From the NCBI RefSeq assembly GCF_900114355.1, contig NZ_FOSS01000003.1, positions 663,495-716,140 of the forward strand: a stretch of 52,646 nt of DNA, in the 5' to 3' direction. The translations under genes and the position numbers were made by a program. Source of the stretch: Lysobacter sp. cf310 (GTDB lineage Bacteria; Pseudomonadota; Gammaproteobacteria; Xanthomonadales; Xanthomonadaceae). Under the pieces are notes generated by a model. The model was given only the letters and a program-made list of their open reading frames with translations, searched no databases and was not told the origin of the DNA. Below are positions 1 through 52,646 of the stretch, piece after piece. Numbering within the stretch: position 1 is the first letter of the stretch; each line of letters begins with the position of its first letter.

Positions 1-45
1 ACGTCGCTCCTACCCCAGAGCGGCATCCAAAGCCATTGGAAACGA

Positions 46-75
46 CGACGCGCGGGCCTTGCGGCCCGCGCGTCG
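46..75 (-). terminator. Hairpin after the TonB receptor gene
   Basis: Perfect 13-bp stem (46-58 with 63-75) around a 4-nt loop that reads GCAA, a GNRA tetraloop, on the minus strand. It lies about 55 bases past the receptor stop codon. Only a short T run follows on the minus strand (TCGTTTCC), so it is a plausible but weak intrinsic terminator. Confidence 0.6.
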
Positions 76-129
76 CGGTGTGCGCCCCGCTTCCGGCCGG
101 CGCTGCGCCGGTCCGAAAGCGCGATGAAC

Positions 130-2778
130 TCAGTACGAGACCCGGAAGGTCACGCCGTAGGTACGCGGCGCGCCCAGGAAGGCGTTGAACGAGTTGAAGG
201 CGTTGTTGGGCAGCGGCGACACGTTCTGCAGCGGCGCGTCGAAACCGACCTGAGCGTATTCCTCGTCGAACAGGTTCTGGCCCCACAACTCGACCATCCA
301 GCGGCGGTCGCGGCGGCCGATGGCGATGCGCGCGTTGACCACGGTGAAGGCGCCCTGGTCCTTCTCCGGATCCAGATCGGAGCCGGTGTTGTAGTCGGAC
401 ATGTACTTGGCGCCGACGTTGAAGCGCGCCACCAGGTCGCTGGCGAAGTTCCAGTCGTAGGTGATCGAAGCCGAGCCCGACCAGTACGGCGCGAAGCTGA
501 CCTGGCTGCCCGGCAGCTTGTACAGCGCGCCGACCGGAGCCGTGCCGCCCGGAGCGACGAAGTCGCCGCCCGGACGCTCGTCGCCGTAGCGGGTGTCGGC
601 GTAGGTCAGGCCGCCCTGGATCATCAGGCCCTTCTGCGGCTGCCACAGGATCTCGGTGTCGATGCCCTGCGAGATCACTTCCGGAATCGAGCGCACCACG
701 AAGCTGGTGCCGAGGAAGCTGTTGAGCTGGAAGTCCGAATAGGTCTGGTGGAACAAGGTGGCGTTGAGCAGCAGGTTGCCGTCGGCCCAGGTGGTCTTGG
801 CGCCCAGCTCGAAGCTGTTGACGAACTCGCCCGGGAACGAGGTGTCGTCGACCGGACGGATGCCCTGCCCCGCGCTGGACAGGCCGTTGGCCGACTGCAC
901 GCGATCGAGGTTGAAACCGCCGGCCTTGTAACCGCGCGCGCCCGACACGTAGGTCATGACGTGGTCGTTCCAGCGGTAGGCCAGCTTGAGCGTGCCCGAC
1001 CATTCCTTCTCGTCGCTCTCCTGATGGGTCGCGCGGCCGTTGTGCAGCGGATTGGCCCAGGGCAGGCAGCTGTAACCGATGATGTTGCTGATGATCGCGG
1101 CCTGCTGGGCCGGCGGCAGCGAGGCGAACGGCAATCCGCGCCCGGTCAGCGCCGCGGCGATGCGGCCCTGCGCGGCCGGGCTGACCTGGCCGTTGGGACC
1201 GAAGTACGACGCGCAGCCGGGGCTGCCGTTGGGGTTGCTGTAGCGCGAATCCAGTTCCTTGTTCTCCTGGGTATAGCGCACGCCCAGGGTGACGTCGAGG
1301 GCGTCGGTCGCATGCCAGGTGTTGTTGGTGAAGAAGGCCTTGGTCTTGGCGTTCTGGCGGTACTTGTCGTCGGCGCCGAAACCGGCGAAGGCGGTGCCGA
1401 ACGGACGCCCGGTGGTCTGCGACAGGAAGGTCGCGGCGGTCGGCGACTGCGCCAGGGCCGGGTTGATCAGGGCCAGCAGCGCGGTCGACAGATACGGCTC
1501 GTAGGCGTTGCCGATGCGGTAGGTCTCGTTGCGGTTCAAGTCTTCGTCGGAGAAGAACAGGCCGAACATCCAGTCGATCTTGTCGGTCGAGCCGGTCAGG
1601 CGGAACTCCTGGCTGAAGGTCTTGAACTCGGTCAGCGATTCGTCTTCGTCGGCGTTGCGGTACAGCAGGTCGGCGCTGCTGAAGTCGAAGTCCAGGCCGT
1701 TGATCGCGCGCCACTCGCGCTTGGCGGTGATCGAGGTCAGGGTGGCGTTGTTGAACCAGGGCGTGATCCAGTTGACCTCGGCCGAGACGCCCTTGTCCTT
1801 CATGTCCTGCTCGGTGCTGCGGTTGCTGTAGGCGATGCGCGCGTACGGGTCGGCGACCGGGGCCACGCCGGAGTCCGGCGACAGCGCGTCGATGATCGCG
1901 CCGGTGCCGCCGCGCACCGTGGTCACGCCCACGCAGCAGTTCTCTTCGCGGCTGGTGAAATCGCCGATCAGGTTGATATCGAGGTTTTCGGTCGGCTCCA
2001 GCAGCAACTGCGCGCGCAGGGTATGGAAGTTCTGGTCGAAGTCTTCCTTTTCCTGGCGCGGGCCGGCGCCGGTGCGCACGTCGACGAAACCGTCGCGCTC
2101 GCGCTGGGCGCCGTAGATGCGGAACGCGGCGTTGTCGCCGATCGGCGTGTTGAAGGCGCCCGCCAGGCCGAGCGCGCCGTAATTGCCGACGGTGAACTCG
2201 CCCTCGACGCTGGTGTTGTAGTCGGGGCGGCGGGTGATCACGTTGATCACGCCGGCCGAGGTGTTCTTGCCGAACACCGTGCCCTGCGGGCCCTTCAGCA
2301 CTTCGATGCGCTCGATCTCGCCCAGGTCGCCGAAGCCGACGCCGTTGCGCGGGCGGTAGACGCCGTCGATCACGATGCCGACCGACGACTCCAGGCCGGC
2401 GTTGTCGCCGACGGTGCCGATGCCGCGGATGCGCGCGGTGGTCTGGGCCTCGCTCTGGGTGCTGGTCACGGTCAGGCCGGGCACCAGCACCTGCAAGTCC
2501 TTGACGTCGCGCACGCCGGTGTCCTGCAGCAGTTGCTGCGGCAGCGCGGTGATCGCGATCGGCACGTCCTGCAGCGCTTCCTCGCGCTTCTGCGCGGTCA
2601 CGGTGAGACCGGAGAGCGTGGTCGCCTCTTCCTCGTCCTTCGCGCTCGCGTCCGACGGCGCCTGCTGCGCGTACAACGGCGCGGCGGTCATCGCCGCCAG
2701 CGCCGCCGCTACCGCAAAAGCGAGACGCCGACGTCCATGGTTCCGTGTTCCCTGGCTAGCCGACTTGCGTGCACTCAT
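130..2778 (-). CDS. TonB-dependent outer-membrane receptor
   Basis: Predicted outer-membrane active transporter driven by TonB-ExbBD. A signal peptide ends near AAPLYAQ. It is followed by a short acidic stretch and a TonB-box-like segment (LSGLTVTAQKREE), then the plug domain (VPIAITALP, RIRGIGTV, GVYRPRNG, IERIEVLKGPQGTVFGKN) and a long beta-barrel ending in the aromatic C-terminus RVSY. The length, about 880 residues, is normal for the family. The start at 2778 is preferred over the ATG at 2796 because GGGGAGG lies 6 bases upstream of it. The VTAQKREE/LQDVP type is widespread in Xanthomonadales and sphingomonads, where ligands are mostly unknown. The gene stands alone, so the neighbours do not reveal the substrate. 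Siderophore, vitamin or oligosaccharide uptake are all possible. Confidence 0.95.
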   Translation of the reverse strand: MSARKSASQGTRNHGRRRLAFAVAAALAAMTAAPLYAQQAPSDASAKDEEEATTLSGLTVTAQKREEALQDVPIAITALPQQLLQDTGVRDVKDLQVLVPGLTVTSTQSEAQTTARIRGIGTVGDNAGLESSVGIVIDGVYRPRNGVGFGDLGEIERIEVLKGPQGTVFGKNTSAGVINVITRRPDYNTSVEGEFTVGNYGALGLAGAFNTPIGDNAAFRIYGAQRERDGFVDVRTGAGPRQEKEDFDQNFHTLRAQLLLEPTENLDINLIGDFTSREENCCVGVTTVRGGTGAIIDALSPDSGVAPVADPYARIAYSNRSTEQDMKDKGVSAEVNWITPWFNNATLTSITAKREWRAINGLDFDFSSADLLYRNADEDESLTEFKTFSQEFRLTGSTDKIDWMFGLFFSDEDLNRNETYRIGNAYEPYLSTALLALINPALAQSPTAATFLSQTTGRPFGTAFAGFGADDKYRQNAKTKAFFTNNTWHATDALDVTLGVRYTQENKELDSRYSNPNGSPGCASYFGPNGQVSPAAQGRIAAALTGRGLPFASLPPAQQAAIISNIIGYSCLPWANPLHNGRATHQESDEKEWSGTLKLAYRWNDHVMTYVSGARGYKAGGFNLDRVQSANGLSSAGQGIRPVDDTSFPGEFVNSFELGAKTTWADGNLLLNATLFHQTYSDFQLNSFLGTSFVVRSIPEVISQGIDTEILWQPQKGLMIQGGLTYADTRYGDERPGGDFVAPGGTAPVGALYKLPGSQVSFAPYWSGSASITYDWNFASDLVARFNVGAKYMSDYNTGSDLDPEKDQGAFTVVNARIAIGRRDRRWMVELWGQNLFDEEYAQVGFDAPLQNVSPLPNNAFNSFNAFLGAPRTYGVTFRVSY

Positions 2779-3216
2779 CGCGACCTCCCCTGACATTGTT
2801 AAACCGCCGGCACCTGCCGGCGGAGATCTGGCCCTGCGAATTGACGACCCTGACTACTGCGCGAACCGCGCAGGCACGCCCCCTAGACGCGCCCCCCCGT
2901 GCGAACTACCACGTCAACGGCGTCGCGACTACGACATACGCCGGATCATTGACGCTGCGCACAAAAACAAAGATAGCGGAAGCTAGCACGCCCGTCGCCT
3001 GCGTCATGCCGCGCAGCAGCAATCGCACGACCGTTCGTCCGAGTCGCGTGGCAAGGGGCGCAACCGTCGCGATGACGCGGGCAGGCGAACGCAGGCGCGG
3101 CCCGTCGAGCGCGGCGCCGGCTCGCCGATCGGTCCCCGGATCGGCACCGACGAGGGCCCTGGCCGATCGGGTGGCGGCGTCGGGGACCGCTGCCGAGCGC
3201 AGGCGGGCCGCGCGGC
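2779..3216. other. Intergenic region, receptor promoter side
   Basis: About 440 bases between the receptor start and the galE end, both on the minus strand. It should carry the receptor promoter and a 5' leader, with the strong GGGGAGG ribosome site at its left edge. A minus-strand open frame of about 148 codons crosses it into galE, but it has no recognisable motif or convincing start. I see no RNA gene or repeat here. Confidence 0.4.
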
Positions 3217-4299
3217 CTAGGTCATCGTCTTGCGCGACGCCAGCGGCGAGGACTTCGTCTTCGCCGTCGGACGCTGGTAGCCGTCGGGATTCATCGACTG
3301 CCACCGCCACGCGTCGCGGCACATGGCGTGCAGGTCCAGCCGCGTCCGCCATCCGAGCAGGCGCCGCGCGAGCGAGGGATCCGCGTAGACCTCGGCGACG
3401 TCGCCGCGGCGCCGCGCCACGATCTCATAAGGAATGCTGCAGCCGGACGCGCGTTCGAAGGCATGCACCAGTTCCAGCACGCTGATCCCGCGACCGGTTC
3501 CCAGGTTGACGGTCAGGTTGCCGTCGCCGCGCATCAGGTAGTCCAGCGCGACCACATGCGCGCGCGCCAGGTCCATCACGTGGATGTAGTCGCGGATTCC
3601 GGTGCCGTCCGGGGTCGGATAGTCGTCGCCGAAGATGCTCAGCTTGCCGCGCCGCCCCGCGGCGACCTGACAGATATAAGGCATCAGGTTGTTGGGGATG
3701 CCCGCGGGGTCCTCGCCGATCAGGCCGGAAGGATGCGCGCCCACCGGGTTGAAGTAGCGCAGGTTGGCGGCGCGGAAGCAGCCGTCCGCTTGGCACAGGT
3801 CCTCGATCAGCTGCTCCATCACCAGCTTGGTGCGGCCATAGGGGTTGGTCACGCCCAGGCGCGCCTGCTCGTTGATCGGAACGCGCTCCGGATCGCCATA
3901 CACGGTGGCCGACGAGCTGAACACCAAGCGCGTCACCCCCGCATCGTGCATGGCGCCGAGCAGGTTGATGGTGCCGCTGATGTTGTTGTCGAAGTAGGCC
4001 AGCGGCCGCTCGAACGACTCGCCGACGGCCTTGAGCGCGGCGAAGTGGATCACCGCGTCGAAGCGATGCCGCTTGAACAACCGGCTCACGGCCGACTTGC
4101 TGCGCAAATCCAGGCGCTCGCACTCCACCGGTGCGCCGACGATGCGCTGCAGGCGCAGCAGTACGCGCGGCGAGCTGTTGGCGAAATTGTCGGCGATGAC
4201 GATGCGATGCCCCCGCTCCGCCAACGCGGTACAGGTGTGGCTGCCGATGTAGCCGGCTCCACCGCATACCAAGACGCACTTCGTAGTCTGGCCGGCCAT
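3217..4299 (-). CDS. galE: UDP-glucose 4-epimerase
   Basis: Interconverts UDP-glucose and UDP-galactose (possibly also the HexNAc forms) in the cytoplasm, supplying galactose-type donors to the adjacent EPS locus. It is an extended short-chain dehydrogenase. The NAD-binding GxxGxxG is at residues 13-19 (GGAGYIG), the Ser cluster FSSSATVYG at 127-135, and the catalytic YxxxK at Tyr154/Lys158 (NPYGRTK). The substrate-binding stretch GIRDYIHVMDLA is intact. The length of 360 fits, with a basic tail (TKSSPLASRKTMT) beyond the usual end. An in-frame GTG at 4386 would add 29 arginine-rich residues; the ATG at 4299 matches the family start, although its ribosome site is weak. Transcribed divergently from the dehydrogenase gene at 4492. 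Confidence 0.95.
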   Translation of the reverse strand: MAGQTTKCVLVCGGAGYIGSHTCTALAERGHRIVIADNFANSSPRVLLRLQRIVGAPVECERLDLRSKSAVSRLFKRHRFDAVIHFAALKAVGESFERPLAYFDNNISGTINLLGAMHDAGVTRLVFSSSATVYGDPERVPINEQARLGVTNPYGRTKLVMEQLIEDLCQADGCFRAANLRYFNPVGAHPSGLIGEDPAGIPNNLMPYICQVAAGRRGKLSIFGDDYPTPDGTGIRDYIHVMDLARAHVVALDYLMRGDGNLTVNLGTGRGISVLELVHAFERASGCSIPYEIVARRRGDVAEVYADPSLARRLLGWRTRLDLHAMCRDAWRWQSMNPDGYQRPTAKTKSSPLASRKTMT

Positions 4300-4491
4300 C
4301 TGGGTACGCCGCTGCTGCCGTGGTTTCCTGGACAACGCGGAATGCGGCTGCGGGCGTCCAATCCCGCGTCCGTTCGCCCGCTTCACCGCTCCGCTCGTCG
4401 CCGGCTGTCCGCGATCGCGCCCGGCTGGCGTTAACCCCTAGACCGGATACCGCACCACGGGCTCGAAAGTCGACCGTCAGGGGAGGTCTGC
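4300..4491. promoter_or_regulatory. Divergent promoter region galE / EPS run
   Basis: About 190 bases between two divergent start codons, so promoters for galE (minus) and for the long plus-strand EPS run are expected here. A strong ribosome site (GGGGAGG, about 4480-4486) precedes the TTG start at 4492. I could not assign a clear -10/-35 pair. Confidence 0.45.
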
Positions 4492-5787
4492 TTGACAAGT
4501 AATGCCCCATTGGCCTCGTTGGACGAGGTCCGTATCGCAATCCTAGGCTTGGGCTATGTGGGCCTGCCGCTCGCCGCGGCATTCGGAAAGCGCTTCCCGA
4601 CCGTCGGATTCGACATCGACGCCGCGCGCGTGGCCGAACTCCAAGCGCATCGGGACCATACCCGCGAGGTCTCGGCGCAGGAGCTGCGCGAGGCGGCGCA
4701 GCTGGAATTCAGCAGCGATCCGTCGTCGCTGGCCGGCTGCAACGTGTTCATCGTGACCGTGCCGACGCCCATCGACGAGTACAAGCGGCCCGACCTGCGC
4801 CCGCTCGAGTCGGCCAGCCGCACGGTGGGCCGGGCGATCGGGCGCGGCGGCATCGTGATCTACGAGTCGACGGTGTATCCCGGCGCGACCCAGGAGATCT
4901 GCGTGCCGATCGTCGAGCGCGAATCGGGCCTGACGTTCAACCAGGACTTCCATGCGGGCTACAGCCCCGAGCGCATCAACCCGGGCGACCCCAACCACCG
5001 CCTGGAAACCATCATGAAGGTCACCTCCGGCTCGACCCCGGAGGCGGCCGATCTGGTCGACGCACTGTACGGGCGGATCATCAAGGCCGGCACCCACAAG
5101 GCCTCCAGCATCCGCGTGGCCGAGGCGGCCAAGGTCATCGAGAACATCCAGCGCGACGTCAACATCGCCCTGATCAACGAACTGGCCCTGATCTTCCATC
5201 GCCTCGACATCGACACCCACGAGGTGCTCGAAGCCGCCGGCACCAAATGGAATTTCCTGCCGTTCCGTCCGGGCCTGGTCGGCGGCCATTGCATCGGCGT
5301 GGATCCCTACTACCTCACCCACAAGGCCCAGCAGATCGGCTACCACCCGGACATGATCCTGGCCGGGCGCCGCATCAACGACGGCATGGGCAGCCATGTC
5401 GCGCGCCGGGTGGTGAAGCTGATGCGTCAGCGCAACCAGGACATGACCCAGGCGCGGGTGCTGGTGCTGGGGCTGGCGTTCAAGGAGAACTGCCCGGACC
5501 TGCGCAACACCAAGGTGGTCGACATCATTCGCGAACTCCATTGCTACAACGCCCGGGTCGACGTGCATGACCCCTGGGTCGACGCCGGCCACGCGCATGA
5601 GGAATACGGCGTGACGCTCGTCGCCGAGCCCGAGCCCGGCCGCTACGACGCCGTCGTGCTGGCGGTGGCGCATGCCGAGTTCGTGGCCATGGGCGCGGAG
5701 CGCATCCGCGGCCTGGGCGTGCCTGGGGCCGTGCTCTTCGACGTCAAGCGCGCCTTGCCGCGCGCCAGCGTCGACGGCTGCCTGTGA
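4492..5787 (+). CDS. tviB: TviB/WbpO-like UDP-HexNAc 6-dehydrogenase
   Basis: NAD-dependent oxidation of UDP-GlcNAc (or UDP-GalNAc) to the uronic acid form, the first step toward GalNAcA-type residues in Vi-like polymers. The N-terminal Rossmann motif GLGYVGLP is at residues 19-26. VTVPTPID and YESTVYPG are conserved, and the catalytic cysteine is Cys267 in [11 protein letters not shown]. The stretch [16 protein letters not shown] is characteristic of the TviB/WbpO branch rather than UDP-glucose dehydrogenase. Length 431 is typical. The start is TTG, backed by a very good Shine-Dalgarno (GGGGAGG, about 5 bases before). Its stop overlaps the next gene by 4 bases (GTGA), so the two are probably translationally coupled. 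First gene of the EPS run. Confidence 0.9.
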
Positions 5788-6800
5788 GCGCCATGCGCGT
5801 ACTGGTCACCGGCGCGGCGGGCTTCATCGGCGCGAAGCTGAGCGAGGTGCTGCTCGCGCGCGGCGACGAAGTGCTCGGCTTCGACGACCTCAACGCCTAT
5901 TACGACCCCAGCCTGAAACAGGCGCGCCTGGCGCGCCTGTTGCCGCAGCGCAACTTCCGCTTCGTCCTCGGTTCGCTCGAGGACCGCGCGGCCGTGGACG
6001 GCGCCTTCGCCTCGTTCGGGCCGCAGCGGGTGGTGAACCTGGCCGCGCAGGCCGGCGTGCGCTACTCGCTGGAGAACCCGCGCGCCTACGTCGACAGCAA
6101 TGTGGTCGGATTCCTGAACATCCTGGAAGCCTGCCGCCATCGCGCCGTCGAGCACCTCGTGTACGCCTCGTCCAGCTCGGTGTACGGCGCCAATCGCAAG
6201 CTTCCGTTCTCGGTCGAGGACAACGTCGACCATCCGGTCAGCATGTACGCCGCGACCAAGAAGGCCAACGAGTTGATGGCGCACACCTACAGCCACCTGT
6301 TCGGGCTGCCCACGACGGGGCTGCGCTTCTTCACGGTCTACGGCCCCTGGGGCCGGCCCGACATGGCGCTGTTCCTCTTCACCCGCAAGATCCTCGCCGG
6401 TGAGCCCATCGAGCTGTTCAATCACGGCCGCCACAGCCGCGACTTCACCTACATCGACGACATCGTCGAGGGCATCGTCCGCACGCTGGACCGGATTCCA
6501 ACCGCCGATCCCGACTACGCCGCGGCGGCGCCCACGCCGGCCGCGTCCGGCGCGCCCTACCGGCTTTACAACATCGGCAACCACCAGCCAGTCGAACTGC
6601 TGCGCTACATCGAGGTGCTCGAGGGCTGCCTGGGACGAACGTCCGAACGCCGCCTGCTGCCGCTGCAGCCGGGCGACGTGCCCGACACCTGCGCCGACGT
6701 GACGGCGCTGCGCCGGGACGTCGGCTACGCGCCGTCGACCCCGGTGGAAGTCGGGGTCGCGCGCTTCGTCGACTGGTACCGCGACTACTACGGGGCTTGA
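5784..6800 (+). CDS. UDP-uronate 4-epimerase family (SDR)
   Basis: Predicted C4 epimerase acting on the product of the preceding dehydrogenase, giving a galacturonic-type nucleotide sugar; together they form a TviB/TviC-like pair. The extended-SDR features are GAAGFIG (residues 10-16), the NAYYD motif near residue 38 typical of UDP-glucuronate epimerases, SSSSVYG (129-135) and the catalytic Tyr155/Lys159 (MYAATKK). [10 protein letters not shown] is also conserved. The length of 338 is normal. Start: the GTG at 5784 overlaps the upstream stop, while the ATG at 5793 matches the usual family N-terminus (MRVLVTG); either is possible. Whether the substrate is UDP-GlcA or UDP-GlcNAcA cannot be decided from sequence. 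Confidence 0.88.
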
Positions 6801-6884
6801 AGGAACGGGCTTCCGATACCGCTGGATCTGGCCGGGCGCATCGGTGCTCGGCGTTGTTCAAGAGGGGTCAATCGGAGAATCGCC

Positions 6885-7502
6885 ATGCGCGTTGCAGCCG
6901 CCCTTTGGGCCTTGTGTCTGCCCCTAATGCTTGCCGGTTGCGTCAGTTCCGGCAACCTCGCGTCGGGCGCCCCGCCGGCCGCCGCCCCGGTCGCGGACGA
7001 ATACCAGATCGGCGTCGACGATCGCGTCCAGGTTTCGGTGTGGCGCAATCCCGAGCTGAGCATCGTGACGCCGGTCCGCCCCGACGGCATGATCTCGGTT
7101 CCTCTGGTCGGCGATGTCATGGCCGGCGGCCGAACGCCGGACGCCGTGGCCAAGGAGCTGCAAGGCAAGCTCGCGACCTATGTGATCGAGCCTCAGGTGA
7201 CGGTGATCATCACCGAACTGCGCAGCCACGAGTATCTGTCGCGGGTGCGGGTCACCGGCGCGGTGCGCACGCCGATCTCGATTCCCTATCGCCAGGGCAT
7301 GACCGTGCTGGATGCGGTCCTCGCCGCCGGCGGCGTCACCGAGTTCGCCGCGGCCGACCGCTCCAGCCTGCACCGCAAGAGCGGCGACGGCGCCCAGGCC
7401 TATGGGGTGCAGCTCGACCACATCCTCAATGCCGGCGACCTGAGCACCAACTACAAGGTCGCCCCCGGCGACGTGATCACGGTACCGGAGCGCGTTCTGT
7501 GA
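6885..7502 (+). CDS. Polysaccharide export lipoprotein (Wza/GumB-like)
   Basis: Outer-membrane lipoprotein component of the EPS export channel. The signal peptide ends in a lipobox LAGC with Cys19. A Poly_export domain follows (DEYQIGVDDRVQVSVWRNPEL, PDGMISVPLVGDV), then a SLBB-like segment (RVRVTGAVRTPISIPY, DAVLAAGGVTEFA, KVAPGDVITVPE). At 205 residues it is the short form found in EPS loci of the exosortase type, without the C-terminal helix of E. coli Wza. The ribosome site GGAGA sits about 6 bases before the ATG. Its stop overlaps the following GTG start by 4 bases, as expected for an outer-membrane/inner-membrane export pair. Confidence 0.93.
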   Translation: MRVAAALWALCLPLMLAGCVSSGNLASGAPPAAAPVADEYQIGVDDRVQVSVWRNPELSIVTPVRPDGMISVPLVGDVMAGGRTPDAVAKELQGKLATYVIEPQVTVIITELRSHEYLSRVRVTGAVRTPISIPYRQGMTVLDAVLAAGGVTEFAAADRSSLHRKSGDGAQAYGVQLDHILNAGDLSTNYKVAPGDVITVPERVL

Positions 7503-9088
7503 ACAATCCGTACGGGCAACCACTGTTGCCGGGCCCCTCGTCGGAACGCCTGCCGACGCTGACCATGCTGTCGGTCGCGCGCAGGGAATTCCGGCGTTAC
7601 CTGCTGCCGCTGGCCACCATCTTCGCTGCCACTGCGCTGCTGTTCCTGGCCTGGGGCCTGGTCAATCCGTCCACCTACAAGTCGTCGGCGATGGTGCTGG
7701 TCCAGGACAACACGCCGATCGCGCCGCTGATGCAGGGGCGCACCACCGCCCCCAACGAGGTCGCCCGCGCCGTGATCTCGCGCGAGGTGCTGTTCGGCAG
7801 CCGGGTCATGGCGGACGTGCTCAAGGCCGGCGGCTGGCTGGAGTCGAACCCCAGCCCATTGCGCAAGCAGGAGCTGATCAATTCCATCATCAACAGCACC
7901 GACATCGCGGTCACCGACCGCGCCCAGACGCGCTCGACGGATCCCAAGCTCAGCCTGGTGAAGATCACCTATTCGGACTCCGATCCCAAGCGCGCCTATG
8001 CCGTGACCAAGCGGTTCTCGGAGGCGCTGATCGAACAGGTGCTGGACTCCCGGGCGCGCGCGAGCCGCTCCGCGTATCAGTTCATCGACGCGCAAGTGGA
8101 CAACTACCAGCGCGCGTTCTCCGAGGCCGACCGCAAGCTGCGCGAATACCGCAGCGCGAACCCGGACGCGATGCCGGGCGTCGACACCGACGTTTCCGCA
8201 CGCATCGCCGAGTTGCGCCGCGCCGCCGACAACGCCGCCATGGACCTGGCCGACGTCGGTGCGCAGGAGCGCCAGGTGATAGGCCAGCTCTCGCGCGAAA
8301 GCCAGCTCAACACCATCTCCCGCTCTACCCGGACCAACGTCCAGCTCGCCACCCTGCAGGCGGAGCAGGACCGTCTGATGCTGAGCTATACCGCCCAGCA
8401 CCCGGACGTGGTGCGGGTCCGCAACCAGATCCGCGAGCTGCAGAGCAACCCCTCGGCCAACTCCGGCGGCGCCGCGGTGCTGCCGGGCGATACCGGCTCG
8501 ATGAACCCGGTCTATCAGCAGCTGCGCGCCCAGTTGGCGGAAGTCCGCCGCCAGGGCGCGGCCTCGGCTTCGCGGCTGGCCACCGCGCAGGCGCTGTTGC
8601 GCGAGGAGCTGGAACGCAGCCGCAGGATCATCGGCGACGAAGGCACCGTCACCGCCCTGACCCGTGTGCACGACATCAACAAGGAAATGTTCGACGACCT
8701 GCTCAAGCGACGCGAGAACGCGCGCGTCTCCATGAGCCTGGACGCCGACGGCCGCAGCCTGGGTTTCCAGATCCTCGAACCGGCTTCGATTCCGCTGCAG
8801 TCCACGGGCTTGCGCCTGATGCATTTCGCCGTGGCCGGCCTGCTGCTGGCGATCGTGATTCCGCTGGTGATGCTGTCGATGCTGGTCAAGCACGACCCGC
8901 GCGTACGCACGCCGCTGCAGATCGAACGCGATGCGGGCCTGCCCGTGCTTGGGGTCATTCCGCTGCACCTGACTTACGACCAGACCGCACAGCACGCCAA
9001 GCGGATGAGGATGGGATCGATCCTGTTCGCGCTCGTGCCCCTGATCTACGGTGTCGTGTTCGTCCTGAAAATGACGGATGTCCTATGA
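7499..9088 (+). CDS. Polysaccharide chain-length determinant (Wzc-N/EpsF-like)
   Basis: Inner-membrane polysaccharide co-polymerase that sets polymer length and links the polymerase to the export channel. The Wzz domain begins with a membrane segment near residues 34-54. It is followed by a large periplasmic region with long heptad-like helices (about 205-390, rich in Arg/Glu/Gln/Ala), a second membrane segment at about 438-461, and a third near 507-524, at the C-terminus. Length 529. The GTG start at 7499 overlaps the stop of the export lipoprotein gene; an apparent extension upstream to 6797 is just open frame over that gene. There is no kinase domain, which is encoded by the next gene. It resembles chain-length proteins of exosortase-associated EPS loci. 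Confidence 0.9.
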   Translation: MNNPYGQPLLPGPSSERLPTLTMLSVARREFRRYLLPLATIFAATALLFLAWGLVNPSTYKSSAMVLVQDNTPIAPLMQGRTTAPNEVARAVISREVLFGSRVMADVLKAGGWLESNPSPLRKQELINSIINSTDIAVTDRAQTRSTDPKLSLVKITYSDSDPKRAYAVTKRFSEALIEQVLDSRARASRSAYQFIDAQVDNYQRAFSEADRKLREYRSANPDAMPGVDTDVSARIAELRRAADNAAMDLADVGAQERQVIGQLSRESQLNTISRSTRTNVQLATLQAEQDRLMLSYTAQHPDVVRVRNQIRELQSNPSANSGGAAVLPGDTGSMNPVYQQLRAQLAEVRRQGAASASRLATAQALLREELERSRRIIGDEGTVTALTRVHDINKEMFDDLLKRRENARVSMSLDADGRSLGFQILEPASIPLQSTGLRLMHFAVAGLLLAIVIPLVMLSMLVKHDPRVRTPLQIERDAGLPVLGVIPLHLTYDQTAQHAKRMRMGSILFALVPLIYGVVFVLKMTDVL

Positions 9089-9840
9089 ACGACTTCAATC
9101 GCCACGCGGTGGACGCATCGGCCCACATGACCGACATCGGACCCGGAAAAAGAAGCGTCGTGCGCCGCGACGGCGGCACCGCGCTGACGCCCGAGCAGTT
9201 GGTCGAGCGCTCGATCATCCCCTTCGCCGACGGCGCCAACCGGCAACTGGTCAACGCCTTCCGCGAGCTGCGCACGCGCCTGCTGGCGACGGCGACGGAC
9301 AACTTCATCACCCTGGTCGCGCCGGTCGGCCCGGGCTGCGGCGGCAGCTTCGTGGCCCGCAACCTCGCGCTCACCATCACCCTCGACCAGGAGCGCAGCG
9401 CCCTGCTGATCGACTGCAACCTGCTGCATCCGGTCCAGCATGCCGTGATGAAGATCAACGACACCCGCGGCAGCCTCATCAATTATCTGGAGGACCTCGA
9501 CGCCGACGTGGACGACATGATCTACAGCACCGTCATCCCGCGCCTGAAGCTGATTCCGGCGGGGCGCTCGGCCCATAGCGAGATGGAGACCGAGTACTTC
9601 TCCTCGTTCCGCATGCGCCTGTTGCTGGATTCGCTGCGCAGCAGCTACTCCGATCGCTACATCGTCCTGGACAGCCCGCCGACGCTGGGCGCGCCCGATG
9701 CGCGCATCCTGTCGGAACTGGCCGACGTGGTGGTGCTGGTCGCGGGATACGGCCGCAACACCGCCGCCGAGATCGCCGCGGCCGCCGCCAACTTCGACCC
9801 GGCCAAGTTCGCCGGCGTGATCTTCAATGAGAGCGCCTGA
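9085..9840 (+). CDS. BY-kinase-like ATPase with degenerate P-loop
   Basis: By position (ATGA overlap with the chain-length gene) and fold this is the cytoplasmic tyrosine-kinase partner of the co-polymerase. The activator-interaction motif NAFRELRTRL (about 58-67), the Walker A' region ALLIDCNLLHP (106-116) and Walker B YIVLDSPP (192-199) are present. The P-loop reads GPGCGGS (82-88), so the Walker A lysine is replaced by glycine and the next Thr by Phe. The protein ends in VIFNESA with no tyrosine cluster. It is therefore probably not an active autokinase and may serve as a structural or nucleotide-sensing subunit. The reading was checked codon by codon; no frameshift is needed to explain it. 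Related kinases in exosortase loci usually keep the lysine. Confidence 0.88.
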   Translation: MNDFNRHAVDASAHMTDIGPGKRSVVRRDGGTALTPEQLVERSIIPFADGANRQLVNAFRELRTRLLATATDNFITLVAPVGPGCGGSFVARNLALTITLDQERSALLIDCNLLHPVQHAVMKINDTRGSLINYLEDLDADVDDMIYSTVIPRLKLIPAGRSAHSEMETEYFSSFRMRLLLDSLRSSYSDRYIVLDSPPTLGAPDARILSELADVVVLVAGYGRNTAAEIAAAAANFDPAKFAGVIFNESA

Positions 9841-11173
9841 CCGCCGCGCTGCGTACATCGCCCCGCCGCGCGCGCACGCGCGCCGGACCCGGCTGCACCT
9901 GGCGATATTGGCGGCGGCGGCGCTGGCCGGCGACGCGCACGCCGCGCGGCTCAACTACCGTATCGAAGTCGAAGCGCTGCACAGCGACAATATCAACCAA
10001 AGCGAGGACAACCAGGCCGAGGACACGGTCCTGGTCCCGCGCATCAAGTTCGACCTCAAGGAGGAAGGCGCCGCGGTCGAGCTGCAGGCGCGCGGCGAAT
10101 TCGAGCGCCGCCGCTACTTCGGCAACCAGTTCGACGACGAGAGCCGCAGCGAATTCGCCGGCCAGCTCAATTGGTCGTTGCTGCCGAAGCGGATGAACCT
10201 GGTCGTCGAGGACTACCTGAGCGAGGAGCCGATCAATTTCCGCGGCGGGCGCTATCCGGGCAACCTGCAGCGGGTGAACATCCTGCTCGGCGGGCCCAGC
10301 TTCTTCGCCCGGATGGGCGATGCGACCCGCTTCCAGCTCGACCTGCGAGGGGTCAGCACGCATGCCGAAGTGGCGCCCGACTTCGATGGCGAGCGCTACA
10401 GCGCGGCCGCCTCCCTGCAACGCGACCTGAGCCCGACCTCGAAAGGCTCGCTCAACCTGACCTCCATGAAGGCGCGATTCGACGACGCCCCGACCGCCGT
10501 CGACTACACGCGTACCGACGCCTTCGTCCGTTATGAAGGCAGGCTGCGCAAGGTCGAGTACGAATTGGACCTGGGCCATTCGCGCCTCAATCGCGACAGC
10601 GGCGACGACCCTACCACCACCATCGCGCGGGCGACGGTGCAGTGGCAACCCGACTCGCGCAACCGCTTCCGTTTCCGCGCCCGTCATCAGTTCGCCGACC
10701 AGGTCCAGGACCTGGTGGTGCGGCTGCGCGACCCCGACGAAAGCCTGGTGCCGGATCTGGTGGATTCGTCCTCCTCGCTGGTGTCGTCCGGCGTGTACCG
10801 GCAGCGCGACGTCGAGCTCGACTACCGCCATCGGGGCGAACGCCTCGGCTTGCGCGTGCGCCCGCTGTATCGGGAACTGCGCTACATCGACCGCGGCGAT
10901 GCCGACCGCCGCGAGCGCGGCGCGTTCTTCGAAGTCGACTACCGGCTGCGCCCCCTGGTCAGCCTGTTCTTCACCGGCTCGGTGCGCAACCGCGAATTCC
11001 TGAGCCGCAACGAAGAAGATCGCGATCGCGTGTACAGCCTGGGCGTCAACTATCAGCTGACGCGGCACTGGGGTTGGCGCGCGGAGGCAGTCCGGAACCA
11101 GCGCAAATCCAATGTCGCCGATCAGGAGTACACGGAGAACGCCGTATTCCTGACGCTGTGGTGGCAGCGCTGA
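9827..11173 (+). CDS. Outer-membrane beta-barrel protein of the EPS export system
   Basis: Predicted secreted outer-membrane barrel, 448 residues. An arginine-rich N-region and hydrophobic stretch end at AGDAHAA (signal peptide). After it come repeated amphipathic strands with alternating charged and aromatic residues, for example RIEVEALHSDNINQSEDN and YSLGVNYQLTRHWGWRAEAV, and a C-terminal aromatic-rich strand FLTLWW. Proteins of this kind lie beside the chain-length and kinase genes in exosortase-type EPS loci and are thought to form or assist the outer-membrane exit. The start ATG lies inside the end of the upstream gene (14-base overlap), which supports coupling. No enzymatic motif is seen. 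It could alternatively be a surface-binding barrel with no transport role. Confidence 0.8.
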   Translation: MRAPDRRAAYIAPPRAHARRTRLHLAILAAAALAGDAHAARLNYRIEVEALHSDNINQSEDNQAEDTVLVPRIKFDLKEEGAAVELQARGEFERRRYFGNQFDDESRSEFAGQLNWSLLPKRMNLVVEDYLSEEPINFRGGRYPGNLQRVNILLGGPSFFARMGDATRFQLDLRGVSTHAEVAPDFDGERYSAAASLQRDLSPTSKGSLNLTSMKARFDDAPTAVDYTRTDAFVRYEGRLRKVEYELDLGHSRLNRDSGDDPTTTIARATVQWQPDSRNRFRFRARHQFADQVQDLVVRLRDPDESLVPDLVDSSSSLVSSGVYRQRDVELDYRHRGERLGLRVRPLYRELRYIDRGDADRRERGAFFEVDYRLRPLVSLFFTGSVRNREFLSRNEEDRDRVYSLGVNYQLTRHWGWRAEAVRNQRKSNVADQEYTENAVFLTLWWQR

Positions 11174-11189
11174 CGGAGGGTTTGGGAGC

Positions 11190-12326
11190 ATGCTCGAGCT
11201 TGTGTTCTGGGCTTCGGTCGGATTGCTGGCCTACGTCTACGCGGGCTATCCGGTCCTGGCGATCGCGATCGCGCGCGTCCGCCCGCGCGCGACGCGCAAG
11301 CAGCCCATCACCCCGTCCGTCACCGTGATCATCACGGCCTACAACGAAGAGAAGGACATCGCGCTCAAGGTCCGCAACGTGCTGGCCCTGGACTACCCGC
11401 AAGGGCGGATCGACGTCATCGTGGCCTCGGACGCCTCCAGCGACGGCACCGACGACATCGTGCGCGGCCTCGGCATCGGCGGGGTCCGCCTGCTGCGCGT
11501 GGAGGGGCGCCAGGGCAAGACGGCCTGCCAGAACGCGGCGGCGGCTGCCGCCTCCGGCGATATCCTGCTGTTCACCGACGCCACCACCCGGATCGCAACC
11601 GACGCCCTGCGCGCGATGACGCGCAACTTCCACGACCCGGCGGTGGGCTGCGTCGCCGGCCGCCTCAGCTATGTCGCGCAAGGCGACGATGCCACCGGTC
11701 GCGGCGGCACCTCCTACTGGAACTACGAAATCATGCTGCGCATGGCCGAGAGCGAGATCGGTTCGCTGATCGGCGTCTCCGGTTGCCTGTATGCGGTCCG
11801 CCGCAGCGCCTATCGCGACATCGCCCCTGAGCTGATCAGCGACTTCGTGGTCGCGATGCTGGTGCGCGAGCAAGGCCTGCGCACCGTGCTCGAACCCGAT
11901 GCGATGTGTTACGAAACCACCCTGGACCACCCCGATCGCGAGCTGGCCATGCGCGTGCGCGTCGGCATGCGCAGCCTCTCGGCCTTGGCGAGTCAGAAGC
12001 GCTTTCTCAACCCGTTCAGATTCGGCGCGTTCGCCTGGCAGTTGTGGTCGCACAAGCTGCTCCGGTACCTGTCGCCGGTGTTCTGGATGCTCGCCCTGCT
12101 CGCGAACGCGGCGCTCGCGCTGCAGGGGCGCTACGCATGGCTGTTGGCCTTGCAGCTCGCGCTGCTGTCGGCGGGCCTGCTCGGATTCGCCTCGCCGCGC
12201 CTGCCCGGCAAATCGCGCCTGCTCGCCAAACCCTACTACTTCCTGCTGACCAACCTGGCCTCCGCCGTCAGCCTGTTCCGGTTCCTGCGCGGCGAACGCA
12301 TCGTGACCTGGACGCCGCAACGCTGA
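11190..12326 (+). CDS. Glycosyltransferase family 2, membrane-associated
   Basis: Inverting GT-A glycosyltransferase, probably adding a sugar to the polyprenyl-linked EPS repeat unit at the inner membrane. The N-terminus is a membrane segment (residues 1-27). The GT2 core follows: SVTVIITAYNEEKDI, VIVASDASSDGTDD, GKTACQNAAAAAASGDILLFTDATT (the DxD-equivalent region near residue 129) and GVSGCLYAVRRSAY. Two or more C-terminal hydrophobic helices (about 295-350) anchor it again. The length of 378 is typical for this layout. GGAGG lies about 9 bases before the start. The donor and acceptor cannot be predicted. Confidence 0.88.
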   Translation: MLELVFWASVGLLAYVYAGYPVLAIAIARVRPRATRKQPITPSVTVIITAYNEEKDIALKVRNVLALDYPQGRIDVIVASDASSDGTDDIVRGLGIGGVRLLRVEGRQGKTACQNAAAAAASGDILLFTDATTRIATDALRAMTRNFHDPAVGCVAGRLSYVAQGDDATGRGGTSYWNYEIMLRMAESEIGSLIGVSGCLYAVRRSAYRDIAPELISDFVVAMLVREQGLRTVLEPDAMCYETTLDHPDRELAMRVRVGMRSLSALASQKRFLNPFRFGAFAWQLWSHKLLRYLSPVFWMLALLANAALALQGRYAWLLALQLALLSAGLLGFASPRLPGKSRLLAKPYYFLLTNLASAVSLFRFLRGERIVTWTPQR

Positions 12327-12423
12327 GCGCGTGCGCCACGCCCCTCGGCCGTCGCCGCGCTACTGGCCGTCGATGGCGCCACGCGACGTTGTTTTTCATG
12401 AACCGGAGCCAGGTAAAACGACC

Positions 12424-13746
12424 ATGCAGTCGCAGGCAAGCCATGTCTATGCCAGCTCCGAAGACGCCACGGCGGCGATCGCGCGCGACGCAGCCTATGC
12501 GGAGCTTGCGGCGACCACGCAACAGCCGTTGCAACGGGTCGTGTATGTGGTCTCGCAGTTTCCGAGCTGGTCGGAGACCTTCATCGTTCGCGAAATCGCC
12601 ACCCTGATCGAGGTTGGGGTCGACGTACGCATCCTTTCCCTGAAACGTTCCGGCGAAACCATGGTTCAGGCCGACGCCGCGACCTTGCTGGATCGCGTGC
12701 GCCAGCCGCTCGGTCCGTTGCCGACCCTGTGGAACACCCTGCGCGTGCTGTTCACGCACCCGGTGCGTATCGGCGGCGCCGTCGCCACCGTGGCCGCGGA
12801 CACCTGGCGCACGCCCGCGGTCCTGGCCAAATCGCTGGCGACCCTGGTCAGGAGCCTGAGCCAGATTCCATGGCTGCAGGCCTTCGACCCGCAATTCATC
12901 CACGCCCATTGGTCCACCTATCCGACCACCGCGGCCTGGGCGCTGGCGCGCGCCGTGCGGCGTCCATTCGGCTTCACCTGCCATGCGCACGACGTCTTCA
13001 GGAACCATCACCTGCTGCCGCGCAAGATCGCCGATGCGGCGCTGGCGGTCACGATCTCGCGCCACAACGTCGGCTGGCTCGATCGCAACATCTCCGCGCT
13101 GGCGCCGCGCAAGCTGAAGGTCGTGCACTGCGGGGTCGATCTGCGGCAGATCTCCGCGAGGACCCGCGAGCCGTCCGGCAACCGAATCCTGGGCGTCGGC
13201 CGCCTGTCTCCGGAGAAGGGCTTCCACACGCTGATCGAGGCCCTGGCGATCCTGCGCGACGCCGGCACCCCGTTCCTGTGCACCCTGGTCGGCGAAGGTC
13301 CGGCGCGTCAGGAATTGCAGGGCCTGATCGATCGCCACGAGCTGCGACGCTATGTGGAGCTGGCCGGAGCGCAGCCGCAGGAATACGTGCGCGCGGCACT
13401 GGAACAGGCCACGGTATTCGCCCTGCCCTGCCAGATCGCCGCCAACGGCAGCCGCGACGGCATTCCGGTGGCTCTGATGGAAGCGATGGCCGCGGGCTGC
13501 CCCGTCGTCAGCTGCCCGGTGTCCGGCGTGCCGGAGCTGATCGGCAACGAGGTGCATGGGCTGCTGGCGGCCGAGCGCAACGCCGTTTCGCTGGCGCAGG
13601 CGCTGCAGCGCTTGCTGGACGACGCGCCGCTGCGCAAACGGCTGGCGATCGCCGCACGCCAGCGTATCGAGTTGGAATTCGATGCCCGCAAGGAGGCGCT
13701 CAAGCTGCATGGTCTGATGACGGGGGCCGTCAACCATGCGGCGTGA
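12424..13746 (+). CDS. Glycosyltransferase family 4 (GT-B)
   Basis: Retaining GT-B glycosyltransferase of the EPS run. The N-terminal domain starts with RVVYVVSQFPSWSETFIVREI, a motif typical of colanic-acid WcaL/AmsK-like enzymes. The C-terminal domain has ILGVGRLSPEKGFHTLIEA, LVGEGPARQELQ and the donor-binding stretch DGIPVALMEAMAAGCPVVSCPVSG with the E-x7-E-like pair. About 440 residues from the chosen ATG. An upstream in-frame start at 12331 would add 31 unrelated Arg/Pro-rich residues. The start at 12424 is preferred from the family N-terminus, although its ribosome site (AGGT) is modest. The 3' end overlaps the next glycosyltransferase gene by 11 bases. Confidence 0.9.
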   Translation: MQSQASHVYASSEDATAAIARDAAYAELAATTQQPLQRVVYVVSQFPSWSETFIVREIATLIEVGVDVRILSLKRSGETMVQADAATLLDRVRQPLGPLPTLWNTLRVLFTHPVRIGGAVATVAADTWRTPAVLAKSLATLVRSLSQIPWLQAFDPQFIHAHWSTYPTTAAWALARAVRRPFGFTCHAHDVFRNHHLLPRKIADAALAVTISRHNVGWLDRNISALAPRKLKVVHCGVDLRQISARTREPSGNRILGVGRLSPEKGFHTLIEALAILRDAGTPFLCTLVGEGPARQELQGLIDRHELRRYVELAGAQPQEYVRAALEQATVFALPCQIAANGSRDGIPVALMEAMAAGCPVVSCPVSGVPELIGNEVHGLLAAERNAVSLAQALQRLLDDAPLRKRLAIAARQRIELEFDARKEALKLHGLMTGAVNHAA

Positions 13747-14899
13747 ACGGCTCCTGGTGGTGATCGACGGCATGGAAGTGGGCGGCAGCCAGCGCCAGGT
13801 TCAGCATCTGCTGATGGGCCTGGACCGGCGCCGATGGGCGCCCGAACTGGCCTTCTTCCGCTGCGATTCCTTCCTGGCCGACGCGATCCGTCGCGACGGC
13901 GTGCCGGTGCACTACCTGCCCAAGCGTCGCCGGATCGACCCGGCGTTCCTGCTGGCCTACGCGCGCCTGCTGCGCGAGCGCGACTACGCCATCGTGCACG
14001 CTTTTTCCCTGACCGCCGAATGGGCGACGGTCCTGGCCCGTGCGCTGTCGCGGCGCCGGCCGGCGCTGGTCGCTTCCGAGCGCAGTTTCGCGCTCGACCG
14101 ACCGGCCTGGTTCTGGTGGCTCAAGCGCTACGTCCTGGGCCGCAGCGCCGCCGTCATCGCCAACTCGCACGCAGGCGCACGCGCCACCGCACAGCGCACC
14201 CGCGCGCCCGAGGCGAAATTCGTGACCGTCGCCAATGGCGTCGGCGTGCCCGCGGGCCTCTGCGACGACGAGCGCAGCCGGATCCGACGCGTGCTAGGGG
14301 TACCGGACGGGCGCGTGTTCGGCTTGTTCGTCGGCCGGCTGGTATCGGTCAAGAATCTGCCCTGCCTGATCCGCGCGCTGGCGACGATGCCGCCCGGCGC
14401 GCGCCCCTGGATCGCGCTGGCCGGCGACGGGCCGCTGCGAACCGCCATTGAGCGGCTCGCGACGGACCAGGGCGTGGCGGCGGATCTGGCCTTCCTGGGC
14501 GAGCGCTCGGATGCGACGGAACTGATGCAGGCCGCCGATTTCCTGGTACTGCCTTCCCACTTCGAAGGGCTCTCGAACGCGCTGCTGGAAAGCATGGCCG
14601 CCGGCTGCGCGGTGATCGCGTCCGCCGTGGGCGGCAACCTCGAACTGATCGACGACCAGCGCAACGGCCTGCTGTTCCGTCCCGACGACGCCGACGCCTT
14701 GGCCGCGGCGATGTCGCGCATGGCCGACCCGCTGCTGCGCTCACGCCTCGCGCAGGCGGCCTTGCGACACGTGATCGAGCACCACAGCCAGCAAGCGCTG
14801 GGCGCCGCGACCTCGGCCGTCTACGAACGCTGCCTGCCGCCGCAGGACGCCAAAGCCAGCGGCGCGCCAACGCGTCCCGCGCGCGGGGAGGCGAAATGA
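13736..14899 (+). CDS. Glycosyltransferase family 4 (GT-B)
   Basis: Second GT4 enzyme, 387 residues. The N-terminal Rossmann-like half starts RLLVVIDGMEVGGSQRQVQHLL, the glycine-rich acceptor-side motif usual in GT4. SAAVIANSHAGARA marks the inter-domain region. The donor half has FGLFVGRLVSVKNLPCLI, IALAGDGPLRTAIE and HFEGLSNALLESMAAGCAVIAS, with the conserved glutamates. It overlaps the upstream gene by 11 bases, so it is co-translated with it. It likely adds one residue of the polymer repeat on the cytoplasmic face. The C-terminal tail (PPQDAKASGAPTRPARGEAK) is low complexity. Confidence 0.92.
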   Translation: MRRERLLVVIDGMEVGGSQRQVQHLLMGLDRRRWAPELAFFRCDSFLADAIRRDGVPVHYLPKRRRIDPAFLLAYARLLRERDYAIVHAFSLTAEWATVLARALSRRRPALVASERSFALDRPAWFWWLKRYVLGRSAAVIANSHAGARATAQRTRAPEAKFVTVANGVGVPAGLCDDERSRIRRVLGVPDGRVFGLFVGRLVSVKNLPCLIRALATMPPGARPWIALAGDGPLRTAIERLATDQGVAADLAFLGERSDATELMQAADFLVLPSHFEGLSNALLESMAAGCAVIASAVGGNLELIDDQRNGLLFRPDDADALAAAMSRMADPLLRSRLAQAALRHVIEHHSQQALGAATSAVYERCLPPQDAKASGAPTRPARGEAK

Positions 14900-14955
14900 A
14901 TACCGCATCCGCATGCGCGACAGCAGGGGCCGGCGGCGCCGGCGGGACGGGCTGA
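14896..14955 (+). CDS. Possible 19-codon coupling ORF
   Basis: An ATG overlapping the upstream stop (ATGA at 14896-14899) opens a short frame of 19 codons rich in Ala/Gly/Thr, ending 4 bases before the start of the polymerase gene. The peptide has no recognisable motif. It may only serve to carry ribosomes to the next gene, or be chance in GC-rich DNA. Confidence 0.2.
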   Translation: MNTASACATAGAGGAGGTG

Positions 14956-14959
14956 GCCG

Positions 14960-16288
14960 ATGCGCCTGCTCTATGCCATTCCCATCGTGCTGCTGCCGAA
15001 CACGGCGCACCTGCCGCCGGATGTCAGCGTCGGCACGTCGGTCGCCCTGCTGGTGATCGCGATGCTGATGGGCGGGCGCGAGCCGGCCTATCTGATGCGT
15101 CCGGCCTATCTGGTTCCGCCCTTGCTGGCCCTGTTCCTGGCCATGCTGATCGGTTTCATCGCCGCCCACTGGCACGACCTGGCCAATGCGGAAAAGGACC
15201 TGCGCGAAGCCAAGGTCGCGGTCCTATACCCCTTGCTGTACCTCGCCTATCGCAAGTGCGGCCTGGACATGCGTCAGACCCGACAGTTGATCCTGCTGGT
15301 GCTGCTGGTGGCGGTGGGCGCGGGACTGGAAGCGGTGCTGCAGGGGCTGTCGTTCAACCTGGGCGAGTTTTCCGAAACCCAGCGCGCCACCGGCCCCTTC
15401 GGCCAGATCAAGATGGCCAACCGCGCCGGCGTGTTCTTCGCCATGTTCCTGCCGATGCTGTTCGCGCCGACCCTGCAATATCGGCAGCGCCGGTGGGTGC
15501 GCTGGGCGGCGTTCGCAGGCGCAGCGATCCTGGCCGTGGCCATCCTGCTGACCTACTCGCGCCAGTCCTACCTGATCGGCCTGTTCTCGATCATGATCCT
15601 GCTGGTATCGCGCAGCATCCCCGCCGCGATGCTCGCCGGCCTGCTGATCGTGGCGACCTCGGCGACCTTGTTGCCCAGGAGCGTCGTCGACCGCGTCCAG
15701 CAGACCCAGCAGGTCTCCGGCACCGGCTCGGTGACGCTCGACGTCAGCACCACCAGCCGCTTCTCGATCTGGAACGGCACCATCGACATGCTGCGCGACC
15801 ATCCCGCCGGCGTGGGTCTGGGACGCTTCAGCGAGCATATCGGCGACTACACCAACTACGCCGGCAAGGATGCGCACAACGGGTTTCTGCTGACGCTGGC
15901 CGAGTGCGGCCCGCTCGGCCTGTTGGCGCTGCTGTGGGTGTTCTGGCGGCTATGGCGGCTGGCGGGTTCGCTGCGCCGTTCCGCCGCGGCCGTGGCGCCG
16001 TCGCAACCACGCACGCTGGAGCTGGGATTCACGTTCGCGGTGATCTCGATGGCGCTGGGCAACCTGTACGGCAGCCCCTTCTTCGACAGCGTCGTCATGG
16101 CCAACTTCTGGATCCTGTGCGGCCTGATGGAACGCTACGGGATCATGAAGGCGCAGGCCGGCCAGGTCCCCGCGGCCGCCGGCGCGCCCGAGCCGGCGCC
16201 GATGCCCGCCGGCCAACGCTTCCCGCTCGCGGCGCGGGCGCTGCCGCGACTGGCGGCAACGGCGAGGTCCCGGCGTTCGTTCCGTTGA
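14960..16288 (+). CDS. O-antigen ligase/polymerase-like membrane protein (Wzy)
   Basis: Polytopic inner-membrane protein of 442 residues with about 10-12 hydrophobic segments and the large periplasmic loop of the Wzy_C family. Conserved-looking landmarks are GPFGQIKMANRAGVFFAMFLP, LTYSRQSYLIGL, SRFSIWNGTIDMLRDHPAGVGLGRF and KDAHNGFLLTLAECGPLGLLALL; the last two are the usual polymerase loop and helix signatures. Expected role: polymerises lipid-linked repeat units in the periplasm after flipping by the Wzx-like protein encoded at 23.6-25.1 kb. The cytoplasmic C-terminal tail is Pro/Ala/Arg rich. The ribosome site is weak, so translation may depend on the upstream genes. Confidence 0.88.
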   Translation: MRLLYAIPIVLLPNTAHLPPDVSVGTSVALLVIAMLMGGREPAYLMRPAYLVPPLLALFLAMLIGFIAAHWHDLANAEKDLREAKVAVLYPLLYLAYRKCGLDMRQTRQLILLVLLVAVGAGLEAVLQGLSFNLGEFSETQRATGPFGQIKMANRAGVFFAMFLPMLFAPTLQYRQRRWVRWAAFAGAAILAVAILLTYSRQSYLIGLFSIMILLVSRSIPAAMLAGLLIVATSATLLPRSVVDRVQQTQQVSGTGSVTLDVSTTSRFSIWNGTIDMLRDHPAGVGLGRFSEHIGDYTNYAGKDAHNGFLLTLAECGPLGLLALLWVFWRLWRLAGSLRRSAAAVAPSQPRTLELGFTFAVISMALGNLYGSPFFDSVVMANFWILCGLMERYGIMKAQAGQVPAAAGAPEPAPMPAGQRFPLAARALPRLAATARSRRSFR

Positions 16289-16316
16289 GTTTCGGACGCG
16301 GACCAGGGGGAACAGC

Positions 16317-17885
16317 ATCAGCATCTGCCGCCGCCAACTCAGCCGCACCCGCACGCATCGGCGAACGCCGCGACTGGCGCTGGCGGCGTTCGCGCTCGCC
16401 TCCTTGACCGCATGCGCGGACGAAGCCGAACCCGTACCGGAACTGTGTCCCTCGGGCCGTCGCGACGCTTCCGATATCCCGATCGCGACGACCTCGGCGG
16501 GCGGAACGACCTACTACGTCCGCACCGACGGCGGCGATGCGGCCCAGTGCAACGGTCGCGCCGATGCCGCCTATGCCGGCGCCGCCAACGCCGATTGCGC
16601 CTGGAACGATCCGGCCATCGCCCTGCCGGCCTCCGGCCCCGCGCGCATCGCCGGCGGCGACACCCTGCTGATCGGCGCCGGCAGTTACCGGATCGGCGAC
16701 GGCGGACCTATGCAGCCCATCCCCAGCGGGCCCAGCCGCGCCCAGCCGACACGCGTGCTGGGCCGGTCCGGCGCGACGCCGACACTGATCGGCGTCGCGG
16801 GCGCGCATCGCGTGCTCAACCTGGACGGCAGTTCCAACCTGGAAATCGGCCACCTCGAAATCACCGACGGCAGCGATTGCGTGTACCGCCACTCCGACCC
16901 CGCCGCGGCCTGCACCGACGCCATGCCCTGGGCGCGCGTCGGGTTGTACGCGCGCGCCTCTCACAACGTCTGGCTGCACGACCTCGACATCCATGGGCTG
17001 GCGGCGCGCGGCATCAATGCCGGTGGCCTGCACGACTGGACGCTCGAACGCGTCAAGCTCAACCGCAACGGCAGCGCGGGCTGGGACGGCAACATCGGCG
17101 AGGGCGGCTCCAACGCCGGCAGGATCGTCCTGCGCGACGTCGAGATCGCCTGGAACGGCTGCGGCGAACGCGTGGCCAGCGGCGCGCCCTGGGCCTGCTG
17201 GGCGCAGCAAGGCGGCGGCTACGGCGACGGCCTGGGCACCACCGACACCGGCGGGCAATGGCTGATCGAAGACGCCTACGTCCATCACAACACCTCCGAT
17301 GGACTCGACCTGCGCTACATGGACGGCGCCGATGCGACGCGAGTGACCCTGCGTCGCATCCATGCCGTGGCCAATGCGGGCAATCAGGTCAAGCTGAAGG
17401 GCAACGCCCTGATCGAGAACTCGGTGCTGGTCGGCCACTGCAGCTACTTCAAGCACAAGTTCTTCATGACCGAGCAGGACCTGTGCCGCGCCGATGGCAG
17501 CACCCTGCAACTGGTGACGACCGGCCACGACACCGTCGTCGTGCGCCACAACACCCTGATCGGCGAAGGCGCGGTGCAGATCGGCCGCAGCGAGGGCGAT
17601 CCGACCGATCGCATCGCGATCACGAACAATCTGGCGATCGGAGCGCCCTACTACCTGCAGCCCGACCAACTGAGCGGTTTCAGCGGCGGCAGGAGCTGGG
17701 CCATCACCCGCTACACCGGCAATCTCGGCTGGAACCTGCGCGACTGCCCCGGCGACACGATCTGCGACCGCAACCCTCGCCTCACCCACATGAGCCTGAG
17801 CGCCTTCGATGCCGTGCCGCTGGCCGGCAGCTCCGCGCGCGGCCAGGCCGGCGCGGTGACCTGCGCCCAGGCGCCGCCCCACTAG
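16317..17885 (+). CDS. Right-handed beta-helix lipoprotein of the EPS run
   Basis: Predicted lipoprotein with a parallel beta-helix, the fold of polysaccharide lyases, C5-epimerases and depolymerases. The first ATG/GTG/TTG codon in frame is the TTG at 16404, which falls inside what is clearly a lipoprotein signal (a basic N-region, then LALAAFALASLTAC with lipobox Cys). AGGGGG at 16305-16310 is ideally spaced from an ATC at 16317, so a rare ATC start is proposed. A conventional caller would report 16404-17885. The core has YYVRTDGGDAAQC, ARIAGGDTLLIGAGSY, HRVLNLDGSSNLEIGHLEITD and repeated Asn/Gly turns. It is a clear paralogue of the protein at 20517 but lacks its extra C-terminal domains. 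Catalytic residues cannot be assigned. Role may be trimming or binding the polymer. Confidence 0.82.
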   Translation: MSICRRQLSRTRTHRRTPRLALAAFALASLTACADEAEPVPELCPSGRRDASDIPIATTSAGGTTYYVRTDGGDAAQCNGRADAAYAGAANADCAWNDPAIALPASGPARIAGGDTLLIGAGSYRIGDGGPMQPIPSGPSRAQPTRVLGRSGATPTLIGVAGAHRVLNLDGSSNLEIGHLEITDGSDCVYRHSDPAAACTDAMPWARVGLYARASHNVWLHDLDIHGLAARGINAGGLHDWTLERVKLNRNGSAGWDGNIGEGGSNAGRIVLRDVEIAWNGCGERVASGAPWACWAQQGGGYGDGLGTTDTGGQWLIEDAYVHHNTSDGLDLRYMDGADATRVTLRRIHAVANAGNQVKLKGNALIENSVLVGHCSYFKHKFFMTEQDLCRADGSTLQLVTTGHDTVVVRHNTLIGEGAVQIGRSEGDPTDRIAITNNLAIGAPYYLQPDQLSGFSGGRSWAITRYTGNLGWNLRDCPGDTICDRNPRLTHMSLSAFDAVPLAGSSARGQAGAVTCAQAPPH

Positions 17886-17901
17886 CGCGACGGAATCCAG
17901 C

Positions 17902-19284
17902 ATGGGCCTGACCGACAAGATCTACGCTCGTCTCCCGGCGCGGGGCCAGGATATCGCCGCATCGGCGTTCGGCCTGTATCGCCATTGGTTGCGCGCGGGC
18001 CCGGGCTACGCCGAACTGCTGCGCGGATACCGCGATCGCGACGCCTGGCCGCTGGACAGGTTCGCCGCCTACCAGGCGGAGCAACTGAAGAGCCTGCTGG
18101 GCCATGCCGCCGACCACATTCCCTACTACCGACGGACCTGGAGCGAGCAGGAAAAGGCGGCAGCGCGCGCGGGACGCCTGGCGGAGCTGCCGCTGCTAGC
18201 CAAGGACCCGATCCGCCGCGATCCGCAGGACTTCGCCCGCGACGATGCCCGTCCGCTGCTGCGCTACCGCTTTCTCACCAGCGGCTCGACGGGCACGCCG
18301 GTGCAGACGCTGTGGACGGCCAGGGAAGCGCGCGACGCCAGGGCGCTGCGCGAGGCGCGATCCGCGAACTGGGCCGGCGCGTCCTTCGACGAGGGCCGCG
18401 CGACCTTCTCCGGACGCATCGTGGTGCCCGACGCGAACAGCGACGGACCGTTCCATCGCTACAACCGGGTGGAGAACCAGATCTACTTCTCTGCCTTCCA
18501 TTTGAACCGCGCGAACGCCGACCAGTACGTGGCGGCGCTGTGGCGCCACAAGACCCAGTGGCTCACCGGCTACGCCGTGTCCTATTACCTGCTCGCGCGC
18601 CACATCCTGGACCGCAAGCTCAGCGTGCCCGCGTTGAAAGCCGTGGTCACGACCAGCGAAAAGCTCACGCCGGATATGCGCGCGCTCATGGAGCGGGCCT
18701 ACCGGTGCCGGGTGTTCGAGGAGTACGGCACGGTCGAGAACGCCGTGTTCGCCAGCGAATGCGCGCACCAGCGCCTGCATCTGAGTCCGGACGCGGGCGT
18801 GCTCGAGATCCTGCGCCCCGACGGCAGCGCCTGCGATCCCGGCGAGGCCGGAGAAGTCGTGGCCACCGGCTTCGTGCGCCGCTACCAGCCCTTCATCCGC
18901 TATCGCGTCGGCGACGTCGCCGCCTGGGACCCGGAGCCCTGCGCCTGCGCACGCCAGATGCCGGTGCTCAAGGAAGTGCTGGGACGGATAGAGGACGTGG
19001 TGGTCGGCCCGGACGGGCGCCAGATGGTCCGCTTCCACGGCATCTTCGTCGGCCAGGACCATGTCGTCGAAGGACAGATCATCCAGGAAGCGCTGGACCG
19101 CATCCGCGTGAAGGTCGTCCCGGCCGCCGCCTTCGACCAGGCCGATGCCGAGGACATAGAGCGGCGCGTGCGCCAGCGTCTGGGAGACGTCAGCGTGATC
19201 GTCGAACCCGTCGAATCGATACCGCGATCGGCGAACGGCAAATTCAAGGCCGTGGTTTCCCAGCTCAAGGCGAACGACCGATGA
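17902..19284 (+). CDS. PaaK/CapK-like AMP-dependent ligase
   Basis: Adenylate-forming enzyme of the phenylacetate-CoA ligase/CapK family, 460 residues, cytoplasmic. It would activate a carboxylic acid as acyl-AMP for transfer to CoA, a carrier or a sugar amine. The P-loop-like motif is FLTSGSTGTPV (about 128-138). EYGTVENAVFASEC corresponds to the family A5 region (YGxTE). FIRYRVGDVAAWDPEPCACAR (about 332-352) has the (Y)RxGD core, with a Cys pair typical of this branch. The C-terminal subdomain ends in RSANGKFKAVVSQLK with the usual GK lysine. Such genes recur in capsule and EPS loci with unknown acyl substrates. The 4-base overlap (ATGA) with the acyltransferase gene suggests they act in sequence. 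Confidence 0.85.
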   Translation: MGLTDKIYARLPARGQDIAASAFGLYRHWLRAGPGYAELLRGYRDRDAWPLDRFAAYQAEQLKSLLGHAADHIPYYRRTWSEQEKAAARAGRLAELPLLAKDPIRRDPQDFARDDARPLLRYRFLTSGSTGTPVQTLWTAREARDARALREARSANWAGASFDEGRATFSGRIVVPDANSDGPFHRYNRVENQIYFSAFHLNRANADQYVAALWRHKTQWLTGYAVSYYLLARHILDRKLSVPALKAVVTTSEKLTPDMRALMERAYRCRVFEEYGTVENAVFASECAHQRLHLSPDAGVLEILRPDGSACDPGEAGEVVATGFVRRYQPFIRYRVGDVAAWDPEPCACARQMPVLKEVLGRIEDVVVGPDGRQMVRFHGIFVGQDHVVEGQIIQEALDRIRVKVVPAAAFDQADAEDIERRVRQRLGDVSVIVEPVESIPRSANGKFKAVVSQLKANDR

Positions 19285-19952
19285 GCGACAGCGCGCATCC
19301 ATCCAAGCAGGCGACGGCGACGGACGACGCGCCCCCGCAACGCGCGCAGCCGGCAGCGCGCATCAGCTACGCGCAGTACCGATTCCTGGTGCTGTCCGAT
19401 CTGTACCGGATCACCGGCCACGCCAAGCCGAGCGCGCTGCTGCGCTACGTCTTCCACGGCGAGTCGTATCGATACAATTTCTGGATGCGCACCTGCGCGT
19501 ACGCGAAGGGCCATCCCTGGCTCAGGTACACGCTGTATCCGTTCGCGCGCCTGGTGCTCGGGCACCTGGTCTACAAGCTGGGAATTTCCATCCCCTCCGG
19601 CACCGCCATCGGCAGCGGCTTCTACATCGGCCACTTCGGCGGCATCGTCGTGAGCCAGAAGGCCACGATCGGCCGCAACTGCAATATCTCCCAGGGCGTG
19701 ACCATCGGACGCGCGAACCGCGGCCGCAATCGCGGCTATCCGGTCCTGGGCGACAACATCTACATCGGTCCCGGCGCGGTGATCGCCGGCAGCGTGCGCA
19801 TCGGCAACAACGTGGCGATCGGCGCCAACTGCGTGGTCACGATGGATATCCCCGACGACTCGGTCGTGGTCGGCGTACCGGGCCGGATCATTTCCCGGGA
19901 AGGCTCGGCCGGCTACGTCAATCGGACCGATTACGACGGCAAGCTCGGCTAA
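19281..19952 (+). CDS. Serine acetyltransferase-like hexapeptide acyltransferase
   Basis: Left-handed beta-helix acyltransferase of 223 residues, the last gene of the EPS run. Imperfect [LIV]-G-x4 hexapeptides run from about residue 110 (GTAIGSGFYIGHFGGIVVS, ATIGRNCNISQGVTIG, NIYIGPGAVIAGSVRIG) to VVGVPGRIIS. The HFGGIVVS and QGVTIGRANRG stretches match the CysE/EPS acetyltransferase branch, with the catalytic-type His in GHFGG. The N-terminal about 100 residues are helical and basic. The open frame extends far upstream through the ligase gene, but ATG 19281 overlapping the ligase stop is the likely start. Probably O- or N-acylates an EPS sugar, perhaps with the acyl group activated by the preceding ligase. 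Confidence 0.88.
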   Translation: MSDSAHPSKQATATDDAPPQRAQPAARISYAQYRFLVLSDLYRITGHAKPSALLRYVFHGESYRYNFWMRTCAYAKGHPWLRYTLYPFARLVLGHLVYKLGISIPSGTAIGSGFYIGHFGGIVVSQKATIGRNCNISQGVTIGRANRGRNRGYPVLGDNIYIGPGAVIAGSVRIGNNVAIGANCVVTMDIPDDSVVVGVPGRIISREGSAGYVNRTDYDGKLG

Positions 19953-20516
19953 GCGCCGACTCTTTATTCGCCGTCTGAGCTCATCCTCGCCGGTGCCGGC
20001 CGCGCCGGCATCGCGTTGCCGCATGCGAGCCTTCTGACCAGTTCGCGTGCGTCCGGACTTCGAGCACGAACGTTCGGCGAGACGCATATTCAGCCAGCTG
20101 TCTCACGGCCAAATGCGACGCAACCGCTTTCAACGCAGTCAGATTAGTCGTCGCCTGGTGAAGGCGCACCGGCCGCTTGGCACGCTCTATTCCGGGTCTA
20201 TCGGGACCCGCATTTCGGCAACCCCGCCATCGGGCACTTAAGCCCGTGGCAGCCGCACCTGACCGTGGGCGGCGGCATCGCCGGCCTCAAACACCCTGTT
20301 CAGCATTTATGTCCCCGAACCCCAGCTGAATATGACCAGCTGCGTCAGGTTCTGCGTCACAAAAGACGCTCTTGGTCGACTTGTGACGCGTGAAGATCGT
20401 GTGAACTGTGACGAACAGCACAAAACACCCCTTCCCCCATCCCTAGCATCCGCCCCCGGCCACAAAGGAGGTGCCACCACATCGCCATCCCGAACCCTAC
20501 GGAGTAGCAAGTCTAA
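19953..20516. other. Intergenic region before the secreted beta-helix gene
   Basis: About 560 bases. The left two-thirds is less GC-rich than its surroundings and shows no gene, RNA or repeat that I recognise. The right third carries the TCACA/TGTGA cluster listed separately, an AAAGGAGG stretch at about 20463-20470, and the region just before the ATG at 20517. The AAAGGAGG is about 45 bases from that ATG, too far to be its ribosome site. Gene composition changes here from a packed run to a separately controlled gene. Confidence 0.4.
20341..20412. promoter_or_regulatory. Cluster of TCACA/TGTGA half-sites
   Basis: A 9-bp perfect inverted repeat, GCGTCACAA at 20354-20362 and TTGTGACGC at 20381-20389, separated by 18 bases. 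Further TGTGA pentamers lie at 20400-20404 and 20407-20411, and TGCGTCA occurs twice (20341, 20353). TGTGA is the half-site of CRP/Clp-type regulators, but the arms face outward rather than forming the classical TGTGA-N6-TCACA. The cluster lies about 105-175 bases before the beta-helix start. The same octamer occurs upstream of the M4-like gene at 42.4-42.5 kb. Confidence 0.5.
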
Positions 20517-22733
20517 ATGTCCCTATCGACCCTTCGCAGCCGCAAGCTGCCCAGAGCCCTACTTTCTTCGCTCCTGCTTCCGTCCCTTGGCCTCGCCGCT
20601 TTCGGCACCGCCCAAGCCGCAACCTTCTACGTCCGCACCGATGGTGGCGATGCCGCCCAGTGCACCGGCCGCGCCGACGCGGCTTATCCCGGCAGCGGAA
20701 CCGCCCAGGCCTGCGCCTGGAAGAACCCCAACATCGCCATGCCCTCCTCCGGTAGCGCGCGCATCGCAGGTGGCGACACCCTGCTGATCGGCGCCGGCAC
20801 CTTCCAGATCGGCAGCGGCGGCTACATGCAGAAGATCCCGAGCGGCCCGAACGCGACCACGCGCACGCGCATCCTCGGCAAGCCCGGCACCAAGCTGGTC
20901 GGCGTCGCCGGCACCCATCGCGTGCTCAACCTCGACGGCAGCTCCAACGTCGAAGTCGGCAACCTCGAAATCACCGACAACAGCGACTGCGTCTACAACC
21001 ACTCCAACGCCGCGGCCGCCTGCACCAGCGCGATGGCCTGGGCCCGCGTGGGCGTGTACGCCACCGCTTCCAACAACGTGTGGATGCACGACGTGAACGT
21101 GCACGGCATGGCGGCGCGCGGCTTCAACGCCGGCGGCCTGTCCAACTGGACGCTCGAACGCGTCAAGATGAACAAGAACGGCAGCGCCGGCTGGGACGGC
21201 AACGTCGGCACCGGTTCGAATTCGGGCCAGATGATCCTGCGCGACATCGAGATCGGCTGGAACGGCTGCGGCGAGCGCGTCGCGACCGGCGAACCCTGGG
21301 CCTGCTGGGCGCAGACCACCGGCGGTTACGGCGACGGTTTCGGCACCGTCGACACCGGCGGCCAGTGGCTGATCGAAGACGCCTTCATCCATCACAACAC
21401 CTCCGACGGCCTCGACCTGCGTTACATGGACGGCGCCGACGCGACCACCGTGACCCTGCGCCGCATCTACTCGGTCGCCAACGCCGGCAACCAGGTCAAG
21501 ATCAAGGGCAATTCGCTGATCGAGAACTCGGTGCTGGTGGGCAACTGCACCTACTTCCGCGGCAAGGACTTCATGGCCTCGGGCGACCTGTGCCGCGCGT
21601 ACGGCAGCACCCTGCTGCTGATCCTGACCGGCAACGACACCGCGACCGTGCGCCACAACACCATCGCCGGCGAAGGCGATGCGCAGATCGCCTACGGCGA
21701 AGGCGCGTCCAGCGACAAGGTCAACATCCAGAACAACCTGGTGATCGGCTTCCCGTACTACGCCAACACCGCCACCGCGACGCTGTTCAGCGGCGGCAGC
21801 GCCCCCGCCGCCAAATCCTTCTCGGGCAACATGGCCTGGAAGGTGCGCAGCTGCCAGACCGGAACCACCTGCACCCAGGACCCGAAGCTGACCAACATGA
21901 CCCTGGCGGCTTTCGACGCCGAACCGCTCGCCGGCAGTCCGGTGACCGACAAGGCTCCGATGGTCAACGGCATGTCCACCGACTTCCTGCTGCAGCCGCG
22001 TCCCTCGGGCGCCGCCAACGACGTGGGCGCCTACGAGGTCCAGGCCGGTGGCACTCCGCCGCCGCAGCCGCCGACTCCGACCTGCACCCGCGCGGCGCCG
22101 ACCGTGACCCTGAGCGGTCCGACCGCCGCCGTCGCCGCCGGCACGGAGAACAAGTACACGCTGAGCCTGAAGAACAACGACAGCAGCGCCTGCGCCAACA
22201 CGTCGTTCGCCATCGCCCGCACCGTTCCGAGCGGCTGGACCGGCGAGTTGTCCTCGACCGCGATCACGCTGGCTCCGGGCGCCAGCGGCGCGGCGACCCT
22301 GGGCGTGATGTCGAACGTCAGCGCCAGCGCCGGCAGCTACGGCATCGGCGCGGGCGTCAGCAGCAACGTCGGCGCCACCCACACCGGCAACGCCTCGATC
22401 ACCTACAGCGTGGCCGCGGCCGTCGTCGGCCTGACCGAAACCGTGAGCACGAGCAAGGCCAGCTACAAGGCCGGTGAAGTCGTGTCCATCACCGCCCGTG
22501 TCCTCAAGAACGGCGTGGCGGTCTCGGGTGCCAACGTCGCGTTCGATGCGCTGAAGCCCAACGGCGTCAACCACGTGCTCCTGAGCGCCACCACCGACGC
22601 CAGCGGCTATGCGCGCGTGTCCTTCACCTCCGGCACGGGGCCCAGCTCGATCGGCACCTACAAGCTGTCGGCGGTGGCCACCTCCGGCGGCCTGAGCAAG
22701 ACGGCGACCACGACCTTCGCGGTCGCCAAGTAA
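20517..22733 (+). CDS. Secreted beta-helix protein with two C-terminal Ig-like domains
   Basis: Secreted protein of 738 residues. A Sec signal peptide ends at FGTAQA, cleaved near residue 34. The beta-helix domain (about 35-505) is closely related to the lipoprotein at 16317; both share long identical runs such as SDGLDLRYMDGADAT and NAGNQVK. A Pro-rich linker (GGTPPPQPPTPTC, about 510-523) leads to an NEW3-like domain (about 525-625) and a second Ig-like domain (about 635-738, with VSTSKASYKAGEVVSITARV and TTDASGYARVSF). Beta-helix folds in EPS loci are often lyases, epimerases or depolymerases; no catalytic residues are identifiable here. The C-terminal domains suggest polymer or surface binding. 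It is transcribed alone, with its own upstream motif cluster and a strong terminator. Confidence 0.9.
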   Translation: MSLSTLRSRKLPRALLSSLLLPSLGLAAFGTAQAATFYVRTDGGDAAQCTGRADAAYPGSGTAQACAWKNPNIAMPSSGSARIAGGDTLLIGAGTFQIGSGGYMQKIPSGPNATTRTRILGKPGTKLVGVAGTHRVLNLDGSSNVEVGNLEITDNSDCVYNHSNAAAACTSAMAWARVGVYATASNNVWMHDVNVHGMAARGFNAGGLSNWTLERVKMNKNGSAGWDGNVGTGSNSGQMILRDIEIGWNGCGERVATGEPWACWAQTTGGYGDGFGTVDTGGQWLIEDAFIHHNTSDGLDLRYMDGADATTVTLRRIYSVANAGNQVKIKGNSLIENSVLVGNCTYFRGKDFMASGDLCRAYGSTLLLILTGNDTATVRHNTIAGEGDAQIAYGEGASSDKVNIQNNLVIGFPYYANTATATLFSGGSAPAAKSFSGNMAWKVRSCQTGTTCTQDPKLTNMTLAAFDAEPLAGSPVTDKAPMVNGMSTDFLLQPRPSGAANDVGAYEVQAGGTPPPQPPTPTCTRAAPTVTLSGPTAAVAAGTENKYTLSLKNNDSSACANTSFAIARTVPSGWTGELSSTAITLAPGASGAATLGVMSNVSASAGSYGIGAGVSSNVGATHTGNASITYSVAAAVVGLTETVSTSKASYKAGEVVSITARVLKNGVAVSGANVAFDALKPNGVNHVLLSATTDASGYARVSFTSGTGPSSIGTYKLSAVATSGGLSKTATTTFAVAK

Positions 22734-22753
22734 GCCTACGCAGCGTCGTAAGC

Positions 22754-22787
22754 GAGAGCCCCGGACATCCTCCGGGGCTCTCTTTTT
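22754..22787 (+). terminator. Rho-independent terminator
   Basis: Perfect 12-bp stem (22754-22765 with 22771-22782), 5-base loop CATCC, then TTTTT. It starts 21 bases after the beta-helix stop codon. It terminates that gene; on the opposite strand there is no U-tract, so it is not a good terminator for the minus-strand run. Confidence 0.93.
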
Positions 22788-22840
22788 GCGAGACGGCAAG
22801 AACGTCGCGGGGACGCTCGCAGCCCAAGCGGGTGCGGACC

Positions 22841-23602
22841 TCAACGATACGCGGGCGCCTCGCGATGATCGCGCCAGCGGTAGTAGGCCAAGCCCACCCA
22901 CTCGTGCAGGGCCAGCTCGGTGTTGGCGAGCGCGCTGGTTCGCGGCACCAGCGCCCACGGCAGGCGCGATGGCAGCCGGCGCGCGTCGGTGCCCAGCGGA
23001 CACACCTCGAAGCCGGCACCGGCGAATGCCGCGCGCGCGCGCGGCATGTGGATCAGCGAGGTCACCAGCACGATGCGCGCCGGTAGCGGCGGCGACATCC
23101 GCGCGGCGTGGCGCGCATTGCTCCAGGTGTCGTCGGATTGGGCTTCCACGCGCAGGGCCGCCGCCGATACGCCCTGCATACGCGCGTACGCCGCCATCAG
23201 TTCGGCCACAGCCACCCCTCCACGCCCGCCGCCCACCAGCACCAGTTGCCGTCCTTCGCGCGCGCGCCACCAGGCCACCGCGCGGTCCACGCGTCGCCGG
23301 GACGCCAGGTTGAGTACCGCGAAATCGGTATCGCTGCGCGGGCGCCCGTCGCTGCCGCCGCCGAGCACGACGGCGATCGCCGGCGGCGCGTCGCGGCAGG
23401 CTATCGGCTCGGCGAGCGCCCGCTGCAGCGGTATTCCGAGCAGATTGGCCGCCAGCGGCGTCATTGCCGCGAGCGCGACGACGGCCAACGAAACGCTCGC
23501 CAGCAAGGGCCAACGCCGACGCTGGCGACGCGACCAGGCCCAGGGCAGCGCGGCCCCCGCCAGCAACAGCCATGCGAGCGGGGATAGCAACCAGGCCGCC
23601 AC
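22841..23602 (-). CDS. YdcF/SanA-like DUF218 membrane protein
   Basis: Member of the DUF218 (YdcF/ElyC/SanA) family, 253 residues. Two hydrophobic segments at the N-terminus (about 1-22 and 32-52) are followed by a periplasmic DUF218 domain. AIAVVLGGGSDGRP is the conserved nucleotide-fold start. RVDRAVAWWRAREGRQLVLVGG, the acidic AQSDDTWSNARHAA and IVLVTSLIHMPRARAAFAGAGFEV are the usual family blocks. ElyC and SanA affect envelope integrity and undecaprenyl-phosphate use in E. coli, so a role in lipid-carrier turnover for EPS is plausible but inferred. The GTG start is one base after the flippase stop, so this is the last gene of the minus-strand run. Confidence 0.87.
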   Translation of the reverse strand: MAAWLLSPLAWLLLAGAALPWAWSRRQRRRWPLLASVSLAVVALAAMTPLAANLLGIPLQRALAEPIACRDAPPAIAVVLGGGSDGRPRSDTDFAVLNLASRRRVDRAVAWWRAREGRQLVLVGGGRGGVAVAELMAAYARMQGVSAAALRVEAQSDDTWSNARHAARMSPPLPARIVLVTSLIHMPRARAAFAGAGFEVCPLGTDARRLPSRLPWALVPRTSALANTELALHEWVGLAYYRWRDHREAPAYR

Positions 23603-23603
23603 G

Positions 23604-25130
23604 TCAACGCGACCGCGACCGCGACATCAAGGCCATCGTCATCCCACGCAGCTTCCGATCCAGGGCCAGGACCGGCAAGGCATACAGCAGCACGAACAGC
23701 AGGGCGGCGACGGACAGTCGCGCCCAAATGGCATGCAGCCCGAACAGGTCGGTGCCGCGCGCCACCGCCACCAGCACGGTCAGGCAGCCGAGCGACAGCG
23801 CGACCGCATGCAGGTCCGGCAGGCGCGCCAATCCCTTCGGGCAGATCGCGAACTGGGCGAAGGCCAGCGCGCCGTAGGCGATCGCGGTGGACCACACGGC
23901 CCCCATGTAGCCCAGGCGCGGAATCAGGATCAGGTTCATGACCACGTTCAACGCCGCCGCGCCCAGGGTGATGATCAGCACCTGCACGGTCTTCTTCTTC
24001 AGCTGCAGACCGTAGTTCGAGATGGCGAGCACGGCGTACAGCGACACGGTGATGCCGATCACGATGAACACGATGCCCGACGCGGCCTTGTCGCGACCGC
24101 TCAGCGCCACCAGCAGGTCCTGCCCCGATACCAGCAGAACCGCGATGATCGCCACCACCGCGTAGGTCATCGGCAGCAGCACCTTTTCCTTGAGCGCGCG
24201 CACGGCCTCGCTGCCGCCGGTTTCGTAGGCGCGCATGACCACCGGCGTGAACGCCTCGGACAGGGTCGCGTCTATGAACACGTTCAACTGCATCGCCAGC
24301 GAATAGCCGATGGCGTAGATGCCGACCGCGGCGAAATCGCCGGTGATCTGCTTGAGCAGCACGCGGTCGACGTTGGCCAGGATGCTGAACGCCAGCTCGT
24401 GCGCCATCAGCGGCAAGCCGTAGACCAGGCCGCTGCGCACGGCCTGCCAGTCGAGCGCGTCGCGCGCCACGCTGACGTTGCGGTACATCCAATGCGCGAG
24501 CCAGGCCAGCACCAGCACGGTGGCGACGATCTTGCCGCCGTAGACCGCCAGCGCGCTTCTTTGCACCAGGATCACCGCGCCCAGCACCAGCACCAGTTCG
24601 AGCATGCGCCCGATCACGCGTATGGCCATGACGATGTCCGAACGCTCGCTGGCGCGTATCACCATCTGCACGATGTTGACCGCCGCCAGCATCGGCATCA
24701 TCAGCACGGCGCACCAGACCAGCGGCGAGAACGCGCCCTGCCCCAGCCAGGACCAGAGCGCGATCGCGCACAGCCCCAATAACCATAGCGTTGCGGACAG
24801 GATCAGCGGCAGCAGCACCATGTTGGTGCCGAACTCCTGCATCCGCCGCGCGTTCCCGTCGTAGGGATAAAAGCGCACGATCGCGTGCGGCGTGCCGAGC
24901 TTGATGATCGCCACGCCCAGTAGCATCAGGGTGTCGTAGTACCTGAGGATGCCGAACTGGGTGTTGTCGAGAAACCGGGTCAGGATCGGGAACGAGATGA
25001 AGCCCGCCAGCATCACCAGGCCGTTCGAGATCGAATAGCGCAGGTAATGCGTGACGATGCCCGGCCGTTCCCGCGGCGGGACACGCAGGCCGTCGTCCGC
25101 GCCCGTCGCGCTCTCCGTCGAACTATTCAT
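23604..25130 (-). CDS. Wzx-like polysaccharide flippase (MATE/MOP superfamily)
   Basis: Polytopic inner-membrane protein of 508 residues with about 12-14 hydrophobic segments. Its start YSISNGLVMLAGFISFPILTRFL is the typical opening helix of the polysaccharide-synthesis branch of the MOP exporters. GIYAIGYSLAMQLNVFIDATLSEAF and GAAALNVVMNLILIPRLGYMGAVWST are the equally characteristic second-half helices. It would flip the undecaprenyl-linked EPS unit to the periplasm for the Wzy-like polymerase. It is the only flippase candidate in the window, which ties the minus-strand run functionally to the plus-strand glycosyltransferases. It could instead, or also, carry a lipid-linked product of the NRPS-PKS. 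The Arg-rich tail is cytoplasmic. Confidence 0.92.
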   Translation of the reverse strand: MNSSTESATGADDGLRVPPRERPGIVTHYLRYSISNGLVMLAGFISFPILTRFLDNTQFGILRYYDTLMLLGVAIIKLGTPHAIVRFYPYDGNARRMQEFGTNMVLLPLILSATLWLLGLCAIALWSWLGQGAFSPLVWCAVLMMPMLAAVNIVQMVIRASERSDIVMAIRVIGRMLELVLVLGAVILVQRSALAVYGGKIVATVLVLAWLAHWMYRNVSVARDALDWQAVRSGLVYGLPLMAHELAFSILANVDRVLLKQITGDFAAVGIYAIGYSLAMQLNVFIDATLSEAFTPVVMRAYETGGSEAVRALKEKVLLPMTYAVVAIIAVLLVSGQDLLVALSGRDKAASGIVFIVIGITVSLYAVLAISNYGLQLKKKTVQVLIITLGAAALNVVMNLILIPRLGYMGAVWSTAIAYGALAFAQFAICPKGLARLPDLHAVALSLGCLTVLVAVARGTDLFGLHAIWARLSVAALLFVLLYALPVLALDRKLRGMTMALMSRSRSR

Positions 25131-25168
25131 CGCGCGCGACCGCGATCGTCATGGACGCTCATTTCGCA

Positions 25169-26953
25169 TCACCTCGGAGGAGAGCCCGGATGGGCCGGGC
25201 CGCAGGCCGGAGGCGCAGCGGGCGAAGCCGCCGGATCCGCCGGCCCTGGGGCCGGCGCGCGAGCACGCGTGGCCGTCGCGGCCCGCTCATCGAGCACGCC
25301 CACGTAGGCGGTCCTGTTGGGCGGGCGTCCGAGCACATCCAGGACTTCGACGCTGCCCGCCACGTTGTAGGTATGGCAGCCATCGACGCTGCGCGTCAGA
25401 TAGGGCGCCAGCCGCGAAAGTTGCCGCTCGCGATAGGTCGTGGGCCCCAGCTCCAGCACTTCGTTGAACACGACGGCATTGCCGTAGCCGGGCCCGCAGT
25501 CCTGGGCCGGCCGGATCAGGCTGCCGTTACGCTGGAACAGCCGCCCGGCCATGCGGGCGCGGCGCACATCGCAGACGATGGGCGAGGCCGGGTGCGGCGT
25601 GTACGGGCCCTCCAGGCGGTCGGCGACGAACAGGAACAACTCGTCGCAGGTGTTGTTCTGGTTCTCGGCGACGTTGGCGAACAGATACCAGTGGCCCTGA
25701 TGATGGTGCAGGCTCGGATCCACGCAGACGCGCCCGATCACGAGGTCGCGCACCCGCTCCCATCGCAAGGGGAAGTCGCTGGCCCGGTACAGACTGACGC
25801 GGCGGTCGTAGCCGGACTCGACCGTCATGTACCACTGTCCCTCCCAGGCGAACACTTGCGGGAAGGACAGATGGCCGGGCTCGTCCAGCGCGACGCCGAG
25901 CGAGCGCGCGCCTCCCGCACTCAGTTCCACGCAGGCGATGGTCGCCTTCTTCAGCCGCGGCTCCAGCATTTCCTCCACGAACAGCAGCCTGCGTTCCTGC
26001 GCCATCACCACGAAGGGATCGCCCCACCAGCCCTTCGGCGCTTTCAACAAGGCATGCGATCCGATCGCCGGCGAGCGCGGATCCAGCGGCGCTCCGCCAA
26101 GGCGCAGCACCAGCGTCCAGCCGACGCGGGCGTTTCTGAACCAACCGGTCATCCAGCGCGGAGAAGCGCGCAGAATCGACGCGAAGGCATGCAGCCCGGC
26201 GGCCGGCACCAGCGGCGCCTGCGGCTGCAACTCCAGGCTCGCCATCGCAGGCGCGTCCGCGCCGAGATCTCCCTGCGCCAGCCGACGCAAGGCGCGCAAC
26301 AGCAAGGCCGGCAGCTTGCGGAATGCATCCTCGCGCTGCTTGAGAAACGACGTCGCCCGGGTCCGGCCCCAACTGGCCGCCAGCTCGACGGGCGCCTGGT
26401 CCGGTGCGCGCAGGACCAGGGCCATCGGCGTCGCCGTTTCGCGGCGCAGCATCGGACCGAGCAAGGGCAAGCCGGCATGGCGATCGTCGAGCAGGCTGGC
26501 GTCGACCCGCCAGCATGCGCATTCCGTCCGGGCCGCCAGCGCCGACGCCCAGGACTCCGCGCCCAGCACGATCAGCAGATCCGGGCGCGCGCCGGCGATG
26601 CGCTCGACCAGGGAGGCCTCGTCTCCCGGACCGGCCGGCGCGAGAACGGCATCGCCGTACGGACCCGACGGCATCGGCATCGCGGTCAGGCTGCGGGTGG
26701 GGCCTAGCAAGGCGCGCTCGAACGCGATCAGCGCGCGTACGCTCGCGGGAACGCCAGCGACCTTCGGCACGCTCGCCTCGGCCGCGCTCAGCGTGGTCAG
26801 TTCGATCCAGTCGTATCCGGCCACCAGGCCATGGAACGCACGCACCCATCCGGGGACCTGCGGCGGTCCCACCAGCGTTACGCGCAAGGGCCGTGTGGCG
26901 CCGACCGGCGGAGCGTACAGCGGGGTTCGTTCGCGCGCGCCGACGGCTTTCAT
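25169..26953 (-). CDS. Formyltransferase-like plus GINT1-like beta-propeller protein
   Basis: 594 residues in two parts. The N-terminal about 25-260 resembles formyltransferase-fold proteins (PLRVTLVGPPQVPGW, RPDLLIVLGAESWASAL, CWRVDASLLDD), without the usual HxSLLP motif in clear form. The second part, about 310-545, matches the five-bladed propeller fused to plant glucosamine inositolphosphorylceramide transferases: GWWGDPFVV, HLSFPQVFAWEGQWYMTVES, RVCVDPSLHHHQGHWYLFAN and GRLFQRNGSLIRPAQDCGPGYG. The C-terminus is an Ala/Pro tail. The open frame continues upstream, but the ATG at 26953 forms an ATGA overlap with hydrolase 1. In bacteria such fusions appear beside glycan genes. A sugar-modifying role (N-formylation or glycan binding) is inferred. 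Confidence 0.8.
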   Translation of the reverse strand: MKAVGARERTPLYAPPVGATRPLRVTLVGPPQVPGWVRAFHGLVAGYDWIELTTLSAAEASVPKVAGVPASVRALIAFERALLGPTRSLTAMPMPSGPYGDAVLAPAGPGDEASLVERIAGARPDLLIVLGAESWASALAARTECACWRVDASLLDDRHAGLPLLGPMLRRETATPMALVLRAPDQAPVELAASWGRTRATSFLKQREDAFRKLPALLLRALRRLAQGDLGADAPAMASLELQPQAPLVPAAGLHAFASILRASPRWMTGWFRNARVGWTLVLRLGGAPLDPRSPAIGSHALLKAPKGWWGDPFVVMAQERRLLFVEEMLEPRLKKATIACVELSAGGARSLGVALDEPGHLSFPQVFAWEGQWYMTVESGYDRRVSLYRASDFPLRWERVRDLVIGRVCVDPSLHHHQGHWYLFANVAENQNNTCDELFLFVADRLEGPYTPHPASPIVCDVRRARMAGRLFQRNGSLIRPAQDCGPGYGNAVVFNEVLELGPTTYRERQLSRLAPYLTRSVDGCHTYNVAGSVEVLDVLGRPPNRTAYVGVLDERAATATRARAPAPGPADPAASPAAPPACGPAHPGSPPR

Positions 26954-27798
26954 CCGGCTGGGCTCCGCGGCAAGCGGCTCATCCAGCCTGCGATCGCCTC
27001 GATCAGGCGCTCGCGCTGATCCCGTCCGAAGTAGGTATGGTCGCAATCGGGCCAGTAGTGCAGGTTCACGCGCGGATCGCGGGCCGCCGCGCCGAACGCC
27101 CATTCGAACTGGCGCGGATGCAGGAACCGATCGGCGTAGCCGCCGCTGAAGATGCACAGCAGGCGGACGTCGCGCGCCAGCATCGCCGCGAACTGTTCGC
27201 GTGCTTGCGCATGACTGGGCCAGCTGCGGAAGTCGGTCGAATCCAGACCGGCGTTCCCGCGCATGCGCCCTCGCAGCTTGCGGGCGAAATGCCGCCATTC
27301 CCTGGGCAGGCGGCGCAGGAGTTCGAGCGCGCGCGCGTAGTAGTACCAGGGGCCGGTGTAGCACAGGCCATCCAGCAGCAACACCGCCGAGACCCGCGTA
27401 TCGACGTTGGCGACATCCCAGCCGGTGTCGGCGGCGCTGCAGATTCCGCCCACCGCGAACACGCGGCAGCCGTGCAGCGCTTCGAGCTGATCCAAGGCGG
27501 CGATCGTCGCCTGGGTGGCGTCGCACTCCGGCAGGCGCGGCGCCTCTCCGACACCGGGGATGTCGTAACGGAAGGTCCGTATCCCCAGCGCCGCGAGACG
27601 TTGGGCCAGCAGCGCGTGCAAGCGGAACGGTCCGGATCGCGGCTGCAAGCCCGCGCTGGGCAACAGCAGCGTCGGCCCGGCGCCGGGCGCGCCGCTGAGT
27701 ACGCCATGCAATCGCCCATCGGGGCCGAAGCGCACGAACACGTCGTCGGCCGCGACGGCCGCGACGGGCTTGGCATCCAACACGGCATTCATGCCCAT
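26950..27798 (-). CDS. Alpha/beta hydrolase 1 (exosortase-associated hydrolase 1-like)
   Basis: Alpha/beta-hydrolase fold, 282 residues, cytoplasmic. The nucleophile elbow reads GGICSA, placing a cysteine (Cys120) where most hydrolases have serine. Candidate acids are Asp143 (LLLDGL) and Asp223 (GGYADRF), and the catalytic His is His254 in CDHTYF. It resembles the hydrolase 1 that accompanies hydrolase 2 in exosortase EPS loci. Here the pair directly follows the NRPS-PKS gene, which has no release domain, so thioester release or cyclisation is an attractive role, by inference. The start is ATG 27798 (GAGGAA about 4 bases before), with an alternative at 27792 that overlaps the upstream stop. 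The downstream gene overlaps by 4 bases. Confidence 0.8.
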   Translation of the reverse strand: MGMNAVLDAKPVAAVAADDVFVRFGPDGRLHGVLSGAPGAGPTLLLPSAGLQPRSGPFRLHALLAQRLAALGIRTFRYDIPGVGEAPRLPECDATQATIAALDQLEALHGCRVFAVGGICSAADTGWDVANVDTRVSAVLLLDGLCYTGPWYYYARALELLRRLPREWRHFARKLRGRMRGNAGLDSTDFRSWPSHAQAREQFAAMLARDVRLLCIFSGGYADRFLHPRQFEWAFGAAARDPRVNLHYWPDCDHTYFGRDQRERLIEAIAGWMSRLPRSPAG

Positions 27799-28592
27799 GC
27801 TTCCTCGCGCACCGCCAGCCCCAGGTTTCCGACCACCTCGCGCACCGGGGGCGTAAGAAAGAACGCCGCGTCCATCGCCGCGCCCACGCTGAAGCTGGGG
27901 GCGCTGGCAGGCAGCGTCAGGGTCTTGGCGAGGCCGGTCGGCAGCGCCTCCGGATCCTTGCGGACGACCGCCCACACGGGCACCGCGGCGCGCCCCAGGC
28001 CCTGGTCGATGCGCGTTTCCCCGAGCTCGACGCGCAGGCGCGACGGCGCGGGAAAGCCCATCAGCTGGCCGTCCGCGGGATCGGTGCTGCGGGCGACGCC
28101 GGCACGCGGCGGCGGACGCAGCGCGCGTTCGCGCGCATCGCTCTCCACCAGTTCCCGCAGCCAGGCCGCACCGTCGACTATCGGCTCCCAAAGCACGATC
28201 AGATCGGCGTCACCGCCCCGCTCCAGCCAGCCGCGCACGGCCAGCGCGCCACCGCGCCATGCGACCAGCGCCAGCCGCTTGATCGAGGTGCGCTGACGCA
28301 GCGCGGCCACCGCCGCTTCGAGATCCCGATGCATCGAGCTCAGATCCAGATCCTCGCCGGTACCCGCGGAATCGCCGGTGCCATGGAAGTCGAAACGCAG
28401 GGTCGGCAGGCCCAGGGCCGCGAGTTCGCTGGCGACCTCGGTGATGAAACGACGGCTGCGCGGCAGTTCGTGCAGCAACGGCGGTACCAGCACGACGCCG
28501 GTCGCGGGCGCGCCCGGCACGCCATGCAGCGCCGCGTACAAGCGCCGCGAAGGCGCGCCCAGCCAGAACGGCTGCCAACCATCCAGGCTCAT
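27789..28592 (-). CDS. Alpha/beta hydrolase 2, degenerate active site
   Basis: Second alpha/beta-hydrolase-fold protein, 267 residues, resembling exosortase-associated hydrolase 2 (opening GVVLVPPLLHELPRSRRF, LRFDFHGTGDSAG). The elbow, expected as GxSxG, reads AWRGG at residues 111-115, so there is no serine or cysteine nucleophile, and no late Asp/His pair is visible. This is likely a non-catalytic partner of hydrolase 1, or an enzyme using a different site. A good ribosome site (GGAGG) precedes the ATG. It sits 49 bases after the NRPS-PKS stop and overlaps hydrolase 1. The family is known to occur in pairs, which matches this arrangement. Confidence 0.78.
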   Translation of the reverse strand: MSLDGWQPFWLGAPSRRLYAALHGVPGAPATGVVLVPPLLHELPRSRRFITEVASELAALGLPTLRFDFHGTGDSAGTGEDLDLSSMHRDLEAAVAALRQRTSIKRLALVAWRGGALAVRGWLERGGDADLIVLWEPIVDGAAWLRELVESDARERALRPPPRAGVARSTDPADGQLMGFPAPSRLRVELGETRIDQGLGRAAVPVWAVVRKDPEALPTGLAKTLTLPASAPSFSVGAAMDAAFFLTPPVREVVGNLGLAVREEAWA

Positions 28593-28641
28593 CGCGATCG
28601 CCTCCGTGGAATCTCGAGACTGCGGGTGCGTGCGGCGCGGT

Positions 28642-31600
28642 TCATAGACCGGACCCTTCCTTCAAACCGAACAGGCGTCGCAAGCCGCTGCTGATGCGTC
28701 CGCCCATACCGCTGGCGGGCGCGGCGTTCTGGGTGGCAACGGGCAGACCCGCCGCGACCTGGGCCAGGGTCTCCGCGCCCAGGCGGATCAACTTGATGCG
28801 CTTGCCGGTATCGCGCTCGACGCGATTGGCCATCTGCACCGCCAGCATCGAATGCCCGCCCAGCTCGAAGAAGTTGTCGTCCGGACCCGCGGGCAGGCCC
28901 AGCAGCTCGGACCAGATCTGCGACAGGTAACGGACGCGAGGGTCGGCTGCCGCCCCAGTCGCGCTCGGAACAGGCGCGACGGCCTGTTCCTTAGCGACTG
29001 GCAGCAGCAGCGCGTTGCGGTCGATCTTGCCGTTGGGCAAGAGCGGAATCTCTTCGAGCACGACGAAGTGCTGCGGCAGCATGTAGGCCGGGAGCAGTTC
29101 CCGCAGGTGCGCGCGCAACGCCGCTTCCTCGATGGTCGCGCCCGGCGCGGCCACCAGATAGGCCACCAGACGCTGGTCGTTGGCGCGATCCTCGCGCACG
29201 ATCACGAGCGCGCGCGCGACTTCCTCGCGCGCAGCCAGATTGGCCTCGATCTCGCCCAGTTCGATGCGATAGCCACGCACTTTGACCTGGTGATCCAGAC
29301 GCCCCAGATGCTCGAGATTGCCGTCCGCGCGCCAGCGGCCGCGATCGCCCGTGCGGTACAGCCAGGCCGCGCCGTCCGCCTGCGCTGCATCGGCGAACGC
29401 CGCCGTGTAGCGATCGACCACGAAGCGTTCGGCGGTCAGCTCGGGGCGTTCCAGATAGCCCTTGGTGACGCCTTCGCCGCCTATGCAGATCTCGCCCGGC
29501 ACGCCGTAGGGGCACAGCTCGCCATGCGCGTCGACGATCCACACGCTGGTGTTGCCTATCGGCCGCCCGATATGGATGTCGGGCGCTTGCCCGGCCGGGG
29601 CCGCGACGATGCGCGCGCAGGTGGACCACACGGTGGTCTCGGTGGGCCCGTAGACGTTCCACAGGGATCCGCAGCGCGACAACAGCGACGTGGCCAGATC
29701 CAGGCCCATCGGTTCGCCACCGCACAGCGCCTTGAACCCCGGCGCGCCGCGCCAGCCCGCATCGATCAGCAGGCGCCAGCTCGACGGCGTGCCCTGCATC
29801 ACCGTCGCGGCGCTGCTTTCCAACAGCGCGCGCAAGGCGACGCCGTCGCCGGCGGTTTCGCGATCCGCCAGCACGATCTGCGCGCCCACCGCCAACGGCA
29901 GCAGCAATTCCAGCACCGCGATGTCGAACGACAGCGTGGTCACCGCCAACAGCCGATCCTGCGCGTCCAGTCCGGGTTCGCGGCGCATGCTGTCGAGGAA
30001 GTTGGACACGGCCCGATGCGGCACGATGACGCCCTTGGGGCGGCCGGTGGATCCCGAGGTGTAGATCACGTAGGCCGGATCCTCGGGCTGCGCGGCGTGC
30101 TCGTCGCGACCCGGCCGCGTCGCCTCCGCCGTCGCGAACAGGGACGCATGCTCGTCGAACAGAAGCACCGGCCTGCCGCGCAAATCGAAGCGGGCGGCGT
30201 GCTCGCGCGTGGTCAGGAGCAGGGCCAGTCCGGCGTCGGCGGCCATGTAGGCCAGGCGTTCGGCGGGGAACTGCGGATCCAGGGGCACATAGCCCGCGCC
30301 GGCCTTGAGGATGCCCAGCAGCGCCGCCAGCATGTCCGGACCGCGATCCAGGGCCAGCCCCACCAGCGCGCCGCGGCGGACGCCATGGCCGCGCAGCACC
30401 TGGGCGATGCGATTCGAGCGCGCCTCCAACTCGGCATAGCGCAACGACGCCGGACCTGCGCGCAACGCGACCCGGTCAGGCGTGCGCTCGCATTGGGCCT
30501 CGAAGTATTCGTGCATCCTGCAGGCGCGGTCGTAGGCGATCGCCGGCGGCTGCAACGAGGCCAACGCCGTACGCGCCTGCGCGTCGACCAGCGGCAGGCT
30601 CGCCAGATCCGCCGTCTCCCGCTCCACCGCGGCGCGCAGCAGGGTTTCGTAGGCGCTTAGCCAGCGCTGGATGGTGGTCGCGTCGAACAGGTCGCGGTTG
30701 TATTGGCATTCGAGCCGCAAGCGACCGTGGACCTGCACGGCGTTCACGAACAGCTCGAAGGTTTCGAAGCTGCGCGGATTGCTGTCGAACTCCATGGATA
30801 CGCCGTGAAACGCGGCGCATTCCTGGTCCATGGCCTGGTCGAGGTTGAACAGTACGCTGACCAGCGGTATCCGCGCCGGATCCCGCCGCAGCCGCAGCTT
30901 CCTGAGCAGCGTGCCGAAGGTGTAGCGCTGGTGCTCCAAGGCATCGAGCAACATGGCCTGCGCATCGTCGATCGCCTGCGCGAACGACTGGGCGGATTCG
31001 AGCTCGAAGCGCAGCGGCAGCAGATTGACGCAATGCCCCACCAGATGGTCGGCGCCGCAGACCGCCTGCCCCGCCGCGGGAATCCCGACCACCACTTCCG
31101 ATTGCGACGACAGGCGCGACAGCAGCGCGGAAAAACCCGCAAGCAGCGTGGCGAACATGCCGACGCCGCGGGCCGCGCCGGTCCGGCGCAGCGCATCGAG
31201 CAAATCGGCATCGAGCACGTGATCCAGCCGGGCCGAGGCGAAACTGCGGTTCGGCGGCCGCGGCCGATCGGTGGGCAGCTCCAGCACCGGCGCGCCCTTG
31301 GCGTAGCGCGAGAGCCAGTAGGCCTCGTCGGCGAGCTGCGCCGCATCGCCCTGATGCTCGGCCTCCGCCAATGCGTAAGCGAGGAACGAGGAGGCTTCGG
31401 GCAGGCTCGACGCCGGCGTCCCGAAACGTTTTCCGTACAGGGCGCCCAGCTCGCGCACGATCGCCCACCACGACCATCCGTCGCAGACGATGTGATGGGC
31501 GGTCAGCAGCAGCAGATGCTCGTCCGCCGCGAGGCGCAGCAGCTGCGCGCGAAACAGCGGCCCCTGGTCCAGCACGAACGGCGTTTCCACCGCGAGCCGG

Positions 31601-34600
31601 ATGCGCTCGTCGACGGCCGTCCGTCGCGCGATCGGGTTCAGCGACGACAGGTCTTCGACCGGCAACGGCAAGGCATGGCGCTCCGGCACGCGGAAGCTTG
31701 CGCCGTCCGGCCCGATGCTTGCGCGCAGGGATTCGTGCCGGTCCACCAGTTCCTGCAGGGCCTCGCGCATGAATTCCAGGTGCAGCGCGCCGCGGAACTG
31801 CAGCGATACCGAAAGATTGAAAGCCAGCGACGCTTCCCGCCCGAGCTGGTCGGCCAGCCAGATCTCGCGCTGCGGCTCCGTGGTCGGCGCCACGCGCGCG
31901 CGGATGCCGCCGCCGAATGGCTCGTAGCCGGCTCGCGACGCCGGCGCGGCTTCGTCGCCGGGCACGGCGGATGCGGGCAGGTCTCTCGCAGCCGCAAGCT
32001 CGGCACGCCGCGACGGCGGCGATGGCATCGGCGCCTTCTCGGCCTCCGCTTCGGAGGTCGCGGCCGGCGGCACCGGCGTGCCCGCGGGCTCCGCCGGCAA
32101 CTGCTCGTCCAGCATCGTCGCCAGGCGACCCAGGCTGCTGCATTCGCTCATCAGCTGCCGGAACGTCAGTTTGACCGCGTAGGCTTTCTGCAGACGCAGC
32201 GCGACCTGGGTCAGCATCAGGCTGTCCAGACCGAGCTCCATGAAATTGGCTTCGTCGTCGGCCTCGGACAGGTCGAACCCGACCACGTCCTCGAATAGGG
32301 CCGAGAGCTGCGCGACCAGCCGCGCATGGCGATCCGGCAGGGCCGCGGTGGCCCGCACGGTCGCGTCCTCGGCGGCGGGTGCGGGCGCAAGCGCCGGCGC
32401 GAGGTTCGCGCCGGGGAGCGCGACGACGTTCGCGGCCGCCGCAGCCTCGACCCAGTAGCGCTGCCGTTCGAACGGATAAGTGGGCAGCAATACGCGCCGG
32501 CGCGTAGTCCGACGGTCGAACGCCGCCAGGTCGATCGCGATACCGCGGCACCACAACTGGCCCGCCGCGGCGAGGATGCTGGCGACCTCGGTCGCAGGGT
32601 CGTCGGCCAGCGACGGCACCGCCGTGGCCTGCTGCTTCGACATGGCCGGATGTTGACGCGACAAGGCGCACAGGGTGGCGCGCGGGCCGGCTTCCAGCAG
32701 CACCCGCGACGGCGTGTCCAGCACCCTGCCCACCGCCGTGGCGAAGCGAACCGGCTCGCGCAGGTGCGAAGCCCAGTAATCGGGCGAGGTGGCGGATGCG
32801 GCGTCCAGCCAATCGCCGGTCGCGGTCGAGACGATCGGGATCAGCGGCGCCGACAGCGTCAGGGCGGCGACTTCGGCGCGGAACGGCGCCACCACCGGCT
32901 CCATCATCCGCGAGTGGAAGGCGTGCGAGGTGCGCAGGGCGCGGCAGGCCACGCCCTGCGCTTCGAGTTCGAGCTGGAAGCGCGCGATCGCGTCCAGGGC
33001 GCCCGATACCACCACGCTGCCCGGCGCGTTCTCGGCGGCCAGCGACAGATCCGCGGGCAGCCTGGCCAGCAATTCGTCCAAGGGCAGCCGTACCGACAGC
33101 ATGGCGCCGGGCGGCTGCGCCTGCATCAGCGCGCCGCGCCGCGCGACCAGGTTCAGCGCATCGGCCAAGCCGAACACGCCGGCCAGCGTCGCGGCGACGA
33201 ACTCTCCGACGCTGTGTCCGATCATCGCCGTCGGCACGATGCCGTGGCTCATCCACCACTGCGCGAGCGAGTACTCGATCGCGAAGGTCGCCGGCTGCAT
33301 GATCGCGGTCGGCAGCAGCGCCTCGGGGTCGTCCGAGAACACGCGCTCGCGCAGGTCGAAGCCGAGCTGCGCGAGCAAGGCGTCCGCGCAGGCGTCGAAT
33401 GCCGCCTGGAACGCCGGCTGGGTGTCGTACAGGCCGCGCCCCATGCCTGGATAGGTCGCGCCCTGTCCGGGGAACAGGAACACGACCTCGCCCTGCCGCG
33501 CCGGCTTGGCGCGTGCGGCGGCGGCGGCGATGTCGGGGCCGCGCAGTTGCGCCACCGCGGCGGCGGCGTCCTCGGCGACCACCGCGATGCGATGCGCGAA
33601 GGCCTTGCGGCCCAGCGCGAGCGTCCACGCCGCGTCGGCCAGGTTCAGGCCCGGCGCGCCGTCGAGATGGTCGGCCAGGCGCGTCGCCGCGTGCGCCAGC
33701 GCCGTCGGCGTGCGTGCGGACAGCGCCAACAGTTGCGGCCCTCGCGCCGGGTCCGACGGCGGCCGGCTCGGCGCCTCCTCCAGCACGACGTGCGCATTGG
33801 TGCCGCCGACGCCGAACGAACTCACGCCTGCGCGGCGCGGCGCGGCGCCGGCCGGCCAGTCCGTCAGGACGTCGTTGACGACGAAGGGCGAACCGGCGAA
33901 ATCGATGACCGGATTGGGCGACTTGAAATGCGCGGTCGCCGGTATGCGCTGCTCGGCCAATGCCAGCGCGGTCTTGATCACGCCGGCCGCGCCCGCGGCG
34001 ATAACCAGATGGCCGACATTGCTCTTCACCGATCCGATCCGACAGAAGCCGCGTTCTTCGGTGCCGCGGCGGAATGCGCGGGTCAGGCCTTCGATCTCGA
34101 TCGGGTCGCCCACCGGCGTGGCGGTGCCATGGGTTTCGACATAGCCGATGCTGCGCGGATCCACCCGCGCCCGATCATGGGCCATGGCGATGACCGCCGC
34201 CTGGCCTTCGCTGCTCGGCGCGGTGAAGCTGGCCTTGCCTGCGCCGTCGTTGTTGACCGCGCCGGCGCGGATCACCGCGACTATGGGATCGCCGTCCGCC
34301 TGTGCATCGGACAGTCGCTTGAGCAGCACGATCGCCGCGCCATCGCTGAACACCGTGCCCTGTGCGCTCGCATCGAACGGCCGGGTGTGGCCGTCGGGCG
34401 ATAGCATCGATCCTTCCTGATAGAAGTAGCCGCTGCGCGGCGGGCAGGTGACGCTGATACCGCCGGCCAGGGCCATGTCGCAATGGCCTAGCGTCAGACT
34501 GTCGACGGCCTGGCAGATCGCCACCAGCGAAGTCGAACAGGCGGTGTGCACGCTGACCGCCGGGCCGGTCAGATTGAGCTTGTGCGCGACCCGGGTGGCG

Positions 34601-36957
34601 ATGAAATCTTTTTCGTTATTCAGCATCACCTGGAAGGCGCCGACCTTGTCGACCCGCTCCGGGTGCGCGGACACGTGCCGCTGGAAATAGCTGGCATTGA
34701 ACATGCCGCCGAATACGCCCACCGGCGCCGCGGTCGCGTCGGGCACGTGGCCGGCGCGTTCCAGACATTCCCAAGCCAGCTCGAGGAAGATCCGCTGCTG
34801 CGGGTCCATCAACTCGGCTTCCTTGGGGCCGATACCGAAGAACGCCGCGTCGAACTGCTCGACGCCGTCGATCACGCCGCGCGCCGGCACGTAGGCCGGG
34901 TCGTCTCGATCCTGCGCGCTGACGGCGGGATCCAGTTCCTCCGGGGCGAAGACGGTGATCGAATCGCGCCCCTCGCAGAGGTTGCGCCAGAACGCCTCGA
35001 CGTCCGCGGCGCCGGGGAAGCGTCCGGCCATGGCCACGATCGCGATGGGCTCGGCGGCGGCCCCATGAGCCTGCATGCGACGGGCCGACGCATAGCGCGC
35101 CGGAGCGATGTCCGTCGCGTCGCCGCCTGCAAGCGAAGCGGCCAGCAGGGCCGGCGTCGGATAGCGGAACAATTGCGCGGTCGGGATGGCGACGGCCGGC
35201 GTGCCGGCCTGCTTGAGCCGCTGCAACAGCCTGGCCGCCGACAGCGAATCGCCGCCCAGCTCGAAGAAGTTGTCGTGGCGCCCGACCTGATCGACGGCGA
35301 GGGTGTCGCCGAACGCGGCGCACAGCGCAGCCTCGAGCGCGCCGATCGCGGGCTCGAACGCATACGCGAGCTCGGGGCGCTGGCGAGCCGGCGCCGGCAG
35401 CGCGCGACGATCGAGCTTGCCGTTCTCGGTCAAGGGCAACGCCGCGAGTTCGACGAATACGCTGGGGACCATGTAGTCCGGCAAGGCCGTCGCGAGATGG
35501 GCGCGCAGGGTCGCCTGGCTGGCGCGCGCCTCGGCGGGCACGACATAGGCCACCAGCCGCGCCTCGCCGCCGTCGCGATCGGCGGCTGCGATCACGGCGC
35601 AGGCGCGGACGCACTCGTGCCTCGCCAGCACGCTCTCGATTTCGCCGGTCTCGATGCGGAAACCGCGGATCTTGACTTGATGGTCGCTGCGGCCCAGGTA
35701 CTCCAGATCGCCGTCGGCGAGCGGACGGGCCAGATCGCCGGTCTTGTACAGACGTACGCGCTCGCCTTCGGGCGAGGTCCAGTCGAAGAACCGTTCGGCG
35801 GTCAACGCCGGGCGATTGAGATAGCCGCGGCTCACGCCGGCGCCCGCGACATGGATCTCGCCGACTTCGCCGACGGCGACCGGTGCGAGTGCGGGATCGA
35901 GCACATACAGATGCAGATCGGGGATGGGCGCGCCGATCACGCTGCCTGCGCTGCGCTCCAGATCCGCGCGGGTTATCGGCCGGTAAGTGACGTGCACCGT
36001 GGTTTCGGTGATGCCGTACATGTTGATCAGGCGCGGCGACCTGTCGCCGTGACGCTCGAACCACGGCCGCAGCATCTGCAGTTCCAAGGCTTCGCCGCCG
36101 AACACCACGTAGCGCAGCGCCAAGCCGGAAGGCTCGGTCGCCGATGCGAGATCGGCATGGATGAGGCCGCGGAACGCCGACGGCGTCTGGTTGAGCACGG
36201 TCACGCGCTCGCGCAGCATCAGCGCATGGAACGCCTCCGGCGATCGGCTGATCAGGAACGGCACGACCACGACGCGGCCGCCGTGGATCAGCGCGACCCA
36301 TATCGCCCACACCGAGAAGTCGAAGGCGTGGGAATGGAAGAAGGTCCACACATCGTCGGGGCCGAATTCGAACCAGGGCCGGGTCGCCAGGAACAGGCGC
36401 GCGACGTTGCCATGGGTGACCTGGCAGCCCTTGGGCTGGCCGGTCGAGCCGGACGTGTAGATGACGTAGGCCAGATGCTCGGGCCGCGCCAACGGCTCGG
36501 GATCGTGCACGGGTTCGGCGGCGAATTCGGACCAGTCGCCGTCCAGCATCAAGGTCGTCGCGTCGGTCGCGGGCAAGGTCTGCTTCTGCGCCGACGAGGT
36601 CAGCAGCACGGCGGGACGCGCATCCTCGAACATGAACTGCACGCGATCGCGCGGATAGGAGGCATCGATCGGCAGGTAGGCCCCGCCCGACTTCAGGATG
36701 GCGAGCAGCCCCACCACCATCTCCAGCGAACGTTCCAAACCGATCGCCACCAGCGTCTCCGGCCCCACCCCGAGGGAGCGCAGGCGATGGGCGAGCTGGT
36801 TGGCGCGATGGTTCAATTCGCGATAGCTCAGGCTGGCGCCGTCGCAGCTGACCGCGATGGCGTCCGGGCGCGCGGCAGCCTGCTGTTCGATCAGTTGCGG
36901 TATGCAGACGAGCGGGCGGGAGGGCGCAGAACCATCGGATAGCTTGTTCATACCCAT
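28642..36957 (-). CDS. Hybrid NRPS-PKS, A-PCP-KS-AT-ACP-C-A-PCP
   Basis: Multimodular synthase, 2771 residues, making a short peptide-polyketide. A1 spans about 20-525 (YTSGSTGQPKG; specificity residues read D-F-W-S-V-G-M-V-H-K, close to the Thr code). PCP1 carries Ser571 (LGGDS). KS spans about 636-1063, triad Cys807/His943/His983. AT spans about 1158-1470, with GHSVGE Ser1249 and HAFHS, a malonyl-type signature. ACP carries Ser1579 (LGLDS). An Ala/Pro/Glu linker precedes C (about 1690-2135, HHIVCDG intact). A2 (about 2150-2645) reads roughly D-I-L-S-L-G-V-V-W-K, a small residue such as Gly. PCP2 carries Ser2703. There is no starter C, no KR/DH/ER/MT, and no TE or reductase. The start is ATG 36957 behind GGGGA; a GTG at 36996 and ATG 36951 are alternatives. 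It heads the minus-strand run. No MbtH or phosphopantetheinyl transferase is nearby. Confidence 0.95.
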   Translation of the reverse strand: MGMNKLSDGSAPSRPLVCIPQLIEQQAAARPDAIAVSCDGASLSYRELNHRANQLAHRLRSLGVGPETLVAIGLERSLEMVVGLLAILKSGGAYLPIDASYPRDRVQFMFEDARPAVLLTSSAQKQTLPATDATTLMLDGDWSEFAAEPVHDPEPLARPEHLAYVIYTSGSTGQPKGCQVTHGNVARLFLATRPWFEFGPDDVWTFFHSHAFDFSVWAIWVALIHGGRVVVVPFLISRSPEAFHALMLRERVTVLNQTPSAFRGLIHADLASATEPSGLALRYVVFGGEALELQMLRPWFERHGDRSPRLINMYGITETTVHVTYRPITRADLERSAGSVIGAPIPDLHLYVLDPALAPVAVGEVGEIHVAGAGVSRGYLNRPALTAERFFDWTSPEGERVRLYKTGDLARPLADGDLEYLGRSDHQVKIRGFRIETGEIESVLARHECVRACAVIAAADRDGGEARLVAYVVPAEARASQATLRAHLATALPDYMVPSVFVELAALPLTENGKLDRRALPAPARQRPELAYAFEPAIGALEAALCAAFGDTLAVDQVGRHDNFFELGGDSLSAARLLQRLKQAGTPAVAIPTAQLFRYPTPALLAASLAGGDATDIAPARYASARRMQAHGAAAEPIAIVAMAGRFPGAADVEAFWRNLCEGRDSITVFAPEELDPAVSAQDRDDPAYVPARGVIDGVEQFDAAFFGIGPKEAELMDPQQRIFLELAWECLERAGHVPDATAAPVGVFGGMFNASYFQRHVSAHPERVDKVGAFQVMLNNEKDFIATRVAHKLNLTGPAVSVHTACSTSLVAICQAVDSLTLGHCDMALAGGISVTCPPRSGYFYQEGSMLSPDGHTRPFDASAQGTVFSDGAAIVLLKRLSDAQADGDPIVAVIRAGAVNNDGAGKASFTAPSSEGQAAVIAMAHDRARVDPRSIGYVETHGTATPVGDPIEIEGLTRAFRRGTEERGFCRIGSVKSNVGHLVIAAGAAGVIKTALALAEQRIPATAHFKSPNPVIDFAGSPFVVNDVLTDWPAGAAPRRAGVSSFGVGGTNAHVVLEEAPSRPPSDPARGPQLLALSARTPTALAHAATRLADHLDGAPGLNLADAAWTLALGRKAFAHRIAVVAEDAAAAVAQLRGPDIAAAAARAKPARQGEVVFLFPGQGATYPGMGRGLYDTQPAFQAAFDACADALLAQLGFDLRERVFSDDPEALLPTAIMQPATFAIEYSLAQWWMSHGIVPTAMIGHSVGEFVAATLAGVFGLADALNLVARRGALMQAQPPGAMLSVRLPLDELLARLPADLSLAAENAPGSVVVSGALDAIARFQLELEAQGVACRALRTSHAFHSRMMEPVVAPFRAEVAALTLSAPLIPIVSTATGDWLDAASATSPDYWASHLREPVRFATAVGRVLDTPSRVLLEAGPRATLCALSRQHPAMSKQQATAVPSLADDPATEVASILAAAGQLWCRGIAIDLAAFDRRTTRRRVLLPTYPFERQRYWVEAAAAANVVALPGANLAPALAPAPAAEDATVRATAALPDRHARLVAQLSALFEDVVGFDLSEADDEANFMELGLDSLMLTQVALRLQKAYAVKLTFRQLMSECSSLGRLATMLDEQLPAEPAGTPVPPAATSEAEAEKAPMPSPPSRRAELAAARDLPASAVPGDEAAPASRAGYEPFGGGIRARVAPTTEPQREIWLADQLGREASLAFNLSVSLQFRGALHLEFMREALQELVDRHESLRASIGPDGASFRVPERHALPLPVEDLSSLNPIARRTAVDERIRLAVETPFVLDQGPLFRAQLLRLAADEHLLLLTAHHIVCDGWSWWAIVRELGALYGKRFGTPASSLPEASSFLAYALAEAEHQGDAAQLADEAYWLSRYAKGAPVLELPTDRPRPPNRSFASARLDHVLDADLLDALRRTGAARGVGMFATLLAGFSALLSRLSSQSEVVVGIPAAGQAVCGADHLVGHCVNLLPLRFELESAQSFAQAIDDAQAMLLDALEHQRYTFGTLLRKLRLRRDPARIPLVSVLFNLDQAMDQECAAFHGVSMEFDSNPRSFETFELFVNAVQVHGRLRLECQYNRDLFDATTIQRWLSAYETLLRAAVERETADLASLPLVDAQARTALASLQPPAIAYDRACRMHEYFEAQCERTPDRVALRAGPASLRYAELEARSNRIAQVLRGHGVRRGALVGLALDRGPDMLAALLGILKAGAGYVPLDPQFPAERLAYMAADAGLALLLTTREHAARFDLRGRPVLLFDEHASLFATAEATRPGRDEHAAQPEDPAYVIYTSGSTGRPKGVIVPHRAVSNFLDSMRREPGLDAQDRLLAVTTLSFDIAVLELLLPLAVGAQIVLADRETAGDGVALRALLESSAATVMQGTPSSWRLLIDAGWRGAPGFKALCGGEPMGLDLATSLLSRCGSLWNVYGPTETTVWSTCARIVAAPAGQAPDIHIGRPIGNTSVWIVDAHGELCPYGVPGEICIGGEGVTKGYLERPELTAERFVVDRYTAAFADAAQADGAAWLYRTGDRGRWRADGNLEHLGRLDHQVKVRGYRIELGEIEANLAAREEVARALVIVREDRANDQRLVAYLVAAPGATIEEAALRAHLRELLPAYMLPQHFVVLEEIPLLPNGKIDRNALLLPVAKEQAVAPVPSATGAAADPRVRYLSQIWSELLGLPAGPDDNFFELGGHSMLAVQMANRVERDTGKRIKLIRLGAETLAQVAAGLPVATQNAAPASGMGGRISSGLRRLFGLKEGSGL

Positions 36958-37168
36958 GTTTCCCCTGCCCGCGCTCGCGGCACCTGGCGATCCCACCGTG
37001 ATGACATCCCAGTCGTATCCCCTGGCCTCGGCACCCGGCAGGGCAAGGATCGCGCGTCGATGTCATGACAAACGCCGTGGGGGTGGTCATGCGGCCATGC
37101 GCGAATCGCGGGCAAATCGCTACCCATGCCCGCTGCGCGCGTTACGATAGGAAGATGGGAGGTCTCCG
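36958..37168. promoter_or_regulatory. Divergent promoter region NRPS-PKS / J-like gene
   Basis: About 210 bases between divergent starts. It holds a perfect 10-bp palindrome TGTCATGACA at 37061-37070 and a related ATGACATC at 37001-37008, both about 45-115 bases before the NRPS-PKS ATG. These look like operator elements, but no family is assigned. GGGAGGT lies just before the J-like ATG. Confidence 0.45.
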
Positions 37169-37621
37169 ATGAAAGCCGACCTGACGCTGCTGTACTCCGA
37201 GTTGGGGCTGAGGCCCAACTGCAGTCTGGAGGAGCTCCAGCTCGCCTATCGCAGGCGGATTTCCGAGCTGCACCCCAGGCGTCCGGGCGCCAAGCCGCCA
37301 TCGCAGGATTCCGCTTACCTGTGCGACCTGATCGGTCTGTACACCACGGCTACGCGCTTCCATCGCCGCTACGGACGTCTGCCGGGAGAAGCCCCGCATC
37401 GGATCGGCAGCGGCCCGGCGCAGGGCAGCCTGTCGCGGGCCCATGCCGCCGGCAACCCGCGCCCTTTCGAACATCGGCCTTCCGAGTACCGACGTTCCGA
37501 GCACCGCCATTCCGAGCAGGGTCCGCCCGCGCCGGCGCGGTTCGCCCTGGTGCTGGCCATCGCCTTGCTGATTCTCCTGTTCGCCGTGTTGGCGCTCGCC
37601 TCGGGGGAATGGCTGAGGTAG
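37169..37621 (+). CDS. J-domain-like tail-anchored protein
   Basis: 150 residues. The first about 70 resemble a J-domain (LYSELGLRPNCSLEELQLAYRRRISELHPRRPG), but the HPD signature needed to stimulate DnaK is HPR (35-37). A middle low-complexity part has near-repeats of about five residues (PSEYR, RSEHR, HSEQ) that come from 15-base tandem repeats in the DNA at about 37475-37520. A single membrane helix at about 125-145 ends the protein, so the N-terminal part faces the cytoplasm. The ribosome site is excellent (GGGAGGT, 5 bases). It probably does not act as a normal J co-chaperone; a scaffold role at the membrane for the neighbouring EPS enzymes is a guess. Confidence 0.72.
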   Translation: MKADLTLLYSELGLRPNCSLEELQLAYRRRISELHPRRPGAKPPSQDSAYLCDLIGLYTTATRFHRRYGRLPGEAPHRIGSGPAQGSLSRAHAAGNPRPFEHRPSEYRRSEHRHSEQGPPAPARFALVLAIALLILLFAVLALASGEWLR

Positions 37622-37765
37622 CGGGCCCGGCCGCGCGTCCGCGCCCGCTCGCGTCGATGCGCACGAACCACGGCGGGGGGCGTGCTGTCCGCAGGCGCGG
37701 CCCGGGCCCGTTTTTCAGGAGGTGGGCGCACCGGCACCCGTCACGCACAGGCGACTAATCAGACG

Positions 37766-38506
37766 ATGGACGCCAGCAAGATCCCGCTCACCCCCAGTGC
37801 CATCACCTGGCCGCTGGCCGCCGCCACCGTTCTGCTCGTGGCCGCCAATCTGGGCCTGCAGGCCTATCGGCTGATCGCGCACCAGGAACATGTGGTCGGC
37901 CTGGCGATGCTCAGCATGGACGGAGAAAACAACCTTCCGGCCCTGTTCTCGACCCTGCTGCTGTTCGGCGCCGCGCTGATCCTGACGCTGATCGCCGTGC
38001 TGGAACGACGCCACCAGGGCGCCGATGTGTCGAAATGGAGCGTCCTCGCCGCCGGCTTCGCGCTGATGTCCCTGGACGAGGCCCTGTCCTTCCACGAAAG
38101 AGCGATCGCGCCCGTGCGCGCGCTGCTGGGCGGCCAGCACCTGGGCATCTTCTTCTTCGCCTGGGTGATACCCGGCATCGCCCTGGTCTGCGTGCTGGGC
38201 GCCTACTTCCTGCGCTTCCTGCTCCGCCTGCCGCGCAGGACGGCGATCGCCTTCGTGATCTCCGCCGCGATCTATCTGGGCGGCGCCCTGGGCGTCGAAC
38301 TGGTCGAGGGATGGTGGCGCGAGGCACACGGGCACAGGAACCTCGTCTATCACGTGCTGGTCAGCCTGGAGGAAGGCATGGAGATGGCGGGCGTCATCGC
38401 TTTCATCCATGCGCTGCTGAGCCATATCTCGCAACGCTACGGCGAAGTGCGATTCGTCTTCGCCGGTGCGCGCCACCACACAGCCTTGTCCGGGCCTGAA
38501 GGCTGA
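37766..38506 (+). CDS. Polytopic membrane protein of unknown function
   Basis: 246 residues with about six hydrophobic helices (near 14-34, 59-82, 88-106, 126-148, 160-180, 200-222). Charged residues recur next to the helices: LSMDGENNLPALFS, MSLDEALSFHERAIAPV, VELVEGWWREAHGHRN and YHVLVSLEEGMEMAG. The pattern of Asp/Glu and His near the membrane faces resembles what is seen in membrane metal-hydrolase families, but I do not recognise the family. A longer frame starts at 37682; ATG 37766 is chosen because the extra N-terminus is Arg/Gly-rich and unlike a membrane protein start. It converges on the sugar transferase gene, with 34 bases between the stops. Confidence 0.75.
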   Translation: MDASKIPLTPSAITWPLAAATVLLVAANLGLQAYRLIAHQEHVVGLAMLSMDGENNLPALFSTLLLFGAALILTLIAVLERRHQGADVSKWSVLAAGFALMSLDEALSFHERAIAPVRALLGGQHLGIFFFAWVIPGIALVCVLGAYFLRFLLRLPRRTAIAFVISAAIYLGGALGVELVEGWWREAHGHRNLVYHVLVSLEEGMEMAGVIAFIHALLSHISQRYGEVRFVFAGARHHTALSGPEG

Positions 38507-38540
38507 TCACGGGAACCTGCGCCGGCACAGGCCGCAGGCG

Positions 38541-39932
38541 TCAGCGCGAGCCGCGGCGGAACAGCACCACCTCGACCGTCTGCAGCAGGATCAACAGGTC
38601 GAATACCAGCCCGTGGTTCTTCACGTAGAACAGATCGAAGGTCAGCTTCTCCTCGGCGTCCCGCACCGATGCGCCGTAGGGATAACGCAGCTGCGCCCAG
38701 CCGGTCAGGCCCGGTTTCACGCAGTGGCGCACGTTGTAGTAGCGCACTTCCTGGTTGAGCATGTCGACGAACTGCGGCCGCTCGGGCCGAGGGCCGACGA
38801 AGCTCATTTCCCCGAGCAGGATGTTGAACAACTGCGGGAGCTCGTCCAGGCGCGACAGGCGGATGATCCGACCGACCCGGGTGGTGCGGTCGTCGTTCTG
38901 GGTCGCCCACTTCGCCACGCCGTCGGCCTCGGCGTCCACGCGCATGCTGCGGAACTTGATCAGCTCGAAGCTGCGTCCGTTCTCGCCGATGCGCGTCTGC
39001 CGGTACAGGACCGGACCGCGCGACTCCAGGCTGATGCACGCCGCCACCAGCAGCATGAAGGGCCAGGCCACCAGCAACAGGGCGCATGCGGCGGCCAGGT
39101 CGAAGAAGCGCTTGTTGAGGCGGCGCGGCATGGAATGATCGAAACCGCCCGAAAACGCCAGCCATGACGGGTCGGCCACGTTCAGCTTGACCATGCCGGC
39201 CTCGCGCTCGAAGAACGTCGACAGATCGGTCACGGTGACTCCGCGCTGCGCGCAGGTCAGCATTTCCTCCATCGGCAGCGCGCCGCGCCGCTCGTCGGGC
39301 GCGACCACGATCTCGTAGACATGCAGCCACTCGGCGATCTCGGACAGCGCGAAATCCGTGCTGAGCAGCAACTTCTCGGGCACCAGCACGGGCTGCCCCG
39401 GCACCGGCACGAAACCCACCACCACGAAGGATCTGCGGTCGGCTCCCCGCCGCATGCGACTGTTGATGAGATCGGCGTTCTTGCCCGCGCCGAACACCAG
39501 TACCCGACGCCGGAACACATCGGTCTTGAACACCCGTTCGACGATCAGGCGCAGCGCGATCACCGCGACCAGGCCGATCGCCAGCGCCATCGCCAGCACA
39601 CCGCGGCCAATGTAGGCGGCGGGCATCAGGTAATACAGCACCAGCAGGGCGATGCCGCCGAACGCGAAGGACAACACCAGCCGGAGCAGGAACTCCATCC
39701 GGTTGTGGCGCACGTGCACCTGGTACAGGCCGAAGGCCACCATCGACACCGTGATGAAGGCGGCGAACACGAACGCGCGTACCGGCGCCCATTGGAAGGA
39801 ACTGAGCAGACCCTGCGACCCCATGAAGCGCAGCCACGCCGCGATCGTCACCGACAGGATCAGCAGCCAGGTCTCGCCCAGCCATAGCAGCAGCAGTGCG
39901 CGGCTTTTGCGACTGGCCAATGCGATGCTCAT
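38541..39932 (-). CDS. Polyprenyl-phosphate sugar-1-phosphate transferase (initiating enzyme)
   Basis: Starts EPS repeat synthesis by moving a sugar-1-phosphate from a nucleotide sugar to undecaprenyl phosphate. 463 residues. It has about five N-terminal membrane helices and a cytoplasmic Rossmann-like domain (RRRVLVFGAGKNADLI). The C-terminal catalytic domain follows, with KRFFDLAAACALLLVAWP, GPVLYRQTRIGENGRSFELIKFRSM, the DE of SRLDELPQLFNILLGEMSFVGPRPERP, and KPGLTGWAQ. The form resembles sugar transferases of exosortase-type EPS loci (WcaJ/EpsB-like). Start ATG 39932 is preferred over an in-frame GTG at 39947. It is separated from the other EPS genes but belongs functionally with them; no second initiating transferase is in the window. 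Confidence 0.93.
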   Translation of the reverse strand: MSIALASRKSRALLLLWLGETWLLILSVTIAAWLRFMGSQGLLSSFQWAPVRAFVFAAFITVSMVAFGLYQVHVRHNRMEFLLRLVLSFAFGGIALLVLYYLMPAAYIGRGVLAMALAIGLVAVIALRLIVERVFKTDVFRRRVLVFGAGKNADLINSRMRRGADRRSFVVVGFVPVPGQPVLVPEKLLLSTDFALSEIAEWLHVYEIVVAPDERRGALPMEEMLTCAQRGVTVTDLSTFFEREAGMVKLNVADPSWLAFSGGFDHSMPRRLNKRFFDLAAACALLLVAWPFMLLVAACISLESRGPVLYRQTRIGENGRSFELIKFRSMRVDAEADGVAKWATQNDDRTTRVGRIIRLSRLDELPQLFNILLGEMSFVGPRPERPQFVDMLNQEVRYYNVRHCVKPGLTGWAQLRYPYGASVRDAEEKLTFDLFYVKNHGLVFDLLILLQTVEVVLFRRGSR

Positions 39933-40213
39933 GGCGCCACCCGCCACTCGTGCGGCGCACGCGACGACGAATGCCCCCTGTCTGGTTCTCGCGCTGGACT
40001 AGGATCGAAGCGAGGAAACGCTACCGTGTGATCCTTCATGACGCTGTACCTGCCGATGCGTAGCCCCCACTCCTGGCTACCCCGTTTCCGGGCAAAGGAC
40101 GCTCGCTCTCCAAACGGGCTGGCTTGACCGAAACAACGAAGGAATCGCGGCGTTCCGGCCGTCGCGGGCGCGCAGCGCTTCGATTCGACGCGAGCGCCGC
40201 GAGCCTGAGCGCG
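39933..40213. other. Intergenic region before the sugar transferase gene
   Basis: About 280 bases, with the sugar transferase promoter expected here. I see no gene, RNA or obvious operator. Confidence 0.3.
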
Positions 40214-40924
40214 TCAACGCGCCGACGCTCGCCGGTCCTGGAAGCCGCTTGCGGCATCGTCGCCCGAGCGGTACTCGAGCCGCAGCCAGGCATGGCTGGG
40301 ACGATCGTAGAGAGCGGTGACGGCCAAGGGCGTGCCGGGGCCGTAGGGATCGGGGTAGACCGTGCCCAGCGCATCGATCCGCAGGCGCTGGCCGTCGTCT
40401 TCGACGCTGGAGACCCGGTCGAGCCGGAGCTGGGCCGACGGCTTGCGCAGCTCCTGGGCCAGATCCGCGCTCAGCATGGTCTCGAGTTGTCGCACCAGGC
40501 GCGGGTCGTTGGGAACATCGCGCTCTCCCGCCGCGACCGCGTCGATGCCGATGTCGGGGCGCCCCGACCTGCGCAGGCGGACGTCGTAGCGCACGCCGAA
40601 GCGAAAGCCGATCCAATCCTGGCGGCCGACGATCTGGGCGGCGCCGCTGCCGCGGATGGCGCGCTGGTCGGCGTCGATCGCCCGGACCTCGACGAGGTCC
40701 AAACGCAGTTCGACGGCGCGCCCGCCCAAGCGCAGCGAGATCGCGTCGATCAAGGGACCGGCGATCGCGTCGCGGATGGCCTCGGTCGCGGCCGTCGTGG
40801 CGGAACCGTCCGGCGCAGGCGTCGGGTCCGGTCGGCCCGCCGCTTGCGATGCCGGCTGCGCAGCCAGACCGCCGCCGGCCCAGGAGCAGGCCAGGAGCGC
40901 GGCGGCAGCGAGTTTTTGGCGCAT
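40214..40924 (-). CDS. Periplasmic hypothetical protein
   Basis: 236 residues. A signal peptide (MRQKLAAAALLACSWAGGGLAAQ) precedes a Pro/Thr linker and a globular domain of alternating strands: IDAISLRLGGRAVELRLDLVEVRAI, GFRFGVRYDVRLRRSGRPDIGI and SAQLRLDRVSSVEDDGQRLRIDALGTVYPD. No recognised domain. The open frame extends to 41056, but the ATG at 40924 opens a typical signal sequence and is preferred. The gene stands alone, between the sugar transferase and the M4-like gene. Periplasmic or outer-membrane-associated location is inferred from the signal peptide only. Confidence 0.7.
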   Translation of the reverse strand: MRQKLAAAALLACSWAGGGLAAQPASQAAGRPDPTPAPDGSATTAATEAIRDAIAGPLIDAISLRLGGRAVELRLDLVEVRAIDADQRAIRGSGAAQIVGRQDWIGFRFGVRYDVRLRRSGRPDIGIDAVAAGERDVPNDPRLVRQLETMLSADLAQELRKPSAQLRLDRVSSVEDDGQRLRIDALGTVYPDPYGPGTPLAVTALYDRPSHAWLRLEYRSGDDAASGFQDRRASAR

Positions 40925-41102
40925 GACTTCAACCACAACGCGGTCCCGCGGCGCATGCGGCCCCTGGAATGCCGCGCAGCGCGGCGAGCGTCGGCGGTGC
41001 GACGCTCGCACCCCAGGCCTGCGCAGCTGGATCGCGCGGCCCGCTACAGGAGCCACGCGCCCGTGCTTTGCGGCACTGCCCGCAAGCGCAGTGTCGCCGC
41101 GC

Positions 41103-42227
41103 TTACTTCACCCCGGCCGCCGACCATGCGCGCGCGACCGCGCGCGCTTCGGCCGATTTGACGCCATACAGCGCCTCGGCGGCCCGGATCGTGGCCGCGC
41201 GCGCCTGCGGATAGGTCAGCTGCGAGGTCTTCTCGGTGGTGGCCAGGCGATACCAGATCGCGCCGGCCTTGTTGCGGCCGATACCGACGATCGCGGTGTC
41301 GCCGTTGCAGACCAATTGATCCGCGCTCAGGCCGGAGCCGGCCGGCGCCTTGGCCCCCTCGGCCAGCAGGTAGAACGCGCGATTGCCGATGCCCGAGGTG
41401 TACTCGCCCGAGTAAGCCGCGGATTCGTCGTTCGGATCGAAACCGCGCGCCGGATAGCAGACGAAGGATTTTCCGTCCAGGTTCTGGCGGTACATGTGGC
41501 GCAGGCCGCCCGGATAAGCCAGCTCGCCGATCACGTAATCGCCGGGATCATTGAGGTGAGCGGCATGGAATTCGATCAGGGTGCCGAAGACATCGGCGAT
41601 CGAGCTGCGCAAGCCTGCGCTGTCGCCCTTGCCGGGATCGGGATCGGTGTTGTGGACGATATTGGCCGCGTACATGCTGCCGACGATGTCCAGGGTCGCC
41701 AGGGGTTCGATGCCGGCGGCCGCATCGCCGATGCCGAGCAGCACGGTGGTGCCGGACCAGTACGCGTAGCCGGTCGTCTTGCGTCCCGGCGCCAGGTCGA
41801 CGACATGGCTGTACACGGTGGCCCTGCGGTTGCTCGCGTCCAGGCCGTTGCGCGCGTGGACCTGCTTGAAGTAGTCCCAGCTGCGCTGCATCGCGTAGTA
41901 GGCGTCGACGCCCATGCTGGACAGGGTGGCCGCGCTGCCGTCGCCGAAGGCGGTGGTGGCGCTGACGAACTGCTGCGGCCCGCGATAGGTCGCGTAGTAC
42001 CGGTTGAAGCCGCCGCCGTCGGAGCTGCTGATGCCGTTACGGGTGTTGTCGATGAGCTCGTAGCCGACGCCCGCGGTGTACTGCACGGGAATGGGCTGCG
42101 TGCCGTAATGCACGCCATGACCGGTGCCGGGCACCACCGAGCCGTTCGGTTGACTGGCGTTCGATGTCGCCGGCATCAGCGCGGCAAGGGAGAGCGAAAC
42201 AGCGATCGCGACTAAGCTGGGGCGCAT
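41103..42227 (-). CDS. M4-peptidase-like secreted protein without zinc site
   Basis: Secreted protein of 374 residues that aligns with the thermolysin (M4) catalytic fold: DAYYAMQRSWDYFKQVHARNGLD, ADVFGTLIEF, TSGIGNRAFYLLAEG, VGIGRNKAGAIWYR and the final VARAWSAAGV all match M4 landmarks. The zinc motif HExxH is replaced by SMYAA (184-188, context DIVGSMYAANIV). The third ligand Glu of the NEAMSD block is Ser208, and the HTNSG histidine is absent (EYTSG). A signal peptide ends near TSNA and there is no long propeptide. It is therefore a probable pseudopeptidase, perhaps a binding protein or inhibitor of related proteases. A GAGGA ribosome site precedes the ATG at 42227. Its promoter region shares an octamer motif with the beta-helix gene. 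Confidence 0.87.
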   Translation of the reverse strand: MRPSLVAIAVSLSLAALMPATSNASQPNGSVVPGTGHGVHYGTQPIPVQYTAGVGYELIDNTRNGISSSDGGGFNRYYATYRGPQQFVSATTAFGDGSAATLSSMGVDAYYAMQRSWDYFKQVHARNGLDASNRRATVYSHVVDLAPGRKTTGYAYWSGTTVLLGIGDAAAGIEPLATLDIVGSMYAANIVHNTDPDPGKGDSAGLRSSIADVFGTLIEFHAAHLNDPGDYVIGELAYPGGLRHMYRQNLDGKSFVCYPARGFDPNDESAAYSGEYTSGIGNRAFYLLAEGAKAPAGSGLSADQLVCNGDTAIVGIGRNKAGAIWYRLATTEKTSQLTYPQARAATIRAAEALYGVKSAEARAVARAWSAAGVK

Positions 42228-42879
42228 GACCGTTATCCTCGGAATGGTGGGAAGAAGTGCCTTCCGCGTGCCGCCGTGCGAGCCCGCGCTTGCCATCGGC
42301 GGGCAGCTCGATACGGCGGTTCGAAAGCGACGCCACCCTAGGTGCCGATCCCGCGCTGCGCCGCGCGCACTGCGCACATTCGAGCGGTCGCGCGTCACAG
42401 ATGAGCGAGCCGCGTCGAAGCGGCGTCACAGTTCGCGATGCGCGTATTCCGCCAGTCGATCGACGACGCGTCGCTGCGACACCCAGGGCGATCAGTGTTT
42501 TTTGTGACGCGAAACGCGACGAACCTGCAGGCCGGACAGCGCGTGGACGTATGCGGCGCGCGCGGCGCTGTTGGTCGGTCGGTGAGCGCGCAGCGCGCGC
42601 GCTCGCCGCGACTTCGGCAAGCCGCAGCGCGCGCCGCAAACGGGCCCTGCCCCGCGGTCGTTCGCATCGCAGCTATGCCGCACCGCCGGTCCGCCCCCCA
42701 GCCCACGCCGCGCAAGGCCGGCGCTTCGCGGCCGCTCGCGCCCGCGCAGGCCCGGATTCGCACCCGATTCATGCCCGAAGCCCCAACCACGCCCCCATTC
42801 GGCGATCATGTCGCTTTGGGCCGCCCGCCGCGACGCCACGCGCCGCCCCGGCGGCTGGATAAAAACATCAGGATTTTCA
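42228..42879. promoter_or_regulatory. Divergent region M4-like gene / mutS with GCGTCACA sites
   Basis: About 650 bases. GCGTCACA occurs at 42392-42399 and 42423-42430, 31 bases apart (about three helical turns), and the reverse complement TGTGACGC at 42503-42510. The first two lie about 165-205 bases before the M4-like ATG. The same octamer in inverted form precedes the beta-helix gene at 20.5 kb. The rest carries open frames on both strands that look like GC shadows. An AGGA ribosome site precedes mutS. Confidence 0.5.
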
Positions 42880-45480
<2,601 letters not shown>

Positions 45481-45510
45481 ACCGCCACGCGCGCGATCGC
45501 GCGTGGCGGT
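45481..45510. terminator. Hairpin between convergent mutS and secreted-protein genes
   Basis: Perfect 13-bp stem (45481-45493 with 45498-45510) and a CGAT loop, directly after the mutS stop and 20 bases from the stop of the convergent gene. There is no T-tract on either side, so it may act as a transcription barrier or RNA-end stabiliser rather than a classical intrinsic terminator. Confidence 0.6.
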
Positions 45511-45530
45511 TCCGACCGGCGCAATCGGCG

Positions 45531-47336
45531 CTAGGGATTACCGCCGCCAGGGCACACCCGCCGGTAGGTATGGGTCTTGGAGACGCTCTGCCCATCCGAG
45601 GAGGTCACCGTCACCGTGGCGGTGTCCTGCCAGTACATGCGCACGTTGCGGGTGGAGCCCGCGACCGGAACGAAGCTGCCCGACCATGAGTACTGATAAG
45701 GCGGCGATCCACCGGCGGCCGTGGCGGTGAACATGACGTACTCCCGGCACGCGGATTCAGCGGTGGTGATCGCCACGCTCAGGGGCAGCGTGAATTCGTA
45801 GGCGACGCGATCGTCGAACAACTGCGCCCAGCGCCCGTCGAACCCGCCGTTGGCCGGCGTGTACCAGGCCCCGGTCAGCCAGGTTCCGGCTTCGTAGAGC
45901 TCGCGCGTATCGACCGCGCCGGTATGCACGAAGAAGTCGTGCTGCCGCCAGTAGTTGTTCAGCGAGCCCAGGTCGCCGCTGGCATCGGCGCGATTGCGCC
46001 CATCGCTGCCGCGTCCCGCACCTTCATAGCCTTTGAACTTGTCGGAGCCGGACACGATATCGGCGTTCGTCTCCGCCGAGTACGCGCCCATGAACCAATC
46101 CTTGCCCAGCACGCCGTTGCGTCCGTCGGTCAGACTGGAAGACTGGGTGTCGCGCGAGCCGAGGTAGAAGCGTCGCAATCCGGCCGGCACGTCGACTTGT
46201 CCGGCCTCGTTCAGCAGCGCGGTCTCCAGCAGCACATCCTCGGTGGAGTCGGCGGTCCAGCTGATCGGCCACATCGCGTCGTCCCACTGGCTGCGGAAGA
46301 CGTCGGCGATGTCCTGCAGTTCGTAGGTGATGCGCTTGACCGCATACCAGGGCGTGTCGCCGTCCTGGCGCGAGGCCAGCGCGGACGCGTTGCCGTAGTG
46401 GATCGGCTGCGCGCCCCAGGCGGTGACGGCTGCGCTGGACGTTTCCGGCACCCAGACGTAGTGCACCTTCTTGTCGCCGTCGTTGCTGACGTCGACTTTC
46501 GCGTTGCCCGCCGTCTGCGCCCAGGATTGGATCTGCGCATAGCTGTGCTGGACGAAATGCAATTCGTGGGCGGTCGCGCCGCCCGGATCCAGGCCGCCGT
46601 CCTCGTCCGCCTGCCACAGCAGGACGTGCTTGCCGCTGGCGACGCTCATGAAGTTCAGGTCGGGGCTGCCGGCACTGCGCATCACGTGATCGTGGTGGCT
46701 GGTCACGGTGACATGCCCGACGTATTCGCCGGCCGCTCCGGGCGCGCCGCCCACGCCGCCCACGCCGCGCACGGCGATCTCGACCCGCTCCCAATCGTGG
46801 ATCTCGTTGCCCTTCTTATCCACCGGGTGATAGACGTGATACAGCAGGATCAGGCCCTTTCCGGCGCCGTCCGTGTACTCCACCAGCGAGGTGTACAGGG
46901 TCGGGCGGATGCGCCAGTGCTTGTAAGCGCCGCTGGCCGCGGCCGACTCGGCGACGTATTGCGGCAGCAGGTTCACCCAGGTGTAGCGATTGTTGGCGAA
47001 GTTGCCGTCGCGATCGAAATCGTAGTTGCTGAGCCAATCCCGTCCGGGTTTGCCGCCGTTCTCTTCCGAGCGCTGCAGGATCAGCGGCGCGTAGTACTGC
47101 AGGTAGCTCTGCCGCTGCGCCGGGCTCAAGGTCCAGACCTGCGCCTGCGCCGGCGCGGCCGACAGGAACGCGCCCGCCAGGCTCAGCGCCAAGGCGTAAC
47201 CGTATCGGCGCGCGCGCTCGATCCAGCTCCCGGCCCCCGCCGCATCCGCATCCATCGCGACGCTGCCCGCGCTGCGCAGCGGCCGGTTCGGGCCCCATGC
47301 GGCCGACAGGCCCCAGCGAATCTTGCCGCTCTTCAT
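45531..47336 (-). CDS. Large secreted protein of unknown function
   Basis: 601 residues. A perfect ribosome site (GGAGGA) sets the ATG at 47336, but the signal hydrophobic core (ALALSLAGAFLSAAPAQA) starts only near residue 43, so the N-region is unusually long. After cleavage comes a domain rich in His, Asp and aromatic residues: LLYHVYHPVDKKGNEIHDWERVEI, VTVTSHHDHVMR, GKHVLLWQADEDGG and HELHFVQHSYAQI. This is reminiscent of Vps62-like secreted proteins. A Gly/Asp-rich middle follows, and a PKD-like C-terminal domain (about 520-601: VMFTATAAGGSPPYQYSWSGS, TVTSSDGQSVSKTHTY). HELHF is not a zinc HExxH motif. Function unknown. Confidence 0.78.
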   Translation of the reverse strand: MKSGKIRWGLSAAWGPNRPLRSAGSVAMDADAAGAGSWIERARRYGYALALSLAGAFLSAAPAQAQVWTLSPAQRQSYLQYYAPLILQRSEENGGKPGRDWLSNYDFDRDGNFANNRYTWVNLLPQYVAESAAASGAYKHWRIRPTLYTSLVEYTDGAGKGLILLYHVYHPVDKKGNEIHDWERVEIAVRGVGGVGGAPGAAGEYVGHVTVTSHHDHVMRSAGSPDLNFMSVASGKHVLLWQADEDGGLDPGGATAHELHFVQHSYAQIQSWAQTAGNAKVDVSNDGDKKVHYVWVPETSSAAVTAWGAQPIHYGNASALASRQDGDTPWYAVKRITYELQDIADVFRSQWDDAMWPISWTADSTEDVLLETALLNEAGQVDVPAGLRRFYLGSRDTQSSSLTDGRNGVLGKDWFMGAYSAETNADIVSGSDKFKGYEGAGRGSDGRNRADASGDLGSLNNYWRQHDFFVHTGAVDTRELYEAGTWLTGAWYTPANGGFDGRWAQLFDDRVAYEFTLPLSVAITTAESACREYVMFTATAAGGSPPYQYSWSGSFVPVAGSTRNVRMYWQDTATVTVTSSDGQSVSKTHTYRRVCPGGGNP

Positions 47337-49962
<2,626 letters not shown>

Positions 49963-50100
49963 CACCGGACGCCTCGGCGTCGGGCGCGAGCCCGGCGCCG
50001 AGGTACCGACGGCCGATCCGGCCCGCGCGCGCAGCCGTCAGTCCTGCGCGCGCGGCCCCGGCATCGGCGCAACCCTGCAATCCCTGCGCACCTCAGCTGG

Positions 50101-50130
50101 CCCGGCGAGCGATCGCCGGGTCCTTTTTTT
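50101..50130 (+). terminator. Rho-independent terminator of katG
   Basis: 8-bp perfect stem CCCGGCGA/TCGCCGGG around GCGA, then TCC and seven T. It lies about 140 bases after the katG stop and right at the end of the convergent APH gene. Confidence 0.9.
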
Positions 50131-50136
50131 GCGCGC

Positions 50137-51009
50137 TTAGTGGCTGTGTTGGTCGGCGCCCAGGGCCAATGCCGCCGCGAGCACCGACAAGGGCAGCTGC
50201 GCCTGCTCGGCCTCGTCGTCCTCCAGGTACCAGGCCGCCGACACGCCCTGCTGCGCCGCGATCCAGGCCAGCAGGCGCGCGGGCGCCAGGCCGCTGGCCT
50301 CAGCGACCACCTGCAGGCGGCGTTCCAGCCGGCGCGGCAGTTCGCGTCCCAACTGCAGTGGATCGCCGAACATCGTCGCGTGGTCGTAACCGCGATCGCC
50401 GATCACGCGTTTGGGATCGATCGCCAACCAGCCGCGCTGCGGGCCGAAATCCAGCACGTTCTCGTGGTGCAGATCGCCGTGCAGCGGAACCGGATCGACC
50501 GTGGCCCGCAACAGACTGTCCGCGATCCGCCACGCGCGCGCATACAGACCACCGTGATCGCGCGCGGCCTGGGCCAGGGAGTCGAAGTAGGTCGACAGCG
50601 GCTGCAAGCCGTCCGGCGGCGCGGCGGTGCGCGCGTGCAGACGCCGCGCGACCTCGCACAGGATCCGGCAAGCCTGATCGTCGCGGCCGTCGGAGGCCAT
50701 CGCCAGCAGCGAATCCCCGCCGCTCGCGCGCTCGATCAGCAGCACGTGGCCCTCGCTGGCGAGCACGCGCGCCGCGCCGTCGCCGTCCCACCAGCGCATC
50801 AGCACGCCGCCCCAGCGCTCCTCGGGGTCGTAGGCGAGCTTCAGCATGGCCGGCGCACCCGCATGGCGCACCGGCTGCAAGGCGCTGGACGGCGTATCGA
50901 AGGCGGCGCCATCGGCCTGCAGGCCCCAGTGCTGGCGCCACGGACGCAAGGCCGTGTCCGGGTCGGGGCGGTGTGGGTCGTCGTGCAGGGCTGCGGGCGA
51001 TTCGGTCAT
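50137..51009 (-). CDS. APH(6)-like aminoglycoside/hydroxyurea phosphotransferase family
   Basis: Kinase-fold phosphotransferase of 290 residues related to streptomycin 6-phosphotransferases. The N-lobe has the lysine in [16 protein letters not shown] (Lys57) and the conserved [13 protein letters not shown]. The catalytic loop is [12 protein letters not shown] with Asp179, and the metal-binding Asp198 is in [15 protein letters not shown]. All key residues are intact, so it should be an active kinase. Whether it acts on streptomycin or on an endogenous substrate cannot be told; such genes are common in soil Xanthomonadaceae without proven resistance. Start ATG 51009 is preferred over ATG 51024 because AGGAA lies 6 bases before it. 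Confidence 0.88.
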
Positions 51010-51334
51010 CGGGTTCCTACTCATGCTGCGTGGGTAGCGGCGCGCTGTCGACGGACTCGGCCTGGGCTAGGTTTGGTCGACGCGGCCCGGGTTCAACCGG
51101 ATCCTGAGGCCTGCGATGACGCGGCCGCCTTGCCGGATGCGTCGGCATCGCCGCTCGCCGCCTGCGCGACGCGTCGCGCCTACCGGAGGGAGCGCTGCAC
51201 ATCATGCGTGCCGAAGTCGCGCAAGCCTTGCGGCGGGCTTGCCAGCGGCGCCGGACCGGCGGCGCGCCGTCGTCACCACGGTCGAGCGAAACGGCGCTAG
51301 GATCGGTTTCCAACTGCCAAAAGGACGCGCCCCC
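51010..51334. other. Divergent intergenic region APH-like / DUF937
   Basis: About 325 bases of GC-rich DNA between divergent starts. An in-frame extension of the DUF937 gene covers part of it (from 51116) but is Arg/Pro-rich and lacks family similarity. I see no operator. Confidence 0.3.
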
Positions 51335-51964
51335 ATGAGCTTGACCGACGACCTCCTCCGCCAACTTCAGGGCCAGCCGCTGGAGCAGATGAGCAACCAG
51401 CTCGGGCTGTCGCAGTCGCAGACCGCGGGCGCGGTGTCGGCGGCGCTGCCGCTGCTGCTGGGCGCGCTGGGCCGCAACACCAGCCAGCCGCAGGGCGCCG
51501 AGGCCCTGTTCGGCGCGCTCCAGCGCGATCACGCCGGTGCCGCCAGCGGCTTGGACATCGGCAGCGTGCTGGGCGCGGTGCTCGGCGGCGGCGCTCCCAG
51601 CCGGCAGACCGACGGTGCCGGCATCCTCGGCCACATCTTCGGCGGCCGCGAGGAAACCGCCGCCCAGGGCCTGGGCCAGGCCACCGGCCTCGGCGGCAGC
51701 CAGGCCAACACGCTGCTCAAGATCCTCGCCCCGATCGTGCTGTCGTATCTGGCCCAGCGCATGTTCTCCGGCGGCGGCCAGGCCGCGGCCTCGCCGCAGG
51801 CCCTGGGCAACGTGCTCGGCCAGGAACGCGAGCGCATCCAGCAGGACAGCGGCGCCGGCGGCCTGCTCGGCGCGGTGCTGGACCAGGACGGCGACGGCCA
51901 GCTCGGCCTGGGCGATCTGCTCAAGATCGGCGGCGGTCTGCTCGGCGGCGGTGGCAACCGCTGA
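51335..51964 (+). CDS. DUF937 (YidB-like) protein with EF-hand-type loop
   Basis: 209 residues, DUF937 family, probably cytoplasmic. The N-terminal helix bundle has the family pattern (LLRQLQGQPLEQMSNQLGLSQSQTAGAVSAALPLLLGAL), followed by a Gly/Ala-rich middle with a second bundle (LLKILAPIVLSYLAQRMF). Near the C-terminus LDQDGDGQLGLGDLL has Asp at loop positions 1, 3, 5 and 12, a canonical calcium-binding EF-hand loop, although flanking helices are short. The family role is unclear. ATG 51335 is chosen from family N-termini; AGGA lies about 10 bases before. Followed by a UUCG-loop terminator. Confidence 0.88.
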   Translation: MSLTDDLLRQLQGQPLEQMSNQLGLSQSQTAGAVSAALPLLLGALGRNTSQPQGAEALFGALQRDHAGAASGLDIGSVLGAVLGGGAPSRQTDGAGILGHIFGGREETAAQGLGQATGLGGSQANTLLKILAPIVLSYLAQRMFSGGGQAAASPQALGNVLGQERERIQQDSGAGGLLGAVLDQDGDGQLGLGDLLKIGGGLLGGGGNR

Positions 51965-51987
51965 GACCAGGGCGATCCGGCTCCCCC

Positions 51988-52017
51988 ACTGCGGCCGCGT
52001 TTCGACGCGGCCGCAGT
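51988..52017 (+). terminator. Intrinsic terminator with TTCG loop
   Basis: 13-bp perfect stem (51988-52000 with 52005-52017) closed by a very stable UUCG tetraloop, then CGTTTC. It lies 24 bases after the DUF937 stop. The T run is short but the stem is strong. Confidence 0.8.
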
Positions 52018-52171
52018 CGTTTCGGGGGTCGCTTTGGATCGCATCGCGGCTTACGCCGCTCCCACAGGGAGGGGACGGCCGGTATCGCCTTGATGTCGGC
52101 CTCTTAGGGCCGACCGGAATCGGGGTCGCGGCTTACGCCGCTCCTACACGAAGCGATCGTGCTGCTTTGGG

Positions 52172-52600
52172 GTAGGAGCGGCGTAAGCCGCGACCACGCA
52201 AAGCGGCAACGGCGATAGTCGGCATCTGCGCGCCGCTCGGCTCCGGCGGCTGTGCGCACCGATGCCCGCGACGACTCGATACCGATCGCGGCTGACGCCG
52301 CTCCCACAGGGGTGGCGTGGTTGTTATCGAATTGACGCAAGCCTCCGGAGGCCGACGGGAATCGGTCGCGGCTTGCGCCGCTCCTACAGGGGTGGTGCGG
52401 TTGGTATCGATTCGACGCAAGCCTCCAGAGGCCGCCGGGAATCGGTCGCGGCTTGCGCCGCTCCTACAGGGACGGCGCGGTTGCCTTGTGTAGGAGCGGC
52501 GCGAGCCGCGACCGCGCAAAGCGGCGACGGCGATAGTGGGTATCTGCGCGTCGCTCGGCTCCGGCGGCTTGCGCACCGACGCCAGCGACGACTCGATATC
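52172..52600. repeat. Long direct repeat, about 107 bases, 318 bases apart
   Basis: The segment from the inverted REP at 52172 through GACGACTCGATA (ending near 52281) recurs from 52490 to about 52600 with scattered substitutions. It shares AAAGCGGC, GGCGATAGT and GCTCGGCTCCGGCGGCT. This indicates a segmental duplication inside the array. Confidence 0.75.
52241..52480. repeat. 80-base tandem repeats within the REP array
   Basis: Three REP copies are spaced exactly 80 bases apart (52286, 52366, 52446). The units 52321-52400 and 52401-52480 are near-identical over their length, including GACGCAAGCCTCC and a GGTGG/TGCGG-type tail; the first unit (from about 52241) is more diverged. Confidence 0.8.
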
Positions 52601-52646
52601 CATAGGGCGCTAGCGCTGCCGACTGTGGGAGCGGCGTAAGCCGCGA

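Follow-up and report, generated by a model that had tools for sequence, protein, structure and literature searches.

Gene organization of the locus

The window, i.e., the whole stretch of 52,646 nucleotides from Lysobacter sp. cf310 that was analysed (contig NZ_FOSS01000003.1, positions 663,495 to 716,140; the genome comprises 4.73 Mb on 12 contigs), carries an exopolysaccharide (EPS) locus with a run of six minus-strand genes built into it. The run is headed by a gene for a hybrid NRPS-PKS synthase (28642..36957) of 2771 residues, counted from the ATG, for which Pfam gives the domain order A-T-KS-AT-T-C-A-T. It continues on the same strand with genes for two alpha/beta-hydrolase-like proteins, here referred to as hyd2 (27789..28592) and hyd1 (26950..27798), a 594-residue propeller protein (25169..26953), a Wzx-like flippase (23604..25130; PF01943), and a DUF218/ElyC-like protein (22841..23602; Pfam and NCBIfam). 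The successive intergenic gaps, from the synthase gene to the DUF218 gene, are 49, -10, -4, 38, and 1 bp, and this spacing suggests that the run is a single operon. No recognized small-molecule exporter was found by Pfam among the six proteins, and no known sugar-acylating enzyme was detected between the synthase and the flippase.

A preliminary description of the locus had placed an A-PCP-KS-AT-ACP-C-A-PCP synthase at the head of a tight minus-strand run, in agreement with the Pfam order, the intact motifs (see below), and gaps of at most 49 bp. Both hydrolases that it listed are present in the run, with the correct frame of hyd1 lying inside a longer ORF. The 594-residue protein had been called a formyltransferase/beta-propeller protein. 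The propeller half stands, since the C-terminal part matches GINT1_N (PF24793), while the formyltransferase is unsupported: the N-terminal half has no Pfam or NCBIfam match at E 0.001 and the protein no PDB sequence match up to E 1. The flippase, described as the only Wzx, is the sole PF01943 match in a Pfam scan of 30 proteins or frames of the window.

EPS genes recognized by Pfam and NCBIfam are located on both sides of the run, as had been proposed for the rest of the pathway. On one side, an initiating polyprenyl glycosylphosphotransferase (38541..39947, minus strand) scores 539.8 bits with TIGR03013, the XrtA/PEP-CTERM type (cut-off 393.35). On the other, an NAD-dependent sugar epimerase/dehydratase (3217..4386, minus strand) is followed on the plus strand by a UDP-glucose/GDP-mannose dehydrogenase (4492..5787), a second NAD-dependent sugar epimerase/dehydratase (5784..6800), a chain-length determinant (6797..9088; TIGR03007-like, 258.6 bits, cut-off 278.85), a tyrosine autokinase (9085..9840; TIGR03018-like, 161.2 bits, cut-off 230.65), an outer-membrane barrel (9827..11173; TIGR03016-like, 66.5 bits, cut-off 90.85), three glycosyltransferases (GT2, GT4, and GT4; 11190..14899), and a Wzy-like polymerase/ligase (14960..16288; PF04932). 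Next come a 493-residue protein lacking a family match, a PaaK-like adenylate-forming protein, and an EpsC/CysE-like acetyltransferase (16404..19952, plus strand), and then an adhesin-like protein (20517..22733, plus strand; NPCBM_assoc, choice-of-anchor Q). The locus thus contains the initiating transferase, glycosyltransferases, flippase, polymerase, chain-length protein, and outer-membrane protein of a Wzx/Wzy-dependent EPS system, the last two being assigned from scores below their NCBIfam cut-offs. Among the nearest relatives, Lysobacter sp. Root916 (G012) has a synthase that is 98% identical and a locus in the same order gene for gene, and the locus of Lysobacter sp. Root76 (G013) is likewise syntenic. 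The adhesin-like gene is kept together with the locus in these two genomes and in G015 and G024.

The synthase and its predicted product

The GC content of the synthase ORF at codon positions 1, 2, and 3 is 0.72, 0.51, and 0.87, and its active-site motifs are intact: the three carrier serines, TACST in the KS domain, GHSVG and SHAFH in the AT domain, and HHIVCDG in the C domain. A, T, KS, AT, and C domains are hence combined on a single chain, as in a type I NRPS-PKS hybrid. The A-domain pockets were read at the GrsA positions, and one column falls within an insert for many of the sequences (that of the window was read by eye). On this reading, the pocket of the first A domain is DFWNVGMVHK, which we take to be a Thr code, and that of the second is DILQLGVVWK, presumably a Gly code; the AT motif SHAFH is assumed to be of the malonyl type. 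The predicted carrier-bound product would be Thr-C2(keto)-Gly. The preliminary description spoke of an acyl-peptide, which in the sense of a lipopeptide is unlikely because the synthase starts with an A domain having a Thr-type code.

The first A domain could be read in 18 synthases (window, G015, and 16 loci) and is divided equally among Thr-type, Val-type, and Pro-type codes (six each). Of 25 synthases, 23 show the DILQ Gly-type code in the A domain after the PKS module, the exceptions directly after the PKS being L045 (Ser-type) and L046 (DMPQ). A class-III aminotransferase domain follows the PKS carrier in 17 of 23 relatives (Pfam names it as such in the three checked, L045, L050, and L059) and is absent in the window synthase and in L041, L042, L043, L044, L051, and L057. 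Variation is also seen elsewhere in the family. In L042 and L043 the synthase is split into two ORFs, the second beginning at about the C domain, compared with one ORF in the window. The last module is C-T with no recognized A domain in L046, L050, L052, L053, and L054, and in L055, L058, and L064 its A domain has a degenerate-looking pocket.

A C-terminal thioesterase or reductase for release is usual, though not universal, in type I NRPS-PKS hybrids. Pfam detects neither in the window synthase, where 33 residues remain after the last carrier. In all 25 synthases the tail following the last carrier comprises 19 to 39 residues, and therefore there is no room for a thioesterase. In the window this tail is the short basic segment GGRISSGLRRLFGL. 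When each of the 25 tails, which are related sequences, was compared with its own shuffled versions, the best 12-residue helical moment was above 95% of them in 19; an amphipathic tail is missing in L060. The motif [RK][LIMVW][FLI]G occurs in 17 of 25. The tail is reminiscent of the MinD membrane-targeting helix; as a basic amphipathic segment, it may tether the synthase to the inner membrane or, just as well, serve as a docking helix for hyd2.

The two hydrolase-like proteins

Hyd1 and hyd2 are divergent relatives of the NCBIfam families "exosortase A-associated hydrolase 1" (TIGR03100) and "exosortase A-associated hydrolase 2" (TIGR03101), with scores well below the cut-offs of these families (44.8 against 168.45 bits and 67 against 202.75 bits, respectively). 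This kinship is new here. Hyd1 has a Cys in the nucleophile elbow (GICSA) together with the conserved Asp and His. In hyd2, the position where an active alpha/beta-hydrolase has Ser, Cys, or Asp is occupied by Arg, so that the elbow reads AWRGG as compared with GFSLG in the solved hydrolase 9pic.

These replacements extend beyond the window. Binning of 96 domains, near copies included, with our own profiles gave 44 hyd1 and 52 hyd2 domains. All 44 in the hyd1 bin have Cys at the nucleophile position, and His is present in each of the 39 that have letters at the corresponding position. The hyd2 bin has Arg in 48 of 52 and Cys in four (L095, L097, L100, and L103). We take the four for hyd1, because each adjoins or is fused to an Arg-bearing hyd2 and has a hyd1-like elbow, WGLCDAA; this reassignment is a judgement that uses the same residue as the count itself. 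The hydrolases 1 and 2 in the loci fetched for TIGR03100 and TIGR03101, which are called XrtA-type here on the basis of family names, have Cys and Arg at the same positions as hyd1 and hyd2 of the window.

Distribution and co-inheritance with EPS genes

A pattern scan derived from a hyd1 alignment, run on genome contigs of 84,980 species with two peptide patterns that favour near relatives, identified 24 loci in Lysobacter, Dokdonella, Pseudoxanthomonas, Luteimonas, and metagenome-assembled genomes, some of which are labelled only Gammaproteobacteria, Proteobacteria, or Pseudomonadota. In 23 of them, an NRPS/PKS ending in a carrier directly precedes hyd2-hyd1, and in the remaining one (L049) the contig begins at hyd2. 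A KS domain is visible in 20 of the 23 synthase loci; the other three (L052, L061, and L064) are truncated where the contig begins. Within the 10 kb at most that was read on each side, 17 of 24 loci show the propeller protein and 14 of 24 a Wzx relative. The genomes of L056 and L062 gave no PF01943 flippase match. Plasmid-borne copies of hyd1 are unsupported, no match being found at E 1e-5 in 72,556 plasmid records, from which records close to the window's own genome were perhaps left out.

The EPS initiating transferase (PF02397) was searched for in 22 of the 24 genomes, L041 and L044 being omitted as the syntenic Root76 and Root916 loci. It is on the same contig as hyd1 in 16 genomes, at a distance of 3 to 37 kb (median 15 kb). 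In the other six (L049, L051, L052, L054, L061, and L064) it is on another contig, and the contig with hyd1 ends within 14 kb upstream; in L061 and L064 the contig continues downstream of hyd1 for approximately 199 and 46 kb, respectively, and no PF02397 match was found there. Contigs were equated by their identical lengths and, for L060, by the locus itself. A survey of 41 genomes, i.e., the window's own and 40 relatives, found hyd1 in eight and TIGR03013 above its cut-off in 12. The latter is present in all eight genomes with hyd1 versus four of 33 lacking it (Fisher p 5e-6, relatedness ignored). In the eighth of these (G038), the hyd1 relative is weak, with 33% identity or less, and the transferase is 48 kb away; another contig of this genome holds a second pair of hyd1-like matches (G038:C50:10286-11873). 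The four genomes that carry the transferase and lack hyd1 indicate that this EPS type occurs without the peptide.

A tree of 43 KS domains contains a branch (support 81/78) that separates the 22 linked to hyd1 and hyd2, together with L018 of G038, from the rest; the G038 contig bearing the L018 KS also has a hyd1-like gene. The hyd-linked label, which takes in L085 with scanned flanks that are not EPS genes, requires two changes on the tree, a number as low as this being reached in none of 500 shuffles. The hyd-linked KS domains stand alone on one side in none of 200 bootstrap trees (none with just one change). A chance ORF or a chance neighbourhood is ruled out by the codon-position GC, the conserved locus order, and the KS tree.

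The hydrolase pair outside the near relatives

Of 274 genomes sampled from the class, 16 have TIGR03101 and 33 the TIGR03098 ligase above the respective cut-offs, and all 16 are among the 33 (Fisher p 4e-17). The two genes are on one contig within approximately 21 kb in 11 of the 16. Among 20 regions hand-picked from TIGR03101-like matches, a free A-domain ligase is encoded in the same stretch as the pair in eight (L095, L096, L097, and L100 to L104). In four distant loci (L085, L086, L087, and L091), hyd2 follows a carrier domain as part of a fusion protein and thus occupies the thioesterase position. Fusions of hyd2 with hyd1 are found in L088, L089, L090, and L100, and in L092, L093, and L094, NRPS modules adjoin separate hyd2 and hyd1 genes. 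No A domain lies in the stretches fetched for L088, L089, and L090, which hold hyd2/hyd1, or in those for L098 and L099, where EPS-type genes accompany the pair.

EPS-type genes lie beside L091 (Wzx, own profile), L092 (transferase, own profile; GT4, Pfam), and L093 (Wzy_C, Pfam). None were found beside L085, L086, L087, and L094, for which two, two, three, and one flanking proteins, respectively, were examined by Pfam together with our own profiles. Outside the order, hyd2/hyd1 thus adjoin or are fused to A-T or NRPS modules in seven loci from six genomes; four of these showed no EPS genes, so that the pair can occur without EPS. The expectation that the synthase is mostly found beside EPS genes is favoured among the near relatives (transferase within 37 kb in 16 of 22, and its type present in all eight hyd1 genomes of the 41-genome survey), and the picture is mixed outside the order.

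Comparison with known systems

The locus shares with XrtA/PEP-CTERM EPS loci the TIGR03013 transferase and, below the cut-offs, the chain-length, kinase, and outer-membrane proteins. It differs in having a multimodular NRPS-PKS beside the hydrolase pair instead of a free TIGR03098 ligase, of which none was found at E 1e-120 in the window's own genome (five of 19 candidates scored). It is not an XrtA locus proper, because its genome has no exosortase (no PF09721 match at E 0.001); exosortase is also absent in 22 of the 24 genomes with hyd1.

DltABCD and AlmEFG use an A domain and a carrier protein to provide a surface polymer with aminoacyl groups. The combination of A domain and carrier is shared with the window, where, in contrast, two amino acids and a polyketide unit would come from one 2771-residue synthase, and where a Cys hydrolase and an Arg pseudo-hydrolase are present; no families of the DltB/DltD or AlmG type were matched by Pfam among the window proteins scanned. 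Hybrids of the iturin/microcystin type carry an aminotransferase after the PKS carrier. The class-III aminotransferase of the 17 relatives mentioned above is at that place, whereas the window synthase and six of the 23 relatives are without it. Moreover, unlike the iturin/microcystin type, the present synthases start with an A domain having an amino-acid code wherever it could be read, lack a thioesterase, and have an EPS setting.

N-acyl amino acid synthase genes are reported to adjoin PEP-CTERM and EPS genes (PMC7293339), and these are the nearest printed precedent that we found. The common feature is an amino-acid-derived small molecule encoded beside EPS genes; the accessible part of that paper describes no NRPS or PKS, however, and the product is N-acylated tyrosine. 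In the accessible text of Haft et al. 2006 (PMC1569441), the terms "hydrolase", "ligase", and "polyketide" do not occur. No published EPS-NRPS system was among the matches listed, judged by titles and the starts of abstracts; most subscription journals were outside the scope of this search, so that it is weak evidence of novelty.

Proposed role and alternative explanations

It is likely that the synthase is dedicated to use by the EPS pathway. As in the preliminary description, the peptide may be attached to, or co-exported with, the polymer, and the leading reading, to which we give an even chance, is that the pseudopeptide becomes covalently attached to the EPS repeat unit. The first A domain would load Thr, the PKS module would add one unreduced C2 unit, and the C-A-T module would add Gly, giving a short hydrophilic pseudopeptide held as a glycyl thioester on the last carrier. 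Hyd2, as an Arg pseudo-hydrolase, would be the docking partner of this carrier in place of a thioesterase. On the cytoplasmic side, hyd1, being of the Cys type, would take over the chain as an acyl-enzyme and acylate a sugar of the lipid-linked repeat unit with it, after which the neighbouring Wzx would flip the acylated unit. The basic amphipathic tail would perhaps keep the synthase at the inner membrane.

Attachment of this kind presupposes acyl transfer, and hyd1 could instead simply hydrolyse the thioester. The pseudopeptide would then be a free secreted product, e.g., a signal, a matrix component, or a metal ligand, that is inherited with the EPS genes and stays unjoined, with hyd1 acting as an external hydrolysing thioesterase. 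The N-acyl amino acid synthase genes near PEP-CTERM and EPS genes already in print (the accessible part of PMC7293339) fit such a product, as do the four of seven distant A-T/NRPS loci without EPS genes. This is the main rival, which we regard as less likely than attachment. The run holds a Wzx and a DUF218 protein and no recognized small-molecule exporter, and in all 16 loci whose upstream side could be traced, the contig carries the EPS transferase. In addition, genomes that have hyd2 at the family level possess one free adenylation ligase, apparently not enough to make a free peptide.

A transferred chain might also end up on a different surface molecule that belongs to the locus, for instance a glycolipid or the adhesin-like protein (20517..22733), which the EPS would subsequently hold. 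The position of the adhesin-like gene between the EPS genes and the synthase run, and its retention in G012, G013, G015, and G024, would suit this possibility, which is nonetheless improbable: several synthase loci showed no such gene in the 10 kb that was read to either side, and the presence of Wzx in the run speaks for a lipid-linked sugar. That an ordinary secondary-metabolite cluster has come to lie in an EPS locus by chance is conceivable in a genus rich in NRPS genes. This explanation is disfavoured, and we give it very little weight, as the synthase-hyd2-hyd1 order is the same in 23 of 24 loci and cut off in the other one, the 22 hyd-linked KS domains group with a single further KS on one side of a branch (81/78), and the EPS transferase is nearby.

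Extending the attachment reading beyond the near relatives, we tentatively suggest that hydrolases 1 and 2 constitute a general machinery by which aminoacyl and peptidyl chains are offloaded from carriers, composed of an Arg pseudo-hydrolase in the thioesterase place and a Cys acyltransferase, which in Lysobacterales would serve a membrane-tethered NRPS-PKS that writes Thr/Val/Pro-C2-Gly onto each EPS repeat unit. If so, assembly-line enzymes would decorate a polysaccharide, and genome-mining programs that list such loci as sources of free metabolites would misread them. Two "hypothetical" hydrolase families of EPS loci would gain a testable role, and a new kind of carrier-protein release system would be at hand. 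The Thr-, Val-, and Pro-type first codes, together with the almost constant Gly-type code, would predict varied EPS substituents.

Additional genes at the locus and in related loci

Some further genes deserve mention. The PaaK-like protein among the EPS genes (17902-19284, plus strand) scores below every NCBIfam cut-off listed, and the G024 locus showed no relative of it. In L048, L050, L052, L059, and L061, a second small NRPS (C-A-T, with a Gly-type code where readable) is encoded before or after Wzx. Separate AMP-binding proteins with the unusual pocket DYYPTTMR are encoded near the synthase in L053, L055, L058, and L060, the hosts being two Dokdonella genomes, a Lysobacterales metagenome-assembled genome, and Luteimonas (Pfam check on the L060 protein only). 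Finally, the chromosomal gene at 50137-51024 (minus strand) encodes a protein with a strong match to the aminoglycoside/hydroxyurea kinase family APH_6_hur (PF04655), and a relative is located at the same place in G012 and G015.
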